The notes under the pieces are model-generated. The model searched no databases, had not been told where the DNA came from, and worked only from the letters and a program-made list of their open reading frames with translations. This document shows, in pieces, positions 1-64,000 of a stretch of DNA of 64,000 bases (positions within the stretch are counted from its first letter, which is position 1; every line of letters begins with the position of its first letter). The position numbers were made by a program, and so were the translations under genes. Source of the DNA: a virus; the IMG/VR virus record IMGVR_UViG_3300021375_000018, positions 23,119 through 87,118 of that record; one strand, written 5' to 3'.

Positions 1-2010
1 CCTGATAATATATTGGATTTAGATGAGCTATTAAAAGAAGTATCTGGTGGTTTAGGTAGTGAATTTAATAGTTTATATGATTTAGTTCCTAAAGTAGCTT
101 TTAAAGTACCTTTACTTGATATTGCATTATCAATTGCTATACTAGGAATTGAAAACTTAATTACATTTTCAAACTCACAAGACAAAAGAATGAAGTTACT
201 ATTTAATAAATTTAAAATGGAAAGAGAATGGAAAAATAATTATCTTTATAAATCCAAAGGGAAAGGCACATTATCAAAAGATTTAGATCTACCAAAGATT
301 GAAGATAATGTAAACTTAGTTGAACTAGATTATTACTTTTTTAGATTTTATATTGAAAGAATTCATGTAGGTTCTAAACTAGTAAAGTATCAATTAAAAA
401 GAAAGACACCTTTACCTTTAAGGACAAAAGAGTCACCTTTTACAAGAGTAGGTAGTAGTAGATTTCAAAATATATTAAAACACGAGATAAATAGTGATAA
501 AAAATATAATTGGAGTTCTGAAAATACAAAAACAAACGGTAAGATTCATGAACAGTCAACAAGACTAAGATCTCTACCACAAGGATTGATGTTACATGAT
601 GATATAATTGAAACAATAATTTTAAATTCTAATTTAAACGAAAAAGACTCAGTTTTATCAATAGGTGATGACTTATTACAAAACTTTTATAAAGCAAAAG
701 ATAAAGAAAAAAGATTACCTTCAAAATTAGTTCAAGAAATAGAAAACACATTAGAAGCTGAGTATATGCCTTTTTATTTGCATGACGTAAGAACAAATGA
801 AATAATATCAATGCATGCTTTTATAGATAACATAGCAGACTCATTTAGCCCAGAATATACAACAACTTCAGGCTTTGGTAGGATAGATGATGTTAGATCA
901 TATGTTAAAACAAATAGACAAATAAACTTAACTTTTAAAATTGTTTCAACTTCTCAAAGTGATCATGACTTAATGTGGTATCAAGTCAACAAAATTGTTT
1001 CAATGGTTTACCCACAATGGTCAGATGCTTTCCCAGCATTTAAAACAGATGATAATGACAATAAAACTTTTGCAAATTTTAAGTATCCATTTTCTCAAGT
1101 TCCAACTTCTTCACCACTTGTAAGACTTAGAGTAGGTGATGTTATAAAGTCAAACTATAGCAGAACAAGTCTTTCAAGATTACATGGACTTACAAGTTTT
1201 GCTAATCCTAATAAAATGACTAAAAACGTCAAGATAAACAATAAAAAAACAGAAGTTACAGATAAAAGTATAGTGTTTGAAAAAGGATCCGATGAGCATA
1301 TACTTTTGCCCGGCATGTACAGAGATAATGCGTTTTCTGGAGAAAATTTTTTAGACTCTGTATCAGACTTTGATATGGGATATTTTAATATTAAAAAGCC
1401 TGTTAAAGTTAAAAATATAGGTAGTTCATTTTCAATAGGTAAAAGCTTTGTTTCTAAAGTAAAAGTTATTGAAGAAAATCACCCAGCAAAAGATAAGGTG
1501 CTAACTGTTGATGTAAGAAGTATTATTAATAAAAAAAGTATGTATAAATTAGAGCAAGAAGATACAACCTCGACAACCACTGATGTTATCCCAAAGCCTA
1601 AAAAAGATATAAAAATGGATAATATGTCTTTGGGTGATACTAATAAGATAATGAGTCCTGTTGATAGTGAGGGTAGACAAAACAATCCAATAACAAAAGC
1701 TTATGAGAGTGGTATGAGTAGAGGTTTAGCAGGATTTATAACAAATTTAGATATAAGTTATAACGAGTTTACTTGGGAAACAAGCAGAGTAGGATCTAAA
1801 GCACCAATGATGGTTTCTGTTACAATGGCATTTGCTCCAATACATGATATACCGCCAGGTTTAGATCATAATGGAATGATGAGAGCACCAATATATAATG
1901 TTGGAAGAATAAACAACGAAATTTTTGGTGATCCGCATGATGGAGACAATGGATTAAATTCAGGGCGTAGAGAAACTTTAAAATATCTTAAAAAGTTTAT
2001 TAAGGAGTAA
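1..2010 (+). CDS. Virion (probable baseplate/tail) protein, 5' end outside window
   Basis: The reading frame is open from base 1, so the true start lies upstream; about 670 residues are visible. No catalytic motif is seen. The middle part (about residues 280-400) has a pattern typical of phage tail and baseplate proteins: a YVKTNRQINLTFKIV strand, a WYQVNKIVSMVYP segment, then SPLVRLRVGDVI. The C-terminal part carries GSKAPMMVSVTMAFAPIHDI. It lies 3 bases before a LysM-like tail gene and upstream of a 1426-residue protein with hub-like features. The baseplate or tail-tip assignment rests on context and motif style, not on a firm family match. Confidence 0.55.
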   Translation, partial: PDNILDLDELLKEVSGGLGSEFNSLYDLVPKVAFKVPLLDIALSIAILGIENLITFSNSQDKRMKLLFNKFKMEREWKNNYLYKSKGKGTLSKDLDLPKIEDNVNLVELDYYFFRFYIERIHVGSKLVKYQLKRKTPLPLRTKESPFTRVGSSRFQNILKHEINSDKKYNWSSENTKTNGKIHEQSTRLRSLPQGLMLHDDIIETIILNSNLNEKDSVLSIGDDLLQNFYKAKDKEKRLPSKLVQEIENTLEAEYMPFYLHDVRTNEIISMHAFIDNIADSFSPEYTTTSGFGRIDDVRSYVKTNRQINLTFKIVSTSQSDHDLMWYQVNKIVSMVYPQWSDAFPAFKTDDNDNKTFANFKYPFSQVPTSSPLVRLRVGDVIKSNYSRTSLSRLHGLTSFANPNKMTKNVKINNKKTEVTDKSIVFEKGSDEHILLPGMYRDNAFSGENFLDSVSDFDMGYFNIKKPVKVKNIGSSFSIGKSFVSKVKVIEENHPAKDKVLTVDVRSIINKKSMYKLEQEDTTSTTTDVIPKPKKDIKMDNMSLGDTNKIMSPVDSEGRQNNPITKAYESGMSRGLAGFITNLDISYNEFTWETSRVGSKAPMMVSVTMAFAPIHDIPPGLDHNGMMRAPIYNVGRINNEIFGDPHDGDNGLNSGRRETLKYLKKFIKE

Positions 2011-2013
2011 TCA

Positions 2014-2280
2014 ATGGCTGTAATTAATAGATATGATAGCTTTGGAAATAGTATTGCTAATAAAATATATTTTGCAAGACAAAACAACCAAATAGACACA
2101 AAAGTTGTTGTAACTGAATCTTCAAAAAGACTTGATCATTATGCATATGAGGAGTACGATGAAGGATTAAATTGGTGGATAATCGCAGCTGCAAGTGGTA
2201 TAGGATGGTGGCTTCAAGTACCTCCTGGAACAGTTCTATATATTCCAACAGACTTACAACAAATCGAAAACTTAAAATAA
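2014..2280 (+). CDS. Small LysM-like tail/baseplate protein
   Basis: This 88-residue protein ends with the signature of phage tail LysM-like domains (P2 gpX and T4 gp53 style): a WWIIAAASGIG helix followed by VPPGTVLYIPTDL, the usual 'proline-glycine, then strand' ending. Such proteins join tail tube and baseplate rather than bind peptidoglycan. The start has a good AAGGAG site 8 bases upstream, which overlaps the end of the preceding gene. Its place between two large tail-like genes agrees with the assignment. Confidence 0.7.
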   Translation: MAVINRYDSFGNSIANKIYFARQNNQIDTKVVVTESSKRLDHYAYEEYDEGLNWWIIAAASGIGWWLQVPPGTVLYIPTDLQQIENLK

Positions 2281-2297
2281 AAAAAGTAGATTAAATA

Positions 2298-5200
2298 ATG
2301 AGTAAAAATTCAATTTCAGCTTTAAGAGCTAGTAAAGTAAGTAAATTTTTAAATATTCTATCTGAATCTGATACAGTAAAACATTTAAATAGACAAAAAG
2401 AATCAGGCACTAGCTCTGATGAAATTACAAGTAGCGCAGCTGATGCAATATCTGATATGTTTCAATCGATTTCAAGAGAAGCAATGACAACATATGAGAT
2501 TCTAAAGCATATGCATGAAAACTACACTGATGCAGATATAAAAAAAGTCTCAGATAAAATAAAAATCTTGCATAGCTCTTTAACTTATGACATAACAACA
2601 AAACCAAAAACAACACCAAAATCAGAAGTCGGCAATCCAACAAATGCAAACTCTCCTTTTATTTTAAAACAAAACGATAAATACTTTGGAAGATTTAATT
2701 CAAAGTATAGAAAAGACGTAATGGGAATAAATAGTCCTGATCCTGATGTTGTTGTAGGTATTGAAGCTTTTGGTCAGTTTAACAAAGACAATAAAGCAAA
2801 AAACACACAAGATAAAAAGATGATAAGTGTGAATAGTAAACCAAAAAGCCCTAATCCAATTGCACCAGGATTATCAATTATATTGCATAACGATGCTAAT
2901 TTTAGATGTGGATCAAGAAATGCTTTGGAACTTGCTACTTTTTGGAATATACTAAGTAATATTGAGATGAGTAAATGCTATCCATTCTTAAATGCAACTT
3001 TTTCTTTACCTAAGATATTAAGACAAAAGAGTTCAGTTACTTCATTTAAAACAAGCACAATAAATCAATTTATTGACGGTACTTTAGTGCCAGAAAACAA
3101 AACTGATACTTATGATTTTTTTGAAGCGTCTATAGGAAAAACCTTAAATAATAAAAGTAAAAAGAGAGAGACTGAATTGGGTGTTGATGCAAACTTTTCT
3201 ATTTTTACTTCTCCTCAAACTTTAAACAATTTCAATGAAAATTCTGGACATTTAGAAAATTTTATGTCTAAAGAGGGAAATTCTTTTAAAAGTTCTATAA
3301 AAAATAGAATAACTACACCTCATGACTTAACTAGACCTTTTATGACTATTAAATCGTTTGATATAGATGTAGCACCTTCGCAAGGTCTTATGTCATTTAA
3401 GACTGGAAGACTTAGTCTTGTTTTACATGATAGAACAAGAATGGGAGATATTGCACCTTTTATTAAACCTGATCTGTTTGGATCGTTTGGTGCTGAGATT
3501 ACTATTGAGTATGGTTGGTCACATATAGATGTTGGTGATAATAAAACTAGCGATAATAAAAATTATATTGCTGAATTTTTAAATGATTCTAGAGTTGTTG
3601 AAAAATATATTATTACAAACTCTTCGTTTAGAATAGACAAAGCAGGACTTGTAAATATTGACTTAGCAATAGCTATGAGAGGCCCACTAGATATTAGACA
3701 AGCATTTATAGAAGGTAATTCTTCAAAAAAAGTGTCATCAAATCAAATTAAACTTGATTTAAACAATTTACAAGGTAATTTGATTAAATTACAACGAGAG
3801 TGCATAAGATTTAATAACGATGATGCAGCCAATAATCCAGAAAACAAATCAGTTATAATTAACGGACTTAATGATTCACTTTTAAATTTTATTAAAAAAA
3901 CAGCTTTAGATAGCTTTACTATTAAAGTATATAAAAAGGATAAAGCTTTTAATAAAGCTATAAAAGATTTTGTTAATCTAGAGGGAAAAAAACTTAATAA
4001 AAAATTTAACAAAATAAATAATGATGATTCTGAAAATGATTTGTTTAAGTTTTCTAGTGGTCAGGAAAAATCTTTAATAAATAATGATGGTATAAACAGC
4101 GTAAAAAAAGAAGTTATTAAAAGTATAAAATCATTACAAGCTTCAATTATTGGACATATTGTTAGTCTAAGAGGCAATAAAAAAGATAGAGAAGACATTT
4201 TTAATGATCTTCATTTCAATGTTGAGATTGATGCTTTTTTTGATAAAAACTGGTATGTATCAAGAACTGGCAAGAAAAATGCAACAGGTAAAGACAAGAA
4301 TAAAGCTCTAAAAGAATTAAAAGAAGGCACAACTTTTGATGGATATATTACTTTTGGTTCTATAATAAATAAAATAGTAGCGACGCACTTGACAAATTTA
4401 GGTAAGTTTGATGAAACTCAAGTAATTTTTTATACTGCTAATGAATTTTGTGGAGAGATGTCTTCTAGAAATATTGCTTCTTTTCTTATAAGTAAGGAAG
4501 AATATAAATTATTTTTAAATGATATTTTTACAAATAAGAACAGATATACTATCGAGTCTTTTCTTGGGTTAGTAATTAAAGAGTTTATAGAAGATAAAAG
4601 TCAAATAATGTATGGCTTTAGTGACTTATTTAAAAAGAAGGACACAAATTCATATAAAAAAGTGCCTATTGAAAAAAAGACAGAAGATTTTAAGGAAAAA
4701 GTAGACGCTAGATTGAAAGAAATATATGCAGCGCAGGCTGGAGGTAAAAAACTAAATAAAAGTTTTGATTTTAAAATGCCAAGAGTAGGATTTACTTTTG
4801 ACACGTTGACTTCAAAAGAAGATAATTATAATAGAGTAATTAGTAGATTATCTATTTATGATAAAAACGATAATCCTTTTGGTTCATTAAACAGTATTAT
4901 GAAAGAGTTAAATGCTTCTGAGGGTGTTTTAAAATTAAACAATGAACTAACAAAGCTCAGGAAAGAACACGCAAGTAAAAGTGGAAGTAGTTTGCCATAT
5001 GAATTTTATGAAAAAAGTCAAAAAATAATTGAAAAATTTACTCCTAATTTTATAGAAGAAGATCCAAACAATAAAGGTGTATATATTATAAAAAACTCAT
5101 CAAATGGAGTTGCTAGTTTAAAAAACAAGTTTAAAGAAATGATGCCTTCAATAACATATGGATCTCAAAATTCTGGTATAATAGATGCTTCTTTGACTAC

Positions 5201-6578
5201 AGTTAATGAATCAAAAATGAATACAGTGTTTCTTACTAGACCTGATCGTAATAAGGTTATTAGCAATGTCTTAACTTCTTTTGACAAAGACTTACCTTTA
5301 AGAGTATTGCCATCCCAGGCTTCTATTACAATGTTTGGATGTCCTTACTTAAACTTTGCACAATTTATTTACTTAGACTTTGAAACAGGAACAACAATTG
5401 ACAATACTTATAGCGTCGCTAGTCTTAAACATAGCATAACACCCGGGTCTTTTAAAACAACAGCAACACTTACTTATGGAGATGTTTATGGAAAATATGA
5501 AGTTGCACAAGGTATTATATCAGATGTGATAAAAAGAATAGATGATATAGAGGAACCTAAAACAGTTGAAATTGGCAATAATGATAGCACAAAAGTTAAA
5601 GTTGCAAGCAATAATAGTAGTATTAAAAAGACTATTGTTATAAGGAAAATTAAAAGAGAAGATGTTTTTGACAAAGAATTAAGTATCTTCTTGTTTTCGT
5701 TAGCAAAAGAATATAAATTTAATTTTAACGTAAACTTTAAAAACAGCAATAAAAACAAAATACATTTTGAAATTGACAACAATAAAGGTAGAAAAATAGC
5801 AGCAAAGTCTAGCCTTAATAATATCAACTCAAATATTGAAATTACCAGCGAAAGTTCTGTTACAAAATTTGACTTTAAATACGATGCTTTTATATTTAAA
5901 AATTTTAGTAATACAGAAAAACTAACAGAAATACCTTTTGTAATAAAGTCTTATGAGATAAACAAGAAAAATAAATTGTTTGCTATTGATCTTTTGCAAA
6001 CTGAAAAAAATGAAAGTATTCTTACAAATATCTTTAGTCATAACTTCTTTTTAAAATTTAAAAATATTCCAACATCTATAATAGGAAGTTGTTCAGGCTC
6101 AACTTTAGAAATAGACGCTTTTTATATTGATTTTACTTCTAATAAACATAAAAAAGTTTTAGAAATAGAAAATGGTACAGAAATTAATTTTCTTGGTAGC
6201 ATTTTTCCTCTTATAAATCCAGACATAGATACGATTGCAAATCCTCCTATAATAAGTTATTATATAACAAGAGAAATAGAAGTAGTAAACAAATTATATT
6301 TTGTAACTGTAGAGGTTTCACAAGATAAAGATATTGTTGATCAATTAAAATCAAAATATGAGTCAAGAATTGTAATTAATAATATTAGTTTAAACGATTT
6401 AAGTAGAAAATATGTTAATGATATTAAAAAACTTCCTGATGATTTAACGAAAGTTGTTAAAGATACGTTTTATAGTAAACACAGTGACAAACCAGAAGAA
6501 GAAAAATTTAAAATTTATATCCCAGTCAGTATAATAACAAATTTATTTTTTCAAAATATATTTGAAGTTATAAATTAA
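2298..6578 (+). CDS. Large tail/baseplate hub-like structural protein
   Basis: The product has 1426 residues and no enzymatic motif that I recognise. Two stretches look like beta-rich hub modules: residues about 345-410 (SFDIDVAPSQGLMSFKTGRL, then FGSFGAEITIEYGWSH) and about 1000-1075 (SQASITMFGCPYLNFAQFIY, then SITPGSFKTTATLTYGDVYG). The second resembles the conserved end of phage baseplate-hub and tail-spike proteins. Long lysine- and asparagine-rich linkers separate them. The ribosome site is weak (AAAAAAGTAG). The gene is followed by a promoter, so it probably ends the tail operon. Confidence 0.55.
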   Translation: MSKNSISALRASKVSKFLNILSESDTVKHLNRQKESGTSSDEITSSAADAISDMFQSISREAMTTYEILKHMHENYTDADIKKVSDKIKILHSSLTYDITTKPKTTPKSEVGNPTNANSPFILKQNDKYFGRFNSKYRKDVMGINSPDPDVVVGIEAFGQFNKDNKAKNTQDKKMISVNSKPKSPNPIAPGLSIILHNDANFRCGSRNALELATFWNILSNIEMSKCYPFLNATFSLPKILRQKSSVTSFKTSTINQFIDGTLVPENKTDTYDFFEASIGKTLNNKSKKRETELGVDANFSIFTSPQTLNNFNENSGHLENFMSKEGNSFKSSIKNRITTPHDLTRPFMTIKSFDIDVAPSQGLMSFKTGRLSLVLHDRTRMGDIAPFIKPDLFGSFGAEITIEYGWSHIDVGDNKTSDNKNYIAEFLNDSRVVEKYIITNSSFRIDKAGLVNIDLAIAMRGPLDIRQAFIEGNSSKKVSSNQIKLDLNNLQGNLIKLQRECIRFNNDDAANNPENKSVIINGLNDSLLNFIKKTALDSFTIKVYKKDKAFNKAIKDFVNLEGKKLNKKFNKINNDDSENDLFKFSSGQEKSLINNDGINSVKKEVIKSIKSLQASIIGHIVSLRGNKKDREDIFNDLHFNVEIDAFFDKNWYVSRTGKKNATGKDKNKALKELKEGTTFDGYITFGSIINKIVATHLTNLGKFDETQVIFYTANEFCGEMSSRNIASFLISKEEYKLFLNDIFTNKNRYTIESFLGLVIKEFIEDKSQIMYGFSDLFKKKDTNSYKKVPIEKKTEDFKEKVDARLKEIYAAQAGGKKLNKSFDFKMPRVGFTFDTLTSKEDNYNRVISRLSIYDKNDNPFGSLNSIMKELNASEGVLKLNNELTKLRKEHASKSGSSLPYEFYEKSQKIIEKFTPNFIEEDPNNKGVYIIKNSSNGVASLKNKFKEMMPSITYGSQNSGIIDASLTTVNESKMNTVFLTRPDRNKVISNVLTSFDKDLPLRVLPSQASITMFGCPYLNFAQFIYLDFETGTTIDNTYSVASLKHSITPGSFKTTATLTYGDVYGKYEVAQGIISDVIKRIDDIEEPKTVEIGNNDSTKVKVASNNSSIKKTIVIRKIKREDVFDKELSIFLFSLAKEYKFNFNVNFKNSNKNKIHFEIDNNKGRKIAAKSSLNNINSNIEITSESSVTKFDFKYDAFIFKNFSNTEKLTEIPFVIKSYEINKKNKLFAIDLLQTEKNESILTNIFSHNFFLKFKNIPTSIIGSCSGSTLEIDAFYIDFTSNKHKKVLEIENGTEINFLGSIFPLINPDIDTIANPPIISYYITREIEVVNKLYFVTVEVSQDKDIVDQLKSKYESRIVINNISLNDLSRKYVNDIKKLPDDLTKVVKDTFYSKHSDKPEEEKFKIYIPVSIITNLFFQNIFEVIN

Positions 6579-6586
6579 AATTAATT

Positions 6587-6617
6587 GTGTAAAAATAAAA
6601 AAATGTATATATTATAT
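6587..6617 (+). promoter_or_regulatory. Phage promoter, GTGTAAAA-N15-TATTATAT
   Basis: This is a member of the window-wide promoter family, with a slightly degenerate -10. Transcription starting 6-7 bases after the -10 would begin at or next to the ATG of the PolA-like gene at 6622. Confidence 0.55.
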
Positions 6618-6621
6618 TTTT

Positions 6622-7680
6622 ATGAAAGATGAATATAAATTATATAATATAGAAGATATAAATAAGTATGATAAATTCTTTAGTATGTTTAGTAATAAAT
6701 TATCTATAGAAGTAATATTAGAAGTTTTACCTGAATTTTACAAAAAAGAATTTATTAAAGATTTAGAAATTTGTGATTCTAAGCTATTAGAATTAGATAA
6801 ATACTTTAATTATTTAGACATTTTCTCAAAAAAACAAAAAATATTTAGTAATTTAAATAGAGCTAAGATTAATAAAATATCTTATAAAGTATTTAAAGAG
6901 CTAGAAAAAAACGAAACACTACAATCAAATCTTAATAGCTTTAAGCCTATTAGAGGTTATGCAGAAGTTGTATCATATGAACAAATAAAAACAATTTCAG
7001 GACGATTGATAAATAAAACTTCAAGTCCTAAGATATTGACATTACCTGTAAGACATAGAAAGATATTTGAATCTAGATGGACTCAAGAAGGTGACTTATT
7101 ACAAATTGATTTTAAGTCTCTTGAACCTAGAGTTATAAGAAAGATAAATGGAAAAGATGCAGGTGATGATATCTATATGGATATTGCTGATGGTTTAGAC
7201 TTTAAAGTTGATCGTCTTATTATTAAAAGAGCAATCATATCAATACTATACGGAAGCAACTCTCAAATAGACGGCTTAAGTAAAGAAAGAAGTGATATCG
7301 TATTAAATGCAACAAAAGAATATTTTGATATTAAAGCAACATTGCAAAAGGCATCAAAAGAATACGACGTTGATTGCAGAAGCAATTTCTATGGAAGACC
7401 TATATGGAATATCAAAGAAACAAAAGAAAACAAAATCGTAAACAACTACATACAATCTACAGCTGTTGATGTGGCATTATTATACTTCTCAGAATTATGT
7501 GATAAATTAGATCTTGATTTATGCAAACCGCTTTTTATAATTCACGATGCTTTGGTATGTGACGTACATAAAAGCTATAAAGAAGAATTCTCAAAAATTG
7601 TAAATGAAGGTTATAACTGTAACAAACTAGGAAACTTTCCTGTTGAAATAACTAATGTATTGGAGTCAATATATGAATAA
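6622..7680 (+). CDS. Minimal family A DNA polymerase-like protein
   Basis: At 352 residues this carries only a polymerase palm/fingers, with no 3'-5' or 5' exonuclease domain. Motif A is QIDFKSLEPRVI (about residue 163, catalytic Asp). Motif B is RLIIKRAIISILYGS (about 196-210): the Arg and Lys of the O-helix and the Tyr-Gly are kept, but the position of E. coli Phe762 is Ile. Motif C is FIIHDALVCDV (about 306), with the catalytic Asp and the following Glu changed to Ala. A separate FEN-type nuclease is encoded at 10822, so the two may together resemble a split Pol I. No ribosome site precedes the ATG and the promoter lies directly upstream, so the mRNA may be leaderless. The replicase proper is probably the DnaE encoded further on. 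Confidence 0.75.
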   Translation: MKDEYKLYNIEDINKYDKFFSMFSNKLSIEVILEVLPEFYKKEFIKDLEICDSKLLELDKYFNYLDIFSKKQKIFSNLNRAKINKISYKVFKELEKNETLQSNLNSFKPIRGYAEVVSYEQIKTISGRLINKTSSPKILTLPVRHRKIFESRWTQEGDLLQIDFKSLEPRVIRKINGKDAGDDIYMDIADGLDFKVDRLIIKRAIISILYGSNSQIDGLSKERSDIVLNATKEYFDIKATLQKASKEYDVDCRSNFYGRPIWNIKETKENKIVNNYIQSTAVDVALLYFSELCDKLDLDLCKPLFIIHDALVCDVHKSYKEEFSKIVNEGYNCNKLGNFPVEITNVLESIYE

Positions 7681-8284
7681 ACTAATTGAAAGAGATGTAG
7701 AATCTCTTTGGAATAAATATGAAAAGCTACTTTCAGTCTTAAACGATGAAGGAGTTAATAAACTAATTGAAGATCATGGACAAAGAATTATAGAATGTTC
7801 ATACTCACAAAAAATATCAGAACCTTACTGTGGAATCGGTGGTCTTGTAGCTTACAGTCTAGACTTAGCAAAAAATGCGAAAGTATTATCACAAACATTA
7901 AAATATGATATTACAGCGCACTCTATTATAAAATGTGCTTTACTATCTGAAGTTGGTAGAATTGGTACAGAGCATATTAGTAGATTTATACTTTCAACTT
8001 CAGACTGGCACAAAGAAAAATTAGGAATGTATTTTGATTGGAATGAATCATGTCCAAAATATAATGTATATCATATGTCTTTGTGGTACATTCAAAAATA
8101 TAAAATTCATCTTTCTTGGGAAGAGTGGCAAACAATTATGCTAATGACTTCGCAGTCTTCTGAAGATTCAAAGTTTTATGGCAATCATAAATCAAATCTT
8201 TCTTTATTACTTTCTATTTCTAAAGATATAGTGATTAAAAAAGAAAAAGATGTTATTGATGGTGTAGATAGGATTCCTTTTTAA
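7673..8284 (+). CDS. Degenerate HD-domain-like protein
   Basis: I chose the ATG at 7673 because GGAG lies 7 bases upstream; an in-frame ATG at 7655 would add six residues inside the preceding gene. The start overlaps the previous stop by 8 bases. The protein (about 203 residues) matches the layout of phage HD-domain phosphohydrolases: the GGLVAYSL segment corresponds to the usual GGLLxHSL and KCALLSEVGRIG to the usual ALLHDLGKIG. The metal-binding His of the first segment is Ala, and the His-Asp pair is Ser-Glu. The fold therefore seems kept while the metal site is lost. Function is unknown; a regulatory role or altered activity is inference. Confidence 0.55.
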   Translation: MNKLIERDVESLWNKYEKLLSVLNDEGVNKLIEDHGQRIIECSYSQKISEPYCGIGGLVAYSLDLAKNAKVLSQTLKYDITAHSIIKCALLSEVGRIGTEHISRFILSTSDWHKEKLGMYFDWNESCPKYNVYHMSLWYIQKYKIHLSWEEWQTIMLMTSQSSEDSKFYGNHKSNLSLLLSISKDIVIKKEKDVIDGVDRIPF

Positions 8285-8307
8285 TATTTATATAAAAAGG
8301 AGTCAAC

Positions 8308-8607
8308 ATGAATGAAAATGATTTATATTATCTTGTTTTAGAATCACTAATAGAAGAAGCAGAGCTTAATGAATTCAGCACAATGGGTGGAGGTGCTGTG
8401 GGTGGAGTATCAGTACCTTTAGGCGCTGGACCAAGTGGAAAAGTTATTTATAGAGACGGAAACGATAAAAGTGATTCTGCATACAAAGAAAAACCAGGAA
8501 ATAACAAGAAGAAGAAAAAGAGTAGAAAGAAAAAAACTTACAATAAGTCAGTTCAGCATTACTTAAAAAATGGTGGTGAGAAGACAAGAAAAAGATCATT
8601 TAAATAA
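8308..8607 (+). CDS. Small basic protein with candidate capsid-targeting N-terminus
   Basis: This 99-residue protein has an acidic amphipathic N-terminus (YLVLESLIEEAELNEF) containing LxE-type sites, then a glycine-rich STMGGGAVGGVSVPLGAGP segment, then a very lysine/arginine-rich tail. The layout matches other genes in the window that I interpret as head-internal proteins cleaved after (L/I)xE. It has a strong AAGGAG site and stands alone between replication genes, followed by the promoter for the SSB gene. The precise role is unknown. Confidence 0.5.
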   Translation: MNENDLYYLVLESLIEEAELNEFSTMGGGAVGGVSVPLGAGPSGKVIYRDGNDKSDSAYKEKPGNNKKKKKSRKKKTYNKSVQHYLKNGGEKTRKRSFK

Positions 8608-8628
8608 AAAATTAAAATTATAAAAAAT

Positions 8629-8659
8629 GTGTAAATATTAAAACAATAAATTATAATTC
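8629..8659 (+). promoter_or_regulatory. Phage promoter, GTGTAAAT-N15-TATAATTC
   Basis: Family-type promoter with a perfect upstream box. It sits about 70 bases before the gp32-like SSB gene and probably drives the long replication and nucleotide operon that follows. Confidence 0.65.
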
Positions 8660-8726
8660 AAATGTATTAAACAAATACAAATTAAAAAATGCCAAATTAA
8701 AAATTAAATATTCGGAAAGGAATAAC

Positions 8727-9533
8727 ATGGCTATAGATTTAAGTGCAATTCGAAAAAAGTTAAACCAATTAAGTGGACAAAACAATAAGAAAAATGTATT
8801 ATGGAGACCTGAAGAAGGTTCTGAAACAACAGTAAGACTTTTAGCATATCCTGATAATGATGGACAACCCTTTAAAGAGATGATGTTTTACTACAATATC
8901 GGAAATAACCCGGGTTTGCTATCACCATACCAATTTGGAAAAGCTGATCCTATTCAAGAGCTTATTACGAAACTTCGCGATGAAGGTTCAAAGGAAAGTT
9001 ATGAATTAGCTAAAAAGCTTTATCCTAAGATGAGATGTTATGCTCCAGTTATTGTTAGAGGTGAAGAAGATAAGGGCGTAAGATTATGGGCTTTTGGGAA
9101 GCAACTATATCAAACGTTTTTAAACTTTATGCTTGACGAAGACTATGGTGACATTACTGATCCTATGGAAGGAAGAGATATTCGTGTAGTATGTACAAAA
9201 ACTCCTGGTCGTATGTGGGCAACAACTGAAGTAAGACCTCGAGGTAAAGATACACCTTTATCTGAAAATCAAGGACAAGTTAAAAAATGGCTTGACAATA
9301 TTCCTGATGTCAACGATTTATACACGCTTAAGTCTTACGAAGAATTAGAGAATATCGTAAATGAATGGCTCAATGGTGATGAAGAAGAAAGTAAAGAATC
9401 ATCTCGAGGTTGGGGAAATAGTGAAAGTAAGAGTGAAAGCAACAGTAGCAGTAGCAGTGATGATTCACCAGATGCTATTAATAGCAAATACAAGTCTCTT
9501 GATGATGCATTTGCTGATCTTGACTCGCTATAA
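8727..9533 (+). CDS. T4 gp32-like single-stranded DNA-binding protein
   Basis: The 268-residue product has the gp32 layout: a basic N-terminus (AIRKKLNQLSGQ), a core with WRPEEGSETTVRLLAYP, KADPIQELITKLRDEG, LYPKMRCYAPVIVRG and GVRLWAFGKQLYQTF, then a serine- and acid-rich tail ending DDAFADLDSL. In T4 the acidic tail recruits replication and recombination partners. It would coat single-stranded DNA for the UvsX, helicase and polymerase encoded next to it. The zinc-binding Cys/His cluster of T4 gp32 is not evident. The ribosome site GGAAAGGA is strong. Confidence 0.85.
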   Translation: MAIDLSAIRKKLNQLSGQNNKKNVLWRPEEGSETTVRLLAYPDNDGQPFKEMMFYYNIGNNPGLLSPYQFGKADPIQELITKLRDEGSKESYELAKKLYPKMRCYAPVIVRGEEDKGVRLWAFGKQLYQTFLNFMLDEDYGDITDPMEGRDIRVVCTKTPGRMWATTEVRPRGKDTPLSENQGQVKKWLDNIPDVNDLYTLKSYEELENIVNEWLNGDEEESKESSRGWGNSESKSESNSSSSSDDSPDAINSKYKSLDDAFADLDSL

Positions 9534-9560
9534 TAAAGAATCTTTATAGATTTATTTTTA

Positions 9561-9574
9561 CTGGACAAATCCAG
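9561..9574 (+). promoter_or_regulatory. Short hairpin between SSB and UvsX genes
   Basis: CTGGA and TCCAG form a 5-bp stem with a CAAA loop in the 76-base gap between the two genes. It is not followed by a U-run, so it is not an obvious terminator. It could protect the mRNA end or affect translation of the downstream gene. Confidence 0.3.
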
Positions 9575-9609
9575 AATTTCTGTATTCCTAACATAACAAG
9601 AAGGATTAA

Positions 9610-10809
9610 ATGTCAAAATCAAAAAAACAAAAAGAAAATCTTGATGATTTTACATCAGATCTAATAAAGTCTCTCAACAAAGAAAGAGGGACAAGAGTAG
9701 CTTATAATTTAAGTTGTGATGAGTCACCAACACATGTTAATAGATGGATAAGTACTGGATCAAAGCAGCTAGATTATATTATTTCTAATAGACGCGATGG
9801 CGGATTACCAGAAGGCAGGATTGTTGAAATATTCGGTCCGCCTAGTATTGGTAAATCACATATTGCAACTCAAATTGCAAAATCAACCCAACAAATGGGA
9901 GGTATTGTTGTATACATTGATACAGAAAATGCAACATCAGTACAAAACCTTAGATCGTTAGGCGTTGATATTACAAAAAGATTTGTATATGTTGATACAC
10001 ACTGCACGGAAGAAGTACTATCAATTTCAGAAAGCACAATCATAAAAGCTAAAGCAATGGACAAAGATGTTCCTGTAACAATTATATGGGATTCTGTAGC
10101 AGCAACTTCACCAAAAGCTGAATTAACTGGTGATTATGATAAAGAGTCGATAGGATTGCAAGCAAGAGCAATATCAAAGGGTATGCGTAAGATCACAGGT
10201 GTAATTGCTAATCAAAAAGTTCTTATGGTTTGTTTGAATCAAATTAGAACAAAAGTTGGTGTATTATACGGTGATCCTACTACTACACCTGGAGGAATGG
10301 CTATACCATTTCACAGTTCAGTTAGAATTAAACTAGGAGCTGGTTCACAAATTCTAAACAAAGATAAAGAACCTATTGGAATAAACGTATCAGCAAAAAC
10401 AATTAAAAACAAGGTTTCAGCGCCGTTTAGAAAGTGTGATTTTGAAATACACTTTGGTAAAGGAATTGTTGAACATGAGCAATTGTTTGATTTATTAAGA
10501 AAGAATGGCCCTGAATCTACTAATGGATATCAAATTGAAGTATCAGGAACAGGTGCTTGGAAACATTTAAATGTTTATGATGAGTCTGGTGAAATGATTG
10601 TAGACAAAAAATTCTATAAATCTAATTTTGATGAAATTATAGATCATCCAGAGTTTGGTAAATATATCGATATGCTACTAGAAAAATCAATGATTAGAAA
10701 AAATAGTGATGATGAACCTGATATCGATGCAGAAAGCTATGAAGAAGTTAAAGCAATTCATGATGAAATAATGGATATTCACGAAGATGCTTTTAAGGAA
10801 CTATCATAA
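9610..10809 (+). CDS. uvsX: UvsX/RecA-type recombinase
   Basis: The 399-residue protein has a RecA core: Walker A GPPSIGKS (about residues 77-84), the VVYIDTENA strand carrying the catalytic Glu, Walker B TIIWDSVAATS, and the LNQIRTKVG motif followed by a PGGMAIPFHSS loop. It would form filaments on single-stranded DNA and drive strand exchange for recombination-dependent replication and repair. The acidic C-terminus resembles phage UvsX proteins more than cellular RecA. It follows the SSB gene and precedes a FEN nuclease and helicase, a T4-like grouping. The start has AAGGA 5 bases upstream. Confidence 0.88.
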   Translation: MSKSKKQKENLDDFTSDLIKSLNKERGTRVAYNLSCDESPTHVNRWISTGSKQLDYIISNRRDGGLPEGRIVEIFGPPSIGKSHIATQIAKSTQQMGGIVVYIDTENATSVQNLRSLGVDITKRFVYVDTHCTEEVLSISESTIIKAKAMDKDVPVTIIWDSVAATSPKAELTGDYDKESIGLQARAISKGMRKITGVIANQKVLMVCLNQIRTKVGVLYGDPTTTPGGMAIPFHSSVRIKLGAGSQILNKDKEPIGINVSAKTIKNKVSAPFRKCDFEIHFGKGIVEHEQLFDLLRKNGPESTNGYQIEVSGTGAWKHLNVYDESGEMIVDKKFYKSNFDEIIDHPEFGKYIDMLLEKSMIRKNSDDEPDIDAESYEEVKAIHDEIMDIHEDAFKELS

Positions 10810-10821
10810 AAAGGATATAAC

Positions 10822-11781
10822 ATGAGCAAGCCTGAAATTTATATTGATGGCTTGAATGTTTTTATGCGACATTTTGCTGCAAATCCTGCAAAGTCTATGA
10901 ATGGACAATTGTGTGGTGGAATAGTAGGAATGTTAAAAAACATTCAACATCTATCAGAAAGATTTTCACCGCAAAAGATTGTTATAGTCTGGGAAGGTGG
11001 TGGGTCTGTAAGAAGAAAGTCTATCGATACAAACTATAAAAATGGTAGAAGGCCAGTTAGACTAAATAGAAGTGAATTAATTGGTGATATACCTGATACT
11101 GTTGAGAATAGAGACTTTCAGTTAAAAACTCTTATTAAGATACTGTATAAAACTCCACTTACGCAGGTTTACGTGAATGATTGTGAAGCTGATGACGTTA
11201 TTTCTTATCTTTGTAAAACAAAAAAAACAAGTAACAAAAAAATAATTGTGACATCAGATAAAGATTATTACCAGTTAATAGATGAGAATACAAAAATTTG
11301 GTCGCCAAATAAAAAAGTTTTGATTGATTCTCAATACGTAATGGACAAATGGAAAATAAAATCAGAAAATTTTTGCCTTGCAAGATGCTTTGCTGGAGAT
11401 CAAAGTGACGGGCTCAAAGGAGTTAAAGGTGCAGGATTTAAAGTTATGGTTAAAAGATTTCCAGAATTAGGTGTGTGTAATAATTTGACAATCAATGATA
11501 TTATTATCAAGTCTAGACAAGAAATTGAAAATGGTAGCAAACTAAAGGTATTTAAAGAAATAATAGAATCAGAGAAAACATTACTAAAAAACTGGAAACT
11601 TATGTACTTAGACTCTGCAATGGTAAGTGCCGATCAAGTTAAAGCTATTAACTACCAATATGAAAACAAAGAAGAACGAATTAATAAAATGGAGCTTCTA
11701 AAAATAATGAACCAGCAAGGTCTTAATATGTTTGATATCCACACATTCTTTTTAACTTTAAAAGCGAGTACAAGGATTTAA
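10822..11781 (+). CDS. FEN/5'-3' exonuclease (T4 RNase H-like)
   Basis: The 319-residue protein has the acidic metal-binding clusters of the 5' nuclease family: IYIDGLNVFMRHF near the N-terminus, DCEADDVISYL, TSDKDYYQLID, and the helix-hairpin-helix turn GDQSDGLKGVKGAG. These enzymes remove RNA primers and 5' flaps during lagging-strand synthesis. A loop between DGLNVF and the arch contains VRRKSIDTNYKNGRRP, the usual conserved arch entry. Its separation from the PolA-like palm at 6622 suggests that the activities of a Pol I are spread over two genes here. Confidence 0.85.
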   Translation: MSKPEIYIDGLNVFMRHFAANPAKSMNGQLCGGIVGMLKNIQHLSERFSPQKIVIVWEGGGSVRRKSIDTNYKNGRRPVRLNRSELIGDIPDTVENRDFQLKTLIKILYKTPLTQVYVNDCEADDVISYLCKTKKTSNKKIIVTSDKDYYQLIDENTKIWSPNKKVLIDSQYVMDKWKIKSENFCLARCFAGDQSDGLKGVKGAGFKVMVKRFPELGVCNNLTINDIIIKSRQEIENGSKLKVFKEIIESEKTLLKNWKLMYLDSAMVSADQVKAINYQYENKEERINKMELLKIMNQQGLNMFDIHTFFLTLKASTRI

Positions 11782-11787
11782 TAATAA

Positions 11788-13158
11788 ATGAGTTTAGAAA
11801 AAAACTTTTCAAAATTTGGTAAACCTTTTCAAGAAAAAGTATTCCAAAGTATGTTATCTGATCAACCGTGGTCAGCACAAATGATAGAAGTTGTAGACCC
11901 TGGATATTTTGATTTAAGATACTTAGCTTATCTTTGCCAGAAATATTTTGCGTATTACAATAAGTACAAAACATTTCCAACACTTACTATATTAATCACA
12001 ATAATAAAAGAAGATCTCACTAAGTCTAAAGACATTGTGTTAAGAGATCAAATCATTGAATATCTACATAGAATGAAAACAAATCCTGACATGGGAGATT
12101 TGCAATATGTAAAAGACAAGTCGTTGGAGTTTTGCAAAAGACAAGCTTTCAAAGAAGCGTTAGAGCAGAGTGTAGAGCTTATTCAAACTGAAAAGTATGA
12201 ATCAGTTATTAACATTATGAAAACAGCAATTTCTGTAGGCATGCCTAATTCAACAGGGCATGACTTCTTTGATGATATAGAAGCAAGATTTGTTCAAATC
12301 AATAGGCAAGTTTGCCCCACAGGCTTAGAAAGAATTGATGCTCAAGATATACTAAGAGGAGGGTTAGGAAGAGGAGAGTTAGGTGTTATTGCAGCAAATA
12401 CTGGAGTTGGAAAATCCCACTTTTTAGTAGCTATGGGATGCGCAGCTATGAGAGCAGGAAAAAACGTAGTACATTATACATTTGAGCTATCAGAGCATGA
12501 AACAGGTAAAAGATATGATTCAAATCTATGTAACATAGCAAGTAATGAAGTGATTGAAAGAAAAAAAGAAGTAGTTGATAAGTATAAAAACATGTCGTTA
12601 GGAAGATTGATTATAAAAGAGTATCCTACTGGGTCTGCATCTGTAATGACATTAAGAAATCACATTGAAAAGCTTACGCTGAAAGGACTAAAACCAAGTT
12701 TAGTAACAGTTGACTATGCTGACGTAATGAAGTCTTCCAAGGCATACGATTCATTACGTCATGAACTAAAATTAATATATACAGAATTAAGAAATCTTGC
12801 TGTTGACTTACAAATACCTATATGGACAGCTTCTCAAGCTAATAAAGACTCTTCTAAAACTGACATTGTAGGTCTTGAAAATTTAGGTGAATGTTACGGT
12901 AAAGCTCAAGTAGCTGACGTTGTCTTATCAATAAGCAGAAAGCCTATGGAAAAGTCAACAGGCGGTGGCAGAATCTTTGTTGCTAAGAATAGAGCAGGAA
13001 GAGATGGACTACTATTTCCTGTTAATATAGATACAGCAATGTCTAAATTTACTATACTTGATGATTCTGAATTGTCACTAAACGAAGCTGTTTCGCAAGA
13101 TCAGCATAGCATAAAACAAAAGTTAAAAGAAAAATGGAATGAGGTTAATAAAAAATGA
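11788..13158 (+). CDS. DnaB/gp41-type replicative helicase
   Basis: The 456-residue protein has a helical N-terminal domain (about 1-170) and a RecA-like motor: Walker A ANTGVGKS (about 204-211), the H1a strand HYTFELSEHE with catalytic Glu, Walker B LVTVDYADVM, the sensor-like WTASQANKD, and a VLSISRKP segment that probably carries the arginine finger. This is the ring helicase that unwinds DNA at the fork. It corresponds to T4 gp41. It shows no intein, although this gene is a known split-intein target in related phages. Its stop overlaps the dUTPase start by 4 bases. Confidence 0.88.
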   Translation: MSLEKNFSKFGKPFQEKVFQSMLSDQPWSAQMIEVVDPGYFDLRYLAYLCQKYFAYYNKYKTFPTLTILITIIKEDLTKSKDIVLRDQIIEYLHRMKTNPDMGDLQYVKDKSLEFCKRQAFKEALEQSVELIQTEKYESVINIMKTAISVGMPNSTGHDFFDDIEARFVQINRQVCPTGLERIDAQDILRGGLGRGELGVIAANTGVGKSHFLVAMGCAAMRAGKNVVHYTFELSEHETGKRYDSNLCNIASNEVIERKKEVVDKYKNMSLGRLIIKEYPTGSASVMTLRNHIEKLTLKGLKPSLVTVDYADVMKSSKAYDSLRHELKLIYTELRNLAVDLQIPIWTASQANKDSSKTDIVGLENLGECYGKAQVADVVLSISRKPMEKSTGGGRIFVAKNRAGRDGLLFPVNIDTAMSKFTILDDSELSLNEAVSQDQHSIKQKLKEKWNEVNKK

Positions 13159-13643
13159 TAAATATTTTTTGCAATAAAGCGTTAAAAAAGTTATTAAAAG
13201 ACAAAGAAATAACACACTATACACCAGCCTATGAAGGTGAAAGTGCAGGAATAGATTTGTATAATTGTGGCGATGATGTTATACTTAAACCAATAGAAAC
13301 GTTTGATAGTGAAAACACAACTGCTACTACAAGCATTAAAACTGGAGTTCACTTAATAGTGCCTAAAGGTTACGTTGCGCTTGTTAAAGAAAGAGGCTCT
13401 ATCGTAAAGAACACACTAAAGTCTAGAGCAGGTGTAATAGACGCTGGATATACAGGCGAAGTTTTTGTTAATCTAGTCAACTTATCAAATAAAACAAAAA
13501 AAATTATGTACGGAGAAAAGCTGCCAGTACAAATAGTTGTTGTAAAATGTGACAATCACTTCAATACAATAGACGAAGAAGAATACTTAAAATTATCCGG
13601 CAAGTCTTTAAGAAAAAAAGGAAAAGTCGGAAGTTCAGATTAA
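13155..13643 (+). CDS. dut: dUTPase (trimeric type)
   Basis: All five motifs of trimeric dUTPase are visible in 162 residues: SAGIDLY (1), KERGSIVKN (2, in place of the usual PRSG), AGVIDAGYTGEV (3, with the catalytic Asp), GEKLPVQIVV (4) and a C-terminal KKGKVGSSD (5). It hydrolyses dUTP to dUMP, keeping uracil out of DNA and feeding thymidylate synthesis. An insertion of about 10 residues after motif 1 (ETFDSENTTATTS) is a local oddity. The start overlaps the helicase stop in ATGA. Confidence 0.88.
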   Translation: MINIFCNKALKKLLKDKEITHYTPAYEGESAGIDLYNCGDDVILKPIETFDSENTTATTSIKTGVHLIVPKGYVALVKERGSIVKNTLKSRAGVIDAGYTGEVFVNLVNLSNKTKKIMYGEKLPVQIVVVKCDNHFNTIDEEEYLKLSGKSLRKKGKVGSSD

Positions 13644-13655
13644 AAAGAGGTTTAA

Positions 13656-15443
13656 ATGATTAAAAGGTATTTTGGTATTGATATTGATCTTAGCAGAGAT
13701 AATATCTTAACAGAATTTTCAAAAAAGCTACTTAAAAACTATTACATGAAAGATAGCGAATCATCGCCGCAAGAAAGTTTAGCACGAGCAGCAATAGCAT
13801 ATTCAGACAATGACATGTCTTTAGCTCAAAGAATATATAACTACTCATCAAAACAGTGGTTCATGTATAGCTCTCCTATTCTTTCAAACTCGCCTAGCAT
13901 AGGTGAAGAGTCAAAAGGAATGCCGATAAGTTGTTTTTTGACTTATGTAGATGATACTTTAGAAGGTCTTATCGAACATTCTGATGAACTAAGATGGATG
14001 TCAGTAAAAGGTGGCGGCGTCGGAGGTCATTGGAGTAGTATTAGATCAAATAGTGACATATCTCCTGGACCTATTCCTTTCTTGAAAACAGTAGACAGCG
14101 ACATGACAGCTTATAGGCAAGGAAAAACTAGAAAAGGAAGCTATGCAGCGTACATTAATATAGATCACCCAGACATATTAGAATTTTTAAACATGCGGGT
14201 TCCAACAGGTGGTGATATAAATCGTAAATGCTTTAACATTAATAATGCAATAAACATTACAGATATGTTTATGAATGCTGTAATTGAAGATAAAGAGTGG
14301 AATCTTATAGACCCTAATGACAATTCTGTAAGAGACACACTAAGTGCTAGATCATTATGGGAAAGGATACTTGAGGTAAGATTTCGTACAGGAGAACCGT
14401 ACCTTTGTTTTATAGATGAAGCGAATAGAAAACTACCAGAGTATCAAAAGAAACTTAATCTTAGAATAAACGGAAGTAATCTATGTTCAGAAATTTATTT
14501 ACCTACTTCTACTGATAGAAGCGCTGTATGTTGTTTAAGTTCGCTTAACTTGGCAAAGTACGAAGAGTGGAAAGATTCTAATATAGTAGAAGATTTAATA
14601 ACATATCTAGACAATGTTATAACATTTTTTATAACAAATGCTCCCGATTCTTTAAAAAAAGCAAAATATTCAGCATTCCGAGAAAGAAGTTTAGGATTAG
14701 GGACAATGGGATTTCATTCACTCTTGCAGTCTAAAAACGTGCCGTTTGAATCTGTAATTGCAAAGTCAATGAATATAAACATATTCAAAGAAATACAAAC
14801 TAAAGCTAAACAGAGAACATTTGAACTTGCCAAAGAAAAAGGTTCATGCCCAGATGCAGGAAACTTAATTATTAGAAACTCACACTTAATAGCAATAGCT
14901 CCAAATGCAAACTCTTCTATTATAGGCTGCACTAGTCCATCTATTGAACCATGGAAAAGTAACGCTTTCACACACAGAACACGAGTTGGATCACATTTAG
15001 TTAAAAACCCACACTTAGAAAAAGTATTGATGAGCTATTGGTCTAATAATGATTTTGATTCAGACTATGACTTGTGGCTTTCTAAACAGTGGAAGTCTAT
15101 AATTCTTGCTGAAGGTTCTGTACAACACTTAGACTACATGTCAGACTGGCATAAAGAAGTTTTTAAAACAGCATTTGAGTTAGATCAGCGCTGGATTATA
15201 GATCATGCAGGTGATCGACAAGAATTTATATGTCAAGGTCAAAGTCTTAATCTATTTTTTCCTGCAGGAACAGAAAAGAGCGTAGTAAATAAAGTACACA
15301 TAAGAGCTTGGAAGAGTAAAGTAAAAGGATTATACTACTTAAGAACAAATTCAGGCGCTTCTGCAGAAAAAGTTAGTCAAAAAGTTGAACAAAATAGGCT
15401 AAAAGACTTCGAAGAAGAAGACTGTTTAAGCTGTCAAGGATAG
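13656..15443 (+). CDS. nrdA: Class I ribonucleotide reductase, large subunit
   Basis: The 595-residue protein has the class I alpha-subunit signatures: PISCFLTYVDDT (first active-site Cys), NGSNLCSEI (about residue 275, with the Asn-Cys-Glu radical site), SAVCCLSSLNLAKY (second Cys), and a C-terminal DCLSCQG pair that passes reducing power from thioredoxin. It lacks the N-terminal ATP-cone, so the usual dATP feedback inhibition at that site is probably absent, as in many phage enzymes. It ends in TAG, followed by nrdB after 7 bases and by a CGPC protein, forming a reductase cassette. Confidence 0.92.
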   Translation: MIKRYFGIDIDLSRDNILTEFSKKLLKNYYMKDSESSPQESLARAAIAYSDNDMSLAQRIYNYSSKQWFMYSSPILSNSPSIGEESKGMPISCFLTYVDDTLEGLIEHSDELRWMSVKGGGVGGHWSSIRSNSDISPGPIPFLKTVDSDMTAYRQGKTRKGSYAAYINIDHPDILEFLNMRVPTGGDINRKCFNINNAINITDMFMNAVIEDKEWNLIDPNDNSVRDTLSARSLWERILEVRFRTGEPYLCFIDEANRKLPEYQKKLNLRINGSNLCSEIYLPTSTDRSAVCCLSSLNLAKYEEWKDSNIVEDLITYLDNVITFFITNAPDSLKKAKYSAFRERSLGLGTMGFHSLLQSKNVPFESVIAKSMNINIFKEIQTKAKQRTFELAKEKGSCPDAGNLIIRNSHLIAIAPNANSSIIGCTSPSIEPWKSNAFTHRTRVGSHLVKNPHLEKVLMSYWSNNDFDSDYDLWLSKQWKSIILAEGSVQHLDYMSDWHKEVFKTAFELDQRWIIDHAGDRQEFICQGQSLNLFFPAGTEKSVVNKVHIRAWKSKVKGLYYLRTNSGASAEKVSQKVEQNRLKDFEEEDCLSCQG

Positions 15444-15450
15444 AAATATT

Positions 15451-16413
15451 ATGTCATTATTAAAATATAGCACAACTTATAAGCCCTTTAAATACTCATG
15501 GGCAATGGAAATTGCAGAGTCTCACGAAAAAATTCACTGGGGAAGCTGGGAGGCAAAGTTGCAGGAGGATGTTAATCAATGGAAAGGTGGAAAGATTTCT
15601 TCTATAGAAAAAAATCATATTACACAAATTCTAAGATTATTTACGCAGTCTGATGTACAAGTAGGCGGCAATTACTGTGATCTCTTTATCCCTAAATTTA
15701 AAAACAATGAGATAAGGAGCATGCTACTAACTTTTGCAAACCGAGAAGGAACTCATCAACGTAGCTATGCCTTACTTAACGATACATTAGGTTTGCCTGA
15801 AGCAGAGTATAGCGCATTTTTAGAATATAAGGAAATGAGTGATAAAATTAGTTTTATGCAAAATAATGATGTGTCTACTAGAAAAGGTTTAGGACTTGCA
15901 TTAGCACAATCTGCGTGTAATGAAGGAATGAGTTTATTCTCAGCATTTGTTATGCTACTTAATTATCAAAGATACGGTAAAATGAAAGGGACATGCGAGA
16001 TTGTTGAATGGTCAATAAGAGATGAAACAATGCATGTTCAAGGAATGACGCAACTCTTTAGAGAATATATAAGCGAGCATCCAAGAATCGTAAATGATAA
16101 ATTTAAAAAAGATATTTATCAAATGTATAGATACGCTGTGAAACTAGAAGATAAAGTCATTGATCTTGCTTACGAAATGGGAGCTATTGAAGGATTAGAT
16201 AAAGAAGATGTAAAACAATACATTAGATATCTTGCTGATAGACGTCTTATTCAATTAGGACTAAAACCTAACTTTAAAGTAAAAGACAATCCGCTAGACT
16301 GGGTAGACTGGATTATTAATGGTGACTCTTTTAAAAATTTCTTCGAAGGTACTGTAACTGATTATAATGCTGATGGCATGAGCGGTGAAGACTGGGGATG
16401 GAAAAGTTTATAA
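15451..16413 (+). CDS. nrdB: Class I ribonucleotide reductase, small subunit
   Basis: This 320-residue ferritin-like protein has the di-metal ligands of NrdB: Glu in HWGSWEAKL, the ANREGTHQRSY helix (Glu, His and a Tyr four residues after the His, the radical Tyr position), NEGMSLFSAF, and SIRDETMHVQGM. The Tyr argues for a tyrosyl-radical enzyme. The C-terminus GEDWGWKSL resembles the tail that docks into the large subunit. It is co-transcribed with nrdA. Confidence 0.92.
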   Translation: MSLLKYSTTYKPFKYSWAMEIAESHEKIHWGSWEAKLQEDVNQWKGGKISSIEKNHITQILRLFTQSDVQVGGNYCDLFIPKFKNNEIRSMLLTFANREGTHQRSYALLNDTLGLPEAEYSAFLEYKEMSDKISFMQNNDVSTRKGLGLALAQSACNEGMSLFSAFVMLLNYQRYGKMKGTCEIVEWSIRDETMHVQGMTQLFREYISEHPRIVNDKFKKDIYQMYRYAVKLEDKVIDLAYEMGAIEGLDKEDVKQYIRYLADRRLIQLGLKPNFKVKDNPLDWVDWIINGDSFKNFFEGTVTDYNADGMSGEDWGWKSL

Positions 16414-16468
16414 ATTTTATTTATAAAATAAATATAAGATTTATATAATACAAAAAAGGACTAAACTT

Positions 16469-16717
16469 ATGAATAAAACAAAAATTATGTTTTTTAGCGC
16501 TAGCACGTGTGGACCATGTTGTTTAGTAAAGTCGCAGATGAGTGATGATATTGTTAAAGAACTAAATATTGAAATTATAGATGAAAAAGACAAAAGCACT
16601 TTTGCAATGTATCATATTGAAAATGTTCCTGCTTTTATTAAAGTAAGCTTAGATAACAATGAAGAGCTAAACAGACAATTTGGATACAAAAGTATAAAAG
16701 AGTTAAGGAGACTATAG
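16469..16717 (+). CDS. Thioredoxin-like protein (CGPC)
   Basis: The 82-residue protein has a thioredoxin-fold layout: strand KIMFFSAS, active site TCGPCCLVK, and the VPAFIKV strand with the cis-Pro. The extra Cys after CGPC is unusual. It follows nrdB after a 55-base gap and very likely reduces the NrdA C-terminal Cys pair. Confidence 0.82.
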   Translation: MNKTKIMFFSASTCGPCCLVKSQMSDDIVKELNIEIIDEKDKSTFAMYHIENVPAFIKVSLDNNEELNRQFGYKSIKELRRL

Positions 16718-16721
16718 AAGA

Positions 16722-17324
16722 ATGCATTATCATACTGATATTTCACCATTTATAAAAGAAGTTGAATTAAGACAACAACCAGTTATAATTACAGTAAATG
16801 AATTTACAGAATCTTCTGTTTTGAAATTCAATGAACAAATGTCTTACGCTCAAAATAGCGGACAAAAAGTAATACCTATTGAAATTGACTCTTTTGGAGG
16901 TCAAGTGTACTCATTAATGGCAATGATATCATCAATAAAGTCTTCTAGAATTCCAATATCAACAATAGTACAAGGAAAGGCTATGTCATGCGGAGCAATA
17001 CTTGCATCTTTCGGTACTAAAGGTCTAAGGTTTATGGATAAAGATGCAACAATGATGATACACGATGTGTCTTCTTTTGCTTTTGGGAAAATAGAAGAAT
17101 TAAAATCAGACGTAAGAGAGTCTGAAAGGCTTAATAAGAAAGTATATACAATGATGGCTAGAAACTGTGTTAAATCAGATGACTATTTTACTAAGTTAAT
17201 ACATGATAAAGGACACTCAGATTGGTTTCTTGACGCTGAAGAAGCTAAAAAGCATGGATTGATTGATCATATAAGAGTGCCAGAAATGAAAATAAAGGTA
17301 GATGTTAGTATTACTGTAGAATAG
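16722..17324 (+). CDS. ClpP-like serine protease
   Basis: The 200-residue protein has the S14 family layout. IPIEIDSFGGQV forms the oxyanion strand, GKAMSCGAILASFG carries the nucleophile Ser, TMMIHDVSS the His, and SDWFLDAEEAKKHGLIDHI the Asp. The triad appears intact. No ATPase partner is encoded nearby. Such phage proteins either supply a ClpP core or act as prohead proteases; here the many (L/I)xE N-termini in the window need a protease, but this gene sits in a nucleotide operon and nothing links the two directly. Confidence 0.82.
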   Translation: MHYHTDISPFIKEVELRQQPVIITVNEFTESSVLKFNEQMSYAQNSGQKVIPIEIDSFGGQVYSLMAMISSIKSSRIPISTIVQGKAMSCGAILASFGTKGLRFMDKDATMMIHDVSSFAFGKIEELKSDVRESERLNKKVYTMMARNCVKSDDYFTKLIHDKGHSDWFLDAEEAKKHGLIDHIRVPEMKIKVDVSITVE

Positions 17325-17352
17325 TTATCTTAATAAATACAAGGATAAATTT

Positions 17353-18132
17353 ATGGAACAGTTTAAACATATAAATAAAAATAAAAGTTATGTAAGAGAG
17401 CTACAAGAAGAAGTAGGCGCTGCTGTAGACGGTGTATATGGATCAGGAACACATAACGCAGTTAGAGAATATTATGGAAACGTAATATTTCATATGGGAA
17501 AAGTAGTTCCTATTGATTTCGACGTAGAAGTAGATATGTCTGCACCTTTATATGAACTTGATGATGGTACACAAAACTGGTATACTAGAAAGGATGACCC
17601 TGATTCTATTTGTGTACACTGGGGCGGTTTAAATTCAAGACATTGCTATAATGTATTTAATATGGCAAGAGGTCGTCATGTATCTTCACATTTCTTGTTA
17701 GGATACAATCATAAGCAACAAAAGTTAGAAGTACTTCAATGTTTAGATACGGGACTTGTAGCTTATCATGCAGGTAAGTTTAATAAATACTCTATTGGTA
17801 TTGATATTTGCATGCATCCTCAAGCTAAATATTGGGAGAAAACTAAAAAGTGGTATCCTGATGCTTACTTGTCAGAGTATAAAGGTGAAGACACTAGAGT
17901 TCCTCGAGGAGAAATAGCTATGATTGGTGATGATTTCTCTTTATTCTGTGAAGACTTTTTAAGTGCGCTAATGGAAGCTGTTGATTTACAAGATAAACCT
18001 GTATGTAAAGATAATAAAGTATATTCTGTTAAAGCTGCTTCACAGTTTAGTATTGTAGGCCATCATAACATTTCAGCTAAAAAATGGGATGTTATACCTT
18101 GGGCAGAAAAATTATATTATAATATTAATTAA
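17353..18132 (+). CDS. N-acetylmuramoyl-L-alanine amidase endolysin
   Basis: The 259-residue protein starts with a short peptidoglycan-binding repeat (VRELQEEVGAAVDGVYGSGT, residues about 14-33). An amidase_2/PGRP-type zinc domain follows: ICVHWGGLNSRH, HVSSHFLLGYN, VAYHAGKFNKYSIGIDI and SIVGHHNISAKKWD supply the expected His ligands and core. It would cleave the peptide from MurNAc during lysis. There is no signal peptide, so it depends on a holin, which I do not see in the window. The binding domain being N-terminal is typical of some phages of Gram-negative hosts. Confidence 0.85.
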   Translation: MEQFKHINKNKSYVRELQEEVGAAVDGVYGSGTHNAVREYYGNVIFHMGKVVPIDFDVEVDMSAPLYELDDGTQNWYTRKDDPDSICVHWGGLNSRHCYNVFNMARGRHVSSHFLLGYNHKQQKLEVLQCLDTGLVAYHAGKFNKYSIGIDICMHPQAKYWEKTKKWYPDAYLSEYKGEDTRVPRGEIAMIGDDFSLFCEDFLSALMEAVDLQDKPVCKDNKVYSVKAASQFSIVGHHNISAKKWDVIPWAEKLYYNIN

Positions 18133-18133
18133 A

Positions 18134-18619
18134 CTATAAAATAGAATACATCATTACAGTTGGATAGTAAACTTCATTTGAGTCTGTATCTTTGTGTAAA
18201 TTTATTTCATATGAATTAGAGCTAGTTCTTCCTCTTAATTTATAAGATCTAGAACCTGTATACTGTGCAAGTATAAATTTAATTGAAATTAAATTATTAA
18301 GTTTTTGTGAATCTATAGCAGCACCTTCAATACAATAATTATTGCCTAAACCAGACCAGCTAGACCCACCATCAATAGATTCAAATAATTCAAGAAAATG
18401 AGTGCTATTATTATCAGGCCTGTATACATATTGAGCTTTAAATTCATATATTACATGTTTGCAATTTTCAATAGGTGTATATGTGATAGATGATCCTGTA
18501 ATATCTGATACTGTAGAATCAATTTCTTGATTTGTCACAGAGTTATTAAAAATTACATTTTCTTTTCCAATATTATTATTATTAATTAAATAGCTCATTA
18601 ATTCCTCACTGAGTAACAT
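18134..18619 (-). CDS. Asp-box-containing beta-rich protein, paralogue 1
   Basis: This is one of three tandem antisense paralogues. The 161-residue protein shares with its neighbours an N-terminal TGSSITYTPIENCKHVIYEF-type strand pair and an Asp-box-like turn SIDGGSSWSGLGNN, and ends YYPTVMMYSIL. Asp boxes occur in beta-propellers and in many phage adhesins. The protein is too short for a propeller, so a beta-sandwich tail-decoration or receptor-binding role is a guess. Its start overlaps the end of the next paralogue by 22 bases. Confidence 0.5.
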   Translation of the reverse strand: MLLSEELMSYLINNNNIGKENVIFNNSVTNQEIDSTVSDITGSSITYTPIENCKHVIYEFKAQYVYRPDNNSTHFLELFESIDGGSSWSGLGNNYCIEGAAIDSQKLNNLISIKFILAQYTGSRSYKLRGRTSSNSYEINLHKDTDSNEVYYPTVMMYSIL

Positions 18620-19119
18620 GTAACAAAAGGTTTATAGTATCTATCACCAGTTAATCCACTTGAATCATAAAATGTATCTAGTTTATGTAATAAAGTCGAA
18701 GATGATGAAAAAATAACACTTCCTTGCACTTTCAATTTTTTAGAAGTGTTCCCCCAACTATTCAGGCATAATCTTAAGTTTGTTAAACTTCTTATTTGAA
18801 CTTCTGCCTTTGTTGAACCAAATATAGTATTAGTATTATTACCCCAATCAGACCAGCTTGATCCATCATCATCGCTATAAACTAATTTACATCTTATGTT
18901 GATTGCTCCAGCATCACCCTTTGTCCTCATAAACCAGTATTCATATATAATATAATCTGAATTAACTGCAGGTGTATAAGATATCTCAGAACCTGCAAGA
19001 TCTGTCCATAATGAATTATCTACAGAATATGTATCTATTATCTGTGAAGTTTCAGAAGATTCAATGATCTTGTAGTTTAATAAATAATTATTGTTTTTTT
19101 CTTCAAATAAATGTGACAT
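18598..19119 (-). CDS. Asp-box-containing beta-rich protein, paralogue 2
   Basis: The 173-residue protein repeats the layout of its neighbours: an N-terminal helix-like MSHLFEEKNNNYLLNYK, then LAGSEISYTPAVNSDYIIYE, then SDDDGSSWSDWGNN and a C-terminal YYKPFVTCYSV. Sequence identity to the flanking copies is moderate and concentrated in these blocks, as expected for old duplications under diversifying selection. No catalytic residues are evident. Confidence 0.5.
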   Translation of the reverse strand: MSHLFEEKNNNYLLNYKIIESSETSQIIDTYSVDNSLWTDLAGSEISYTPAVNSDYIIYEYWFMRTKGDAGAINIRCKLVYSDDDGSSWSDWGNNTNTIFGSTKAEVQIRSLTNLRLCLNSWGNTSKKLKVQGSVIFSSSSTLLHKLDTFYDSSGLTGDRYYKPFVTCYSVRN

Positions 19120-19128
19120 GTTTTTATC

Positions 19129-19635
19129 CTACTTCGAGTATATTATTACAAAGCTATTAAAAAGATCTATATTTGGGGTTGAGTCCCAACCTAGACCACT
19201 TCTTATTCCGTTAAAGTTAGATTTATGAGAGTCATCTGAGTGTTTTGCTTGCGTTACTAGTACTTTTTCTCCACTCCACGAAGGTATTGTATAAGATAAA
19301 GTTATCTGCTCTGTCAACCGTGTATAGGAAGTCCAACCTTCACTTCCCCACTGATTAATATAACCAACGTTATCTGTAGTTATATCTTCTAAGTTGCTTA
19401 TGTCGCTGCCATATTGAAGTTGAAACGTTATATTATGAAAATTATTCGAGTTATAGCTTCCAACTGTTGTAAATTCATAAATAACATAATCTGATCCGCT
19501 TTCTGGCGTATAAGAAATTTGTGATCCTGTGACATTTTGCCATGAGCCTGTTGTTAATCCAATTTGTGTTATAGTAGTCTTAGCTACTTTTATGTTTTTT
19601 TTAAACTCATCTTTGTTTTTTAGTAAGTGTGTCAT
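19129..19635 (-). CDS. Asp-box-related beta-rich protein, paralogue 3
   Basis: The 168-residue protein starts MTHLLKNKDEFKKNIKV and has VTGSQISYTPESGSDYVIYEF in common with its neighbours (shown here by shared blocks ISYTP and YVIYEF). The Asp-box equivalent (SNLEDITTDNVGYINQW) is degenerate. As the first gene of this antisense operon it has TATAAATA on the minus strand at 19682-19675, about 40 bases before the ATG, which resembles a T4 late promoter. Function is unknown. Confidence 0.5.
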   Translation of the reverse strand: MTHLLKNKDEFKKNIKVAKTTITQIGLTTGSWQNVTGSQISYTPESGSDYVIYEFTTVGSYNSNNFHNITFQLQYGSDISNLEDITTDNVGYINQWGSEGWTSYTRLTEQITLSYTIPSWSGEKVLVTQAKHSDDSHKSNFNGIRSGLGWDSTPNIDLFNSFVIIYSK

Positions 19636-19655
19636 TTATAAACTTTCAAATTTTC

Positions 19656-19686
19656 GTGTAAATTTATTTTTATTTATTTATAATTA
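19656..19686 (+). promoter_or_regulatory. Phage promoter, GTGTAAAT-N15-TATAATTA
   Basis: Family-type promoter in the divergent gap between the antisense paralogue cluster and thyX. It lies 18 bases before the thyX ATG. Confidence 0.65.
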
Positions 19687-19704
19687 TACAAAACAGGAGA
19701 TTAA

Positions 19705-20415
19705 ATGAAGCATTATTTATATAATGACAAAGTTGGTTCAATAGAGCTGATTGATCATATGGGAAGTGATATTACTGTAGTTAATTCTGCAAGAGTTTCT
19801 TACGGTGTGCATAAAAAAGAGTTAGACAACAAAGATAAGAAGTTAATAAGCTATTTAATTAAACATAAACACACATCAACTTTAGAACATAATATAGCAA
19901 CTTTTAGAATTAAAGTGCCTTTATTTATTAGAAGTCAGCATCATAGGCACAGAACATGGAGCTATAATGAAATATCAAGAAGATATACAGAATTCAACAT
20001 GGAGTTTTATGAACCTGAATCATTCAGAACTCAACACAAAATTAATAGACAAGCGTCTAATAATGAGTTAATTAATCCTAATATTATTTCAAAAGAAATA
20101 ACAACTTTAATGACAGCTGATGTCCCTGTATTTACTTTAAGTGAAGCTGTTAAATATCATCATAATCAAAGTATTAACTTGTATAATAGAATGCTGGATT
20201 TAGGTGTGAGTAAAGAGCAAGCAAGAGGAGTTTTACCACAAAATTTATATACTGAGTATTATGCAACAGCTAACTTGAATAATATATTAAAGTTTGTTGG
20301 ATTAAGATCTCACGAAGGAGCACAATGGGAAATACAAAAGCTTTCAGATTATATGTTAGAATTAATAAGAGGAATTTGGCCTGTTGTAGTTGACAGCTAT
20401 ATAAAAAATGTGTAA
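19705..20415 (+). CDS. thyX: Flavin-dependent thymidylate synthase ThyX
   Basis: The 236-residue protein carries the diagnostic ThyX motif as RHRTWSYNEISRRYT, preceded by VPLFIRSQHH and followed by a FRTQHKINRQAS segment. ThyX makes dTMP from dUMP using FAD and methylene-folate, without the DHFR needed by ThyA. dUMP would come from the phage dUTPase and dCMP deaminase. Length and motif order are normal. The ribosome site AGGAG is strong. Confidence 0.92.
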   Translation: MKHYLYNDKVGSIELIDHMGSDITVVNSARVSYGVHKKELDNKDKKLISYLIKHKHTSTLEHNIATFRIKVPLFIRSQHHRHRTWSYNEISRRYTEFNMEFYEPESFRTQHKINRQASNNELINPNIISKEITTLMTADVPVFTLSEAVKYHHNQSINLYNRMLDLGVSKEQARGVLPQNLYTEYYATANLNNILKFVGLRSHEGAQWEIQKLSDYMLELIRGIWPVVVDSYIKNV

Positions 20416-20440
20416 AAACAAAAAAAGATTATTATAATAA
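20410..20440 (+). promoter_or_regulatory. Phage promoter, GTGTAAAA-N15-TATAATAA
   Basis: Family-type promoter whose upstream box overlaps the end of thyX. It precedes the small-gene operon starting at 20479. Confidence 0.6.
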
Positions 20441-20478
20441 CTTAATAATATTTACCATTAGCAAAGAAGGATTTTGAA

Positions 20479-20850
20479 ATGGATAAAAATTTACTGCTAG
20501 AAAGCCATAAAGACTTAGAGATTATTCTTGTTAGATGTAGGATTATGATAGAAGACAGAGAAGATCCTACTGTGCTTGATATAATGACAGAAATGAGAGC
20601 GTTAGAAGGTATTGTAACAGTTAGACAGACAAGACCTATAAGCGACACAGTAACAAACAATGGTCATAGAATAATAGAGCTTAATGTATCATATCTTCCA
20701 ACTTTTATAGAAGGAAAAAACTCACAAAAAAAGCTTGTTAAAGTTTCGAAAGAATTTAAGAGTGTTGAGGGTATTGATATGGTAAAAGTTATAGAACATG
20801 ATAATGATATAATAAACGCAAGACTAACAAAATCACCACTTATATTATAA
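20479..20850 (+). CDS. Hypothetical protein, alpha/beta
   Basis: I do not recognise this 123-residue protein. It begins with an acidic helix (MDKNLLLESHKDLEIILVRC), followed by alternating strands and helices (EGIVTVRQTRPIS, HRIIELNVSYLP, GIDMVKVIEHD) compatible with a ferredoxin-like fold. It has a good AAGGA site and forms an operon with the next small genes and MazG-like proteins. Confidence 0.6.
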   Translation: MDKNLLLESHKDLEIILVRCRIMIEDREDPTVLDIMTEMRALEGIVTVRQTRPISDTVTNNGHRIIELNVSYLPTFIEGKNSQKKLVKVSKEFKSVEGIDMVKVIEHDNDIINARLTKSPLIL

Positions 20851-20859
20851 GGAGAAAAA

Positions 20860-21093
20860 ATGAAATCAAATAAGTTAGATGATACAGTTGTATCACATAT
20901 TGCAAAGTTGCTACAAGTAGCTTTATTAACTGGAACAGACATTATTGATCACATGAGAATGATTAGACTATCCCAACATACACAAGACAATTCGGTCTTA
21001 GTATTAGAAGAAGAGTATAGAAAAATATTTGATAATACAATTGAAGTTATGATTGAAAATGCAAATAAAACATCTAGCGATGAAAGTATATAA
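20860..21093 (+). CDS. Small conserved helical phage protein
   Basis: The 77-residue, probably all-helical protein contains LDDTVVSHIAKLLQVALLTG and TDIIDHMRMIRL, a pattern I associate with small conserved phage proteins of unknown function. It has an AAGGAG ribosome site, and its end overlaps the MazG-like gene that follows. No function can be inferred beyond the nucleotide-metabolism neighbourhood. Confidence 0.65.
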   Translation: MKSNKLDDTVVSHIAKLLQVALLTGTDIIDHMRMIRLSQHTQDNSVLVLEEEYRKIFDNTIEVMIENANKTSSDESI

Positions 21094-21478
21094 ATTGAAA
21101 AAGTCTGATGATATGTTAGAACAAATATTTAATAATAGAGAATCTTTTATGCACTTAATAAAAGAAAAATATACGAAAGCTTATCCAACATGGCCTGTTG
21201 ATTTATCTTTAAAGCAGTCACAAACTGTTTGTAGAGAAACAGCTTTAAAAGGAGTTGAAGAAATGTTTGAAGCTTTAGGACATCTTAAGAACTGGAAACC
21301 TCATAGACAAACCGATATGCCTGAAATTGATCGTGAAGAATTTTTAGAAGAAATTGTTGATGCTTTTAATTATTTTTTTAGTTTAATAATTCTTATAGGC
21401 GTAGATGTTGAAGAGTTTTACAAAGCTTTTAAGAAAAAAGACAAAGTTATTAGAGACCGTATTTTAAACGGATACTAA
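21080..21478 (+). CDS. MazG/dUTPase-like all-alpha NTP pyrophosphohydrolase
   Basis: I chose the ATG at 21080, which overlaps the previous gene by 14 bases; a TTG at 21053 would add nine residues. The roughly 132-residue protein has the all-alpha NTP-PPase pattern: ETALKGVEEMFEALGHL (ExxE metal site), then EEFLEEIVDAFNYFFSL (second acidic helix), then KKDKVIRDRILNGY. The last motif is typical of dimeric dUTPase/MazG-like phage enzymes. It would hydrolyse a (d)NTP, perhaps dUTP, to the monophosphate. A trimeric dUTPase is also present, so the substrate may differ. Confidence 0.72.
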   Translation: MKVYKLKKSDDMLEQIFNNRESFMHLIKEKYTKAYPTWPVDLSLKQSQTVCRETALKGVEEMFEALGHLKNWKPHRQTDMPEIDREEFLEEIVDAFNYFFSLIILIGVDVEEFYKAFKKKDKVIRDRILNGY

Positions 21479-21480
21479 CT

Positions 21481-22125
21481 ATGATCAAGCTTGAACAAAT
21501 TTACTATGAAAATAAATTTAGAGCTTCAAGCTTAACTAGGTTAATTTGGAAAGATATAATAGAAGAAGAAGTTATTTATTTTCTAGGACTAATGAAAAAG
21601 TTTTATTTAAACATAACTTTAGACTCTGTTGGCTATACGTTAATTATTTTTGATTCGTTGTTGTTTAAAAGAAAGACTGTAGAAAAAAAGATTATATACA
21701 ACCACTACTTTTTTAATAATTTAATGACATCAATAACTATTGATATTACGTTTAATAATCATAATAAGTATATGATTGTTAAAGATCAAACAAGATTTTT
21801 TTACTCAGAAAGCGATAACTTTGATCCTGGTATTGTTGATTGTAGTATTGAAGTAAATTGTTCAGTACAGTCAGTTAACGAATTCAAGAAAAGTCTATTA
21901 CCATCGCTGTCAAGAGAAGTGCAATATTCAATATTAAGAAATATAAATGGTATTTCTCTTGAAAGTGAAAATAGAATATTAAACTTCGCAGAATTTGAAT
22001 ACTTTTTATTATATACAGAAATATCTCAAAAAGATTTTATTGGGTATATTAACAAAGTTGTAAAAGAAAAAAGCACTAAAAAAGACATAATTTCAATATA
22101 CAAACAGATAAAAGGGATTAAATGA
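21481..22125 (+). CDS. Hypothetical protein
   Basis: I do not recognise this 214-residue protein. It is rich in aromatic residues and beta-prone stretches in the middle (YTLIIFDSLLFKRK, SITIDITFNNHNKYMIV) with helical ends. It lies between two MazG-like genes, 2 bases after the first and overlapping the second by 4 bases, so it is surely co-translated with them. No catalytic motif stands out. Confidence 0.6.
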   Translation: MIKLEQIYYENKFRASSLTRLIWKDIIEEEVIYFLGLMKKFYLNITLDSVGYTLIIFDSLLFKRKTVEKKIIYNHYFFNNLMTSITIDITFNNHNKYMIVKDQTRFFYSESDNFDPGIVDCSIEVNCSVQSVNEFKKSLLPSLSREVQYSILRNINGISLESENRILNFAEFEYFLLYTEISQKDFIGYINKVVKEKSTKKDIISIYKQIKGIK

Positions 22126-23063
22126 ACTTTAATAACTTGCTAGAAAAACATAAAGAATTTACTAAAGACTACTATACAACAGACCTGCTTTTAGACAAAC
22201 AAAAAGAAGAATTGCTAAAAACTTTATGTCTTGCGCTTCATCATGAAGTATCACAAATAGTATCAGCAACTAACTTTAAAGTATTTGATAAGTCTACATA
22301 CGAGACTAATAAAAATAAAGTAATATATAACTCAGTAGACTCTTTTAGATATATTTTAGCTATATTAGGCCTTTACAACATATCATCAGATGAATTTATA
22401 GAAGCGTATAAAGAAAAAGATCTTTATCTAAAGAAAAGAAAACATTTGAAACAACAAATTGAAGGTCAACCTGTAGCAATAATTGACATTGATGATATCT
22501 TATGTGAATTTAGAGCTTACTTTAATGAATGGTTATATAAAACATATAATATAAAAATAGATAAAAACAGTACCTCATATTATTCTTCTAAAGAAGTTAA
22601 AGATTATGGAATGAGTCCAGAAGGTGTTTTTGAAAGCTTTATCCAAGAAGATCAACTTTTAAATATACCTGCGATATATGATTCCATTGAAGCAATTAAT
22701 ATATTAAAAGAAAACAATTATTACATTCAGTTGCTTACAAGTAGACCTGAAGAAAATTTAAAATGTAAATATCAAACGTACATGTGGTTAGACAATAACG
22801 GGATTAGTTTTGACAGCTTGGCTTTTGCTTCTGAGAAGTACATATGGGTTGCAAAGCAAAGTTATTATACTACAGGTGATGTAAAGTTTGCTATAGATGA
22901 TAGTCCTAAACATTCAATGGAATACGCTACACATGATATTGATGTTTTAATGCCTAATTTACCATACAATAAGAATGTATCACATGAAAACGTTAAGATA
23001 TTTGAAAGAAATGAAATGACATGTTTGATAAAAAGAATTATTAAAAAGTGTAAATCAATATAA
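22122..23063 (+). CDS. MazG-like domain fused to a HAD-family nucleotidase
   Basis: Residues 1 to about 105 form an all-alpha region resembling a MazG-like fold (LCLALHHEVSQIV, then SVDSFRYILAILGLYN, then FIEAYKEKDLYLKKRK). Residues about 115-310 are a HAD phosphatase: AIIDIDDILCEF (nucleophile Asp), LLTSRPEENL (motif II), and VKFAIDDSPKH (motif IV). The first part would make a nucleoside monophosphate from an NTP and the second could remove the last phosphate, like 5'(3')-deoxyribonucleotidases. The MazG half has weak acidic motifs, so its activity is uncertain; the HAD half looks intact. Confidence 0.7.
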   Translation: MNFNNLLEKHKEFTKDYYTTDLLLDKQKEELLKTLCLALHHEVSQIVSATNFKVFDKSTYETNKNKVIYNSVDSFRYILAILGLYNISSDEFIEAYKEKDLYLKKRKHLKQQIEGQPVAIIDIDDILCEFRAYFNEWLYKTYNIKIDKNSTSYYSSKEVKDYGMSPEGVFESFIQEDQLLNIPAIYDSIEAINILKENNYYIQLLTSRPEENLKCKYQTYMWLDNNGISFDSLAFASEKYIWVAKQSYYTTGDVKFAIDDSPKHSMEYATHDIDVLMPNLPYNKNVSHENVKIFERNEMTCLIKRIIKKCKSI

Positions 23064-23078
23064 AAAAAATTATAATAA
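23048..23078 (+). promoter_or_regulatory. Phage promoter, GTGTAAAT-N15-TATAATAA
   Basis: Perfect match to the family consensus. Its upstream box overlaps the last codons of the MazG-HAD gene, and it drives the ThyX-like gene at 23106. Confidence 0.7.
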
Positions 23079-23105
23079 AAACACAATAAACAAGGAGAAT
23101 AAAAA

Positions 23106-24080
23106 TTGCCTATTAATAATAAATTAGATCCTGTAAAATTACCAATGAAACTTAAATTCAATCAAGAAGTAAAAACAAAATTTATAAACAATCTTGATTC
23201 TTTAAATATAGAGTTAATTGAAGGTCCAACTAGACATCAAGCAATGAATATTGCATGGAATATGACTAAAGCAACTTGGGCTGATGATCCTTCATTAACA
23301 CAATTAAGTCCATTCCAACTTAAAGAAGCATCTCAAAATCTACAAGATGTATTAAACTTTAGAGCACTTCCTACTCCTATGGAATGTCTAGGCTTTACAT
23401 TTAAAATCAGCGGAATTGATACTCAAACTGTTACTCATTTAATTAGACATAGAGCAGGATCATTTGCTGCACAGTGCACAGGTGATAGAGATCTTAGATT
23501 TGACAATATTTTAGTTCCTGAATCTGTAGAAAATTCAACTTTTTATAATAGATTTCAAAAAATTGCTAACGATGCAAAAAAACTATACGCAGACATGACA
23601 GATAGTAAGTGTATCTCAATGATGGACGCTCGAGTAATTCTTCCTAAATGCACAGAAACATTTTACATTGCTAGATTCAATCTTAAAGATTTGATTGGGT
23701 TTATCAAACAACGTCAAGATGTTCAAATTCAACCTGAGGTTGATAACATAATTGCAACAAGAATTGCGAGATTAGTTGTTGATAGAATTCCTGAAGTTTC
23801 TACATGTTTAGACTTTGAAAAACCTGATATGCACTATGTTCGAACATTTAGAGTTGAAATGCCTAATGGCGAGTATACTTCAAGAGGCACTAACTTGTAC
23901 CAACCAGAACCTAAAAATGATTTATTTGAATATAACGTGAATGATTCTATTTATCAATGTAGAAGAGAAGAGCTCAACGGAGATGTTCCTACAGATAACT
24001 CTAAAAACTTTACAATTATGTGGAACAAAGACGTACAATATATTAGTAATATTAAGAAACAATTTGAGGTGACCCTATGA
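23106..24080 (+). CDS. Divergent ThyX-superfamily protein
   Basis: The start is a TTG preceded by AAGGAG; no ATG fits. The 324-residue protein has a ThyX-like core: FTFKISGIDTQTVTHLIRH followed by RHRAGSFAAQCTGDRDLRF, where canonical ThyX has RHRxxSxNExSxRYT. RHR and Ser are kept, but the Asn-Glu and Ser-x-Arg-Tyr part is replaced. A later ARVILPKCTETFYIARFNLK and IKQRQDVQIQ match the helices that follow in ThyX. Substrate contacts must therefore differ. It may act on another pyrimidine nucleotide or transfer a different one-carbon group. The next gene starts inside its last codons. Confidence 0.7.
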   Translation: MPINNKLDPVKLPMKLKFNQEVKTKFINNLDSLNIELIEGPTRHQAMNIAWNMTKATWADDPSLTQLSPFQLKEASQNLQDVLNFRALPTPMECLGFTFKISGIDTQTVTHLIRHRAGSFAAQCTGDRDLRFDNILVPESVENSTFYNRFQKIANDAKKLYADMTDSKCISMMDARVILPKCTETFYIARFNLKDLIGFIKQRQDVQIQPEVDNIIATRIARLVVDRIPEVSTCLDFEKPDMHYVRTFRVEMPNGEYTSRGTNLYQPEPKNDLFEYNVNDSIYQCRREELNGDVPTDNSKNFTIMWNKDVQYISNIKKQFEVTL

Positions 24081-24523
24081 AAATTTATTTAGCAAGTGGA
24101 TGGTTTAATCCAGCGCAAGCAGAAGAATTAACACAATTAGAAAGAATATTTGACGAAAGAGAATCTTTCTTTGATTTAGCGTCACCTAGAAGAATATTTG
24201 TATGTCCTCCAAATGCACCACAATCAGTTCAAGATGACACTTTCAAAGGAAATCTTCATCATATTGAAACAGCTGATTTTGTCCTAGTAAACACTAGAGA
24301 CAAAGATATTGGTACAATTTGGGAAGCTGGTTACGCATACGCTCATAAAAAACCAATCATATATTTTTGTGCTGGCTTACCTGACGGCGCTAAATTTAAT
24401 TTAATGTTAGCTAAAAGCGGAATTAAAGTTTGCACTTCTTTAGAAGAGCTTGAAGTGTATCTTGATAGAGTTATCAAAATACAAGAACTAATAAATGAGC
24501 CTTATAACAAAAGTATAGAGTAA
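24077..24523 (+). CDS. Nucleoside 2-deoxyribosyltransferase-like protein
   Basis: The 148-residue protein matches the family layout: IYLASGWFN at the N-terminus, ADFVLVNTRDKDIGTIWEAG with the nucleophile Glu in WEAGYAYA, then KKPIIYFC. These enzymes exchange or hydrolyse the base of deoxynucleosides, and relatives cleave deoxynucleotides (for example hydroxymethyl-dCMP hydrolases). Here it overlaps the ThyX-like gene by 4 bases, which suggests a linked role in pyrimidine salvage or removal of an unwanted nucleotide. Confidence 0.78.
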   Translation: MKIYLASGWFNPAQAEELTQLERIFDERESFFDLASPRRIFVCPPNAPQSVQDDTFKGNLHHIETADFVLVNTRDKDIGTIWEAGYAYAHKKPIIYFCAGLPDGAKFNLMLAKSGIKVCTSLEELEVYLDRVIKIQELINEPYNKSIE

Positions 24524-24526
24524 ATA

Positions 24527-24745
24527 ATGAGCACAAAATCAACTATATTTCACAACAATAAATTACATTTCTATAAAGATGTTTTTGATGAAGAAAGTGT
24601 ATATCTAGATCTATATGATATAGAAGAAGCGTCTATACAAATATTTACAAATTACTCGTCTAATGATAAAAAAAACAAAATTACTATTAAGATAGAAAAA
24701 AAAGACTTTCAGTCTATTATAGAAAAAATTAAATCAATAAAATAA
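24527..24745 (+). CDS. Small hypothetical protein
   Basis: This 72-residue protein starts MSTKSTIFHNNKLHFYKDVF and has VYLDLYDI and ITIKIEKKDFQSII blocks. The pattern recalls small phage proteins of unknown function with a two-layer beta fold. It lies 3 bases after the deoxyribosyltransferase-like gene. Confidence 0.55.
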   Translation: MSTKSTIFHNNKLHFYKDVFDEESVYLDLYDIEEASIQIFTNYSSNDKKNKITIKIEKKDFQSIIEKIKSIK

Positions 24746-24767
24746 AAAACTAAATTGTGGAGCTAAA

Positions 24768-25751
24768 ATGAGAATAGCAATAACAGGTGAAGACGGCTTT
24801 ATAGCAAGTAACTTAATTAATAAAATAATTGATTTTGACCATTCATTTGTTTCATTAAAAAAACACGCATACTTTTTATCTTCTAGATTAAGTGATACTA
24901 ACGAACCTTGTGTTCATAGTAATACAGAGGAGAATTGGTATAGAACTTTCACTACATTAGACATAGATGTAATTGTTCACAACGCAGCTATTGTAGGAAC
25001 TGATGTTGTTGCTTTAAATGGAAAAGACTCAAACTTAACAAACATTTATGGGACGCAAGTAATTACAAATGCAGCAAATAGAGCAGGTATTTTAAATGTT
25101 TACATAGGCACATCAGTAATATACGACACTAAAATATATCAAGACAAAGAAATAACTGAAGAAAGCGTAGTATTTCCTAGAACTCTTTACGCTATTCAAA
25201 AGCATGCAGGAGAAATGATTGTTAGAAACACAGCAAAAGAGTATCTAGTAATTAGACCTTTATTTGCTTACGGTGGTGAAGGTGATATGAACTCTTTAAT
25301 TGCAAAGTCAATGTTTGCTGTAAAAAACAATATAGAAAAAGTTGACATGTTTTTAGATCCAGAAAAAATAAAAGATTATATGCATGTAATGGATTTTTGT
25401 CACGCAATTATGACTGCTGTAGATTCTAATATTAGAAATAATGATTATAACGTTTCAGCAAACAATCCCTATAAGACTTCAATAATTATTGACAAAGTAC
25501 AAAGTCATATTAATGCTGATCTTAGTAACATTTTAAAATGGCATAAAGAAACTGATTACTTAGGAAATCATAGACTTTCAAGTGATAAATTTAGAAAAGA
25601 TTTTGACTGGAAAAATCAAATATCTTTCGACGAAGGTATAGCAATATCATGGAAGTCAATACAAAATTCTAGTGATGACTATAATCCTTTAAAATACTTA
25701 GAGCAAGCTAAAGAATCAAATATAAATTTAAAAAATTTCTTTCCTAAATAA
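24768..25751 (+). CDS. NAD-dependent epimerase/dehydratase (extended SDR)
   Basis: The 327-residue protein has the Rossmann motif ITGEDGFIASNL at the N-terminus, VIVHNAAIVGTD, YIGTSVIYD and the catalytic YAIQK (Tyr-x3-Lys), as in nucleotide-sugar epimerases and dehydratases. Substrate cannot be told from sequence. No sugar transferases lie next to it in the window. It could modify a sugar nucleotide for DNA or surface glycosylation. It ends the plus-strand block before the antisense zone. Confidence 0.82.
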   Translation: MRIAITGEDGFIASNLINKIIDFDHSFVSLKKHAYFLSSRLSDTNEPCVHSNTEENWYRTFTTLDIDVIVHNAAIVGTDVVALNGKDSNLTNIYGTQVITNAANRAGILNVYIGTSVIYDTKIYQDKEITEESVVFPRTLYAIQKHAGEMIVRNTAKEYLVIRPLFAYGGEGDMNSLIAKSMFAVKNNIEKVDMFLDPEKIKDYMHVMDFCHAIMTAVDSNIRNNDYNVSANNPYKTSIIIDKVQSHINADLSNILKWHKETDYLGNHRLSSDKFRKDFDWKNQISFDEGIAISWKSIQNSSDDYNPLKYLEQAKESNINLKNFFPK

Positions 25752-25754
25752 AAT

Positions 25755-26921
25755 TTACGTTAGCTTGCCGTCTATAATAATTATTTTGTTTTTAAAATAT
25801 TCAAACCATTTATCGACAGCGGGTTTTACGTTTTCAATTAAACTTATTAAAACTTTATTAATGTTATCTTTTTTAAATTTGTTAAATTCTTCTTCGCTTT
25901 CAAGAATCTTAGTCAAATAATCTTCTTCTAAATGTAAACTTAAAAAATAATTACTATATTCATGATTTTTTTTATTTTCAACTATGTCTTGTAATTCTTT
26001 TCTGCTTACGTGAGTATTTTCTAAAAAATTTAATGCATCTTGCTCTGACATATATATAATTTGAGAATATACAGATGCTGAATTGTCACCTGTTAGAAAT
26101 GATTCTTCCATTCCTTTTACTTTAAAAAAACAATCAATTCCCTTATCTTCATGTTCTTCTGGATTGTTATCTGGCATCTTAACTTTATAATTATTTTTAT
26201 TTTTTTTAACTTGTCTAGCCAAAGTTCCAAAAAGATGCATAAAATCGTGAGAAAATAGCCACTTTAAAAAAGATTCTTGTGTATCTTCACTTAGCTTGCT
26301 AATTTTAAATAAACCTCCAGTTGAAGTTTCAAATTCATAGCTAAAGTAACTTGCGTGAATTGAAAGAAAGCAAGGAAGATCATCATCTTTACTTCCACAC
26401 ATTATACTTTTTATTTCGTTGAAAAAAGCTTCTAAGTCTTCTGTTATTTCTTTTTTTGAAAAGTAACCTTTTTGTAGACTAAATCTTAAGTCCCCGTAAG
26501 AAGAATCTTGTACATCACCATATTCATTAGGCTTACCAAGATCATATTCTTCATATTCTTCGTTATTAGAATCTTTGTAAAACTCTATAATATCTTTTTT
26601 TATTAAATTGTAATTAAATTCACTTTTTTCAAGAATATAAATATCCTCTCCCGTTATTGCGTTTTTTTTGTATATACTGTGCTTTTCATGTACGTTAGGA
26701 AAAACATTCTCTAATCTTGTTTGATAATTGTTATCTGGGACTGGAATAGTAATTAAGTGTGCAGGATAATTTAGATTTTTTAAAACACTTTTACCAAAAT
26801 CTGATATTTCACCTTCAAAGCCTTCACCTGCTCTAAACGAATGAATGCTTCTTTCACTAATAAAATTATTTCTCCACTCAATCAATAACTCTTTAAATTC
26901 TCTTCTACTCAACTTATTCAT
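25755..26921 (-). CDS. Targeting-peptide protein, EFKELLxEW family (388 aa)
   Basis: The N-terminus MNKLSRREFKELLIEW, followed by RNNFISE, is shared with genes at 31191, 32349, 33438 and 42986. It ends in an IxE site like those cleaved by the T4 prohead protease. The body is unrecognised. It shares with the 32349 protein a WLFSHDFMHLF segment (HDxxH) and a TGDNSASVYSQI segment, so these two are homologous beyond the leader. The ribosome site is AAGGATTATAA before ATG, conserved in the family. A head-packaged, possibly injected protein is my inference. Confidence 0.55.
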   Translation of the reverse strand: MNKLSRREFKELLIEWRNNFISERSIHSFRAGEGFEGEISDFGKSVLKNLNYPAHLITIPVPDNNYQTRLENVFPNVHEKHSIYKKNAITGEDIYILEKSEFNYNLIKKDIIEFYKDSNNEEYEEYDLGKPNEYGDVQDSSYGDLRFSLQKGYFSKKEITEDLEAFFNEIKSIMCGSKDDDLPCFLSIHASYFSYEFETSTGGLFKISKLSEDTQESFLKWLFSHDFMHLFGTLARQVKKNKNNYKVKMPDNNPEEHEDKGIDCFFKVKGMEESFLTGDNSASVYSQIIYMSEQDALNFLENTHVSRKELQDIVENKKNHEYSNYFLSLHLEEDYLTKILESEEEFNKFKKDNINKVLISLIENVKPAVDKWFEYFKNKIIIIDGKLT

Positions 26922-27015
26922 TTATAATCCTTGTTTGATTTAACAATATATATATTAATCATATAACAAATTATTTTTTACTCGACATACTTACCCTATA
27001 AAGGAGGAATCTTTT

Positions 27016-27795
27016 ATGGGAAGAAAAAGTAATAAAGTATTATTAACATGTATACATTGTAAAAAAGAATATAAAATTGCGCCGTCTAAAGCAAAAAGCT
27101 CTAAATTCTGCGCAAAAGAGTGTATGGACAATTCTAGAGATGAAAAAATTACTTACAAATGCAAAGTATGTAGCAAAGAATTTAAGTCAGGAAGACCTAA
27201 AACTTATTGTTCAAGAGTATGTTATGAAAAAGATGTTAAAAAAGAAAGAGTAGATTTGAAATGTCATAGCTGTGGTAAAGACTATAAAAAGCCAAAGGGC
27301 AGAGAAACAAAATATTGCAGCAGAGATTGCACGTTTATAGCTCAAAGTAGCGGTCTCGCTGATATACCTTCAAATGGTAGAAAAGGATTTAGAAAAGACT
27401 TAAACCCTAAGTACTTCTTTAAGTCTTCTTTAGAAGCTGACTATGCTAGATACTGTGATGCAATAGGCAAAAAGTACATTTATGAACACAAGACGTTTAA
27501 AGTTTCGTACGGAAACAAAGAAAAAGTTTATACTCCTGATTTTTATCATCCAGACGAAGACAAATACGTTGAAACAAAAGCAATTAGAAGAGATAGAAAA
27601 TTCAATTCAAACTTGTTAGCTGCTGATATTTTAAAGCAACAAGGTATTAATATTGACGTTGTTTTAATGGATGAATTTTATAGACTTATAAAACAAAGTG
27701 GTCATTACTGGCTAATCGACAATATTGAAAACAAAAACTATGATGGCACTAGACATCTAATATATTTAAAAAAGAAAGTTAATAGTAGTGTTTAA
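27016..27795 (+). CDS. Free-standing zinc-finger PD-(D/E)XK homing endonuclease
   Basis: The 259-residue protein has three Cys4 zinc fingers (CIHCKKEYK...FCAKEC, CKVCSKEFK...YCSRVC, CHSCGKDYK...YCSRDC) in residues 11-105. A nuclease domain follows: SSLEADYARYCDAIG supplies the Glu, and YTPDFYHP with KYVETKA gives PD...ExK. It is clearly paralogous to the endonuclease in the first dnaE intein gap (38365). No interrupted gene surrounds it, so it appears free-standing or orphaned. It borders the zone with repeated dnaE 5' copies. The AAAGGAGG site is strong. Confidence 0.82.
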   Translation: MGRKSNKVLLTCIHCKKEYKIAPSKAKSSKFCAKECMDNSRDEKITYKCKVCSKEFKSGRPKTYCSRVCYEKDVKKERVDLKCHSCGKDYKKPKGRETKYCSRDCTFIAQSSGLADIPSNGRKGFRKDLNPKYFFKSSLEADYARYCDAIGKKYIYEHKTFKVSYGNKEKVYTPDFYHPDEDKYVETKAIRRDRKFNSNLLAADILKQQGINIDVVLMDEFYRLIKQSGHYWLIDNIENKNYDGTRHLIYLKKKVNSSV

Positions 27796-27979
27796 AGTTA
27801 ATGAATTAGTTAAAATTTATCTTGGGCCAACAAGATCTTTATGCCGTAGAAGTAAAAGTACTTACTCAATAGGCTTAGTACTTAATAAGAATGAAAGTAT
27901 AGAAGAAAGTTATGTATATGAAATATTAGTAGATAATAATAGGATTTATATGATAGATCACTATATAAAAAAGATATGA
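27788..27979 (+). CDS. Small SH3-like hypothetical protein
   Basis: This 63-residue protein begins at a GTG overlapping the end of the endonuclease by 8 bases. The pattern FKVNELVKIYLGP, then SIGLVLNKN, then YVYEILVDNNRIYMI resembles the small SH3-like barrels common in phages. Function is unknown. Confidence 0.45.
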   Translation: MFKVNELVKIYLGPTRSLCRRSKSTYSIGLVLNKNESIEESYVYEILVDNNRIYMIDHYIKKI

Positions 27980-27983
27980 TTTA

Positions 27984-28100
27984 TTATGAGCCTAAGTTTC
28001 CAGCAAACAATATTTTGTTCTTTATTAATGACATTCCTTCAATAGCTTCTTTAGTCAAGTTATAGAACTCTTTAAATTCTCTTCTACACATTCTATTCAT
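27984..28100 (-). CDS. 38-residue relic of an EFKELLxEW-family gene
   Basis: The reverse strand encodes MNRMCRREFKEFYNLTKE followed by a short unrelated tail and a stop. The first 12 residues match the start of the targeting-peptide genes (compare MNKLSRREFKELL), so this looks like a decayed or truncated copy rather than an independent gene. No clear ribosome site is present. Confidence 0.45.
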   Translation of the reverse strand: MNRMCRREFKEFYNLTKEAIEGMSLIKNKILFAGNLGS

Positions 28101-28126
28101 AAAATAAAACTTTCTTATAGCTAATA

Positions 28127-28462
28127 TTATTTTTTCTTTTTAGCTTTTGATTTTTTTACACAAGCCCAAGGTTTAGAAGGCGTTGCAGAATTAACTCTTG
28201 CCATTGCCCATTGATGTTGTGTCATTCCGGGTCTACTTCCGCTTGTATAAAATGCAGCTAATCCTTTTCTATACTCTTGATAAACTGAACCGGGAGTAAG
28301 ACCTCTACTTTCAGCTTTCTTTTTTAAAGTAGCTTTTGTTTTAGCAGAAAGACCACCCGCTGATGATTTTCTTTGTGCAGCTTTTCTTTTCTTTTTTTTT
28401 TTTTTAGCTTCATCTAGTAAAGCTTCTTTAATAAATTCTTCTAATAAAATTAAATCTTCCAT
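28127..28462 (-). CDS. Basic internal-protein candidate with LLDEA leader (111 aa)
   Basis: The N-terminal LLEEFIKEALLDEA is nearly identical to that of the adjacent 28465 gene and resembles the capsid-targeting peptides of T4 internal proteins, with a cleavage-like LDE|A. The rest is extremely lysine-rich, with a conserved block YRKGLAAFYTSGSRPGMTQH and QWAMARVNSA that I associate with conserved phage proteins of unknown function. The cleaved product would be a small, very basic, DNA-binding-like protein. Confidence 0.6.
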   Translation of the reverse strand: MEDLILLEEFIKEALLDEAKKKKKKRKAAQRKSSAGGLSAKTKATLKKKAESRGLTPGSVYQEYRKGLAAFYTSGSRPGMTQHQWAMARVNSATPSKPWACVKKSKAKKKK

Positions 28463-28464
28463 TT

Positions 28465-28743
28465 TTAACTCTTTTTCGTATCATATCTAGGTGTGTTTGT
28501 CCAGCTTTTCTTTTTTCTTTCTTTTTCTTCTTGATCATCTCGAATTTTATACGAAAGTGCTCTTTTAGCTGGATCTTTACTTTTAGCAAGTTTAGTAGCT
28601 CTGTCTAATGTCTTTTTTCTTTTACCTTTAGCCTTATATTGACTTGGGTATTTATTAGACTTTTTTCTTTTCTTTTTTTTATTTTTAGCTTCATCTAGTA
28701 AAGCTTCTTTAATAAATTCTTCTAACAAAAATAAATTATTCAT
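28465..28743 (-). CDS. Basic internal-protein candidate with LLDEA leader (92 aa)
   Basis: The start MNNLFLLEEFIKEALLDEA duplicates the leader of its neighbour at DNA and protein level, while the remainder differs: a lysine/arginine-rich chain with DRATKLAKSKDPAKRALSYK. Two unrelated basic bodies behind one leader suggest that the leader is a portable signal. The gene lies 2 bases from the next antisense gene. Confidence 0.58.
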   Translation of the reverse strand: MNNLFLLEEFIKEALLDEAKNKKKKRKKSNKYPSQYKAKGKRKKTLDRATKLAKSKDPAKRALSYKIRDDQEEKERKKKSWTNTPRYDTKKS

Positions 28744-28761
28744 AATAACCTCTAAAAATAA

Positions 28762-29151
28762 TTATTTCTTTAATTTAGATTTATTTAATCTTTTTGTTTT
28801 TCTTTTTGAAGCTTCTTTTCTTTGTTTAGCATAGTCATACGCTCTTTTAAGACGAGCTTTTGTTTTTGGATCTTTTGCATTCTTATAAGCAGCTCTAACT
28901 CTTTGATGTATTAAATTTATAATTTGAGATTGTCTTACATGAGATTTTGATTTAAAAGACTTTTTTGATAAAGTTTTTCTGATGTCTGAAGCAGTTCTAA
29001 ATTTTACACTTACAGTATCTTTAGGATTTTCATCTGTATATAATCTTCTGGCGCTACCTTTTGGTTTTTTTCCAGTACCTGTTTTAGGATCACGCTTTTT
29101 CCTAACTTCGTACAATAAAACTTCTAAAATGTAGCTTTCTAGATTATTCAT
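28762..29151 (-). CDS. Conserved basic phage protein with LLYE leader (129 aa)
   Basis: The leader MNNLESYILEVLLYE is followed by a basic body with ARRLYTDENPKDTVSVKF, then FKSKSHVRQSQIINLIHQRV and a helical lysine-rich end. The RRLYTDENPKDT...RQSQIINLIHQR pattern looks like a well-conserved phage protein of unknown function. Leader and charge suggest a head-internal protein. It overlaps the start of the cupin-like gene by 4 bases. Confidence 0.6.
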   Translation of the reverse strand: MNNLESYILEVLLYEVRKKRDPKTGTGKKPKGSARRLYTDENPKDTVSVKFRTASDIRKTLSKKSFKSKSHVRQSQIINLIHQRVRAAYKNAKDPKTKARLKRAYDYAKQRKEASKRKTKRLNKSKLKK

Positions 29152-29435
29152 TTATATTTTTTAACCTCAATAATTAGTTTTGTTCTGTTTTTATTAATTA
29201 TTCTATGCCAAGTATAACTAGGTATTTTATAGACACTGTCATTAGACATTAAAACAGGCAGCTCATTGTCCATTTGTATGTACCACTCTTCACCTTCTTT
29301 TAAAATAATGTCTCTATCTTCTTTATCTCTATGCCAAACTAATTCTTTATCATCTAAGTTTTTATTAAATGTTCTTTCTACTAAAATAAAACTATTGTTT
29401 TCTTCTATTGATTTCTCTTCAAAAGGTAAATTCAT
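29148..29435 (-). CDS. Cupin-like small protein
   Basis: The 95-residue protein has a cupin-like beta pattern: LVWHRDKEDRDIILKEGEEW, then WYIQMDNELPVLM, then IPSYTWHRII with the second His. Similar small cupin-like proteins occur in T4-like phages without known function. It lacks the targeting leader of its neighbours, so it probably acts in the cell. Confidence 0.6.
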   Translation of the reverse strand: MNLPFEEKSIEENNSFILVERTFNKNLDDKELVWHRDKEDRDIILKEGEEWYIQMDNELPVLMSNDSVYKIPSYTWHRIINKNRTKLIIEVKKYK

Positions 29436-30050
29436 CTACCACCACCCAGGAATATTTCTTCCAAAAAGTTTTGTTAGTCTACAAGACCAATATCCAGGTT
29501 TAGTTTTGTCTTTCTTTTTACTGCACTGATGTCTGTCTCCAAAAGATTTTCTTCTTTTTTTATGGGCATCACTATCACCCATTGCTGAAGGCATTGAAGA
29601 TCCAAAAGTTACTTTTTTTACTTTCCTTGACCCGTCTTTATTTTTCTTGCCTGTATAAACATACACACAAGCTTTACCGTTTCCAATTCTTTTTGCGCCT
29701 TCTTTTCCAATCTTTACTTTTTTACCTTTGTATGTAGCTTCAAATACTAAATGTTCATCTTCGTACATAGGATAGTCAATAGGAACTAAATTACCTTCAT
29801 ACATATCAAAAACACCTACATCTAATTCTGATATATACATTTTATCTATATCATGACTTAGCTCTATCAATCCCTCATTATATAAAGATCTAGTTTCACT
29901 AAACAAATTAAAATATTTTTCTGATCCTCTTCTGTAAATGTTTGTACTTATTGGTATGTTTTCATTTATATGAAATCTTAGACCTTCTGAAAGAATATTG
30001 TTTTTATCTTTAATAACTTCTATTATATACTTTTCTATTATTTTAGACAT
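29436..30050 (-). CDS. Conserved phage protein with ILSE leader (204 aa)
   Basis: The N-terminus MSKIIEKYIIEVIKDKNNIL ends in LSE|G, a good candidate cleavage site. The C-terminal 80 residues carry a strongly conserved-looking basic block: KVTFGSSMPSAMGDSDAHKK, RRKSFGDRHQC, and KPGYWSCRLTKLFG. The two Cys and several His could bind zinc. A similar block (RRKxFRxRHxC...YWSC) appears in small virion-associated proteins of T4-like phages, so a structural or internal role is likely. Confidence 0.6.
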   Translation of the reverse strand: MSKIIEKYIIEVIKDKNNILSEGLRFHINENIPISTNIYRRGSEKYFNLFSETRSLYNEGLIELSHDIDKMYISELDVGVFDMYEGNLVPIDYPMYEDEHLVFEATYKGKKVKIGKEGAKRIGNGKACVYVYTGKKNKDGSRKVKKVTFGSSMPSAMGDSDAHKKRRKSFGDRHQCSKKKDKTKPGYWSCRLTKLFGRNIPGWW

Positions 30051-30071
30051 TTTTACCCTTTAATCATTTAT

Positions 30072-30102
30072 GTGTATATTATAAAAATAAATATTATAAT
30101 AA
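30072..30102 (+). promoter_or_regulatory. Phage promoter, GTGTATAT-N15-TATAATAA
   Basis: Family-type promoter in the divergent gap, 40 bases before the UvdE start. Confidence 0.62.
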
Positions 30103-30141
30103 TAAAAAAACTAATTATAAAATTTATATAAAGGTTTGAAA

Positions 30142-31053
30142 ATGAATAGATTTGGTTACGCATGTATTAATATGGAGCTAAGAGAACAAGGTATATTTAA
30201 TTCTAGAACAATGCGCAAAAAAACATTCTTAGAAAAAGGCATAGCTTATGCTTCTCAGCTAGTGTTACAAAACGTAAAAGATATGATGCCTATATTTGAG
30301 TGGAATAATAAAAACAATGTAAAAGTATTTAGAATCTCTTCAGAAGTTACTCCTTGGGCCTCTGAGTATAAATTAAGTGATCTACCAGACTATGAAGAAA
30401 TATGTCATCACTTAAAAGTAGCAGGTGACTATACAAAACTTACAGGTCAAAGAATATCATTTCATCCTGGTCAATTTAATTGTTTAGCTTCAGAAAAAGA
30501 TCATGTAATTAAAAATAGCATAAAAGACTTAGAAATACATGGCAAACTTTTTGACTTAATGGGTATGGATAGAAATCATAACTCTAAAATAAATATTCAC
30601 TTAGGCTCAACTTGTGGTGGTAACTTAAAACTAGCAGCTGACAATTTTAATAAAAACTTTTTACTTCTTTCAGAAGCTGTTAGGTCTAGACTAACTGTAG
30701 AGAATGATGATAAACCTGCTATGTTTAGCTCGAAGTTTTTGTATGAAAACGTTTATAGAATTTCTAAAGTCCCAATTGTTTTCGACGCTCACCACTTCGA
30801 GATCGGGCCACAAGATGTTAATTATGAAGAAAGCTTTCAAATGGCTTACGATTCTTGGCCAAATGGTATACGTCCTACTTGTCATCACTCTAATGGCAAA
30901 AAAGAGTATGAGGACAGTTCAATTCGTTCAAAAGCAGCACATTCTAATTATTACTATAAACCTTTTAACAGTTGCGGAAAGTCAGTAGATGTTATGTTAG
31001 AAGCTAAAGCTAAAGAAAAAGCGCTTAAAAAGTATTTACATGACTTTGGTTAA
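30142..31053 (+). CDS. uvsE: UV damage endonuclease UvdE/UvsE
   Basis: The ATG at 30142 has AAAGG at the right distance; a TTG two codons upstream is less likely. The roughly 303-residue protein has the TIM-barrel metal ligands of this family: RISSEVTPWAS, SFHPGQFN, KINIHLGST, LTVENDD, VFDAHHFE, RPTCHHSNG and AAHSNYY. It nicks 5' of pyrimidine dimers and other lesions and starts repair. It sits inside the plastic zone but is intact, and has its own promoter. Confidence 0.9.
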   Translation: MNRFGYACINMELREQGIFNSRTMRKKTFLEKGIAYASQLVLQNVKDMMPIFEWNNKNNVKVFRISSEVTPWASEYKLSDLPDYEEICHHLKVAGDYTKLTGQRISFHPGQFNCLASEKDHVIKNSIKDLEIHGKLFDLMGMDRNHNSKINIHLGSTCGGNLKLAADNFNKNFLLLSEAVRSRLTVENDDKPAMFSSKFLYENVYRISKVPIVFDAHHFEIGPQDVNYEESFQMAYDSWPNGIRPTCHHSNGKKEYEDSSIRSKAAHSNYYYKPFNSCGKSVDVMLEAKAKEKALKKYLHDFG

Positions 31054-31056
31054 TAT

Positions 31057-31087
31057 GTGTAAATTAAATATTAATTAATTATAATAA
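31057..31087 (+). promoter_or_regulatory. Promoter copy 1 of the displaced dnaE 5' unit
   Basis: GTGTAAAT-N15-TATAATAA matches the family exactly. With the next 24 bases, including AAGAAAGG, it forms a unit repeated almost identically at 32215 and 36328. Confidence 0.65.
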
Positions 31088-31110
31088 ATAAAACAAGAAA
31101 GGTATATAAT

Positions 31111-31176
31111 TTGTCTATTGAGTTAATAACACCACCAAATAGATTCGTATCTCTTCACTCACACTCAACATTTAAA
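31111..31176 (+). pseudogene. Truncated copy 1 of the dnaE N-terminus
   Basis: From a TTG behind AAGAAAGG the frame reads MSIELITPPNRF and VSLHSHSTF, the start of the DnaE PHP domain (the HxHS metal motif), and then runs into unrelated sequence that is the antisense end of the next gene. The frame remains open to 31305, but only about 21 codons are dnaE-like. It seems to be an abandoned 5' end of dnaE. Confidence 0.6.
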
Positions 31177-31190
31177 AGTATAAATTTAAA

Positions 31191-32189
31191 TTATTTTCCA
31201 CCATTTAACTTTTTATATAATAAATTTAAATTTCTTTCTAATGATTCTTCTCTATTACCTACTTCAAATTCATCTAATTCGTTTTCATACTTACTAAAGA
31301 TATAACCTTTTTTAGATACTTCAACATCTAAATCATATGCTAAATCACAATCTTCAATAATACCTGATAATGCTTCATATAACGCTTCTAAATCTTCTTC
31401 TCTATTTGTACTAAAATTAAAAGGACTTACTTCTTCTAAATATTGAGACATAGTTGACATGTAAAATCTAGGAGTACTAAAAATTCTATCTCTACAGTCA
31501 ATAGTGTCAACTATTATTTCATGACTACTACTGAATATATTAAATATTCCTTTTCCTCTTTTTAATAATTCTGACATTTCTTTCGACTTCGGAACAAACC
31601 TTATTTCAAGTATATTGTCTACTTTACATGATGACAAGTCTTTCAAAGAGTCTTCAAGTTTAAACGAAAGATAATTGCTGTGTGATGACTCAGGTAAATA
31701 TAATGCCATATACCAATTATTATCGCTAATATTACCTTTATTTGTAATAGGAGTAATATTATGGATAGCTTTAAGCTGTAAGTCTATCATATAGTCATGA
31801 TAGTCTCTGTCAAGATTTTCTTGGTTGTCTAAATAGTCAGTATATTTTTTTTGATCAAAAAAGAAGTGATCTGGATCTTTAATACTTGGATCGACATAAT
31901 CTTTACTTTCTGCATCTAATTCGTTTTCTTCTGGTCTTGTAAGACTAAATCTTGTCATGTCATACCACCAAGTTGCGTATATAGATTTTCCACCACCACC
32001 ACCTCCTCGTCTTTTCTGTAATTCTCCATTGTTTCCTCCTCCACCACTGCCACTTTTCTTTAATTCATTTTCTATGGTATTGAAAAAGTAGGTTTGTTTT
32101 TCTTTTGACGAATCACGAAACTCATTAATAAAATTCTGTTTCCATTCAGTTAATAGTTCTTTAAACTCGCTTCTGTTTAGTTTACTCAT
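31191..32189 (-). CDS. Targeting-peptide protein, EFKELLxEW family (332 aa)
   Basis: The leader MSKLNRSEFKELLTEW, then KQNFINE, is almost identical to that of the 32349 gene. After it come two glycine-rich runs (about residues 47-70, SGSGGGGNN and GGGGGGKS), like flexible linkers, and then a 260-residue body of unknown function with acidic C-terminus. The body does not obviously match its neighbours, so the leader is the shared part. It is flanked on both sides by dnaE 5' copies. Confidence 0.55.
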   Translation of the reverse strand: MSKLNRSEFKELLTEWKQNFINEFRDSSKEKQTYFFNTIENELKKSGSGGGGNNGELQKRRGGGGGGKSIYATWWYDMTRFSLTRPEENELDAESKDYVDPSIKDPDHFFFDQKKYTDYLDNQENLDRDYHDYMIDLQLKAIHNITPITNKGNISDNNWYMALYLPESSHSNYLSFKLEDSLKDLSSCKVDNILEIRFVPKSKEMSELLKRGKGIFNIFSSSHEIIVDTIDCRDRIFSTPRFYMSTMSQYLEEVSPFNFSTNREEDLEALYEALSGIIEDCDLAYDLDVEVSKKGYIFSKYENELDEFEVGNREESLERNLNLLYKKLNGGK

Positions 32190-32214
32190 TTATAATCCTT
32201 TGTAATTTTAATAT

Positions 32215-32245
32215 GTGTAAATTAAATATCAATTAATTATAATAA
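32215..32245 (+). promoter_or_regulatory. Promoter copy 2 of the displaced dnaE 5' unit
   Basis: The GTGTAAAT-N15-TATAATAA element is intact and followed by about 2.7 copies of a 15-base AT-rich repeat not present in the other copies. Confidence 0.6.
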
Positions 32246-32283
32246 ATAAAAAACAAATAAATAAAAAACAAATAAATAAAAAC
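32240..32283 (+). repeat. 15-base AT-rich tandem repeat in promoter copy 2
   Basis: The unit AAATAAATAAAAAAC recurs with 15-base spacing between the -10 box and the ribosome site. It lengthens this leader relative to the copies at 31057 and 36328. Confidence 0.6.
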
Positions 32284-32299
32284 AAGAAAGGTATATAAT

Positions 32300-32404
32300 T
32301 TGTCTATTGAATTAATAAAACCACCCGATAGATTTGTCCCATTTTTATCTATCCATGCGAGTATGTTTGAAGTAATATTTTATCTTCTAAAAAGCTTCCA
32401 ATAA
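32300..32404 (+). pseudogene. Truncated, diverged copy 2 of the dnaE N-terminus
   Basis: A TTG behind AAGAAAGG begins MSIELIKPPDRFVPFLSIHA, matching MSIELITPPNRFV of the other copies, then degenerates and stops after 34 codons. Its tail overlaps the antisense gene 32349-33341. This is the most diverged copy, so perhaps the oldest. Confidence 0.55.
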
Positions 32405-33341
32405 AGTTGTAACACATGTGTACTTTACTAAAAAACAGTTTTAAATATTCTATATCTTCTTGAGAAATTTCTGACACAATGCTTGAGCATTGATTTAAAA
32501 AAGCTTCTATTCCTTTTTCGTTATTTGGCAAAGACCTTATATGGTGTGCTACGCTTGCAAAGTTATCACCATCTCCTACACTGCTGCCTAATCTTGTCAA
32601 ACCGTCAGCTGACTGCCCGCCGGCGGCACCTTCTACAACAAATTTTTTAATGATCATGTTTAGATTCTTTTTATTATTAAATAAATCATTAAGCTCGATA
32701 TAAGGCGCAAAACTTTCGTTGGCAAGTATATCTTCAAAGTAGTGAAAGACATCATGCTTTAATTCCCATTGTAAGTGACTCTTCCACACTTTTTGATCAG
32801 AAATATTAAGTATATTGTTGATCGATCCACTAGCCATTTCATCAACCATATTAATCATTCTAGGGAAGTATATCATGAGACCAACATTGTCGCTAGCTAA
32901 TCTTTGCAAGTCTCTTTTTGACTGGGCTATTTGGTCTTTTATGTTTTGTTTTTTTTCTTCAACCTTTACGTTATTCATACTCATATCTTTATAAAACAAA
33001 TTCTCTTTGTTAAGAAGATCATTGAAAACTAAATCTAATATCTCTAGAATCTCTGTAATACTATTTTTATGAAGAATAATGCTACTTTCGTAGGCTTTGT
33101 AAACACTTTTGCTCCTAGACATAACATCATGCATAAAACTACCGAATGTATGCTCACTTATAGAAAAATCTCCGATAGCATACAAATTTAAATCAATTGG
33201 GACTTTTTTGACATAATCTTTTTGTGTAGGCGTTAACCCTTTAAAATCAACTAAATTTGTATTGACAGTTCTTTCATTTATAAAGTTTTGTTTCCATTCA
33301 GTTAACAACTCTTTAAATTCTTTTCTACTTAACTTGCTCAT
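32349..33341 (-). CDS. Targeting-peptide protein, EFKELLxEW family (330 aa)
   Basis: The leader MSKLSRKEFKELLTEW, then KQNFINE|RT, gives an IxE site. The body contains LQWELKHDVFHYFEDIL, whose HDxxH pattern matches HDFMH in the 25755 protein, and VGDGDNFASVAHHI, which matches its GDNSASV segment. The two are therefore distant paralogues. HDxxH might bind a metal, but no third ligand is clear. Its antisense 3' end overlaps a dnaE 5' relic. Confidence 0.55.
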   Translation of the reverse strand: MSKLSRKEFKELLTEWKQNFINERTVNTNLVDFKGLTPTQKDYVKKVPIDLNLYAIGDFSISEHTFGSFMHDVMSRSKSVYKAYESSIILHKNSITEILEILDLVFNDLLNKENLFYKDMSMNNVKVEEKKQNIKDQIAQSKRDLQRLASDNVGLMIYFPRMINMVDEMASGSINNILNISDQKVWKSHLQWELKHDVFHYFEDILANESFAPYIELNDLFNNKKNLNMIIKKFVVEGAAGGQSADGLTRLGSSVGDGDNFASVAHHIRSLPNNEKGIEAFLNQCSSIVSEISQEDIEYLKLFFSKVHMCYNFIGSFLEDKILLQTYSHG

Positions 33342-33383
33342 TTGTAATCCTTAGTAATTTTTATACGTGTGATTAAATATTAT

Positions 33384-33437
33384 TTAATTCATTTCAGTTA
33401 ATAACTCTTTAAATTCTCTTCTGCTTAACTTGTTCAT
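33384..33437 (-). pseudogene. 17-codon orphan leader of the EFKELLxEW family
   Basis: The reverse strand reads MNKLSRREFKELLTEMN and stops. It is preceded by the family ribosome-site sequence (AAGGATTATAA), which here overlaps the end of the next gene. It is a leader without a body, next to a degenerate GTGTGATT element at 33367 that looks like the remnant of another dnaE promoter copy. Confidence 0.6.
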
Positions 33438-36302
33438 TTATAATCCTTGGTAACTTATTATTTCTTTAATATATCTTTCTAGCAAAATTTTAGAATTTTC
33501 TAAATATTTAACTTCTATTAAATTTAAATTTTTAAGAGCTTTTTCAAGATTTATTCTATTCTTTTTAATAGACATTCCTTTTTCACTACTAATCAAAGAA
33601 TTATAAAAAGTTATCATTGATTTTGTTGATATATCTAATTTAGATAAAATATCCAACGACGTTCTGCCCCTGTGATTAACATTAGAATTGTATTCAAGTT
33701 TTTCATACATTTCAACAACAATCTTATTTAATAAAGACTTGTTAGCTAATTTTACAAATTCATTTGAAATTTCAGGTATCTCTAGCATTTTATATGTTTT
33801 ATTTATATACATCAAATCATGATAAACAAAAGAAGGACCTCTTCCTTTTTTAGGTAGTGTATTTCTAATTATATACAAATAATTTTCTGTAGAAGTGTAA
33901 TCATATTCTAAGAAAAACTTTATACTATCATAATCTGACGTTTTTAAATTTTTAATAATATTTTTTTGTTGATTATGATTAATTAATATTTTGTTTTGAC
34001 TTATGACGCCTACCAGGATATTCATTGCATGCTTTGTTATTTTTATTTTTTTCATTCTATTAATAATATTATTAATTAAAAGAACAATGACACTGTCATC
34101 TATATCTAAAGACTCACGTAATGTATATAAGTCAAAAATAACTGTTGTAAGCTTTTTCTCTGAATTAGCATTTAAAGATAAAGAATTAAGTAACTCAATA
34201 TTATCTGACATGTTTTTTTCTAATTTACTCTTTTTTTCTTCTGGCAATAAATGTTTAAAATTGCTAGTAAAGTATAGAATACAATAACTATTTTTATCAT
34301 TTGAATTTTGATCCTCTTCAGCAATGCTATGTTTTTTAGGAAGTTTGTTGCTCTTTATATTAGCATCAAGCGAATCAATTTGTTCTAAGAAATCATAAGT
34401 TGCATTTACAAGTTTTTTCATGTAGATACTATCTGTATTTAGAAAACTAATTATTGGACCGTCTTCATTAAAAAATCTATATGATGAATAAAGTAGACTA
34501 AAAAGTCTTTCAATGTCTGATGTAATTTTTAATTTTTTTAATCTAGCCTTGTCATTTAAAATGACAAATAGCTCATAAAATGATTTTGTTGGGTCAATAT
34601 TTTGTTCATCATCACTTTTTAATATTTTTAATACTTCAGATACACTTCCATAAAAATCGTGGTCTGGAGATTCAAAATAAGTTAATAGTTCTTCATATTC
34701 TTCATAACTTTCTTGCTTTACTTTGTTTAAGTAATTAATAGAATAGTCTAATTTCTTTAAACTAGAATTGTTTGTCAAAAGACTCATGTTGTATTCTTTG
34801 TCAAATTCTTCAGGAAATTTTTCTACAAGAGCTTTGGTGTATTCTATATTTTTTATTATAATTTTTTTAATTTCATCGTATTCGTGTTTAACTAAAAATG
34901 ATAAGAGACTTAAGCTTTTATCAATTTCAATTAAATCTTTTCTACGAGACAAACTTTTAGATGAAGCCCTATCTTTTTTAATTGTCTCAATAACATCTTG
35001 ATTAAAGCTCTCAATTTTTGCTCTATCTATAATGAGACTTCTAATTTTAATATTTTTATCTTCTATTAAAACTTCTACAACATATTCATAAATATCATCG
35101 TCCATTAAATGCATATTGTATACTAGTGCTTGTCTAATGTAAACATTCTCGTCATCACAAGAGTAAACTATAATTTTATTTCTATCTCTAGAATGTCTAA
35201 TTATCATATTAAATTGTTGTACGAATTCTGATGGGTTTTCTTGTACTCTTCTTGTATTTACGTATGCTTCAAAGCTTACTGTTTTAAGGTAAGCAATGTA
35301 GTCAAAATCTTTTTTTTCTGGAAGCTTGGAGTTTTCTTCGATTATGTTAAAAACATTTCCTAATGTAGATTTAAACCACTCAATATCTCTTGAGCTATTG
35401 TTACCGTCAACGCACATGTATGGTTGTTTATTTCCAGCAAATTCTATTCTATTGTTTAATTTAACAAATGATAAACAAAGCTTTCTTTTAGAAAATTCTT
35501 CTTTTTGTATTTTGTCACCTTTTTCTAAAGAATTAAACTCATTTAAATCATCAAAGCTTTTAAACTTTTTAATTGCATAGTACATGTGCATATTGCCTGA
35601 TTTAAATTGTAAAAATGCATTTGCGCCTTCAGAAGAAGTACACCAAGTCATTTTTTTTGTAAGTTTACCGTAACCGGTTATAGCTGTTTTATCGTATACT
35701 AACTCTTTTCCTATATATACACTTCTAGCTAATATTTTTGATGCAAATTGTTTATTTGGATAAAATACTATCCAGTCATTATCTTCATATATTAATTCAA
35801 AAATATTGCTTTTTTTTGAATATGATTGCTTAAATTCTTTAGATAATACATCTTGTGTTTTCTTACTTGATAAACCGGATTTTTCTCTTCTAACATTTAA
35901 CCATGAAATAATATCTTGATACGTTGCTGTTTGCGCTGGATCATTATGACCTTTATTAAAATTTAACTTTTCATTTAAATCATGTTTAGTTCCATCACTT
36001 AGTTCTATTACTAAGTCTTCTGTCCTATTTCTTTTAGATAAAATATGTGTTTTATATTCTTCGTATAACAATATAAATTCTTCAACGCCGTGTATATCTC
36101 CTGAATTGTAAGAATTAATTATTATAGCATTAAAATAAACATCTTGAAGTTTTCCTAATCTACTTTTATTAATATTAAATTCATTATAGATTTCTTCATC
36201 TAAATTTAATTTTAAATCTTTTTCTGAAGCCTCAGAAAGAATTAAAAAATCTTTCCAGTCTATTAAAATCTTTTTAGCTTCTTTTCTGTTTAGTTTGCTC
36301 AT
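33438..36302 (-). CDS. Large targeting-peptide protein with WCTS domain (954 aa)
   Basis: The leader MSKLNRKEAKKILIDW, then KDFLILSE, is the most diverged of the family. Residues about 100-330 share a domain with the 42986 protein: NDWIVFYPNKQFA, ARSVYIG, KMTWCTSSEGANAF, MHMYYAI, KLCLSF and YMCVDGNN. The remaining 600 residues are helical and repeat-like, without the clear repeat unit of the 42986 protein. The WCTS domain looks globular with conserved polar residues; I do not know its activity. Confidence 0.6.
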   Translation of the reverse strand: MSKLNRKEAKKILIDWKDFLILSEASEKDLKLNLDEEIYNEFNINKSRLGKLQDVYFNAIIINSYNSGDIHGVEEFILLYEEYKTHILSKRNRTEDLVIELSDGTKHDLNEKLNFNKGHNDPAQTATYQDIISWLNVRREKSGLSSKKTQDVLSKEFKQSYSKKSNIFELIYEDNDWIVFYPNKQFASKILARSVYIGKELVYDKTAITGYGKLTKKMTWCTSSEGANAFLQFKSGNMHMYYAIKKFKSFDDLNEFNSLEKGDKIQKEEFSKRKLCLSFVKLNNRIEFAGNKQPYMCVDGNNSSRDIEWFKSTLGNVFNIIEENSKLPEKKDFDYIAYLKTVSFEAYVNTRRVQENPSEFVQQFNMIIRHSRDRNKIIVYSCDDENVYIRQALVYNMHLMDDDIYEYVVEVLIEDKNIKIRSLIIDRAKIESFNQDVIETIKKDRASSKSLSRRKDLIEIDKSLSLLSFLVKHEYDEIKKIIIKNIEYTKALVEKFPEEFDKEYNMSLLTNNSSLKKLDYSINYLNKVKQESYEEYEELLTYFESPDHDFYGSVSEVLKILKSDDEQNIDPTKSFYELFVILNDKARLKKLKITSDIERLFSLLYSSYRFFNEDGPIISFLNTDSIYMKKLVNATYDFLEQIDSLDANIKSNKLPKKHSIAEEDQNSNDKNSYCILYFTSNFKHLLPEEKKSKLEKNMSDNIELLNSLSLNANSEKKLTTVIFDLYTLRESLDIDDSVIVLLINNIINRMKKIKITKHAMNILVGVISQNKILINHNQQKNIIKNLKTSDYDSIKFFLEYDYTSTENYLYIIRNTLPKKGRGPSFVYHDLMYINKTYKMLEIPEISNEFVKLANKSLLNKIVVEMYEKLEYNSNVNHRGRTSLDILSKLDISTKSMITFYNSLISSEKGMSIKKNRINLEKALKNLNLIEVKYLENSKILLERYIKEIISYQGL

Positions 36303-36327
36303 TTATAATCCTTAGTAATTTTTATAT

Positions 36328-36358
36328 GTGTAAATTAAATATTAATTAATTATAATAA
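36328..36358 (+). promoter_or_regulatory. Promoter copy 3 of the displaced dnaE 5' unit
   Basis: GTGTAAAT-N15-TATAATAA, followed by AAAAAAGG and the third dnaE-like start. The 60 bases from here are nearly identical to copy 1. Confidence 0.62.
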
Positions 36359-36382
36359 ATAAAAACAAAAAAGGTATATAAT

Positions 36383-36496
36383 TTGTCTATTGAATTAATA
36401 ACACCACCAAATAGATTTGTATCTCTTCACTCACACTCAACTTTTTTAAAACTTAGTATGTTATTTTGGGAAGGCAAATTAAATACGTGTAAATAA
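36383..36496 (+). pseudogene. Truncated copy 3 of the dnaE N-terminus
   Basis: From a TTG the frame reads MSIELITPPNRF and VSLHSHSTF, then 16 unrelated codons, and stops at 36496 inside the promoter of the present dnaE. It breaks at the same codon (HSHSTF) as copy 1. Confidence 0.6.
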
Positions 36497-36517
36497 CAAT
36501 ATTATATTTTATAATAA
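36487..36517 (+). promoter_or_regulatory. Promoter of the present dnaE, GTGTAAAT-N15-TATAATAA
   Basis: Exact family match, 34 bases before the ATG at 36551. The upstream box lies inside the last codons of relic copy 3. Confidence 0.68.
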
Positions 36518-36550
36518 ACCATAATTTAAATAATCTACATAAGGAATAAA

Positions 36551-38326
36551 ATGAATAATACATTTAATACGGAAAGGAGGTATCTAGAGAAGGTTGAACT
36601 TGAACTGCTTACACCTAACAGATTTGTTAGCTTGCATTCGCATTCAACCTTCTCGTAGATATCTACGTTTGATGGATTAGGTTATCCAGCAGATCACATC
36701 AACTTTGTTCTTTCTGAATCTCAAGGTATGGATGCTTGGGCTTTAACAGATCATGGAAACGGCAACGGTCTTGCTCATGCTCATTCACATGCTGTTAAAA
36801 TGCAAAAGAAAGGTCAAAAGTTTAGACAAATCTACGGTGTTGAATTCTATTTTGTACCTTCTCTAGAACAATGGTCAAAAGAATACTCAGATCATCGTCA
36901 AGCAGTCAAAGATGCAAAAACAGCAGCAGCTGCTGAAAAGAAATCAAAAGAAAAAGTTGATATCGATGCTGATGATGAAAGTGGTGGTTTAGTTATTGAA
37001 GACGAAGAAGAAACAAAGAAAATCGATATCCTTAAAGATGAATGGAAACGACGTTATCACCTTGTAGTCACTGCACGCAATAGAAAAGGCTTAAACAATC
37101 TTTTTACTCTTGTTAAGAAATCATATAAATATGGATTCTATCGATATCCTCGAATTGACTTTAAAATGTTAAAAGAACACGGTGAAGGTCTTCATGTATC
37201 AACAGCATGTTTAGGCGGACTTTTTAGCAATAGAATTCTAAGAGGTAATGCTCACAATAAATCACGTGATGAAATACAAAAAGATCTTCTAAACTTAACA
37301 GATAGATTTACAGACGCAGTTGGTTTAGAAAACTTTAAACTAGAACTACAATTTAACAAACTTAATAAGCAACACATTGTCAATGATTATTTGATAGAAC
37401 ATCATAAGCTAACAGGTATTCCATTGATATCTACAGCAGACTCACACTATCCAACAAATGATAAATGGCAAGCAAGAGAACTATACAAGAAACTTGGATG
37501 GTTAGGAAAAAAAGATGGAATGACTTTACCTACATTTGAAGATCTTAAATGTGAGTTATATCCAAAAAATGCACAACAAATGTGGGATGAGTTTTTAGAA
37601 TCATATCCTCTATATGATTTCTATAAAGGTAACGAAGAACTAGTCAAAGAATCAATTGAAAGAACACATGATATTGTATGGGAAAACTTTGAAGATACAT
37701 GGATCGATGTAGGTGCAAAACTACCTACGATATCAATTCCTAATAAAACGCCATTTCAGCACTTATGTGATTTAGTTAAAAGTGCTTTAATCAAAGAAGA
37801 ACTTCATAGTAATAAAGAATACGTTGAACGCGCAAAGTATGAATTATCTGATATTAAATACTTAGGCCATGCAGCTTATTTTATTACAATGTATGAGATC
37901 TTTAAAAAAGCTGAAACAAAGACTTTATTTGGAGCAGGACGTGGATCAGGTGCAGGTAGCTTAGTTAATTATCTTTTAGGTATTACTCAAATTGATCCGA
38001 TACCTTACAACTTACTTTGGAGCAGATTCTTAGGTAGACATAGATGTTTGGATGAAGACATATACATAATGTCTGAAAGTGGTAAAAAGAAACTTAAAGA
38101 TGTTGTTGAAGGCGAAAAAGTATTAACACATACAGGACAATATCAAAGAATTCTTGACAAAGCTGTGACACAACATGACATGGCAATTGAAATAAAGTTT
38201 AATGGTCGCAATATTATTTGTTCTCCTAATCATAGATGGATTATTAATCGCGATGGCGCCGAAGTAGAAACGATGGCATGTCACTTAAAAAAAGGTGACA
38301 AACTTATAAAAAATATACATACTTGA
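36551..38326 (+). CDS. dnaE: DnaE (DNA polymerase III alpha) part 1 plus N-half of split intein 1; in-frame TAG near start
   Basis: The ATG at 36551 has AAGGA upstream and reads 35 codons, ending RFVSLHSHSTFS, the first PHP metal motif. A TAG at 36656-36658 then interrupts; after ATA TCT the frame continues in register as TFDGLGYPADHINF. The PHP domain goes on (ALTDHGNGNGLAHAHSHA, YGVEFYFVP, STADSHYPTND) and the polymerase begins (FGAGRGSGAGSLVNYLLG). After GRHR, 38045-38326 encode an N-intein: CLDEDIYIMSESGKKKLKDV (block A) and IICSPNHRWII (block B), ending at a normal stop. Without bypass or readthrough only a version lacking the first PHP motif could be made, for example from ATG 36728, which has a poor ribosome site. 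Confidence 0.82.
36581..36661 (+). promoter_or_regulatory. Long stem-loop and stop-containing palindrome in dnaE 5' end
   Basis: TATCTAGAGAAGGTTGAA at 36581-36598 is complementary to 36643-36661 with one bulged G, giving an 18-bp stem and a 44-base loop that encodes LLTPNRFVSLHSH. The 3' arm overlaps a perfect 14-base palindrome, CGTAGATATCTACG (36654-36667), which holds the in-frame TAG. A perfect AAGGAGGT anti-ribosomal site lies just before the stem (36574-36581). Structure in exactly this place suggests translational control or recoding, or it may be the scar of a rearrangement. Confidence 0.6.
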
Positions 38327-39400
38327 TATAGTTAATCCAAGAAAACATTTCCGGAGAAAGTTTTATGGAAGAAAAAGAATATCGAAAAAATATTAGCTGC
38401 AAAAACTGTAAGATAGAATTTATTGTAAGATTTAAAATGTCAGATCAAGGTTCTATTGCAAAGTGCAATAAACTATATTGTAGTAAATTATGCAAAAAAG
38501 AATATCTTAAAAAAAATGGTACAAGTAATTCTATAGAACTTGTGTGTAGATATTGCAAATGCACTTACTATAAGCCTGAATCACTTTCAAAAAACTCAAA
38601 ATTCTGTAGTAGAGTTTGCCAAAATAGAAGTTATGCCAGTAGAAACAAGAAAGAAAAAAAGAACATTAATTGTAAAAACTGCAATAAAACTTTTATTGTT
38701 ATAGAAAACTCTAAAAGAAAGTACTGCAGTCATGAATGTAGTCATGCTGGACAAAAAGGCAAGACAAAAATATTTACATGTGCAGTCTGCAAGGAAGAAA
38801 AGCACATACTTGAAAATGACAATAGGATGTATTGTGGTAGAAATTGCCAGTATAAGGCACAGTCTTTAGGTTTAATTAAGATTCCAACAAAAGGAAGATC
38901 AGGTTATAGAACTGATTTGCCTGATGATATGCGTTTTAAAAGTTCACTTGAAGCAGACTATGCAAGATTTTTAAAATATAAAAAAATAGACTTTAAATAT
39001 GAAAGTAAGTGCTTTGAGCTTATTGACAAAGGTAAAATAAGAAGATATACACCAGACTTTTACATAGAAAAAGAAGGCTTATATGTTGAATTAAAAGCAG
39101 GTAGAAAAGACAAGAAATACTCTAAAAATTTAGAGTGCGTGCAATTAGTAAAAAATATTGGTTACAATATAAAAGTAATATACATGTCGGAATTTTATGA
39201 CATGCTTAAGAAAGAAAAATTATATGAGGAGATTCCAAACATTGAAAGACGCAACTACAAAAAGTCAAGACACCTTATACGAAATTGAAGAAATTAATTT
39301 TGTTCACTATACTCGAGATATGATTGATATTGAAGTAGAAGGTGATCACACTTTCTATATTTCAGAAAATCCTGACGCTGATTTTGTTTTGACACATAAT
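38045..39400 (+). mobile_element. Split intein 1 of dnaE with endonuclease gene in the gap
   Basis: The element consists of the N-intein (38045-38326, 94 codons, Cys1), a free endonuclease gene (38365-39288) and the C-intein (39242-39400, about 53 codons, ending VLTHN). The flanking exteins join as GRHR then TSWPDIDTD, placing the intein just before the catalytic Asp motif of the polymerase. This matches the 'fractured gene' arrangement of split inteins with an endonuclease gene in the break. Residues needed for trans-splicing (Cys1, block B His, terminal His-Asn, +1 Thr) are all present. Confidence 0.85.
38365..39288 (+). CDS. Homing endonuclease, four zinc fingers plus PD-(D/E)XK domain
   Basis: The 307-residue protein has its own GGAGAAAG ribosome site and four Cys4 fingers (CKNCKIEF...YCSKLC, CRYCKCTY...FCSRVC, CKNCNKTF...YCSHEC, CAVCKEEK...YCGRNC) in residues 11-165. 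The nuclease part has SSLEADYARFLKYK, YTPDFYIEKEGLY and VELKAGRKDKK, giving E...PD...ExK. It is paralogous to the 27016 protein. It lies between the halves of intein 1 and would cut intein-free dnaE, driving homing. Its 3' end overlaps the start of the C-intein ORF by 47 bases. Confidence 0.85.
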   Translation: MEEKEYRKNISCKNCKIEFIVRFKMSDQGSIAKCNKLYCSKLCKKEYLKKNGTSNSIELVCRYCKCTYYKPESLSKNSKFCSRVCQNRSYASRNKKEKKNINCKNCNKTFIVIENSKRKYCSHECSHAGQKGKTKIFTCAVCKEEKHILENDNRMYCGRNCQYKAQSLGLIKIPTKGRSGYRTDLPDDMRFKSSLEADYARFLKYKKIDFKYESKCFELIDKGKIRRYTPDFYIEKEGLYVELKAGRKDKKYSKNLECVQLVKNIGYNIKVIYMSEFYDMLKKEKLYEEIPNIERRNYKKSRHLIRN

Positions 39401-40894
39401 ACAAGCTGGCCAGACATTGATACTGATGCAGGTGATAGAGATGAACTAATAAATGCTGCAAGAGAATTATATGGTAACGATGCTGTTATCCCAGTTTCAA
39501 ACTTCAACACTCTTAAGCTTAAGTCTCTTGTCAAAGATATTGCAAAGTTTTATGATATTCCTTTTGACGAAGTCAATAAAGTCACAGGACCTTTACAAGA
39601 ACAAGTCATGCAACTTGCTATGGATAAAAATCAAGAAAAGTCTGTATTTGTTTTAAAACATGAAGATTGTATGAAATATTCAGTTGAATATAATGAGTTT
39701 ATGACAAAGTATCCAGAAGTTGCTGAACATGTTGAAACTCTGTTTATGCAAAACAGAGCTATTGGTAGACATGCTGGAGGTGTTATAATAGCAGATGCTG
39801 ATAAGCTTGAACAATCAATGCCAATTGTTGGTGTTCGAGGTGAATTACAAACACCCTGGACTGAAGGTATGAACTTTAGAAATCTTGAAGATAATGGCTT
39901 TCTTAAGTTTGATTTCTTAGGATTAACACTGCTTAAAGATGTAGAAAATTGTATTTATCGTATTCTTAAAAAGAAGGGTAATGAAAATCCAACATTTTTA
40001 GATGCAAGATCTTTCTTTGACAAACATTTAAATTGTAGATACGTTAAACAAGATGATCTTAAAGTTTGGGAACACGTTTATAAAAATGGTAGATTTTGTG
40101 GAATATTTCAATTTACTGCTCCTGGCGCTAGAAATTTTGCAATAGAAGCTGAACCTGATTCTATTGAGGAATTGGCTGCGCTAACTGCGATTTATCGTCC
40201 GGGACCACTTAAAGCAAATGTCCATAAGAAATATGTTAAGGCTAAAAGAAATGTTGCAGACATCAAGTATGATCACCCTATCATTGAAAAGATACTAGGC
40301 CCAACATACAACTATGTAGTATTTCAGGAACAATTTATGTTATTGGCTCAAGAGCTAAGTGGCTTTAATCCTGGTGAAGCTGATAAACTTAGAAAAACAT
40401 TAGTTAAAAAATCATTAGATACACTTCATTCTAAAGGATCAGAGAAAGCAATTGCTAGAGAAAAGTTTATAAAGGGTGCTAAAGAGTTGAACGACGTTCC
40501 CGAGCACATATCGTCTAAGTTATGGGCAGACATAGAAAACTTCGCGGTTTACGGCTTTAATAAAAGTTTACTGTTTAATACTTTAGTAGATACTTATGAT
40601 TATAATGGAAATTATTTAGAAACAAAGGAGATTAAAGATGTTATTCCTGGGGTTTATGTTAAGTCAAGAGACGAAGAAACAAAAGAAGATATCTTTACAC
40701 AAGTATTGGCAAATCATGATCATGGAGAAGTGCCAACTTTTAAGATTACATTGGAGGATGGACAAAGTGTTGAATGTACAATGCATCATAAGTTTAGAGT
40801 TGAAGATGGAAGGATGTTGCCGCTATGGTACATAATACAAGAAGATCTTTCGATTGTGTGTGTGGAAAAAGTTTTGCAAACAACTCCAGTTTAA
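39242..40894 (+). CDS. dnaE: DnaE part 2, with C-half of intein 1 and N-half of split intein 2
   Basis: I chose the TTG at 39242, with GAGGAG ten bases upstream. Codons 1-53 are the C-intein (block F IDIEVEGDHTFYISEN, block G VLTHN). The extein then runs TSWPDIDTDAGDRDEL, the polymerase active site, through NRAIGRHAGGVIIADAD, TAIYRPGPLKANVHKKYV, VVFQEQFMLLAQELSGF to ENFAVYGFNK. From 40565 an N-intein begins with Ser: SLLFNTLVDTYDYNG (block A-like), FKITLEDGQSVECTMHHKF (block B) and a C-terminal tail to the stop at 40894. The polypeptide therefore needs splicing at both ends. Confidence 0.87.
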   Translation: MKDATTKSQDTLYEIEEINFVHYTRDMIDIEVEGDHTFYISENPDADFVLTHNTSWPDIDTDAGDRDELINAARELYGNDAVIPVSNFNTLKLKSLVKDIAKFYDIPFDEVNKVTGPLQEQVMQLAMDKNQEKSVFVLKHEDCMKYSVEYNEFMTKYPEVAEHVETLFMQNRAIGRHAGGVIIADADKLEQSMPIVGVRGELQTPWTEGMNFRNLEDNGFLKFDFLGLTLLKDVENCIYRILKKKGNENPTFLDARSFFDKHLNCRYVKQDDLKVWEHVYKNGRFCGIFQFTAPGARNFAIEAEPDSIEELAALTAIYRPGPLKANVHKKYVKAKRNVADIKYDHPIIEKILGPTYNYVVFQEQFMLLAQELSGFNPGEADKLRKTLVKKSLDTLHSKGSEKAIAREKFIKGAKELNDVPEHISSKLWADIENFAVYGFNKSLLFNTLVDTYDYNGNYLETKEIKDVIPGVYVKSRDEETKEDIFTQVLANHDHGEVPTFKITLEDGQSVECTMHHKFRVEDGRMLPLWYIIQEDLSIVCVEKVLQTTPV

Positions 40895-41802
40895 ATAGTC
40901 ATCAAAAAAAATGTAATGTATTTTTAGAAAAGTCAACTGAGGGTATTGATTATATAGAGTGTAGAGTTTGTGGATATATTGGTAAAAATATTACATCTCA
41001 TGTTAAAAAGCATCATTCTTTATCTAAAGCTGAGTATGAAGAAAAATATGGGTCTACTATATGTGAGAAAACAAGAGGTATATATGCTGTAAATGGTGAT
41101 TGGATAACAAGAGCAAAAGAACGAGGTGATGATTTATCTGAATATTATGAGAAGTTAAGTGATAAAATATCAGAGGGTATTATGAAGTCTGACGCTGCTC
41201 GAGAAGCTAGAAGAAAGAATCTTTCTAGTTTGAACAAGACAAAAGAGTTTAGAGATAGATCATCAAAAACAGCTAAGAAAACATCAGAAAGAAAAGATAT
41301 ACAAAAAGAAAGATCAGAAAGGCTTGCTAGATGGAGGTTAAGTAATCCAGAAGAGTTTTATGAAAAATGTACATCTGTTATGCACAAGTCTTGGCAGTCA
41401 AAACCAGAAATTGATTTATTTAAAAAAGTAGACAGTATATTCCCTAATATGTTCAAAAGAAATCAAATTCTTAAAAGAACAGGTAAGTTTTTAACTACAA
41501 AAACAAATATTAGACAAATTGATATTATGTCGTTAGAAGATAAAATTATAATTGAGTTTGATGGTATACATCATTTTAAAGATGTTTTCAAGAAAAAAGG
41601 AAACTTGCAAGAAGTTAATAAAAAAGACAAAGAGTTAAATGAAGTTCTTGTTGAAGAGGGTTGGACTGTAATTAGAGTTTCTTATGATGAGTATGACTAT
41701 AAAGACAATGGTACGTTTAATCAAGAAACATTAGATAAAGTAAGAAAAATAATAACAAATAAAACACGTGGTTTGTGGTTGTTTGGTAAGTCATACGTGT
41801 AA
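40825..41802 (+). CDS. EDxHD (Vsr-like) homing endonuclease
   Basis: The 325-residue protein begins with C2H2-like fingers (CVCGKSFANNSSLNSHQKKC, then CRVCGYIGKNITSHVKKHHS). A SLSKAEYEEKYGS module and a basic helical spacer follow (about 110-190), then a nuclease domain: KPEIDLFKKVDSIFP, RQIDIMSLEDKIIIEFDG and IHHFKDV, followed by DKELNEVLVEEGWTVIRVSY. The E, D, H and D positions fit the Vsr-like EDxHD homing nucleases found in split-intein gaps. It overlaps the N-intein ORF by 70 bases. Confidence 0.82.
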   Translation: MVHNTRRSFDCVCGKSFANNSSLNSHQKKCNVFLEKSTEGIDYIECRVCGYIGKNITSHVKKHHSLSKAEYEEKYGSTICEKTRGIYAVNGDWITRAKERGDDLSEYYEKLSDKISEGIMKSDAAREARRKNLSSLNKTKEFRDRSSKTAKKTSERKDIQKERSERLARWRLSNPEEFYEKCTSVMHKSWQSKPEIDLFKKVDSIFPNMFKRNQILKRTGKFLTTKTNIRQIDIMSLEDKIIIEFDGIHHFKDVFKKKGNLQEVNKKDKELNEVLVEEGWTVIRVSYDEYDYKDNGTFNQETLDKVRKIITNKTRGLWLFGKSYV

Positions 41803-41827
41803 ATTAATATTAAATATTATATTATAA
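41797..41827 (+). promoter_or_regulatory. Phage promoter, GTGTAAAT-N15-TATTATAA
   Basis: Its upstream box overlaps the stop codon of the endonuclease gene. It gives the third dnaE fragment its own transcription start. Confidence 0.6.
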
Positions 41828-41848
41828 AACAAAAAAGAAAGGTTGATA

Positions 41849-42925
41849 ATGCCTCGTATTAAATCAATTGAATTTACTAATAAGCAGCAGACATTTGACT
41901 TGGAGGTTGCGCATCATGATCATCAATATTATTTAAGTAATGGGATTCTTCAATCAAACTCCCATGCTGTTGCTTATGCAATTGGTTCGTATTATGCTGC
42001 TTGGCTACACACACATTATGAGCCTGAATGGCTTGCTGCTATTTTACAGTCTGAAAATGGTAACCCTAAGGATATGTCAAAAGCAATATCAGAGATTAAA
42101 TCTTTTGGATACGAAATTGCTGCTATAGACATTAATCATTCAGGTACAGAATGGGAATATTCAGAAGAGTTAAAAGCATTTGTTCCACCTTTGACATCAC
42201 TTAAAGGTGTAGGAGATAAAGCTGTTGAAGAAGTATTTAGAAATCGCCCTTATAAAGATTTAAATAATTTGTTTTATGATGAAGAAGGTAAATGGAAACA
42301 TTCAAAATTAAATAAAACAGCATTCGTTTCACTTGCAAAAATGGAATCATTTAAATCATTGGAAGAATTTAAAAGTGGAAAACTGAAACATCACAAGCAG
42401 CTTCATGATATGCTGATTGAAAATTATAATGACCTTAAAAAGGGTGAGTGGGGAATAACAAAGACAGCATATAAAAGAATGATTAAAAAAGGTGAGGTGC
42501 CTATTAAAATAGTAGATAGGTTATCAGATGAGTATGAGTTATTAGATGATTGGACAAGATCTGAGAAGATTAAAAATTATTTTGAGTTATCTAATGATGC
42601 ATCTGATGATTTGTTATTTCCTCCTGAGTTATTGCAGAGGTTAAAAGATAAGTCTGTTAATTCTGTATTTGAGATAGAGAGTGGTAAAAAAGGAATTGGG
42701 TGGTTTACAGTAGTAGAAGTTATAAGAAAGACAACGAAGACTGGCAAGCCTTTTATGAGATGGAAATGTGTTGATTCTGATAATCGTAGTGGATGGTTAA
42801 GAGTGTGGGGAAATATAGATGATGATATAGAGTATGCGACTTGGATGTCTGAAGTTAAGAATGATGGTGGATGGGGAATGTCAACTAATTCAAGTAAAGT
42901 TAGAAAAATCAGTGCTTTTGATTAA
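41849..42925 (+). CDS. dnaE: DnaE part 3, with C-half of split intein 2
   Basis: The ATG at 41849 has AAAGG upstream; a TTG two codons earlier is less likely. Codons 1-37 are the C-intein (MPRIKSIEF, TFDLEVAHHDHQYYLSNG, ILQSN). The extein starts SHAVAYAIGSYYAAWLHTHY, continues with the helix-hairpin-helix region (LTSLKGVGDKAVEEVF), and ends with an OB-fold-like segment (GWFTVVEVIRKTTKTGKPFM). Together the three exteins make about 1200 residues, a normal DnaE length, so nothing large is missing. Confidence 0.87.
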   Translation: MPRIKSIEFTNKQQTFDLEVAHHDHQYYLSNGILQSNSHAVAYAIGSYYAAWLHTHYEPEWLAAILQSENGNPKDMSKAISEIKSFGYEIAAIDINHSGTEWEYSEELKAFVPPLTSLKGVGDKAVEEVFRNRPYKDLNNLFYDEEGKWKHSKLNKTAFVSLAKMESFKSLEEFKSGKLKHHKQLHDMLIENYNDLKKGEWGITKTAYKRMIKKGEVPIKIVDRLSDEYELLDDWTRSEKIKNYFELSNDASDDLLFPPELLQRLKDKSVNSVFEIESGKKGIGWFTVVEVIRKTTKTGKPFMRWKCVDSDNRSGWLRVWGNIDDDIEYATWMSEVKNDGGWGMSTNSSKVRKISAFD

Positions 42926-42939
42926 TACTTGAAGTATTA
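42923..42939 (+). terminator. Possible bidirectional terminator between convergent genes
   Basis: TAATACTT-G-AAGTATTA is a perfect inverted repeat that begins at the dnaE stop codon and lies in the 60-base gap between converging genes. The stem is AT-rich and only short U-runs follow, so termination strength is uncertain. Confidence 0.4.
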
Positions 42940-42985
42940 TAAATGCTTTTCTGATATTATCATTTTATTTCCTTTAGATATAGTC

Positions 42986-44902
42986 TTATAGTAAGTATTT
43001 GATATAGCTTCTTAACAGAGCTTCATTTGTATTACTTGATAGTTTTGACAAATCATAAGTTCTATTAATAGCTGTTCTAACCCAATCTGCAGGATCTTGT
43101 GCTAGCTTTCTAATTATTTCACCTGAAGGGTCTATTTCTAATAAATCTTCACGATTAGCTATATTTCTTCTAACAAAACCAGCATCATCATTAGCTAACT
43201 TTCTAATTATTTCACCTGAAGGGTCTACTACTAATAAATCTTTATTTGCAGCTATATACCCTCTAACAGAATGACTTTCGTCTGTAGTTAGTTGTCTAAT
43301 TAACTCACCTGTAGCGTCAACTTCTAGTAAATCATTACGATCTGCTATGTTAACTCTAACATCTTCGTTTTCATCTTTAGCTAGTTGTTTGATTAACTCA
43401 CCTGAAGTGTCCATTTTCAATAAAGTTTTATTTGCAGCTATATCTTTTTTGTGACGTTTATCTTTTAATAGTTTTTTTATTAGCTTACCTGAAGCATCTA
43501 ATTGTAATAAATTTTGATATTGTATAATATTATCACGTAAAAACCCACCTTTTTTGTAGAGCTTTTTAATTAATTTACCTGATGAGTCTATTTTTGAAAA
43601 ATCATATTTTCTACATATTTTTCCTGCTATAGAAAAATCATCTAACCTTGTAATTAGCTGTCTAATTATCTCACCTGTAGGGTCAGCTTCTAACAAATCT
43701 TTGCGATTAGCTATTGCATTTATAACACTATCACTTTTATCTTGAGCTAGCTGTTTGATTATTTCACCTGAAGGGTCAGCTTCTATAAGATTACCAGATT
43801 CTGCTAAAGTACATTTAATATCAATATTATCTTCTTTGATTACTAATAATAATATCTCTTTTCTGTCTCTTGAATACTCTAATATTCCTTTTAATTCTTC
43901 AGAAAAATCTTCTAAATTGTCTTCATTCGCAGCTCTTAATATTTCATACTGCTCTAAATTTATCGACTCATAATAAGATTTATAATTTATTTCTAGTCTC
44001 TCAGGCTTTTCAACATCTTTAAATAAAGTATCAAACCTGTTGCTGATATAACTTTTAAACTCTTCTTCGCTAGTTGGTGTATTATTTCCGTCTACAGACG
44101 CTTGTCCTTCCATTAAGTTTACTTCGTTATTCTTCTTAGCAAAACTGATACATAACTTCCTATCAGGATCACTTATACTCATGTTCTTCTTTATACAATA
44201 ATACATGTGCAAATTAAGTCTTCTATGGTAGTTTAAAAACATATTCCCACCTGAAACTACACTTGTACACCAATTCATCTTTCCAATTATTCTACCTACA
44301 CCACCACTAACACTCTTATCGTACTCTAACTCACTGCCATTCCAGAATGATCTAGCTAGACTAATAGAGCCTTTAATCGTTTTAGGATAACATATGATCC
44401 AGTCAGAATCATTTATAATAACTTCAAAGTCTGGATTAACTGGCCCTTGTTTTAAGCAGTTGATATAAGCTTTAGACTTTAGAATCATTGAAGAAGAAGC
44501 ATCAAAGAATTTGAGCATATCATCATAAGTAATTTTTTTATCTTTTAGATCTTTTAAGCTTAGACTAGCTCTATATCCGCCAGGGACATCTACTTTTGCT
44601 TCTTCTCCCTTGTTCCATTTAGAAGCTATAAGATCTTTATAGTTTTTGTACTGTGCTACAATGTCTTCGATAGAGTGATTTTGATCTGAGCTGTAAGTAT
44701 TAATGATGACTTGTAAGAAGTTTTCATCTTTTATAAACTTATTATTTGGAGCTGCTTGTTTATTTAACTTTACTAGAGTATTATAATCATCTTCACCTAT
44801 AACTTCTATGACTTCATTACGACTTATTTCTAATAATAAGTTGTTATTTATGAAATTATGCCATTCAGTTAATATGTCTTTAAATTTATTTCTGTTTAAC
44901 AT
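42986..44902 (-). CDS. Targeting-peptide protein with WCTS domain and eight HEAT-like repeats (638 aa)
   Basis: The leader MLNRNKFKDILTEWHNF, then INNNLLLE, belongs to the EFKELLxEW family. Residues about 130-300 share the WCTS domain of the 33438 protein (SDWIICYPK, KMNWCTSVVSGGNMF, MYYCIKK, KLCISF, ASVDGNN). From about residue 370 eight units of 31-33 residues follow, each with D-x-(S/T)-G-(E/K)-x-I-(K/R), then LAxD and VRxxIAxRxDLLE. They resemble HEAT or variant leucine-rich repeats, which form a helical binding surface. Repeats are also similar as DNA, so their number can change by recombination. Confidence 0.65.
   Translation of the reverse strand: MLNRNKFKDILTEWHNFINNNLLLEISRNEVIEVIGEDDYNTLVKLNKQAAPNNKFIKDENFLQVIINTYSSDQNHSIEDIVAQYKNYKDLIASKWNKGEEAKVDVPGGYRASLSLKDLKDKKITYDDMLKFFDASSSMILKSKAYINCLKQGPVNPDFEVIINDSDWIICYPKTIKGSISLARSFWNGSELEYDKSVSGGVGRIIGKMNWCTSVVSGGNMFLNYHRRLNLHMYYCIKKNMSISDPDRKLCISFAKKNNEVNLMEGQASVDGNNTPTSEEEFKSYISNRFDTLFKDVEKPERLEINYKSYYESINLEQYEILRAANEDNLEDFSEELKGILEYSRDRKEILLLVIKEDNIDIKCTLAESGNLIEADPSGEIIKQLAQDKSDSVINAIANRKDLLEADPTGEIIRQLITRLDDFSIAGKICRKYDFSKIDSSGKLIKKLYKKGGFLRDNIIQYQNLLQLDASGKLIKKLLKDKRHKKDIAANKTLLKMDTSGELIKQLAKDENEDVRVNIADRNDLLEVDATGELIRQLTTDESHSVRGYIAANKDLLVVDPSGEIIRKLANDDAGFVRRNIANREDLLEIDPSGEIIRKLAQDPADWVRTAINRTYDLSKLSSNTNEALLRSYIKYLL
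43079..43790 (-). repeat. In-gene tandem repeat array, about 90-100 bases per unit
   Basis: The segment ATTATTTCACCTGAAGGGTC and close variants recurs at about 43124, 43205, 43664 and 43757 on the plus strand, with more diverged units between. It encodes the eight HEAT-like repeats of the antisense gene, so it is protein-coding and not a CRISPR or origin. Confidence 0.7.
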
Positions 44903-44911
44903 GCTCGTTTA

Positions 44912-45199
44912 TTACCCTCTTTTACTTTTTTTTAAAGCTTGACTTCTTAATTGACGAAATAGTTCATAATTTGCAGCATCATTTCTATTAAGCAAGTTGG
45001 TATAGAATTCTATGTCTTCTTGATTATTACTATTCTCTGTATTTGAGATGTCGTTTTCTGGTCTTTCGTTGTTGTTATTTTCTGGACTTGCGTCATTATG
45101 ATCAGCTACAACTTCTCGATAAGTGTCACTAAAAACTTCATCGCTTTCAGATAGTATATTTCTAATTAGTTTTCTTAGGCTAAATTCAGTTATAATCAT
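44912..45199 (-). CDS. Small acidic protein with ILSE leader (95 aa)
   Basis: The N-terminus MIITEFSLRKLIRNILSE|S fits the targeting-peptide pattern, and an asparagine- and glutamate-rich low-complexity middle follows (ENNNNERPENDISNTE), then a helical basic end. The gene is read with the 42986 gene, 9 bases apart. A TATAAATA on the minus strand (45235-45228) lies about 30 bases before its ATG. A scaffold or internal protein is possible; function is unknown. Confidence 0.5.
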   Translation of the reverse strand: MIITEFSLRKLIRNILSESDEVFSDTYREVVADHNDASPENNNNERPENDISNTENSNNQEDIEFYTNLLNRNDAANYELFRQLRSQALKKSKRG

Positions 45200-45242
45200 G
45201 CTTAACTTCTCCTATTTCATTTTTATATATTTATATTTATTT

Positions 45243-45273
45243 GTGTAAATGTAATTATATATTTTTATAATAA
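45243..45273 (+). promoter_or_regulatory. Phage promoter, GTGTAAAT-N15-TATAATAA
   Basis: Exact family match in the divergent gap, 58 bases before the methyltransferase start. Confidence 0.68.
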
Positions 45274-45330
45274 ATTTATAAATGCAATATTTATATATAA
45301 TTTTTAGTACGCTCATGAAAGGAAATAACA

Positions 45331-46344
45331 TTGAGCAAAAAGACAATATCATTAAATAAAATATTAAAATTTCAAGATATAAAAAACATTACTATGAGGG
45401 CTTTTAATATTACTTCGCAAGATTTTGATTTAAAGTATTACCCTGTTAAAAATGTCATTAAAAATTCAGGTCATAAAGGACATAGCGCTGGAGGCATTGG
45501 TAATAGTGGTAGAAAGTATGCTACACCGTCACTAAATGTATTATATAGTAAATGGTACGCTTCAAGAGACCCAAACTGGTTATATTCTCATCCTGAGTAT
45601 TTTTGGGAAGGTTTAGCTTGTTCTTGGGAAGTTTCTGCGCCTAAAGCAGGTTCAAATATTGCTAAAGAGTTATTAAGCCCTAAGACAAATAAATACATAC
45701 AAAGTCATCCTCACATGAACATTGAGTATATTGAGCCAATTGATACGTTTAATCTCGAATGGAATATATTTGATTGGGGCGCAGGTGTTGGACTAACTAC
45801 ACTTTTATTGTCCCAAAACTTTCCAAAGTCAACAATATACTATTCAGGTACACCATGTTCAGGCGAAGTAAAGTTTTTCAAAGAAGCTATCAATTATTTA
45901 TCTGCTAAAGGATTTGACTTTAGTAACATTAAAATAATTTATTTAAAAGATCACGATTTATTGCCACCGCTTGATCTTTTAGTAGGGATTGAAATAGTTG
46001 AACATTTTACTCACCCTATGAAGTTCTTAGAACCTTTACTTGAAAAAGTAAAAATCGGTGGAATGTTTGCTCATTCTTCATATTGGAATTCAGAAAAGAA
46101 AATGCCAACTTTAGGACATTTTTTAGAATACAAATTTGATTCATTTAAAGGTTTTCTTTACAGCGACAAAGATATACATGAAGGAAAATCAAGTATTAAT
46201 TTGCCTCATGGTTCGCCAGGAATAAGCGCAGCTTGGCACAAGTCTATGAAGAACAGAAAGTGGAAAAAGTTAAAGAATGATCCTTTCTTCCACAAACCTG
46301 TTTTCTGGCAAAAGACTATTGAAACTTTGAATTGCGTAAAATAA
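45331..46344 (+). CDS. Class I SAM-dependent methyltransferase-like protein
   Basis: The start is a TTG behind GGAAATAA. The 337-residue protein has a SAM-binding motif I at about residue 148 (IFDWGAGVGLTTLLLSQNFP), LLVGIEIVEHFTHPMKFLEP (motif IV region) and VKIGGMFAHSS. There is no DPPY/NPPY or PCQ motif, so it is not a classical adenine or cytosine DNA methylase. The roughly 145-residue N-terminal part, with HPEYFWEGLACSW, may recognise the substrate. Small-molecule, lipopolysaccharide or protein targets are equally possible. Confidence 0.68.
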   Translation: MSKKTISLNKILKFQDIKNITMRAFNITSQDFDLKYYPVKNVIKNSGHKGHSAGGIGNSGRKYATPSLNVLYSKWYASRDPNWLYSHPEYFWEGLACSWEVSAPKAGSNIAKELLSPKTNKYIQSHPHMNIEYIEPIDTFNLEWNIFDWGAGVGLTTLLLSQNFPKSTIYYSGTPCSGEVKFFKEAINYLSAKGFDFSNIKIIYLKDHDLLPPLDLLVGIEIVEHFTHPMKFLEPLLEKVKIGGMFAHSSYWNSEKKMPTLGHFLEYKFDSFKGFLYSDKDIHEGKSSINLPHGSPGISAAWHKSMKNRKWKKLKNDPFFHKPVFWQKTIETLNCVK

Positions 46345-46362
46345 TATTTTAAAAGGCTTATA

Positions 46363-47250
46363 ATGAGATTCACAAACATATGTCTTGAAGGACCTGATTG
46401 TAGCGGTAAAACTACATTGTTTAACAACATACATAAAAAGACTAATTTCAAGTACAACATACAAGATAGAAGCTGTTTATCAATGTATGTATTTGCTTGT
46501 ATGTATAATAGAGATACTAAGTTTTGGTATAACAAGCTTATGACAGACATTAAAAAGCTAGATACCTTATACGTTATTATGATGCCACCTTTAGAAGAAG
46601 TTATTAAAAGATTAAAAAAGCGTGGTGATAGTATTCATGATGAAAATAGTATAGTTGATGTATGGAATTCATTTAATAAGACATCTAAGACTTTATTTAC
46701 AAAGGACTTTCCTAATGTTTTGTTTTTAAGTGGCAAAGATAAATTTGATAGCGTTGAAAAAGTTATTTATAGAATCGATTATTTAAATAAACTAAAAGGT
46801 TCTAAATTAATAAAAGATTTAGTTATTGAAAGCAAGAAAAACGAAATACTTAATATAAGTTGTATATCAGAAGTAAACAAAGAAGACTTAGACTACTCTG
46901 TATTTGATTTCGAAGAAGAAAAAGTTTATTATAACAAGATCATGAGCGGGTTTTTAAATAAAATATCTAAAGAGTTTATTGGATTAAATGAATGCAATAA
47001 ACCACAAACTCATGAAAGTAGACGGTTTATATATACAGATGATAGTTGTATATCTATGATTCATTTGTTATTTAGAGACAATGAAATAGACTTTAATGTA
47101 ACAATGAGATCTTCTAATGTCGTTAACACTTTATGGGCTGATTATGAATTTTTAAAAATTCTAGCTTATGAAGCGTCAGAAAAGTTAGAATTTAAATATA
47201 TACCAGTTAAGTTAAGTTTAAACATTAGATCAGCGCATATTATCCCATAG
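46363..47250 (+). CDS. Deoxynucleotide kinase-like domain fused to a ThyA-like domain
   Basis: Residues 1 to about 145 are P-loop kinase-like: NICLEGPDCSGKTTL (Walker A), then TLYVIMMPPLEEVIKRLKKR, as in thymidylate kinases. Residues about 190-295 resemble the C-terminal half of thymidylate synthase: DDSCISMIHLLFR has a Cys (about 229) where ThyA has its catalytic PPCH, followed by FNVTMRSSNVVN (ThyA RSxD) and ADYEFLKILAYEA. The ThyA-like part is short and its activity is doubtful. The fusion suggests channelling or regulation of a pyrimidine nucleotide. It is followed by thymidine kinase after 8 bases. Confidence 0.6.
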   Translation: MRFTNICLEGPDCSGKTTLFNNIHKKTNFKYNIQDRSCLSMYVFACMYNRDTKFWYNKLMTDIKKLDTLYVIMMPPLEEVIKRLKKRGDSIHDENSIVDVWNSFNKTSKTLFTKDFPNVLFLSGKDKFDSVEKVIYRIDYLNKLKGSKLIKDLVIESKKNEILNISCISEVNKEDLDYSVFDFEEEKVYYNKIMSGFLNKISKEFIGLNECNKPQTHESRRFIYTDDSCISMIHLLFRDNEIDFNVTMRSSNVVNTLWADYEFLKILAYEASEKLEFKYIPVKLSLNIRSAHIIP

Positions 47251-47258
47251 GAGAATTG

Positions 47259-47831
47259 ATGAACCCGCAATTTATTATTTATACAGGACCAATGTTCGGT
47301 TCTAAAACAACAAGACTTTTAGGAGACATTGATAGATTTTCTAGAAAAGGCAAGAATGTATTATCTTTTAAAGCAAAGAGAGATGTCAGGTATGAAAAAG
47401 ACAAAATATGTTCACACAATGGAGGCTCTTGTTACGCATACTGTGTTAATACGAGCGAAGAGTTATACAGCATCTATGAAGAGATAAACAAATATGAAAA
47501 AGTTGATGTAATTGCTGTAGACGAAGCATTTATGATATCTGAGGTTGCGCCTGTTTTAATTTCTTTATATCAGAAAGGTATAACAGTAATAGCATCATCA
47601 ATACAATTAGACGCAAACGAAAAACCTTTTGAGACAATAAGAGACATGTTGCCTTGGGCAACAAAAATAGAGATATGCTCTGCTGTTTGTTCAAAATGTG
47701 ATCAAGATGCTTACTTTACTGAGGCTTTGTTTGATATACACAATGCAACGCAAGAAGAGAAGGTAGGCGCAGGAGCTATGTATGAGCCAAGATGCATGAA
47801 GCATTATACTAATTTTAAAAATTTTAGCTAA
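47259..47831 (+). CDS. tdk: Thymidine kinase (class II, zinc-binding)
   Basis: The ATG at 47259 has TAGGAGAA upstream. The roughly 190-residue protein has the class II TK layout: P-loop IYTGPMFGSKTTRL (GS replaces the usual SGK order, so the loop reads GPMFGSKT), VIAVDEAFMI, and two zinc-binding pairs (CSAVCSKC and a C-terminal RCMKHY). It phosphorylates thymidine or deoxyuridine, adding a salvage route to the phage dTMP supply. Confidence 0.87.
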   Translation: MNPQFIIYTGPMFGSKTTRLLGDIDRFSRKGKNVLSFKAKRDVRYEKDKICSHNGGSCYAYCVNTSEELYSIYEEINKYEKVDVIAVDEAFMISEVAPVLISLYQKGITVIASSIQLDANEKPFETIRDMLPWATKIEICSAVCSKCDQDAYFTEALFDIHNATQEEKVGAGAMYEPRCMKHYTNFKNFS

Positions 47832-47874
47832 TATTTAGTTATTACTATAGCTTTAAATTAGAAAGAAAATTAAA

Positions 47875-48969
47875 ATGCCCAACAATTTTGACTATGAATT
47901 AGATAGCAGTCTAGATTTAGATATAAATGACGAAAAAAGAAAAGAAATTAGATCTTTTCTAACTACAGACATGTATATAACAAATGTAAAGGGTATAGAC
48001 GTTTACGCTATATCAAACATGAATCCTGAGTTTGGTTCAAACGACAAAGAAAAACTAAAAAAAGAAAAGCTCATGCGAAGTTGTATTGATTGCATTCGTA
48101 GTTTAGATACGTTAATTTCAAAAAAAAGAATAAAACCAAAAATAGATGAATTGTTTAAAAATATACTCTTTGTTAAAGGTAGTTCTAAAAACAATATTGA
48201 AGTTAAAGCTGCAATTGACAACTACAATCCTATGAATAAAAGTTTAAATAAGTGGAAAGCTATATATATTCAATTTGATGATCTTATTATTGTTGACGTA
48301 GACGCTTTTATTAAAAAAGACATTTTAAATAGTCATAGCTTAGTAAACAGTCTTGTTCATGAAGTAGGTCACGCTGTTCATTTAAAATATATTACTAAAG
48401 GAAGCAAAGGGTACTATGACTTTGTATCTAGAAAGTTTATTGACCTTTTAAATGAATTAAAAAGAATACCTCAGAATTACATTTACAAGTCTAGTAATGC
48501 TGAAAAGAATAGAATAGAAGACTATTTCCTTGATGAGTGGGATGACATGTTAGATAGTATAGTAGCTTTAGCTAAAGATCCTACTAATAAGTCTAAGGCT
48601 ATAGACTTTACAACTTATTTGAATGACTTGTTTGAAGAAAATCTTAAAAGCAAAAATACAGTCAAATCAATGATAGATACTTTGGTTACACTGCTATCGT
48701 CAAACGAAGTCTATTATGATAACAGTGAATTTAATAAAAGCTTTGGATCAATGCAAGCTGAGTTTGAGTCAATACCCACTGAAGATTTTGCTGAGACATT
48801 TAGAATGTTTATATTCCACGAAGACAAAATGAGTCAGTGGAATATAAATAGGTTGTTTAATACGTTTGAGAAATCAAAGGCTAGGGGTAGAACAATTATA
48901 GAAAACAGAGAAAGTGCGTCTAGTATTATAAAGAATTATATTTTACATTTTATAGAAGGAGTTAGATGA
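47875..48969 (+). CDS. HExxH zinc metalloprotease-like protein
   Basis: The 364-residue protein has a zinc motif LVHEVGHAVHLKY (His about 162 and 166, Glu 163) and a probable third ligand in TEDFAETFRMF (about 302), the DFAExF pattern of gluzincin-type peptidases. It could be a maturation or anti-host protease. No leader of the targeting type and no signal peptide are seen. The ribosome site is weak, and dCMP deaminase begins inside its last codon. Confidence 0.65.
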   Translation: MPNNFDYELDSSLDLDINDEKRKEIRSFLTTDMYITNVKGIDVYAISNMNPEFGSNDKEKLKKEKLMRSCIDCIRSLDTLISKKRIKPKIDELFKNILFVKGSSKNNIEVKAAIDNYNPMNKSLNKWKAIYIQFDDLIIVDVDAFIKKDILNSHSLVNSLVHEVGHAVHLKYITKGSKGYYDFVSRKFIDLLNELKRIPQNYIYKSSNAEKNRIEDYFLDEWDDMLDSIVALAKDPTNKSKAIDFTTYLNDLFEENLKSKNTVKSMIDTLVTLLSSNEVYYDNSEFNKSFGSMQAEFESIPTEDFAETFRMFIFHEDKMSQWNINRLFNTFEKSKARGRTIIENRESASSIIKNYILHFIEGVR

Positions 48970-49379
48970 ATAATAGACCAACATGGGATGAAGTTTGGAT
49001 GAAAATGGCAGAGACAATTTCGTTAAGGAGTCATCACCCAGAGTGGAAAGTAGGATCGCTTATCGTATCAACAGATAATACACAAGTTCTTTCTTTAGGG
49101 TATAATGGCAATGCTGCTGGAATGTCAAACGTACCTCAATCTACACAGCCTGGTGAAAGCGGTTTGTTACATGCAGAGATAAATGCTTTGTTAAAGCTTG
49201 ATTATAACAATCCAAAAGATAAAATTATGTATTTAACATTAAGCCCTTGTGAAAACTGTGCAAAAGCAATTGTAAATAGTAAAATTAAAAGTGTTGTATA
49301 TAAAACAAAGTATAGATGTGATAGAGGTATTAAAATTTTATTGGGAGCAGGAATAGAAGTTATACAGTACCATAAATAA
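48966..49379 (+). CDS. Deoxycytidylate (dCMP) deaminase
   Basis: The 137-residue protein has LLHAEINALLK (zinc His and catalytic Glu) and LSPCENCAKAI (zinc Cys pair), preceded by HPEWKVGSLIVS and a GYNGN substrate loop. It converts dCMP to dUMP for thymidylate synthesis. The first codons overlap the protease-like gene, and GGAG precedes the ATG. Confidence 0.9.
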   Translation: MNNRPTWDEVWMKMAETISLRSHHPEWKVGSLIVSTDNTQVLSLGYNGNAAGMSNVPQSTQPGESGLLHAEINALLKLDYNNPKDKIMYLTLSPCENCAKAIVNSKIKSVVYKTKYRCDRGIKILLGAGIEVIQYHK

Positions 49380-49461
49380 AATTAAATTAAATTAAATTGT
49401 ATTATCATTTATAATTAGATATAAATCATAATTATATAAAAAATAGCAGGGAAATAAAGTA

Positions 49462-52400
49462 ATGCAGTTTAATTTATCTGAATTAATATATGAATCTAGC
49501 AATAAAGATGTTCATAAAGTTTTTGAAAACAATAAAATAGGTGATGTTACTGATCCTACTCAAGATAATGAGCAAGTAACTTTTAATGAGTTAAGACCAA
49601 AGCTTGCAAAAATTGCTGATTGGTTAGAGAAAAAAGTTGGTAGTAGTGAAGATATAAACAAAGAGCTTGAGTCTTTTATATCTTCTTTAGACAATCCAGG
49701 AATTGAAGACATTAAAAGTGATGGTGTTTTTAATAGAACTTTATTGAATAGACTAACTGCTATAGACATTACTGGGACTAACTTTAATATAAACCCAGTA
49801 AACGTTAAAAAAGGAGCAGATCAAGAATCAGGTGCTACTTCTATAGATGTTAATGCTTATAAAAATGGAGCGCAGATAATTCCTTTTTTATTGGAGGTTG
49901 ATGGTCCATCTGCTGGTGTTGGTGAATCTTTTTATGTTTTGTTGATGCCTCTTATTGGTAGCGTTTTAAAAGAAAAAAACAAGAAATTGCACAGTGCTGT
50001 TTTTGACATTGAAATACCTGTGGGTGAAGATAACAAAGTAATTTGGACTAGTATTAAAAAGATTCCTGTTTTGATGTTGAATTCCGTGGAGGAGCTTGAA
50101 GAGTTAAAGGTTGCAACTAGATTAATTGGTGATCAAAGTCTTACTAAGTTTAAGAAGTATTCTATTAAGCTGAATCAGAGAAGAACACAACGTCCTTCAG
50201 AGACAAGTTCTTCAAAGACAAACGATTCGTTTAATCGAAAAGGTACGATTATTCATGAGCAATATGATCTATCAGATGCTTTTCTTATTACAGAACATAT
50301 AAGCCCAAGTAAATTCATGCAAGCATGTATAAGAAAAATAAAAAGAAAATATTTCGATAGAAATAATCCAAAGTCATTTGACATTGAAAAAATTAAAATA
50401 ATATTTAATAAAGAGTATACGAATTTATTAAAAAATGCAAAAGATAAAAAAAATATTAAAAACACTTTAAAAGCTTCAAAAGGATTAATATCAAGAGATT
50501 TTAAAGAAGGCGAAAGAAAAACAAAAATAGAACAAGCTTTTAATCAGTTTTTTGAAGAAAAATTTCCTGAAAGTACTGTTAGTGATAAAGATACTATCAA
50601 TCAAGATAGTGAAGAGTCTAAACCAGATGCTGCTGGAAATTTAGAATCTACCCCTATTGAGACTGATGCGGGTGATATTGTTTTAATTACAACTACTCCT
50701 GCTGAAGAAGAAGCTGCTACTGAAGAAGAAGCTGCTACTGAAGAAGCTGCTGCTACTGAAGAAGAAGCCGCTACTGAAGAAGCTGCTGCTACTGAAGAAG
50801 AGGCTCCGGCTGAAGAAGAGGCACCGGCTGAAGAAGAAGTAGAAGAAGAAGTAGAAGAAGTAGAAGAAGAAAAAGAAGGGTATGTTTTAGCAAGTCTGTT
50901 AGGTGAAGACACTAATGATGATAATACTTATAGCGATGATCAGCATAAACGAAATATTGGTATAGCTGAATTAAATAAACTAGATAAAGATGTTGATAAT
51001 GATGTAGATGATCCACTGGTTCTTTTTAAATTTGCGCTTGAAGATATAGTTGTTAAATTAATTAATATTTCTAAAGAACCAGATAAAAAAGAAAAAATTG
51101 AAAGGGTATTGGGTAGTGGCTGGAATAAAATAGCGAAAGAGTTTATAAAGAGTCATGGTGATCCTAGTAGTAAAGAAGATATTGATGCTATAGCAGATAT
51201 AGCTGAGTCTGATCCTAAAGCTGACGCTGAAACTGATCCTAAAGCTGACGCTGAAACTGATCCTAATGAGGATTCTGAATCTACTTCTATTGAATCCGAA
51301 TATCAACCACCACTTCTTAATGTTCCAGACTTTTCATGGGATAATACTGATAGCGCTAATGAAGATTTATTAAATCTTCATGACTTAATAAGTAATAATA
51401 CAATTTCTCCGCTAACTCCTACACCAACTATTAGCAATGAAGAATTTTCTAGACAAGATCCTGTAACACATATTGAAGAGATTGTATCAAGTAATGAAGA
51501 AACAAAGAAATATTATGATGATGCTGATGTTAAAGAAAGAGCAGTTGTTAGAAATGGTTTATTAGCTAAGCAAACATTATCACAAATGATTCAAGCAACA
51601 AATCTAGCTATAGATAAAGCAATCGCATCATTACCTACAAAAATTGGCGGAGTTGATATTTCAAAATCTATAACCAAAGCAGATGAAAAAAGTATTGAAA
51701 ACTTTGATGGCATTGTAGATTATAATAAAAATGTAAGGGAAGAAATTATTGCTGCTTTAAAAGGTTCAACTGATTTTAAAAATTCTGAATATGTTACTCA
51801 AGAATTATATAATGTAAAGGCAAAAAAAGAAAAAGCTACAGCTAAGAAAGCTACAGCTAAGAAAGCTACAGCTAAGAAATCTACTACTAGCACATTATCC
51901 AGTTCAAAAAATTATTTTTATACTATGCCGCTTTCAGGTTTGTTATTTGAGAGTAGTGGCACAAATATTAATGCAGCTGCTATGTCAATTGCTGATATTA
52001 TACAGTTAGCAACAGTAAACGCACAAATAGAGATTCAAAATATTCATAATAAACATCAATTAAAAATGCAAGAAGAAGATGAAAAAGTTTTAAGAACAAG
52101 ACAAGAAAAAGCTTATCAAATTAGTAGAATAACACAATATAGTAACTACACTTATCTTAAAAGAAGAATAGACAATACAATTTTCACTATTATTAATCAA
52201 CTAGAAAAAGCAATAATAGATCAGAAATTATCTACTCTACAAGCAAGAGACGCAAATTATTACCGAGATAGAACTGCTGGTGTTGAAGATATGGATAATG
52301 AGCATAGAGATAAAGCATTAGCTGCTATATATGCTACAAAAACTGCAGCAGCAGGATTAGGTACTGTAGGAGTTGCCACAGGAGGTGCTGCAGTTCTTGT

Positions 52401-54012
52401 AGGAACAGCATCAGGTATTGCTGGAACAGCTGGCGCTGTTGCTCTTGGAGGTCTAGTGGTAGCAGGAGCTGTATTTTCATTACCAGTAATTGGATTAGCA
52501 GGATACACGTTTTATCAAAAAAATAAAAGAGAAATAAAAAAACAAGAAAATAAAAGAAAACGTGATAGACTTATACAAGCACAAGAAGACGCAAATGCTG
52601 CGCAAAGAGAAGAATTAGATATTGATAGACTAAAAGTAGATCATAAACGAACTATTATGTGTCTCAACGAGATTTTAAAAGAAGTTTGTACAAGAATAGA
52701 AGTTATTAGGAATAATCCTGTATTTAAAGAGTATATTGGCTTTGATGAAGATTCACCTGCTTATTTGCAACTAGGAGCAGCTGATACAGTTAAAAGACAA
52801 ACTGTGGATCCAGATTCTAGTGTTAGAAACCAGAGACTTCAAGCTAATTTTAATATTATATATAAAAAACCATTATCAGTTTTATTATTTGAAGACACAG
52901 ACAATAATTCTAAAGTTAGTGATACTATTAATTATAGCGACATAAAACCAATTATTGAAAAGCATATACCTGATTTGATTAAAGCTGATAGAAACAATAT
53001 GATTCCTGTACTTATTGAGCAGTTTATAGATACAATTACTGGATGTGGTGATTCAATAAAAGGTTTGCCTGCACCTAAGAGCGTTAAAAGTATAGTAAGC
53101 GATTATATTCCAAGAGATGTTCAACGTGGCAAACCAATGTTACAAGCGCCATCAGGAATACCAGCAATGATTGGTGCACCAACATCAGCAGATCAAGAAT
53201 GTAGTGTTATGCAAGTGCTAAACATATTGAATAATGCTGGAAGAAGAGACTTAATGATATCTTTCTTAAGTAGTTTATCAAGTCAAGATAAAGAATATTA
53301 CAAACCGGGAGATAGCTTTTCTGGTGTAATGGAAAACATGTCAAGCGATGATGAATTAGATAGCTCTGTTAAAAAAGAAATATTAAATGATAGTGAAGCT
53401 AATGAAATTATTAATACAGTTAGAGAAGATTTATTTAATATTTCTCAAGAAAACTTTGACAAGTTATTAAAGTTAGAGGGTATATTTGGTAACTTAGATA
53501 GCCAATTAAAGAAAATAAAAAGCACATTATCTTCTTTTGGAATTGAATTGAAAGAAGACATTAAAAACAATTTACTAGAAGAAACAAAGAGAGAAGATGT
53601 ATTAAATAGTATATGTAATATAGACAGTGATAGCAAAGAATTAAGTTTAGACTTTATATTTAACTACTTAAGTAGAATATTAGCTATAGAAATTAAAATT
53701 GATTTCAAAGAAGATGAAGATAAAGTTTTAAACAATTCTGATATTTTGTCATTAATAAGATTTAATTCATCAGTTAAATTATTAGAAAAGATTGATGAAA
53801 CAAATAAAAAGAAAATTAAAAAGTATAAGAAAGAATCTGAAGTTCATAAAAGAATTTTTAAAGCTGTGGCAAAAAAGATAAAAGAATCAGAAAACGAAAA
53901 ATTGAAGAAAATTACTTCTAAAGGAAGTGAATTAAAGCTAGAGAATGATTATATTTATGCTAGTGGTATTAAACAATTATTAAAACAAAGAAGAGTTATA
54001 TATGAACAATAA
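49462..54012 (+). CDS. Giant polyprotein-like virion protein with internal LSxLLFE sites (1516 aa)
   Basis: Three related motifs divide the protein: FNLSELIYE|SS at residues 3-13, MPLSGLLFE|SS near 826 and KPLSVLLFE|DT near 1139, each resembling a targeting leader ending in an (L/I)xE-type site. Between them lie an Ala/Glu repeat tract (about 415-470), DPKADAET repeats (about 585), Lys/Ala/Thr repeats (about 791-806) and a long Gly/Ala-rich hydrophobic stretch (about 970-1018) that could form two membrane helices. A helical C-terminal third follows. It looks like a precursor cut into about three mature head proteins, one of them membrane-active; this is inference. Confidence 0.55.
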   Translation: MQFNLSELIYESSNKDVHKVFENNKIGDVTDPTQDNEQVTFNELRPKLAKIADWLEKKVGSSEDINKELESFISSLDNPGIEDIKSDGVFNRTLLNRLTAIDITGTNFNINPVNVKKGADQESGATSIDVNAYKNGAQIIPFLLEVDGPSAGVGESFYVLLMPLIGSVLKEKNKKLHSAVFDIEIPVGEDNKVIWTSIKKIPVLMLNSVEELEELKVATRLIGDQSLTKFKKYSIKLNQRRTQRPSETSSSKTNDSFNRKGTIIHEQYDLSDAFLITEHISPSKFMQACIRKIKRKYFDRNNPKSFDIEKIKIIFNKEYTNLLKNAKDKKNIKNTLKASKGLISRDFKEGERKTKIEQAFNQFFEEKFPESTVSDKDTINQDSEESKPDAAGNLESTPIETDAGDIVLITTTPAEEEAATEEEAATEEAAATEEEAATEEAAATEEEAPAEEEAPAEEEVEEEVEEVEEEKEGYVLASLLGEDTNDDNTYSDDQHKRNIGIAELNKLDKDVDNDVDDPLVLFKFALEDIVVKLINISKEPDKKEKIERVLGSGWNKIAKEFIKSHGDPSSKEDIDAIADIAESDPKADAETDPKADAETDPNEDSESTSIESEYQPPLLNVPDFSWDNTDSANEDLLNLHDLISNNTISPLTPTPTISNEEFSRQDPVTHIEEIVSSNEETKKYYDDADVKERAVVRNGLLAKQTLSQMIQATNLAIDKAIASLPTKIGGVDISKSITKADEKSIENFDGIVDYNKNVREEIIAALKGSTDFKNSEYVTQELYNVKAKKEKATAKKATAKKATAKKSTTSTLSSSKNYFYTMPLSGLLFESSGTNINAAAMSIADIIQLATVNAQIEIQNIHNKHQLKMQEEDEKVLRTRQEKAYQISRITQYSNYTYLKRRIDNTIFTIINQLEKAIIDQKLSTLQARDANYYRDRTAGVEDMDNEHRDKALAAIYATKTAAAGLGTVGVATGGAAVLVGTASGIAGTAGAVALGGLVVAGAVFSLPVIGLAGYTFYQKNKREIKKQENKRKRDRLIQAQEDANAAQREELDIDRLKVDHKRTIMCLNEILKEVCTRIEVIRNNPVFKEYIGFDEDSPAYLQLGAADTVKRQTVDPDSSVRNQRLQANFNIIYKKPLSVLLFEDTDNNSKVSDTINYSDIKPIIEKHIPDLIKADRNNMIPVLIEQFIDTITGCGDSIKGLPAPKSVKSIVSDYIPRDVQRGKPMLQAPSGIPAMIGAPTSADQECSVMQVLNILNNAGRRDLMISFLSSLSSQDKEYYKPGDSFSGVMENMSSDDELDSSVKKEILNDSEANEIINTVREDLFNISQENFDKLLKLEGIFGNLDSQLKKIKSTLSSFGIELKEDIKNNLLEETKREDVLNSICNIDSDSKELSLDFIFNYLSRILAIEIKIDFKEDEDKVLNNSDILSLIRFNSSVKLLEKIDETNKKKIKKYKKESEVHKRIFKAVAKKIKESENEKLKKITSKGSELKLENDYIYASGIKQLLKQRRVIYEQ
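50701..50870 (+). repeat. GAA/GCT-rich repeat tract encoding Ala/Glu/Thr repeats
   Basis: Irregular repeats of GCTACTGAAGAAGAA and GCTGAAGAAGAG encode TEEEAATEEAAATEE-type sequence. The antisense Ser/Ala open frame here is a by-product of this composition. The tract is prone to length change. Confidence 0.75.
51211..51264 (+). repeat. 24-base tandem repeat, 2.25 units
   Basis: GATCCTAAAGCTGACGCTGA followed by AACT occurs twice in tandem and begins a third time, encoding DPKADAET. Confidence 0.8.
51835..51879 (+). repeat. 15-base tandem repeat, three units
   Basis: GCTACAGCTAAGAAA repeats three times exactly and encodes a basic ATAKK linker just before the second LSxLLFE motif. Confidence 0.85.
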
Positions 54013-55495
54013 AAAGTTAACAGAGCTTGTAAACATTTCAGGAGGATCTGGTATTATAGGCGTTGGTACTACAGCTTTAAAAAACTTTTTATCTTTAACT
54101 GGAATGGTATTGAATATTGTAAACTATATTATAAGTTCTTTAATATCAGTTTTATACGGAGATTTTAGTAAAGTTAACAGTAACTTTGAGTCAAGAAACA
54201 AGTCGCTTGTTGACTCTATTGATAGTAATATTCAAAAAGCAGGTGTAACTGATGAGGTTAAAGTTTTTACTTTTTTACAGTCACCTAATCTTTATATAAT
54301 AGATAAAGTTGCAACTGCAGAAAATATTAAAAAAATACCAGGTGTTGAGGCAATAGGTGGAATAGCAAATTTTGCTGCAAAAGCAATTTTAAAAAATGGA
54401 AAATTTGCTGGAGATAAAAACAAAAAAGGATTCGTTACGTTTTATCCTTATAGAAGTGCTGAAGAACAAAAAAAGTTAGGTAAGTTAGATGAAGAAGGAA
54501 AAAATAACTTAAATGCATGGTTATCTTCACAAGCTGTTAATGATCCTGAAATGCTTAAGTTGTTGAATATTGTTATGACTAAACCTCAAAGTAAAATTTC
54601 TAAAAAATTTAACAGCTTAATGAATGTTGGAAATTATAGTGAAATAGGTCAACTTCTTGCAGACTTGAAAAGCAAGACTAAGCTGACTCAAACTGATGAG
54701 AGTAAATTTAGTATAAAAAATGTATTATTAGAAAACAATTCTAATGAATTAAAAGGTAAGAAATTTGTAGAATTTATAGAAGGACTTCTAGAGGAAGTAA
54801 TAAAAATAAACGATATAAGCGAAGATAAAACTATAAAAGAAATAAATGACTTCAAAGAATTACAAAAAGAAATAAAAGAAAAGTTAATAGAAGAAATTGT
54901 TTTTTACAAGTATGTTGAATGTATAAATGGCGTTAATATTACTTTGTTAAATAATGTAAAGAGTTTTATTTCTAATAAAGATCATAGATTTGAAGTAAAA
55001 AACATAGATAATTTAGATAATTTTTTTAAAAATCTTAAAGGTAGCTCAAGTTTTTCAAATCAAACAAAAAAATCAATTTCTTCAGTATCAAAAATGAAAG
55101 AATCATTTGATAAAATAAATAGTATTAGTAACAATAAAGAAAAAGTAAAAGTAATAATATCATTATTAGATAATATTGTTGAATATGAAAATATTTTTAA
55201 TGATGTAAAAAAACCTACTTCTACAAAAAATAAAGATACATATAAAGAATTAATGCTATCTTCACCAGAACTTGTTAAATTAAATAAAGAATCAAAAAAC
55301 TTATTAACTGCAATTAAAGGATATAATAGTTTTGAAGAAATTAAAAAAGTCAATAATATTCTAAAAAAACAAATTTTAAGTAAAATAGAAAAAACTGAAG
55401 AAAACTATTACAATGATAAAGATATTATTAACGAAGTATATTTATGTAGTATTGAAAAATTTATGTTTGAAAACAAACTAGAAAGAAAGATTTGA
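54002..55495 (+). CDS. Virion-cluster protein with hydrophobic N-terminus (497 aa)
   Basis: The start lies 11 bases inside the preceding giant gene. Residues about 12-55 form a glycine-rich hydrophobic region (SGIIGVGTTALKNFLSLTGM, then VLNIVNYIISSLISVLYG) that could insert in a membrane. The rest is a lysine-rich helical protein with an LLENNSNE site near residue 245. I recognise no family. Its coupling to the giant gene and its membrane-prone start suggest a head-internal protein that may act during DNA entry. Confidence 0.5.
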   Translation: MNNKKLTELVNISGGSGIIGVGTTALKNFLSLTGMVLNIVNYIISSLISVLYGDFSKVNSNFESRNKSLVDSIDSNIQKAGVTDEVKVFTFLQSPNLYIIDKVATAENIKKIPGVEAIGGIANFAAKAILKNGKFAGDKNKKGFVTFYPYRSAEEQKKLGKLDEEGKNNLNAWLSSQAVNDPEMLKLLNIVMTKPQSKISKKFNSLMNVGNYSEIGQLLADLKSKTKLTQTDESKFSIKNVLLENNSNELKGKKFVEFIEGLLEEVIKINDISEDKTIKEINDFKELQKEIKEKLIEEIVFYKYVECINGVNITLLNNVKSFISNKDHRFEVKNIDNLDNFFKNLKGSSSFSNQTKKSISSVSKMKESFDKINSISNNKEKVKVIISLLDNIVEYENIFNDVKKPTSTKNKDTYKELMLSSPELVKLNKESKNLLTAIKGYNSFEEIKKVNNILKKQILSKIEKTEENYYNDKDIINEVYLCSIEKFMFENKLERKI

Positions 55496-55499
55496 AAAT

Positions 55500-55916
55500 A
55501 TGAATATCTTAAATGAAAAAATGATGATAAAGATATTATCAGAATCATATAATAAAAGATTAAACTTTTTTTTAGAAAACAAAGAAAGTAATCTTTCTAA
55601 AATAGATCTTAAATTAGTGGGTATTGGAACAAAAGTAACTCATAAGCCAACTGGTCTTGTTTATTCTGCAGGTGATCCACCAATAGTTTCTCAAGGTGAA
55701 AAAAGATTTTTAAATTTAATATTACCTGACAGTCCTAGAAAAGGTCTTGAGAAACCTCAATCTAGTCAAAATCTTGTGCTTGATGATAGTAATCCAGGAA
55801 ATCTTATAAAACCAGATAACAATAAAAATAAAAGCTTTAAAAGTATAGAATCAAAATCAGAATATATATTAGTTGATATTAATGATAAAGATGAACTATC
55901 CCAATACGAGATTTAA
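55500..55916 (+). CDS. Small protein with ILSE leader (138 aa)
   Basis: The N-terminus EKMMIKILSE|SYN fits the targeting pattern, and a second FFLE site follows within 20 residues. The middle has KVTHKPTGLVYSAGDPPIV, a small beta-rich unit, and the end is polar. Function is unknown; leader and neighbours suggest a virion protein. It has no strong ribosome site and may be translated by coupling to the upstream gene. Confidence 0.5.
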   Translation: MNILNEKMMIKILSESYNKRLNFFLENKESNLSKIDLKLVGIGTKVTHKPTGLVYSAGDPPIVSQGEKRFLNLILPDSPRKGLEKPQSSQNLVLDDSNPGNLIKPDNNKNKSFKSIESKSEYILVDINDKDELSQYEI

Positions 55917-55927
55917 AAGGTATAAAA

Positions 55928-56665
55928 ATGAATTTAGAAAAATTAATTAAAGACGCTGTAGATCAAACTTTACTTGAAAAAGGATTGAATATACATAAGT
56001 CAGAAAAAAATGAAACAGATGCTAAGCAGTATAATTCAAATGTTATCTCTGAGGCATATGTTACACAAGCTGGCAAGTTTGATTTAAAAACAGAATTGCT
56101 ATCACAAAAAACAAAAAAAGCGCATCAAGAATTGTTAGAAGGATATGTTAAAGAACTTAATACAATATCTTCTAAGCTCGATGGCGTAGATAAATCTGCA
56201 GCTAATTTAAATAATTCACAGTTTAGATCTTTAAAAATTGATGAAACTTATAATTTAAATGCAGCATTTTTACATGGTTTATACTTTCAAAACATTTCAG
56301 ACTTAAGCAGTCAAGTAACTGTTGATTCTTTAACTTACATGAAATTAGCTAGAGACTTTGGGACATTTGATAGATGGCAAGAAGACTTTATCGCTTGCGG
56401 TTTATCAGCTAGAAATGGTTGGGTTGTTACAATGTATAGTACTCAACTTAGAAGATATATAAATACAGTTATTGATTTACATAGTCAAAATGTTATGATA
56501 GGTATGCAACCAATTATAGTTGTTGACTGTTGGGAACATAGTTACTATAGAGACTATTTAAAAGATAGAAAAACTTATTTATATGGTATGATGAAAGAAT
56601 TAAACTGGTCTGTTATAGAAGAAAGAATTAAAATTTCTGAAAAGATTCACAAAGTATTAGGGTAA
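55928..56665 (+). CDS. Fe/Mn superoxide dismutase-like protein in the virion cluster
   Basis: After a 50-residue N-terminal extension, residues about 55-240 match the Fe/Mn-SOD fold. KTKKAHQELLEGYVKELN supplies the first His (about 64), NAAFLHGLYFQNIS the second (about 115), and VVDCWEHSYYRDYLKDRKTY the Asp (about 199) and last His (about 203). FGTFDRWQEDF and GWVVTMYS are also kept. All four metal ligands appear present, so activity is plausible. The context of presumed head proteins suggests a packaged enzyme or a structural re-use of the fold. The leader TLLEKGL offers a weak LxE site. Confidence 0.78.
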   Translation: MNLEKLIKDAVDQTLLEKGLNIHKSEKNETDAKQYNSNVISEAYVTQAGKFDLKTELLSQKTKKAHQELLEGYVKELNTISSKLDGVDKSAANLNNSQFRSLKIDETYNLNAAFLHGLYFQNISDLSSQVTVDSLTYMKLARDFGTFDRWQEDFIACGLSARNGWVVTMYSTQLRRYINTVIDLHSQNVMIGMQPIIVVDCWEHSYYRDYLKDRKTYLYGMMKELNWSVIEERIKISEKIHKVLG

Positions 56666-56669
56666 AGTT

Positions 56670-57482
56670 ATGTCAAAAAGATTTATAGAAAATGTATCAC
56701 TAATTTTAGAAAAAAAAAGTAATCCTACTTTAAGAATTCTCTTAGAAGAAGATGAAGAAAAAAAGCCTGACGCTTTTGACATGGGGCCTGATGGCGATGA
56801 TATTGATAAAGAACCTGTAGATTCAGAAGAAGATGTAGATTCAGAAGAAGATGTAGATTCAGAAGAAGATGTAGATTCAGAAGAAGATGTAGATCCAGAA
56901 GAAGATGTAGATCCAGAAGAAGATAACAGAGAATTAATTAATCAAGACCTGAAAGCTACAGCTCAAAAAATAGCTAATATAAAGGACGCTGCGCTAGACT
57001 TTACATATAATGTTGAAAGCGATAACAGTAATAATATTAAAAACTATTTTGAGAAAAAATTAAAACTTGAGTTTAATAATAGAGTATCATACAATAGTTT
57101 ATCTATTAATGACTTTTTATTTGAAGAAACTTCTGTTAAAGACATGGAAGCTGCGTTATCAGGAGCAAAAGAAGCAATAGAGTCTGGTCAAGAATTTATA
57201 CAATTAGCGAGTAATAACAATATTTCTATTGATCAATATCTTTCAATATCAAAAGATGCTTTTGTTAATTTTGATAATTTATTCCAAAAAGAAAATTTTA
57301 TTATACAAACAGTAGCAGACTTATTAAAATCAAGAGCACCTGTAAATGCAAAAAAATATTTTGATGAGTTTATTGATAAGTTTGAAAATTATTTATCAGC
57401 AAGTAAAGGTATTGAGATAGATAGAAGTTATTTGAGCAATATTAACTTTAAAACTGCAGCAGGTGGTAAAGCATCAGGATAA
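56670..57482 (+). CDS. Acidic-repeat protein with LLE leader (270 aa)
   Basis: The N-terminus has NVSLILE|KKS and then RILLEED, both LxE-like. Residues about 50-85 are six repeats of VDSEED or VDPEED, giving a strongly negative stretch. The C-terminal half is helical and contains SLSINDFLFE|ETS, related to the LSxLLFE motif of the giant neighbour. The layout (acidic, helical, cleavable) resembles scaffold or core proteins, but no family is recognised. Confidence 0.55.
   Translation: MSKRFIENVSLILEKKSNPTLRILLEEDEEKKPDAFDMGPDGDDIDKEPVDSEEDVDSEEDVDSEEDVDSEEDVDPEEDVDPEEDNRELINQDLKATAQKIANIKDAALDFTYNVESDNSNNIKNYFEKKLKLEFNNRVSYNSLSINDFLFEETSVKDMEAALSGAKEAIESGQEFIQLASNNNISIDQYLSISKDAFVNFDNLFQKENFIIQTVADLLKSRAPVNAKKYFDEFIDKFENYLSASKGIEIDRSYLSNINFKTAAGGKASG
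56817..56924 (+). repeat. 18-base tandem repeat, six units
   Basis: GTAGATTCAGAAGAAGAT occurs four times and GTAGATCCAGAAGAAGAT twice, in perfect register. It encodes VDSEED/VDPEED. The near identity implies recent expansion. Confidence 0.9.
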
Positions 57483-57484
57483 TA

Positions 57485-57793
57485 ATGAAGCAAAGCAAAA
57501 AACAAAAAAAACAAGTTACAAAAATACTAAATAATAAAACTATACATTTTGTTTTACCCGGTGAAATTCATAGAAAGCTTAGAGCTTTATTGTTTCTTAA
57601 AGAATCGTCAATGCAAGCATTCTTTAAATTAATGTCTGAAAAGTTTATTGAAGGCGATCCATATATTATGGACATTCTAGAAAAAAGAATTTCAGATATA
57701 AAAAATAAAAAACTAGACAACTTAAGAGAAATAAACGAGAAAGATCTGTACAATGCTATTGAAGAAAATTCGCCACTTAAAAAAGATGATTGA
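57485..57793 (+). CDS. Possible ribbon-helix-helix-like small protein
   Basis: The 102-residue protein has a basic start, then TIHFVLPGEIHRKLRALLFL and KESSMQAFFKLMSEKFIEGD, a strand followed by two helices in the style of ribbon-helix-helix DNA-binding proteins, and then a helical acidic tail. It could regulate transcription of the late cluster or bind DNA in the head. The start has AGGATAAT upstream, and the next gene begins inside its last codons. Confidence 0.5.
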   Translation: MKQSKKQKKQVTKILNNKTIHFVLPGEIHRKLRALLFLKESSMQAFFKLMSEKFIEGDPYIMDILEKRISDIKNKKLDNLREINEKDLYNAIEENSPLKKDD

Positions 57794-58106
57794 CTATAAA
57801 AGCTACGTAGAAAAAGTTATTAGCTATGTAGAAAAAGATTATAATAGTAAAATACAAGAGTTTAAAAACGATATCAACATTATCAAGCAAGACAATGAAA
57901 ATAAAAATAAAAAAATTAGTGATCTTAATGAAAAAATAGGCTTCTATGAGAGGGAAACAAAAGCATTAACAGACGATGTAATTCTTCTGTCAACTGCAAT
58001 AAAAGATATATATTATTCTGTTGAAGGATTAGTTATATCCATTGAAAGTAATAATTTTGATCTTGAAGAGCTAGATGAAGATGAAAAGAAAAAAGTATTT
58101 CACTAA
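57786..58106 (+). CDS. Coiled-coil protein (about 106 aa)
   Basis: I chose the ATG at 57786, which overlaps the previous stop in ATGATTGA; an ATG at 57753 in the same frame would add eleven residues. Residues about 5-65 are a long amphipathic helix (VEKVISYVEKDYNSKIQEFK, IIKQDNENKNKKISDLNEKI) typical of a coiled coil, followed by an acidic end. Function is unknown. Confidence 0.55.
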   Translation: MIDYKSYVEKVISYVEKDYNSKIQEFKNDINIIKQDNENKNKKISDLNEKIGFYERETKALTDDVILLSTAIKDIYYSVEGLVISIESNNFDLEELDEDEKKKVFH

Positions 58107-58169
58107 TTAGTTGCATATTTAATTTAAATTAAATATTTAGTATAAAGATATATTTTCATAGAGGTTGTT

Positions 58170-58565
58170 ATGATAAGTAATAATAGAAAAAAATTATTAA
58201 TGCTCGCTGAGTCTTTACTGTTTGAGCACTCAATAAACGAATGGTCTAGATCAGATTATAATGGTAGAAAGTTTCCAAACTATACAATGTATGATAGACC
58301 AGCTGATAAAATTGATGGTAATAATCATTATGAGCCAAGTTATGAAGAGAAATTTGAATTACCACTAGCACCATCAGACATCATGTCAGATCATATTACT
58401 ACACTAACAGTTAGTCATGAAGAGCTAAGCGATAAAAACTATGTCCCTAAGAACAATATAGAACTTATGAGGGCAATAAATTCTATAATGAAAAGTAAAG
58501 ACATGACTCAAAAACAGATAGAAAAAATTTGGAATATAAATAAAAAAATATTAAGTAAGGTATAA
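58170..58565 (+). CDS. Small virion-cluster protein with LLFE leader (131 aa)
   Basis: The N-terminus KKLLMLAESLLFE|HS is a clear member of the LLFE-type leaders. The body has many aromatic and proline residues (NGRKFPNYTMYDRPADK, FELPLAPSDIMSDHIT) and a helical end. A structural or internal virion role is inferred only from leader and context. Confidence 0.55.
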   Translation: MISNNRKKLLMLAESLLFEHSINEWSRSDYNGRKFPNYTMYDRPADKIDGNNHYEPSYEEKFELPLAPSDIMSDHITTLTVSHEELSDKNYVPKNNIELMRAINSIMKSKDMTQKQIEKIWNINKKILSKV

Positions 58566-58573
58566 TACTAACA

Positions 58574-61500
58574 ATGAAAAATACAAGTCTAAAAAGAAGG
58601 ATTAAAAAGCTTCTAGAAAACAAAAATACTGAATTTAAAAGAAAATATTTTATGTTATCTTCTCTATCACTTAACGAGTCCATAGAGAATAGCGATATTT
58701 TTTCTAAGTCAAAGTGTTATTTGGACAATCTTTTAAATTCAAACGGAACTTACCCAAGTGAAGATTCTATAGTTAACTTATATAAAGAGTCTTTAATCAA
58801 AGACAACTTTAGTAAAAAAGATATTAATAACAACATAGAATACATTAAAAACTTTTCTAGTCTTTTGTATGCTAATAAAAACTTAGTTGAGTCAATAATT
58901 GACGATGAACTTTCTTCAATTATGATGAACAATAAAAGATTAGACATGAAACTAAAAGATGTAATGATAGAGTCTTTCTGCAGAAAAACAAGTCTTTTCC
59001 TAGAATCAGAAAATCTTGATGGTTACAAAGAAGATGAAGGTGAAGATCTAGGACTGGAAAGTATAGAAGATGAGGGAAAAGAAGAGTCTGACGTTTTGAA
59101 AAAAAGTGCTGTTGATAGACTCCTTAGAGAATATGATTTCTTATTCAAAGTAGAAAAAGTACCTTATATAAGAAGTAAATTAAAGTTTTTTATTCCTGTA
59201 GAATCTACACAAGAGTTTATAGACAAAATAATTCCTATAACAGATAAACTTGCTATTATAAAAAAATACGATTTAATTGTGAATAAAAAAGCTAGTATTA
59301 AAGATTTAAGAAAACTAGAGATAATATTCCATATAGACTACTTTTTAAATATAAAACAAGAGCTGGTAAAGAATGATGAGTTAAATAAGTTAACAGATGA
59401 TATTAGAGAAAAGACCACAAAAGGTTTATCAGCATTTTGGCAAAGTCAGATAGGGACAAATTTAGACTCAAGTACATTAAAAAGCATAAAAAACTTTCAA
59501 GCTACATCTTCTTATATTGATCCTACTATAAAACAAAAATTAAAAGCTATAAGAAAAGCAATGATAAACAAAGGTATATTTTCAAAAAACAATATAGACT
59601 TAAGTAGCATATTAGAAAAAGATTTATTTGCTTTACTTGAAGCATGTTTATCAAAAGATGATAGCAAGTTTTACATGAAAACTAAAAAAGTAGATATGGG
59701 TTTAGAATACTTAGATGATGATGAAAAAATAAAAACGATAGAAGATAAAGCTGGATACAGTATTGTAAGTCAAATAAAAAGAGATTTAGACATTGTTTAT
59801 CCAATTGGTGAGTCTAAAGAAGACAATGATGAAATGTCTGATGATGACTATTTAGAGTATCTATATGATTTAGAGAGTGAAGAATCTGAAAAATCTGCTG
59901 AAGATGCTTTAGACAAAGAAGAATACGGTGATAGGTATCTTACTTCTAGTGAAGCTGAGTTGGCTGAACCTGATAGTGAGTTCTACGAAGACAAAAAAAG
60001 CGTCTATAAAAAAGAGAAATTTAAGAAAAAAGATAGCTCAGGCGAGTTTATCAAAAATGAAAAAACAGGAAAAGATAAAGTTTTTGTACGGGATGCCATT
60101 GATCAGCATGGTGATAAAATTGTTGTAGGCTATAAAACTATTTACAACGAAGACGGTGAGCCTATTGGTAAGTTTGAGTTTGAAGAAAAAGAGTCGATAG
60201 ATCTATCAAAATATTTCAAAGGAACAAAAAAAGAAAGAAGAAAGTCTCATATTGATGAGCTTATAGACATGTCAACTTCTCCTGCTGAAATGGAGAAAGC
60301 TTTGAATAAGTATAGTAATATTGATCCTAATAAGAGATTTAGCTATGACAAGCTTGCTGATTTATCTCATGGAAGATTTACTAATCATTCTGGTGTAAGG
60401 CAAGAAATAAACAAGACTTGGTTTAAAGCGCTGTTTTTCAATGCTTCTCACAATAAAAAAGGTGAAATTTACAATGAACTTTTAAGAAAGTTTGTAGAAG
60501 TTTTGCAAAAGAAAGACTTGTTTAGAAATGTTGGAGGTGTTAAGCAAGCTGTTTCTCAAAGTTTATCAAAAAAAGATATAGATGACAAAGGTAAAACTTT
60601 GACAAAAGATGCAATATCAGCATACTTTACTAAAGACTTAAAAACAGTTGCATCTTCAAGCGACATTGTTGATAGCTATGACATTGAAAGATATTTTTCT
60701 GGAGAATTAAGAGAAGAAGGACAATATGACGATGAGAGTAAAGTTAAAAATGATATATTAGATGAATTACTTAACAGTAATGGACTATTTAGACATTTTT
60801 CTACCTCTTTGATGAAGGATTTTTATAATAAAGAAATATGGTCTAATTTAGAGTTAGAATTAGCCCACGCAGTTGTTGAATATTTCCAAAAAAGCTTTCC
60901 AAACAATAACATTGGTACTTCTTTATCTCCAGGTGAAAAGTCTGATAAAGTTAAAAAAGAAGAAGGCAAGATTTTATTTAACCCAATAATATACTGGGTC
61001 ATGAAAAGAACAGCTGTAAACAAGAGAGATTCAGGAGAATTCAACATAGAACAAGACACGAAATTTAGAGCTGATAAATTTAAAAAAGGATTCACAGCTT
61101 CTATTGAAAAGCATAATAATGCAATAAACAATTTCAATTCAAACAATCTAGATAAACCAGCAGTTTCAACTTTAAACTTTAATGAAATTGAATTTGACAA
61201 ATTAATTAAAGATATGTCAAGCGACACAGGAATAATTGGTAGTGTTTATTCCAGAAAAAGAAAGCTTGATGACAAAACTTATGACCAATTTTTTAAATGG
61301 TTAAATAAGAAGTCTGACGTTGTTTTATCTAATTATATAAATACTTCTTTAGTCACTAGCTTTTATCACAAAGAGGGCTTTATACTAGACAGAATCAAGA
61401 GTCCGAATGGTACTGATGAGATTGTATTAGTTAAGAAAGACAGCCCTAATGAGCTTCATCTTTTATCTAAGGATGAAGAATCAATGTTGGCTTCAATATC

Positions 61501-61780
61501 TAAAGACTTGAAAGATATTCCTGAAATTGACATGGAATCATATAAAGAGTGGGCTGAAGAAAGATATAGTAATAAAATGTCTGATTCACAAAGAAATAAC
61601 TGGATTGATAATGCAGATGAAGTAGTTTACTATGATACAATTGAAGGATTGGTTTATGATAATTCTGAAATCGTAGACGTTTCTGATGATCTTATGAATG
61701 TTGTATTAATACTAAACCCTGACTCTGATAGTCCGATTAAAAGAAACGTAAGCGTTTTATATTGTACAGAGATTAAATAA
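58574..61780 (+). CDS. Large unidentified virion-cluster protein (1068 aa)
   Basis: The start has AAGGTATAA upstream and encodes SLKRRIKKLLE|N and, near residue 35, SLSLNE|S; a further SLFLE|SEN lies near 140. An acidic linker follows, then a helical region to about 390, a strongly acidic tract (about 415-475) and a C-terminal region with long helices and a final beta-rich part ending VVLILNPDSDSPIKRNVSVL. No portal, capsid or enzyme motif is recognised. Length and place suggest a major head or internal component. Confidence 0.5.
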   Translation: MKNTSLKRRIKKLLENKNTEFKRKYFMLSSLSLNESIENSDIFSKSKCYLDNLLNSNGTYPSEDSIVNLYKESLIKDNFSKKDINNNIEYIKNFSSLLYANKNLVESIIDDELSSIMMNNKRLDMKLKDVMIESFCRKTSLFLESENLDGYKEDEGEDLGLESIEDEGKEESDVLKKSAVDRLLREYDFLFKVEKVPYIRSKLKFFIPVESTQEFIDKIIPITDKLAIIKKYDLIVNKKASIKDLRKLEIIFHIDYFLNIKQELVKNDELNKLTDDIREKTTKGLSAFWQSQIGTNLDSSTLKSIKNFQATSSYIDPTIKQKLKAIRKAMINKGIFSKNNIDLSSILEKDLFALLEACLSKDDSKFYMKTKKVDMGLEYLDDDEKIKTIEDKAGYSIVSQIKRDLDIVYPIGESKEDNDEMSDDDYLEYLYDLESEESEKSAEDALDKEEYGDRYLTSSEAELAEPDSEFYEDKKSVYKKEKFKKKDSSGEFIKNEKTGKDKVFVRDAIDQHGDKIVVGYKTIYNEDGEPIGKFEFEEKESIDLSKYFKGTKKERRKSHIDELIDMSTSPAEMEKALNKYSNIDPNKRFSYDKLADLSHGRFTNHSGVRQEINKTWFKALFFNASHNKKGEIYNELLRKFVEVLQKKDLFRNVGGVKQAVSQSLSKKDIDDKGKTLTKDAISAYFTKDLKTVASSSDIVDSYDIERYFSGELREEGQYDDESKVKNDILDELLNSNGLFRHFSTSLMKDFYNKEIWSNLELELAHAVVEYFQKSFPNNNIGTSLSPGEKSDKVKKEEGKILFNPIIYWVMKRTAVNKRDSGEFNIEQDTKFRADKFKKGFTASIEKHNNAINNFNSNNLDKPAVSTLNFNEIEFDKLIKDMSSDTGIIGSVYSRKRKLDDKTYDQFFKWLNKKSDVVLSNYINTSLVTSFYHKEGFILDRIKSPNGTDEIVLVKKDSPNELHLLSKDEESMLASISKDLKDIPEIDMESYKEWAEERYSNKMSDSQRNNWIDNADEVVYYDTIEGLVYDNSEIVDVSDDLMNVVLILNPDSDSPIKRNVSVLYCTEIK

Positions 61781-61789
61781 GGATATGAC

Positions 61790-62158
61790 ATGATGTTACA
61801 AGAAGTAATGTGTAATTATTTTAATAGTATAAATGAAAACAGTAATTTGATACCTATTCTTAATAATCAAATTCAAAACCCTATTTTACCTAAAAATTCA
61901 TCTTGGGACATAAAAGACAGACGATTAATTAGAGAATACTCGTTTGAGTCTAGAAAATTAAAAGAAGCATTTGTAATAGAGATGTTAAAATATATAAGAG
62001 ACTCAAGTTGTGACATTCAAGTTACATTCAGAGAGAACAAAGTTAAAGTAATAATTAAAGCGCTTTCATCATCTGTGTCAACTCTTGAAATTGAATGTCA
62101 GAAAGACATTAAAAAAATAAAAAAAGACGTTTCTTATTACTTCGCAAGCAAAGAGTAA
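61790..62158 (+). CDS. Hypothetical protein (122 aa)
   Basis: I do not recognise this protein. It has SSWDIKDRRLIREYSFESRK, then a helix and a beta hairpin (CDIQVTFRENKVKVIIKALS), and a helical lysine-rich end. The fold could be a small alpha/beta domain. It is co-transcribed with the large gene before it and starts at the first of two adjacent ATGs behind AAGGA. Confidence 0.5.
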   Translation: MMLQEVMCNYFNSINENSNLIPILNNQIQNPILPKNSSWDIKDRRLIREYSFESRKLKEAFVIEMLKYIRDSSCDIQVTFRENKVKVIIKALSSSVSTLEIECQKDIKKIKKDVSYYFASKE

Positions 62159-62160
62159 AA

Positions 62161-62535
62161 ATGATTAACAATATACTGCAGAAAGAAATCAACAAATCTA
62201 ATAATACTATTTACGCTAGTATCGGCTTGCTTGACTCAATAGAACAAAGTCAAACGAATTCTTTGCTATGTTGTCTTATTGGTGAAAGTGTAAGCTTAGA
62301 AGCTGCTGTCTTATCTTTTGGTAAATCTAAAAACAAAATAAGTATTAAACTATTAGTAGATTCAAAAAAGTTATCTGACATTATTTCTATTAACTTTGAC
62401 AAAATAGAAATAATGTCAAAATCTGGTATTTTAGAAACGAAAGAATTATCTTTAAACAACATGTCTTATAAAATTAAACATCATATAGATGATATTTATA
62501 TATTAAAGATGAAATTAAAGTCTAAGGAGAGCTAA
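62161..62535 (+). CDS. Hypothetical protein (124 aa)
   Basis: I do not recognise this protein. It starts MINNILQKEINKSNNTIYAS and alternates helices with beta strands (AAVLSFGKSKNKISIKLLVD, DKIEIMSKSGILETKELSL). It lies 2 bases after the preceding gene and may form a pair with it, since both are small alpha/beta proteins of about equal length. Confidence 0.5.
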   Translation: MINNILQKEINKSNNTIYASIGLLDSIEQSQTNSLLCCLIGESVSLEAAVLSFGKSKNKISIKLLVDSKKLSDIISINFDKIEIMSKSGILETKELSLNNMSYKIKHHIDDIYILKMKLKSKES

Positions 62536-62536
62536 A

Positions 62537-62707
62537 ATGAAATTTGATTTCGATAAATTCGTAGTTGACATTGAAGAAAGAAATAAAGAAATCGTTAAAA
62601 AAAGAAGTCATAATAAAAATGAAATTGAGTTAGATCAAGCTAGAAGGCTACGATCTAAAAGATATCACGAAAGATGGCAAAACTGTATTACATGGGAGCG
62701 TAGGTAA
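62537..62707 (+). CDS. Small charged helical protein (56 aa)
   Basis: An ORF of 57 codons starts at an ATG behind AAGGAG and ends in TAA one base into the next start (TAATG). It encodes MKFDFDKFVVDIEERNKEIV, a charged helix, and ends RLRSKRYHERWQNCITWERR. Perfect tiling between its neighbours and the good ribosome site support it. Function is unknown. Confidence 0.65.
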   Translation: MKFDFDKFVVDIEERNKEIVKKRSHNKNEIELDQARRLRSKRYHERWQNCITWERR

Positions 62708-63366
62708 TGAGTGACTTTAATATTCTTAATTTGTTTGACAAGTTTATTAATGAACAAAACAACACTGAAGAAGAGCAAATCATACAAAATAGCGTTGAAA
62801 ACAATATTGAAGATGACCCTAGAAATCTTAAAGCTCCATCTAAAAAGCGTAATAAAAAAACAATAAATCAAGATGCGAATAAAAAAACTGAAGAAGAAGA
62901 ATTAGTTGCAAATAATAAAGAATATAGTGATGATGAAGTATATGATGACTCGCCGCCTATTGCAATAAATATTGTTGACTCATTTACTTTTAAAAAATTA
63001 ATTGATGCTCTAAACATGTTTAGAGCATCACACTCTCTTACAGATACTGAAATAATGGTTGAATTAGAAAATTATTATGATAGGCTAGACAAGAGAGAAA
63101 AGTCTATATTATATGTATTCATAAAAGGTCTAACACAGGTTACTTCGTTTGATGCAAAAGGTAAGTCAGCAAACATACCTACAGACTTTGGATTAAAAGT
63201 AGAAAAAAAAGGCTCAACATCAAGTGAAAAAATAAAGTCAAAGAAAAGAAAAATCAAAGCTAGTATAGAATCTGATGATGTTGACAATATGAGTCCTATA
63301 ATAGTAGGTGAAGGAAACCAGCAAAAAAAAGAATTTATATATAAAGTTTTACAAGAGAATAGATGA
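62707..63366 (+). CDS. Virion-cluster protein with KFINE leader (219 aa)
   Basis: The leader FNILNLFDKFINE|QNN ends like the EFKELLxEW family leaders (NFINE). An acidic/basic low-complexity linker follows (about 17-85), then a compact domain (SFTFKKLIDALNMFRASHSL, LENYYDRLDKREKSILYVFI) and a basic C-terminal tail. The small domain may bind another virion protein. Function is unknown. Confidence 0.55.
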   Translation: MSDFNILNLFDKFINEQNNTEEEQIIQNSVENNIEDDPRNLKAPSKKRNKKTINQDANKKTEEEELVANNKEYSDDEVYDDSPPIAINIVDSFTFKKLIDALNMFRASHSLTDTEIMVELENYYDRLDKREKSILYVFIKGLTQVTSFDAKGKSANIPTDFGLKVEKKGSTSSEKIKSKKRKIKASIESDDVDNMSPIIVGEGNQQKKEFIYKVLQENR

Positions 63367-64000
63367 TAGAAAGCACGCACATTTTCAAGAGTAATAAAGT
63401 TAATTCTATATCAAAACTTTTAATTACTATAAAACATGTGTTAATGTTAATGAATAAAAAAGGATATTACGAAAAATTATCTGGAACTAAAGTATACTGC
63501 TCTTATAATAATACAATAAATTCTTTTGAAGTAGATAATGAAAATAAACTAGAAGATGTAAGTGATAATATAAAAGAGACGCTATTAGACTCATTAAATA
63601 GTATAAAAGAAAAATATATATATAGAAATAAAAACAAAAAACTCACATTCATTATTAATAAAGAAGAAATATTTTATATAGGAATGTTTTATAACAAAAA
63701 CAATAAGTATCATGTATATGATATTAGCTTTAATCATATACAAGAAATAGCAAGTCTATCAAAAAAAATAAAAATAAATAAAAAAAGAAAAATTAAGACT
63801 CATTATAAAAAAGTTTATGATGATTTTATAAAACACATAGAAAAAAAAGAGATATCAATAGAGACATTCAAAGGAAAAAAAACATTAAAGATTAAAGATC
63901 TTCTTTCAGACAAAAAAGTCAATATATATAAAAAAATTGTGTATAAAAATAAAAAAAAATATTATAATTCTATAGAATTATATACAATGATTGTTGAAAA
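63363..64000 (+). CDS. Hypothetical protein, 3' end outside window
   Basis: A frame opens at the ATG overlapping the previous stop (ATGA) and stays open to the end of the window, about 212 codons. It encodes MIESTHIFKSNKVNSISKLL and a very lysine-, asparagine- and isoleucine-rich protein with beta-prone segments (KLTFIINKEEIFYIGMFY). No family is recognised. Confidence 0.6.
   Translation, partial: MIESTHIFKSNKVNSISKLLITIKHVLMLMNKKGYYEKLSGTKVYCSYNNTINSFEVDNENKLEDVSDNIKETLLDSLNSIKEKYIYRNKNKKLTFIINKEEIFYIGMFYNKNNKYHVYDISFNHIQEIASLSKKIKINKKRKIKTHYKKVYDDFIKHIEKKEISIETFKGKKTLKIKDLLSDKKVNIYKKIVYKNKKKYYNSIELYTMIVE

Follow-up and report, generated by a model that had tools for sequence, protein, structure and literature searches.

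A homing-type nuclease cassette within dnaE, combined with a programmed translational bypass which resembles that of T4 gene 60 and mobA in a very compact form, is the probable explanation for an in-frame stop codon near the beginning of the polymerase gene in the viral record IMGVR_UViG_3300021375_000018. The window, i.e., the whole stretch of DNA analyzed here, comprises 64,000 nt (positions 23,119 to 87,118 of that record). The anatomy of the cassette, empty and filled alleles and their patchy distribution, synonymous recoding, a conserved and covarying stem and the frame logic around the stop were directly observed in the window and its relatives. Besides the bypass itself, our reading of these sequences would entail cleavage of empty alleles by the nuclease and immunity of recoded alleles. 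The features concerned are, on the plus strand throughout:

36318-36445: relic 3, the former dnaE promoter and 5' end, now displaced and broken behind HSHSTF, the insertion point of the putative cassette
36446-36482: scar of the deleted nuclease gene, its left end (TTAAAACTTAGTATG) fused to the last codons (FWEGK)
36482-36550: promoter-like stretch and ribosome site from the cassette (repeat D4; same layout in L014, L018, L019, L022, L039, L046 and L073)
36551-36655: new recoded dnaE 5' end, 35 codons, the last being the predicted take-off codon UCG
36573-36580: internal Shine-Dalgarno-like AAAGGAGG at the stem base (in 12/12 aligned type I and 7/7 type II loci)
36578-36598: 5' arm of the 21-bp stem
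36615-36630: inner hairpin with covarying pairs
36643-36664: 3' arm of the stem, which has one bulge (36655) and contains stop and gap
36656-36664: coding gap TAG ATA TCT, consisting of the in-frame stop (36656-36658) and the following bases with the predicted landing codon UCU
36665-38326: body of dnaE with PHP domain and polymerase start (PF02811, PF07733), followed by a probable N-terminal split-intein half (weak PF14890, below cut-off)

The working dnaE begins with ATG at 36551, and its recoded 5' end reads MNNTFNTERRYLEKVELELLTPNRFVSLHSHSTFS. An earlier, sequence-only reading of this DNA treated the gene as normal and overlooked its different, recoded 5' end and the in-frame TAG inside a long inverted repeat. 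Behind TAG ATA TCT the polymerase frame resumes 9 nt on, in frame, with TFDGLGYPADHINF, and removal of the gap restores HSHSTFS-TFDGLGYP, where intact alleles read HSTFSTFDGLGYP. The site broken by the insertion is the metal-site motif of the PHP domain (HxHSTF/S..DG, broken at the slash). Twelve recoded codons (NRFVSLHSHSTF) specify the same peptide as relic 3, nine of them being changed synonymously (12/36 nt) with no amino-acid change. Purifying selection acts on the codons flanking the gap, with a pN/pS of 0.21 before and 0.09 after it in 11 loci; among the 20 codons between the gap and about the first downstream ATG, 11 columns varied only synonymously and eight showed amino-acid changes, which were mostly conservative. 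In all 12 aligned loci of this kind (type I) the predicted take-off codon, UCC or UCG, is directly followed by UAG. The type I gap comprises 9 nt (UAG RUA UCU), the take-off codons match the landing codon UCU by wobble, and the frame after the gap resumes at ACG, ACU, ACA or GUA. A reassigned TAG and a phage suppressor tRNA were both rejected as explanations, since TAG terminates 8 of the 60 ORFs of the window and no tRNA gene was found in the whole record. An assembly error was likewise dismissed on account of the same features in 20 contigs.

A second type of the element (type II) is present in seven contigs with far more divergent DnaE, shows a recoded start unlike that of type I and carries TAA as stop. 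The DnaE of phages which keep a stop at this same position is about 42% identical to that of the window. The gap in type II amounts to 10 nt, UAA UGG UGC C or UAA UGG AAC C, and follows UCC, so that UCC and then UAA were found in 7/7 loci; the landing codon would be GCC or ACC, matching UCC in two of three bases, and the frame resumes at AUU. When exactly its 10 nt are taken out, L080 reads HAHSGFSIFDGLGYP, identical to the intact L085. The three element variants of type II are 86-94% identical, compared with 65-75% in their 3' flanks and 38-52% in their 5' flanks. A nuclease gene lies directly upstream of the element in L169, L170, L174 and L176 and encodes 267 aa where complete (in L174 the end portion alone was read). 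Its product passes the cut-off of PF05367 (Phage_endo_I) and shares 36% identity with the type I nuclease described below. In L051, L053 and L080 no such nuclease was detected directly upstream of the element. A dnaE relic (MTERVKSVIPFVNLHGHSTFSI) with the break HSTFS-I precedes the nuclease in L170, L174 and L176, that is in three of the four nuclease-bearing type II loci, and none was found in L169. Judged from their sequences, types I and II are alike in having AAAGGAGG at the stem base, a covarying stem, a homologous nuclease and a relic with its break at the same position.

The recoded segment is predicted to form a stem of 21 bp that has a bulge of one nucleotide and carries the inner hairpin. 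Folding energies of five type I loci ranged from -35.6 to -41.9 kcal/mol (z -5.3 to -6.6), those of four empty alleles gave z of -0.1 to -1.8, and a type II stretch lacking its stem base reached z -3.4. The outer stem of type I was 100% paired in nine distinct rows, with slid controls pairing at most 42%. One outer and two inner pairs of type I were changed on both sides, a number of three that was reached by 29 of 500 shuffles, and this support is moderate because most stem positions are invariant. Covariation is stronger for the type II stem, where 87/87 cells of the three variants were paired. Pairing was retained in each of its five variable pairs, in three of them by double changes, two of which lie inside the gap. 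The motif AAAGGAGG occupies the 5' base of the stem in every element, at a linear distance of about 75 nt upstream of the gap. A 5' stem-loop upstream of take-off which could re-form behind the ribosome, as known from bypass, is part of each element.

Intact versions of the type I cassette were recovered from relatives. A complete ORF of 302 aa for the nuclease is situated between a HSHSTF or HAHSTF relic and the recoded start in L014, L018, L021, L022, L046 and L062, and in L019 the gene is cut by the contig end. Wherever a relic was found in type I loci besides the window, it ends at the same codon (6/6). The scar in the window was recognized by its left end, which is alike in L014, L018, L046 and L073, and by its last codons, which are those of nuclease-bearing loci; L033 displays a similar scar. 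A full copy of the nuclease is absent from the whole record of the window, no trace of it was seen beside the element in L024, L055 and L070, and the whole records of L055 and L070 contain no nuclease match. Hence the recoded start was kept without nuclease in 5 of 13 type I contigs (the window and four others). In L039 (about 5000-5400) the first half of the nuclease has been replaced, apparently by a minus-strand gene, and the bypass segment is intact.

The type I nuclease matched endonuclease and Holliday-junction-resolvase families of PHROG (E to 3e-18) as well as, for protein P0003, a homing-endonuclease family (E 7.5e-8), and conserved E, PD and ExK positions were found, which we take to be a PD-(D/E)XK site. 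This identity is one of profiles; the AlphaFold model (pLDDT 41) was unusable. A homing-type ORF adjoining its target, as is typical of homing endonucleases, is indicated by the PHROG matches and, for the type II partner, by PF05367.

Other nuclease-like genes occur in the window. A free-standing one of the same domain type is located at 27016-27795 and has relatives of 40-78% identity in many fetched loci. Farther downstream dnaE is split twice more, at 38050-42925, by probable split inteins with weak intein profile matches, and nuclease-like genes lie between the probable intein halves at 38365-39288 and 40825-41802; the former shares the C-terminal domain of the cassette nuclease (42% over 74 aa).

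The distribution of the cassette was surveyed by a search with the N-terminal part of DnaE, which yielded 52 relatives, with 5' ends listed for 44. When these were compared for empty sites, 33 of the 44 listed relatives proved to be unbroken through the motif, nine carried type I (TAG) and two type II (TAA). Together with L039, L062, L070 and the window, the nine make up 13 readable type I contigs; L021 and L022 are identical at the locus, and L068 is cut off by the contig end. In viral_contigs a pattern of the 3' arm matched 12 stretches, each of which lies in one of these type I contigs. A gapped scan added L169, L170, L174 and L176 to L051, L053 and L080, giving seven type II contigs, and 21 of its 38 stretches were chance matches elsewhere that lacked the frame logic. 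The element pattern produced one chance match in genome_contigs, in which the hairpin was absent, a distant blastn of the element against named phages gave no match, and none of 80 more distant DnaE loci was interrupted (three checked by pattern script, 77 as translations by eye). A break of the DnaE match near residue 175 in L038, L039, L040, L042 and L043 is suggestive of another insertion or an intein.

Mobility of the element is indicated by comparison with the gene it occupies. The 114-nt elements of the window, L014 and L055 are 100% identical, compared with 81-87% in the downstream dnaE, and the three fall into separate well-supported groups of the dnaE tree. In this tree of 39 rows (12 filled, 27 empty), presence of the element needs eight changes, at least six of which are forced by starred branches. 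It was calculated from 510 columns, with 16 of 55 candidate rows omitted (15 too diverged or incomplete, one too short), and it was used in place of a first tree with long branches, which was set aside because insertions in dnaE had distorted it. Filled and empty alleles, patchily arranged on the gene tree, are the pattern characteristic of homing.

In the proposed mechanism a free-standing homing-type nuclease cassette would insert within the metal-site motif of the PHP domain. Because the insertion severs dnaE from its start, the cassette would carry a replacement, composed of promoter-like stretch, ribosome site, ATG and synonymously recoded first codons and joined to the resident gene, and the old 5' end would stay upstream as a relic. 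The joint carries a gap of 9 nt (type I) or 10 nt (type II) opening with a stop codon, and the recoded codons would fold into a long hairpin, the 3' arm of which holds take-off codon, stop and gap. The ribosome would halt with Ser-tRNA on UCC or UCG in the P site and UAG or UAA in the A site, and the peptidyl-tRNA would detach. As the mRNA exits the channel, the hairpin would re-zip behind the ribosome and pull it 9-10 nt forward; the tRNA would then re-pair with UCU in type I, or in type II with bases two and three of GCC or ACC, and translation would resume to give a DnaE of normal length. Since the upper stem starts leaving the exit channel with UCC or UCG in the P site, a slide of 9-10 nt would add stem pairs. 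At an exit distance of 13 nt the calculated gain was 0 for L024 and -1.2 to -6.1 kcal/mol for seven other elements, values which cover the fold of exposed mRNA only and depend on the assumed exit distance; the modelled sign would fit a bypass and the size is uncertain. In the window the nuclease is deleted and the putative bypass segment remains, as in four other contigs. One coding segment would then serve as repaired gene start, nuclease-resistant allele and RNA spring over the scar of the cassette.

In both types one protein is encoded across a gap that ordinary decoding cannot cross, and by the frame logic no single conventional decoding event would read both gaps, whereas skipping them would. 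Nevertheless, some features speak against a bypass: the landing codon matches the take-off codon in type I only, the placement of the Shine-Dalgarno-like motif is unlike that in T4, the energy gained by re-zipping varies with the exit distance assumed, and the outer stem of type I is mostly invariant, with covariation on few pairs. Alternatively, the hairpin and the internal Shine-Dalgarno-like motif might stimulate readthrough of the type I stop and, in type II, +1 frameshifting, which would leave three extra residues after HSTFS. The type I frame is indeed unchanged after TAG, both types would gain three residues, and the motif beside the stem resembles recoding stimulators; in addition, the DnaE loop of a sister group is one residue longer (HSVAGSxFDG), and because one extra residue is tolerated there an insertion of three is possible on length alone. 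However, the 10-nt gap of type II introduces an offset of +1 and therefore plain readthrough cannot work, so that two different decoding events would be needed for homologous cassettes of one layout. Moreover, the bases of the gap track the 5' arm of the stem by compensatory changes and do not preserve a tripeptide, removal of the gap restores the product of intact alleles exactly, and the record, as stated, yielded no tRNA gene, all of which makes readthrough and frameshifting quite unlikely. It is still less probable that the 35-codon ORF is a leader and the hairpin an initiation switch that brings AAAGGAGG near an unusual start codon after the gap. AUU, which can act as a rare start codon, is where type II resumes, and the motif sits exactly at the 5' stem base in all elements, but the codons at which type I resumes (ACG, ACU, ACA or GUA) do not fit, and the HxH metal ligands would be missing from the product, even though exactly that peptide is preserved in the leader, with synonymous recoding and a low pN/pS.

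That the 5' end of dnaE is a broken pseudogene and the phages survive with a truncated or dead DnaE might be concluded from the in-frame stop and from the whole or half loss of the nuclease in 6 of 13 type I contigs. It is very improbable, given that the same stop and stem were retained in 13 + 7 contigs from many samples, that the codons directly after the gap are under purifying selection, and that the stop persists at one position where DnaE is about 42% identical to that of the window. Excision of the 9-10 nt from the mRNA by RNA processing, in place of skipping by the ribosome, appears just as improbable: the gap lies between the bulge and the stem base, but no intron core or known splicing motif was seen by eye, and the gap forms one strand of a helix, an arrangement which to our knowledge no self-splicing class uses. 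Furthermore, a stop directly after the take-off codon is a hallmark of bypass according to two accounts (PMC5009743; PMC3014915). The bypass of a homing cassette thus remains the reading we prefer.

Upstream of the cassette, fragments of the dnaE start alternate with antisense genes:

30136-31053, plus strand: UvdE-like UV endonuclease gene (PF03851, E 2.1e-49), left neighbour, its stop abutting relic 1
31050-31174, plus strand: relic 1, consisting of promoter, ribosome site and TTG start of dnaE with the codons to HSHSTF (repeat comparison)
31191-32189, minus strand: antisense gene A, 332 aa, with EFKELLxEW-type N-terminus
32205-32338, plus strand: relic 2, promoter and start as in relic 1, dnaE codons to PPDRFV (repeat comparison)
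32349-33341, minus strand: antisense gene B, 330 aa, with a 43% identical relative upstream of dnaE in L046
about 33385-33456, minus strand: truncated copy of the shared N-terminus (MNKLSRREFKELLTE) and upstream region (repeat family D2 and direct reading)
33438-36302, minus strand: antisense gene C, 954 aa, with relatives at 42986-44902 and in L015, L018 and L046

The sequence-only reading had described three units that share promoter, ribosome site and TTG start, two of them reaching HSHSTF and breaking at the same codon. These were confirmed at 31050-31174, 32205-32338 and 36318-36445, far above chance expectation: in the coding part of 84 nt, identity to copy 1 amounts to 95% for copy 3 and 74% for copy 2, the match of copies 1 and 3 ends directly after HSHSTF (21 codons), and that of copy 2 ends after 13 codons (PPDRFV). 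Its statement that an antisense gene of the EFKELLxEW type follows each unit is right as to the type, as genes A, B and C all begin with such an N-terminus, and holds for copies 1 and 2, behind which lies an antisense 3' end, but not for copy 3, where the working dnaE comes next. Copies 2 and 3 are divergent from genes A and C, respectively, and adjoin their starts. Likewise, insertion at the dnaE 5' end, with the old end abandoned and a new one supplied, was borne out for copy 3 and was also seen in relatives, with the nuclease cassette and not the antisense genes as the element. The EFKELLxEW genes were rejected as the mobile element at copy 3, since they have no nuclease domain and the nuclease cassette explains the break. 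An integrase-like rebuilding of the target end found no support either: no integrase-like gene was seen, the Pfam and PHROG matches of ten proteins around the site include no recombinase domain, and no att-type core common to the left and right cassette ends was visible by eye.

Orphan copies of the dnaE promoter and start also occur to the left of dnaE in L016, L017, L026-L028, L034 and L073, in L017 immediately behind a UvdE-like C-terminus recognized by eye. Because these copies have other break points (2, 3, 4, 13, 18 and 21 codons across loci), the array is neither ancient nor fixed, contrary to one possibility that had been raised; another, functional leader peptides, is unsupported.

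Genes A, B and C together with 25755-26921 and 42986-44902 share a short N-terminus and little else, and the start of gene B sits at the fourth, truncated fragment of N-terminus and promoter at about 33385-33456. A search with the shared N-terminus gave 21 matches in 12 sources, copies included. Gene A has no Pfam or PHROG family match, and its relatives among the fetched loci were matched by the first 23 residues only. In the C-terminal half of 42986-44902 a string of repeats of about 30 residues (VDPSGEIIRQLA...NIANRxDLL) was noticed. In our reading, relics 1 and 2 are likely by-products of antisense genes being shuffled or recombined through the common divergent dnaE promoter, each gene thus inserted or recombined bringing along a divergent dnaE promoter of its own and a small number of dnaE codons. 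Copy 1 might, faintly, be a relic of nuclease insertion too, because the same break codon and a short AAAA..GTAT junction are kept. For relics 1 and 2 alone, the proposal that the antisense genes are site-specific elements which target and rebuild the dnaE start has gained something from the orphan starts in relatives and from six listed loci (L010, L011, L015, L016, L020 and L034) in which a gene start of the EFKELLxEW type stands beside an intact dnaE promoter. We consider it unlikely, however, in view of the differing break points, the lack of a nuclease or integrase domain in A, B and C (Pfam, PHROG) and the restriction of gene A's likeness to 23 residues; recombination through the common promoter and start suffices, and a special enzyme is unneeded.

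The internal-protein genes of T4 provide a possible model for the antisense genes, as they undergo modular shuffling: unrelated genes with a common short N-terminus and promoter vary between phages. As in T4-type internal head proteins, an N-terminal peptide is shared among otherwise unrelated proteins, as gene A exemplifies. The divergent promoter in the window differs in also bearing the dnaE start, and because of this dnaE 5' fragments were duplicated. PF03420 (T4-type prohead protease) and PF07230 were silent in the record, as they were in the controls. A run of small minus-strand genes at 28127-30050, several of them lysine-rich and with an N-terminus such as LLEEFIKEALLDEA, possibly encodes packaged DNA-binding proteins.

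Among known systems, the closest likeness is to T4 (gene 39-mobA-60.1-gene 60), where a nuclease of the homing type interrupts an essential replication gene at a catalytic motif and the 3' part has a non-coding gap near its start with the stop directly after the take-off codon (PMC5009743; PMC3014915; annotation and sequence of T4). The 5' stem-loop is proposed there to pair as the mRNA leaves the ribosome, pulling the mRNA and starting the slide (PMC5009743). PMC3014915, a 2010 review which raises the question of other bypass cases in related phages, cites a study that states in its title that minimal pairing can suffice. The differences are considerable: the target is a topoisomerase in T4 and the PHP domain of dnaE here, the gap measures 50 nt there and 9-10 nt here, and mobA encodes an HNH nuclease, compared with the Phage_endo_I/PD-(D/E)XK type of the cassette. 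Furthermore, the dnaE cassette brings a complete recoded start, so that the gene stays whole and the old start becomes a relic, and its element is one long hairpin built of the coding segment itself and exists as two sequence types in 20 contigs. Free-standing seg and mob homing endonucleases of T4-like phages share with it a nuclease beside a conserved gene, present and absent alleles and a co-converted flank (PMC2988022); unlike in their intronless homing, the dnaE cassette lies inside a coding sequence and has a replacement 5' end and a recoding hairpin.

The same dnaE, with nuclease-like genes of the same C-terminal domain between its probable intein halves, also recalls the split-intein nuclease arrangements ('fractured genes') reportedly described by Dassa and colleagues in 2009. 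Those are resolved by protein splicing; the dnaE cassette, in contrast, would be resolved at the level of translation. No description of a bypass in phage dnaE was found in the literature searched, which consisted mostly of papers available without subscription.

T4 gene 60 is the one well-studied natural programmed bypass in phages and bacteria. On balance we favor, with some reserve, the view that a family of mobile homing cassettes spreads among phages carrying its own ribosome-bypass module. If true, this would be a compact second bypass system, located in a replicative polymerase, and because variants, empty alleles, nuclease-less survivors and covarying stems exist, the roles of stem zippering, stop, landing match and internal Shine-Dalgarno-like motif could be tested comparatively. 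The notion that homing genes take bypass sequences along with them would likewise gain support, and with two types and homologous nucleases at one dnaE codon, bypass would be a recurrent strategy of homing elements and not an oddity of T4.

Follow-up and report, generated by a model that had tools for sequence, protein, structure and literature searches.

The dnaE gene at positions 36551-42925 of the viral DNA analyzed here is broken in three places, and it is quite probable that it represents a single replicase gene marked by three homing-endonuclease invasions, in which a translational stop-hop near the 5' end and two split inteins farther on would together yield one DnaE. The DNA (the window) is a stretch of 64,000 nucleotides, positions 23,119 to 87,118 of IMG/VR record IMGVR_UViG_3300021375_000018, and all features discussed lie on its plus strand. 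The 5' break is best read as the result of cassettes, borne by a homing-endonuclease gene (HEG), that replace the 5' end of the gene and leave a short natural stop-hop resembling that of T4 gene 60. For the two downstream breaks, the best reading is a pair of split inteins, each accompanied by an endonuclease gene, from which a three-chain assembly would follow.

Gene anatomy and split inteins

A preliminary description had divided the polymerase gene into three extein pieces in three open reading frames. The pieces were borne out (extein 1, 36551-38044; extein 2, 39401-40564, the finger domain; extein 3, 41960-42925, the HHH and C-terminal part, coding to 42922 and then the stop), as were both downstream breaks, but the frame that opens at 36551 encounters a TAG at 36656-36658 after 35 codons, so that the gene occupies four ORFs rather than three. 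The remainder of extein 1 (36665-38044) encodes the rest of the PHP domain and the first part of the catalytic domain. What had been overlooked was this in-frame TAG, along with the orphaned 5'-end copies and what is left of a third endonuclease. No intact second dnaE, which the same description had named as a sign of a dead locus, was found across the 87-kb record. A relative with an uninterrupted dnaE (L003), 97% identical to the window across the middle piece, has zero extra bases at both downstream junctions (FLGRHR^TSWPDIDTD and VYGFNK^SHA); dnaE relatives in the named-phage collection all have <60% identity.

The four intein halves proposed earlier are real, with the expected Cys1/Asn+Thr and Ser1/Asn+Ser termini. 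Split intein A consists of an N-half of 93 residues beginning with Cys1 (38045-38323) and a C-half that ends in DFVLTHN and is followed by Thr (39224-39400, in a frame open from 39197). Split intein B has an N-half of 109 residues beginning with Ser1 (40565-40891), which is related to the cyanobacterial DnaE split inteins (PDB sequence match to those of Npu and Ssp, E about 1e-9), and a C-half that ends in GILQSN before Ser (41849-41959). Similarity to the HINT fold appears in sub-cut-off Pfam matches, in PDB sequence matches and in a modest AlphaFold model (pLDDT 65; Foldseek probability 1.00 to inteins) of the contiguous mini-intein that a relative, L025, carries at site A, which also has Hint/gp41-1-like matches. 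A second contig, L016, has the identical double fracture, L054 has two split inteins in a different combination of sites, and in other relatives split inteins occupy two further sites, giving a total of four intein sites in the dnaE family. The double fracture, put forward as unusual, is therefore unusual but not unique, and can be classed as a rare form of the "fractured gene" arrangement already known.

As had been reported from the letters, each gap contains an endonuclease ORF. HEG1 (38365-39288) encodes a zinc ribbon and a PD-(D/E)XK-like endonuclease that resembles T7-type endonuclease I with a Pfam match below the cut-off (E=4e-5), and HEG2 (40825-41802) encodes a Ros-type zinc finger and a DUF559/Vsr-like endonuclease that contains the motif EFDGIHH and scores above the DUF559 cut-off. 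It should be noted that Vsr-like nucleases share the PD-(D/E)XK core fold, and the description of the two as members of unrelated families was therefore too strong.

The stop-led insert and the spread of the 5' cassette

The new 5' ORF (36551-36658) comprises 35 codons (MNNTFNTERRYLEKVELELLTPNRFVSLHSHSTFS) and a terminal TAG that lies within the PHP motif (HSHSTFS-TAG-ATA-TCT-TFDG); the corresponding insert-free site in intact dnaE genes is CATTCACATTCAACTTTTAGCACTTTTGATGG. About 38 distinct loci carry such inserts, in 25 versions that are all at one spot. In every one of the 25 variants a Ser codon is directly followed by a stop, a property imposed by the search design in about 9 of them and present also in all 16 that were found by homology. 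The gaps are 2, 4-9 or 35 nt long and fall in all three frames, and L054, L061, L059, L099 and L035 are among the natural variants that change frame. The landing codon re-pairs fully with the take-off tRNA in 14 variants (the TCG/TCT pair of the window being counted as fully re-pairable under E. coli wobble rules) and at positions 2 and 3 in 10 more, the poorly pairing L094 being the sole exception; 5000 draws from a null averaged 1.3 full matches and 4.1 matches at positions 2 and 3, with maxima of 6 and 12. Pattern matches in L161, L247, L264 and others were discarded as out of frame in intact genes or as belonging to unrelated genes, and the single match in cellular genomes was a false positive with TGG.

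Both flanks of the insert are under purifying selection, with pN/pS values of 0.14 for the 12 codons that precede take-off, 0.09 for the 19 that follow resumption and 0.17 further on. Between the flanks there is no start codon accompanied by a Shine-Dalgarno sequence. Six insert-bearing contigs (23-240 kb) have long open frames (954-1209 aa) and lack a second dnaE. The insert is a conserved feature and not decay. Genes with inserts also have longer N-termini (a median of 26 vs 18 aa to HxH), which hints at a nascent-peptide signal.

In the proposed hop, the peptidyl-tRNA(Ser) on the take-off codon TCG (36653-36655), with TAG in the A site, would let go, and the ribosome would skip the gap TAGATA (36656-36661), re-pair with the landing codon TCT (36662-36664) and resume translation at ACG 36665, restoring the ancestral HSHSTFSTFDGLGYP; both the hop and its efficiency are inferred. 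Among the insert variants no common stem-loop was found. A strong gap hairpin is present in L035 only, and this resembles a terminator too. Palindromes around the gap are strong only in the window, L006, L060 and L306 (L303 is borderline) and are thus not a general feature. Inspection of the variant table by eye revealed nothing resembling a Shine-Dalgarno sequence immediately before the landing codon.

Members of one HEG family are usually located just upstream of the insert, and an upstream HEG is present at 27 of 36 insert loci vs 4 of 57 intact loci (P about 1e-11). The gene is complete in L006, L017, L054, L058, L059 and L060, and has only partial matches in the named-phage collection; by eye, HEG1 is similar to this family. 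In the window, its last codons (..LFWEGK) are found at 36461-36478, and there are two orphan copies of the resident dnaE 5' end, one at 31111-31173 that extends from a TTG start to HSHSTF and ends at the F|S codon boundary, and the other at 36383-36445, colinear with the intact gene of L003 to TCAACTTTT, where it breaks off. Each of the 55 pairs compared shows lower synonymous divergence in the cassette than in the gene body, and the cassettes of the window, L006 and L198 have zero synonymous difference whereas their bodies differ by 0.48-0.62. The 5' cassette thus spreads horizontally. At least 19 changes between insert and intact states can be placed on the tree, a number that is approximate because the tree supports are modest.

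These relationships suggest that an endonuclease inserted in the 5' end at the codon boundary HSHSTF|S, orphaning the old 5' fragment and supplying a recoded 5' end that joins the gene via a short insert with a stop as its first codon; in the window phage, the endonuclease has since been almost wholly deleted. It is likely that the HEG family spreads by replacing the 5' end of dnaE and protects itself with the short stop-led inserts that ribosomes would hop.

Alternative readings

Because the gap length varies (2, 4-9 and 35 nt) and every reading frame is represented, the set is explained neither by read-through nor by a single fixed frameshift. Taken in isolation, the window, with its in-frame insert of 9 nt, would permit the TAG to be read by a suppressor or near-cognate tRNA with the addition of three residues (X-Ile-Ser), but this is very unlikely as inserts of 5, 7, 8, 10, 11 and 38 nt elsewhere shift the frame, TAG, TAA and TGA are all found among the inserts, and the window is without any tRNA gene; a suppressor tRNA was rejected on the latter ground, and whole-genome recoding of TAG was rejected because TAG is the ordinary stop in 7 of 52 ORFs and inserts elsewhere shift the frame. 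Termination at the TAG with a downstream restart (e.g. at Met 36728), producing a 35-residue leader peptide and a DnaE without its first PHP motif, is unlikely. Phages tolerate polycistronic coupling, a Met is conserved 19-21 codons downstream and PHP activity may be dispensable; however, the 19 codons before that Met are the most constrained and encode TFDGLGYP as in intact genes, neither a Shine-Dalgarno sequence nor a consistent start codon is present, and restart would not maintain a landing codon that matches Ser. The palindromic character of certain inserts (CGTAGATATCTACG, TCGTAAAGTTACGA) might point to their removal from the RNA by an undescribed form of splicing or editing, but the inserts are mostly 5-12 nt in length and without common structure, and group I and group II introns, sought at the 5' insert and in the gaps, gave no Rfam match, so that this reading is extremely unlikely. 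It is barely conceivable that the gene here is defunct or was damaged in assembly, as several stops and fragments within one gene and a mostly deleted endonuclease might suggest, given the purifying selection, the same insert in many independent metagenomes and contigs without another dnaE.

The stop-hop remains the preferred reading of the insert, but several observations count against it. In 10 of the 25 variants the landing codon re-pairs at two of three positions only, a stimulating RNA structure is not consistently present, a Shine-Dalgarno motif is absent from the vicinity of the landing site, synthetic stop-hops are usually inefficient, and some inserts are possibly duplication-like scars in which the final two bases of the Ser codon recur. 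At the downstream breaks, trans-splicing would unite the three polypeptides as a single DnaE, about 1200 residues long. We infer both of these splicing steps, which leaves room for a non-covalent complex of extein chains whose intein halves have lost splicing, but this is highly improbable because the catalytic residues (Cys1 or Ser1, the terminal Asn, and the +1 Thr or Ser) and the exact junctions are retained in the window and in L016.

Comparison with known systems

The fractured genes reportedly described in phages by Dassa et al. in 2009 are broken by a split intein, and the gap holds a free-standing endonuclease gene, which is said to be of the EDxHD type in about half of such loci. The present gene resembles them in being a conserved replication gene of a phage with this arrangement, but has two fractures and a third, non-intein break, in a dnaE family with four intein sites. 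Intein B is homologous with the cyanobacterial DnaE split intein and is located within the same GFNKSH motif, but its insertion site is different (GFNK|SHA, four residues downstream of the cyanobacterial Y|CFNKSH), it is accompanied by an endonuclease gene, and it has Ser1 in place of Cys1. A natural three-piece assembly by two split inteins, between which cross-reaction has to be avoided, would be useful for splicing tools, and dnaE genes of this type are miscalled as several broken genes in annotation.

If the stop-hop reading is true, short translational stop-hops would here be seen for the first time as a large natural set, which includes several independent gap lengths and codon pairs and lies in a replicase gene that is possibly split twice by inteins as well. 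As the approximately 25 natural variants differ in the length of the gap, in the codon pair and in the stop used, and have an essential-looking product and a linked mobile endonuclease, the rules and origin of hopping are directly testable. To our knowledge, T4 gene 60 is nearly the sole natural translational bypass among bacteria and phages. It is linked to a homing endonuclease, and its insert has been proposed to block cleavage (PMC5009743). The dnaE inserts share with it this link, the proposed protection from cleavage, a stop directly after the take-off codon and a re-pairing landing codon, but the gap in gene 60 is 50 nt, as opposed to mostly 2-9 nt, and its 5' and take-off stem-loops have no counterpart in the dnaE inserts, which are also without common stem-loops or a landing Shine-Dalgarno sequence; the gene here is dnaE, with at least 25 natural variants and often a two-of-three match at the landing codon. 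According to a review, shorter-distance counterparts of bypassing have long been presumed, and no natural in-frame stop-hop is known (PMC5009743). There is also a likeness to synthetic stop-hops in E. coli, in which re-pairing codons flank a stop and few nucleotides are skipped (PMC5009743), but the dnaE versions, in contrast, are natural and conserved.

Split inteins of the fractured dnaE

The IMG/VR viral record that harbours the window (87,118 bases) contains tailed-phage genes, among them those for a UvsX-like recombinase, DnaB helicase, ribonucleotide reductase and head protease, and the best named relatives of the window dnaE have identities below 60%. The preliminary description of dnaE exteins flanked by intein halves, with one endonuclease ORF per gap, agrees with the features located here. 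Extein 1 (36551-38044) is followed by the N-half of the intein at site A (38045-38323, Cys1), an endonuclease ORF (38365-39288) and the C-half, which ends VLTHN/T at 39400; extein 2 (39401-40564) is followed by the N-half at site B (IN2; 40565-40891, Ser1), an endonuclease ORF (40825-41802), the C-half (41849-41959, ending LQSN/S) and extein 3 (41960-42922). On either side of dnaE there is a large minus-strand gene (33438-36302 and 42986-44902), and the N-termini of the two proteins look alike; the protein of the latter has LDPSGEIIRQLA-type repeats, no PHROG name was obtained for that of the former, and genes resembling them precede dnaE in the related loci L013 and L021.

Eighty relatives were fetched. 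One of these, L003, has a whole dnaE with 97% identity to the window over the middle piece. Neither junction holds an additional base in L003, which makes the splice junctions proposed for the window exact. Both fractures recur in L016, only B is found in L004, L009, L010 and L021, and A is present in L015 (whose contig stops short of B), L024, L048, L058 and L061. Split inteins with their own endonuclease ORFs occupy a third site, C, near dnaE codon 185 in L013 and L022, and a fourth, D, near codon 430 in L054, which also has a split intein without an endonuclease at A. Pfam intein matches are below cut-off; IN2 matches the DnaE split inteins of Npu and Ssp (E ~1e-9) but is inserted four residues away from where they are. 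A contiguous mini-intein of 141 aa at A in L025 has PDB matches to gp41-1 (E=0.004) and a PolB1 intein (E=9e-5), and its AlphaFold model, of modest quality (pLDDT 65), retrieves hedgehog/intein folds in Foldseek with probability 1.00. We infer that the inteins of the window splice.

A stop-led insert near the 5' end of dnaE

The first dnaE piece, previously taken as one ORF, is interrupted by an overlooked break: translation from 36551 proceeds for 35 codons to a TAG (36656-36658) within the PHP motif. The window reads HSHSTFS-TAG-ATA-TCT-ACG-TTT-GAT where intact relatives read HSHSTFSTFDG, and therefore holds exactly 9 extra bases, the first three a stop codon and the last three a Ser codon. 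The insert creates a perfect 14-nt palindrome, CGTAGATATCTACG (36654-36667); similar palindromes occur at the insert in L060 and L306, and most other variants have none.

Homology searches with dnaE and the upstream endonuclease, together with pattern scans, identified 25 distinct versions of the insert at this one place, in ~38 distinct loci. Written as take-off codon, gap and landing codon, the window version is TCG-TAGATA-TCT; others are TCC-TAGGTA-TCT, TCC-TGAATAA-TCT, TCT-TGAAAAA-TCT, TCG-TAATAATA-TCA, AGT-TA-AGT, TCG-TGACCTAAA-TCG, TCG-TA-ACG, TCC-TAATGGA-ACC and, in L035, 35 nt with a strong hairpin between TCG and TCG. Gaps are of 2, 4-9 and 35 nt and lead to resumption in all three frames, which rules out read-through or one fixed frameshift as the explanation of the whole set. 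In L035, in the region around 5540-5600 at the 5' side of dnaE, a GC-rich hairpin takes up almost the entire gap and TTTT comes after it, so that it looks like an intrinsic transcription terminator inside the coding region. In L299, a 309-kb contig, dnaE matches lie at three separate places across 5 kb and the 5' end has another stop-led insert; this is probably another multiply broken replicase.

All 25 versions have a stop immediately 3' of the take-off codon; about 9 of them came from patterns requiring it, but so do 16 of 16 found by homology. The landing codon was part of no pattern. Under E. coli wobble rules, assumed to hold in the host, the take-off tRNA could re-pair fully with the landing codon in 14 of 25 versions and at positions 2 and 3 only in 10 more, L094 being the exception; because the variants are partly related by descent, these figures are guides. 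Random landing codons (5000 draws) gave means of 1.3 full matches (maximum 6) and 4.1 at positions 2 and 3 (maximum 12), and shifting the landing frame one or two bases either way left 0-1 matches. A shift of +3 gives 11 matches at positions 2 and 3, since ACN is common as the resume codon.

As judged from substitution patterns, both flanks of the insert are translated. The 12 codons preceding take-off have a pN/pS of 0.14, compared with 0.09 in the 19 that follow resumption and 0.17 in the 100 further downstream. Between the insert and a conserved Met 19-21 codons downstream, no start codon is accompanied by a ribosome-binding site. Six insert-bearing contigs (23-240 kb) each have a single dnaE, whose open frame spans 954-1209 aa.

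Spread of the 5' cassette and its endonuclease

Five complete loci (L017, L084, L085, L058 and L059) share one order: an orphaned old dnaE 5' end terminating at or near HxH[ST]xF, an endonuclease, a new recoded 5' end, the stop-led insert and the remaining dnaE. This 5' endonuclease has ~300 aa, with a zinc ribbon and YTPDF..YEIKG. The match between the window and intact L003 runs exactly as far as TCAACTTTT (36445). Next comes the endonuclease 5' junction as in L084, and from 36462 the window has the 3' end of the endonuclease and the cassette as in L006, the two loci being identical between the new start codon and the stop. In the window, then, the cassette has been retained and most of the endonuclease is gone.

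Of the 36 insert loci, 27 have the endonuclease upstream, compared with 4 of the 57 intact ones (Fisher P=9e-12); a diverged target site may be the reason for its presence ahead of an intact dnaE in L095, L098, L101 and L104. The family is absent upstream of the L035 dnaE. Within the window's clade, the cassette is less diverged at synonymous sites than the gene body in 55 of 55 pairs. The window, L006 and L198 have no synonymous divergence between their cassettes, while 0.48-0.62 of the synonymous sites differ between their bodies. A tree of the 180 residues after the insert intersperses insert and intact genes and implies at least 19 changes between the two states. These sequence comparisons indicate that the 5' end and insert are a mobile cassette.

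A 5.2-kb block with three minus-strand genes (31191-36302) has an orphan copy of the 5' end of dnaE on each side (31111-31173 and 36383-36445); it looks as though this block too had arrived by a 5'-end-duplicating event. Upstream of one dnaE in L086, two successive orphan 5' fragments (5071 and 5927) suggest that the same site was invaded repeatedly.

Proposed mechanism and comparison with T4 gene 60

In the most economical reading, the endonuclease would cleave the conserved PHP-motif DNA of dnaE, the cassette would mend the cut gene with a recoded 5' end, the insert would make the site resistant to cutting, and ribosomes would hop across it. From the N terminus to the end of HxH, insert genes have a median of 26 residues versus 18, and it is a speculation that the longer N-termini carry a nascent-peptide signal. 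The cutting-and-hopping scheme outlined above has also been proposed for the 50-nt gap of T4 gene 60; synthetic stop-hops have been described, and shorter natural counterparts have long been presumed (PMC5009743). The dnaE inserts differ from gene 60 in having neither stem-loops nor a landing Shine-Dalgarno motif and are therefore not classed as members of its type, but we infer that they work like it.

What the first reader, a model, noticed from the sequence alone, without database searches (positions are those of the whole stretch)
36551..36730. In-frame TAG inside a perfect palindrome after the first PHP motif of dnaE: possible translational bypass
The frame reads ...HSHSTFS, then TAG ATA TCT, then TFDGLGYP in the same register. 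Removing exactly 9 bases (TAGATATCT) restores a normal PHP domain. The TAG sits in the 14-base palindrome CGTAGATATCTACG (stem CGUAG/CUACG, loop AUAU). The codon before the gap (TCG) and the last codon of the gap (TCT) are both Ser, so one tRNA could leave and re-pair. A stop in a hairpin right after the take-off codon recalls the T4 gene 60 bypass; a perfect AAGGAGGT lies upstream. A downstream start or a decayed 5' end are the alternatives.
Basis: partly seen in the sequence, partly recalled or inferred. Interest (0 to 1): 0.8.

Follow-up and report, generated by a model that had tools for sequence, protein, structure and literature searches.

The report
Selfish cassette makes phage ribosomes hop
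In many uncultured phages a mobile endonuclease gene has planted a stop codon and a short junk gap inside the DNA polymerase gene, and everything in the sequence (a self-folding replacement gene start just before the gap and a matching re-entry codon just after it) says that the ribosome hops over the gap, as so far described in phages essentially only for T4 gene 60.

Summary
The TAG is real and is no error. At the same spot of phage dnaE I found 68 stop-bearing loci (some are overlapping fetches of one contig) in 18 distinct junction forms. TAG, TAA or TGA follows '...HxHxGFS'; a 5-11 nt gap follows; then dnaE resumes in the right frame, so the gaps span all three frames. The codon just before resumption matches the last sense codon in at least 2 of 3 positions in 18/18 forms, against at most 5/18 at any other offset. 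In every form the 5' exon is recoded into one long hairpin whose base ends at the take-off codon: synonymous-shuffle z -2.2 to -7.3, against a mean of 0.1 in 89 uninterrupted genes, with compensatory pairs. Codons on both sides of the gap are under purifying selection and no shared downstream start exists. The exon belongs to a mobile cassette: a T7-endonuclease-I-like homing endonuclease gene plus this replacement exon, behind the stranded native exon. The window keeps the native exon, a 33-nt endonuclease remnant and the hop signal. Best reading: programmed translational bypassing of TAGATATCT (take-off TCG 36653, landing TCT 36662), T4-gene-60-like but in a new, widespread, short-gap form. 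No expression data exist.

The parts
36383..36445 (+). stranded native dnaE 5' exon (TTG start, LSIELITPPNRFVSLHSHSTF), cut off by the cassette
   Evidence: same as the uninterrupted start of 92-95%-identical relatives L002, L003, L007, L022; also left upstream of the endonuclease gene in L006, L014, L017, L018, L071
36446..36478 (+). remnant of the cassette's left end and homing endonuclease gene (leader TTAAAACTTAGTATG and tail ...FWEGK); the rest is deleted
   Evidence: comparison with full cassettes L006, L014, L018, L071
36551..36655 (+). recoded replacement 5' exon, 35 codons, ending at the take-off codon
   Evidence: conserved in L006, L066, L013, L014, L017, L019, L021, L071, L084, L089; pN/pS 0.22 over the last 18 codons in this clade
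36574..36581 (+). AAGGAGGT, Shine-Dalgarno-like, inside the exon next to the hairpin; GGAG occurs here in 17 of 18 junction forms
   Evidence: role unknown, control imperfect
36578..36586 (+). 5' strand of lower helix (AGGTATCTA), pairs with the gap TAGATATCT
   Evidence: RNAfold; kept with compensatory changes in L013, L017, L019; not in every form
36587..36598 (+). 5' (guide) strand of main helix GAGAAGGTTGAA
   Evidence: own guides pair far better than guides swapped between families; pair types per position
36643..36654 (+). 3' strand of main helix TTCAACCTTCTC, within codons of HSTFS
36653..36655 (+). take-off codon TCG (Ser)
36656..36664 (+). 9-nt coding gap TAGATATCT: stop codon TAG 36656-36658, landing codon TCT 36662-36664
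36665..38326 (+). dnaE from the resume codon ACG onward (PHP, polymerase), running into the N-terminal part of an intein
38365..39288 (+). endonuclease ORF inside the first split-intein region of dnaE (weak Phage_endo_I match)
   Evidence: splitting inferred from ORF layout
39197..40894 (+). middle part of dnaE between the two interrupted inteins
41843..42925 (+). C-terminal part of dnaE after the second interrupted intein

Best explanation
This is a programmed translational bypass site ('hop') belonging to a mobile cassette. SHOWN BY SEQUENCE: a T7-endonuclease-I-like homing endonuclease gene, followed by a complete replacement dnaE 5' exon, sits between the stranded native 5' exon and the rest of dnaE, at PHP motif I. 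The replacement exon ends with a Ser codon, a stop codon and a 5-11 nt gap. The exon is recoded into a long hairpin whose base ends at the take-off codon. The codon before the resumption point matches the take-off codon. The whole cassette comes and goes between close relatives. In the window the endonuclease has been lost and the hop signal kept. INFERRED: the ribosome translates the exon and opens the hairpin. It stalls with Ser-tRNA on TCG (36653) and TAG in the A site. When the codon-anticodon pair opens, the hairpin zips up behind the ribosome and pulls the mRNA back through it, so that the ribosome slides forward 9 nt; the lower ~12 bp, still in the mRNA channel at take-off, are enough for a 5-11 nt slide. 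The tRNA re-pairs at TCT (36662) and decoding resumes at ACG (36665), giving ...HSHSTFS-TFDGLGYP..., a normal PHP domain. The gap and the recoding may also protect the site from the cassette's own endonuclease.
For: Recurrence: 68 stop-bearing loci (some overlapping), 18 distinct take-off/gap forms, TAG, TAA and TGA, gaps of 5, 7, 8, 9, 10 and 11 nt in all three frames, always resuming at the homologous residue. Landing rule: at least 2 of 3 positions match the take-off codon in 18/18 forms, at most 5/18 at offsets -4 to +6 (naive p 3e-15); L303 uses AGT to AGT instead of TCN. When landing position 1 differs, position 3 always equals that of the take-off codon. Structure: hairpin in every form; own guide-exon duplex -20.9 against -12.5 kcal/mol for swapped guides, 0 of 20,000 permutations as good; MFE below synonymous recodings in 18/18, z -2.2 to -7.3, against z 0.08 +/- 0.87, minimum -1.94, in 89 uninterrupted starts; exon positions -5 to -9 paired in 23/23 with up to four pair types. 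Translation on both sides: pN/pS 0.07-0.22 in the 20 codons after the gap, 0.12-0.47 before it, with lowered pS in the hairpin exon. No shared start codon after the gap. Endonuclease lost but signal kept in WIN, L066, L019, L021, L073, L118, L204, L260. Mobility: the hop label needs 23 changes on the polymerase tree, at least 19 forced by well-supported branches; the window's nearest relative (97% identity) is uninterrupted. Known precedent: in T4 gene 60 a stop follows take-off, codons match, a 5' stem-loop acts as motor and a homing endonuclease gene lies next door (PMC5009743; PMC11194080; PMC3014915).
Against: No RNA or protein data. All hop-bearing loci are from uncultured virus contigs; no isolated relative was found. 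Landing is exact in only 2 of 18 forms; ACG, GCG, ACC, GCC, ACT and TTG require a mismatched or wobble pair. The window's TCG to TCT needs a Ser tRNA that reads both (UGA anticodon); the host is unknown. Junction forms are not all independent, so the p-values are optimistic. No nascent-peptide signal like KKYK was identified. The guide regions could not be aligned by MAFFT, so pair counts come from individual folds.
Confidence: 0.85

Rival explanations
1. Split protein: the 35-aa peptide ends at the TAG, the rest is translated on its own after termination-reinitiation or internal initiation, and the two pieces assemble.
For: The stop is a normal stop codon; the same gene in the window is broken again by what look like split inteins; a GGAG lies just 5' of the hairpin.
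Against: No canonical start is shared in the 20 selected codons after the gap; first ATG is 1 to 43 codons on. Landing codons (TCT, ACG, GCG, ACC, AGT) are not start codons but do track the take-off Ser codon, including AGT to AGT, which reinitiation with fMet-tRNA does not predict. PHP motif I (HxH...D) would be cut in two.
Confidence: 0.06
2. RNA-level removal of the gap (cryptic splicing, or cleavage and ligation at the hairpin).
For: The junction sits at the foot of a conserved hairpin; short matches flank the gap.
Against: Gaps of only 5-11 nt, no intron family matched, no shared splice signals. The match follows codon logic (a position-1 or position-3 mismatch, never both).
Confidence: 0.03
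3. Stop readthrough or suppressor tRNA / reassigned TAG, adding three residues (X-I-S).
For: In the window the gap is in frame (9 nt).
Against: Other forms have TAA or TGA and gaps that are not multiples of three. TAG ends 7 window ORFs of 150 codons or more, alongside TAA 31 and TGA 8. No tRNA gene in the window.
Confidence: 0.02
4. Decayed 5' end, sequencing or assembly error, or a polymerase knocked out by the endonuclease.
For: In the window the endonuclease gene is a remnant and a native exon copy is stranded upstream.
Against: Same junction in many independent assemblies and diverged lineages; hairpin and reading frames under selection; intact 1168-aa downstream ORF in L006, L014, L017; only one PHP match in the record.
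Confidence: 0.03

Closest known systems
Programmed translational bypassing of phage T4 gene 60 (mobA - gene 60)
   Same: phage replication gene; stop codon directly after take-off; landing codon matching take-off; 5' stem-loop that can refold behind the ribosome; neighbouring homing endonuclease gene; insert absent from relatives (PMC5009743, PMC11194080, PMC3014915)
   Different: gap 5-11 nt instead of 50; Ser (TCN or AGT) instead of Gly GGA; landing often near-matched; no conserved take-off stem-loop around the stop; the hairpin is the whole recoded 5' exon; the native exon is duplicated, not split off; at least 18 forms in many phages, where T4 is a single case
Mitochondrial byp elements of Magnusiomyces yeasts
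   Same: short inserts skipped by the ribosome, imperfect take-off/landing matches allowed, thought mobile (PMC5009743)
   Different: mitochondrial, independent of context, unused codon rather than a stop at take-off; here bacterial-type translation, hairpin exon and linked endonuclease gene
Synthetic 'stop-hops' in E. coli
   Same: matched codons around a stop, about 9 nt giving one amino acid (PMC5009743)
   Different: natural, conserved, with a dedicated hairpin
Homing endonucleases with T7-endonuclease-I-like (PD-(D/E)xK) domain
   Same: weak but consistent match of the C-terminal domain, with Cys-rich / NUMOD3-like N-terminal parts
   Different: not inside an intron or intein; carries a replacement exon and a hop
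Split-intein 'fractured genes' with endonuclease genes (recalled: Dassa et al. 2009; not read here)
   Same: the same window dnaE looks broken in this way at two further places
   Different: there the protein is rejoined by trans-splicing; at 36656 no intein is present

Membership tests
[quoted passage not shown]
   all 18 junction forms
T4-gene-60-type programmed translational bypassing | landing codon matches take-off codon | tested here: met
   at least 2 of 3 positions in 18/18, exact in 2/18; other offsets at most 5/18. A looser match than T4's GGA/GGA
T4-gene-60-type programmed translational bypassing | 5' stem-loop upstream of take-off | tested here: met
   long hairpin in all forms, compensatory pairs, absent from controls; motor role inferred
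T4-gene-60-type programmed translational bypassing | take-off stem-loop containing the stop | tested here: not met
   the window's palindrome is not conserved
T4-gene-60-type programmed translational bypassing | long (50-nt) non-coding gap | tested here: not met
   5-11 nt in 18 forms; a separate case L203/L207 has a 42-nt gap with a hairpin
T4-gene-60-type programmed translational bypassing | nascent-peptide signal | not testable with these tools
   N-terminal peptides are short and partly dictated by the hairpin; needs mutants
T4-gene-60-type programmed translational bypassing | linked homing endonuclease gene | tested here: met
   directly upstream in many forms, remnant in the window
T4-gene-60-type programmed translational bypassing | one fused protein made across the gap | not testable with these tools
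   only indirect: purifying selection on both sides
Group I/II intron | conserved intron RNA between the exons | tested here: not met
   no Rfam intron in the window region or in seven relatives
T7-endonuclease-I-like homing endonuclease | PD-(D/E)xK core similar to T7 endonuclease I | tested here: met
   PDB 1m0d E 2e-4; Pfam PF05367, mostly just below its cut-off, above it in L107; conserved E, PDF and ExK residues
T7-endonuclease-I-like homing endonuclease | cuts the uninterrupted dnaE site and drives its own copying | not testable with these tools
   patchy distribution fits; cleavage untested

The most novel reading that the evidence does not exclude
A third way for a homing endonuclease gene to live inside an essential gene, beside introns and inteins: the 'hop cassette'. 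It brings its own copy of the host gene's start, rewritten so that the coding sequence itself is a refolding hairpin that drives a short ribosome slide over a stop to a codon obeying a simple pairing rule. It is widespread in uncultured phages, and the hop outlives the endonuclease.
Probability: 0.75. Interest if true: 0.93.

Novelty: new variant of a known kind. Interest (0 to 1): 0.9.

Why it matters
Programmed bypassing in phages has rested on essentially one natural case (T4 gene 60) plus a few candidates. Here is a set of at least 18 natural junctions with different gaps, frames, stops and take-off codons, together with uninterrupted sister genes as controls. They give a testable pairing rule for landing and separate the hairpin from the nascent peptide and from the long gap. 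They also suggest how selfish endonuclease genes can settle in essential genes without an intron or intein. Annotation pipelines will miss or truncate these polymerases.

Tried and rejected
Palindrome as the signal: rejected, since it is not conserved and palindromes of 14 nt or more are common in this window. Group I/II intron or other known RNA: nothing in Rfam. Readthrough or a changed code: other stops and frames, normal stop usage. A start in the 20 codons after the gap: none shared. Looking for the same cassette in isolated phages: only distant relatives. Looking for it in bacterial/archaeal genomes: only distant endonuclease relatives, none seen upstream of dnaE. MAFFT alignment of the hairpin region misaligned the guide strands, so guide-swap and per-fold pair counts were used instead. 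The chance that GGAG enrichment is mere start-site SD could not be excluded: controls have 48/127. Literature searches found no description of bypassing in phage dnaE, but the library holds open-licence papers only.

Full report
OBSERVATION. The window is part of an 87-kb IMG/VR virus record of 29% GC. The frame from ATG 36551 reads MNNTFNTERRYLEKVELELLTPNRFVSLHSHSTFS, then TAG (36656-36658), ATA, TCT, then TFDGLGYPADH.... Everything after the gap matches PHP and DNA polymerase III alpha. Solved DnaE proteins align with a three-residue deletion exactly at the gap. Its palindrome (36654-36667) is perfect, but 13 perfect palindromes of 14 nt or more occur in the window.

THE SAME STOP ELSEWHERE. 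A scan with the downstream part found 80 related viral loci. Those closest to the window (92-95% identity: L002, L003, L007, L022) have an uninterrupted gene starting TTG...LSIELITPPNRFVSLHSHST-FSTFDGLGYP. Others (L006, L066, L013, L014, L017-L019, L021, L071) carry the same MNNTFN...HSTFS-stop as the window. The window also holds the native start, stranded at 36383-36445, followed by the very beginning and end of a reading frame that is complete in relatives. That frame encodes a protein of about 300 residues with a C-terminal domain like T7 endonuclease I (PDB 1m0d E 2e-4; Pfam PF05367) and Cys-rich / NUMOD3-like N-terminal parts, a typical homing endonuclease. The order in complete cassettes is: native 5' exon, endonuclease gene, replacement 5' exon, stop and gap, rest of dnaE.

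A FAMILY OF JUNCTIONS. Scans with the endonuclease and with other dnaE genes brought further cases. In all, 68 stop-bearing loci (some are overlapping fetches of one contig) fall into 18 forms by take-off codon and gap. Examples, take-off | gap including landing | resume: TCG|TAGATATCT|ACG (window), TCC|TAGGTATCT|ACA (L013), TCG|TAACG|ACC (L094), TCG|TAGCTACG|GTA (L102), TCC|TAATGGAACC|ATT (L107), TCG|TAATAATATCA|GTA (L039), TCT|TGAAAATCT|ACC (L263), AGT|TAAGT|GTA (L303). All three stop codons occur and gaps are 5, 7, 8, 9, 10 or 11 nt, so all three frames are used. This rules out suppression and simple frameshift as a common cause.

LANDING RULE. The landing codon is defined from the protein alignment only (the codon before X in S-X-[F/M/Y]-D-G). 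It matches the take-off codon in at least two of three positions in 18 of 18 forms. At offsets -4 to +6 the best is 5 of 18 (naive binomial p 3e-15, forms not all independent). Where the landing codon is not a Ser codon it keeps positions 2 and 3 of the take-off codon (TCG to ACG or GCG, TCC to ACC or GCC, TCT to ACT); one form, TCG to TTG, differs at position 2, where a U-G pair is possible. Where it is a Ser codon, one isoacceptor could read both. When the take-off codon is AGT, the landing codon is AGT. This is what re-pairing of one peptidyl-tRNA predicts.

HAIRPIN. In every form the exon folds into one long hairpin ending at the take-off codon. In the window GAGAAGGTTGAA (36587-36598) pairs with TTCAACCTTCTC (36643-36654), and, past a one-base bulge, AGGTATCTA (36578-36586) pairs with the gap itself. 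Guides pair with their own exon at -20.9 kcal/mol and with other families' exons at -12.5; no permutation of 20,000 did as well. Minimum free energies lie below those of synonymous recodings in 18/18 (z -2.2 to -7.3), whereas 89 uninterrupted dnaE starts give z 0.08 +/- 0.87, lowest -1.94. Exon positions -5 to -9 are paired in 23/23 sequences with up to four pair types.

BOTH SIDES ARE CODING. In stop-bearing loci the 20 codons after the gap show pN/pS 0.07-0.22 and the last 18 codons before it 0.12-0.47, with synonymous change reduced in the exon that must also fold. No start codon is shared after the gap, and the gap splits PHP motif I. In L006, L014 and L017 the downstream frame is open for about 1168 codons.

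MOBILITY AND LOSS. On a 144-row tree of the downstream protein the hop label needs 23 changes, at least 19 forced by well-supported branches; the window's closest row, at 97% identity, is uninterrupted. The endonuclease is gone or reduced while hairpin, stop and landing codon stay in the window, L066, L019, L021, L073, L118, L204 and L260. Endonuclease genes directly before uninterrupted dnaE genes also exist (L100, L101, L103-L106, L298, L310-L313); those tested lack the hairpin.

MECHANISM. Shown: the anatomy, its conservation, the landing rule and selection on both sides. Inferred: ribosomes stall with the Ser codon in the P site and the stop in the A site; the pair opens; the hairpin closes behind the ribosome and pulls mRNA backwards through it, as proposed for the T4 5' stem-loop (PMC5009743; PMC11194080); the tRNA re-pairs after 5-11 nt. 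The roles of the inner GGAG (17/18 forms) and of the nascent peptide are open. Herr et al. [quoted passage not shown] I saw only the title.

COMPARISON AND NOVELTY. It works like T4 gene 60 and shares the adjacent stop, codon match, 5' stem-loop and endonuclease neighbour. It lacks the long gap and the take-off stem-loop, and the nascent-peptide signal is untested; hence 'new variant of a known kind'. A related long form exists: in L203/L207 a 42-nt insert with a perfect hairpin and a stop separates TCG from TCA, again behind an exon hairpin. I found no report of bypassing in phage dnaE in the papers available.

LIMITS. No expression data; uncultured contigs only; unknown hosts and tRNAs; related sequences inflate the statistics; pairs were read from single-sequence folds; the p-values are guides, not proofs.

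Noticed in passing
window 36665-42925: dnaE is apparently broken twice more by inteins whose halves are separated by endonuclease ORFs (38365-39288 and 40825-41802), so a full polymerase would need one hop and two protein trans-splicing events. Relatives L006, L014, L017 lack these inteins.
   Followed up: partly
window 31060-31175: A second stranded copy of the native dnaE leader and 5' exon (LSIELITPPNRFVSLHSHSTF), nearly identical to 36330-36445, lies 5 kb upstream; L084 also has two copies. Possibly traces of repeated break repair at this site.
   Followed up: partly
L203 and L207, about 2400-2500: A 42-nt insert TAATTTCCGCCCGGAAAATAAATTCCGGGCGGAATAATATCA after HAHS(TCG) in dnaE, with stop, perfect hairpin and landing TCA; no endonuclease upstream. 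Looks like an independent, T4-like long hop three codons earlier.
   Followed up: partly
L307 about 1414 and L309 about 3836: dnaE behind the same kind of endonuclease needs a +1 shift (TTT C TCG CTT) at the same motif, with no stop codon: +1 frameshifting, or an indel.
   Followed up: no
L100, L101, L103-L106, L295, L298, L301, L310-L313, L318, L324: The same endonuclease family sits directly before dnaE genes with an uninterrupted start: a cassette type, or earlier stage, without the hop.
   Followed up: partly
window 63003-63030: A 28-nt perfect palindrome TGATGCTCTAAACATGTTTAGAGCATCA, the longest in the window.
   Followed up: no
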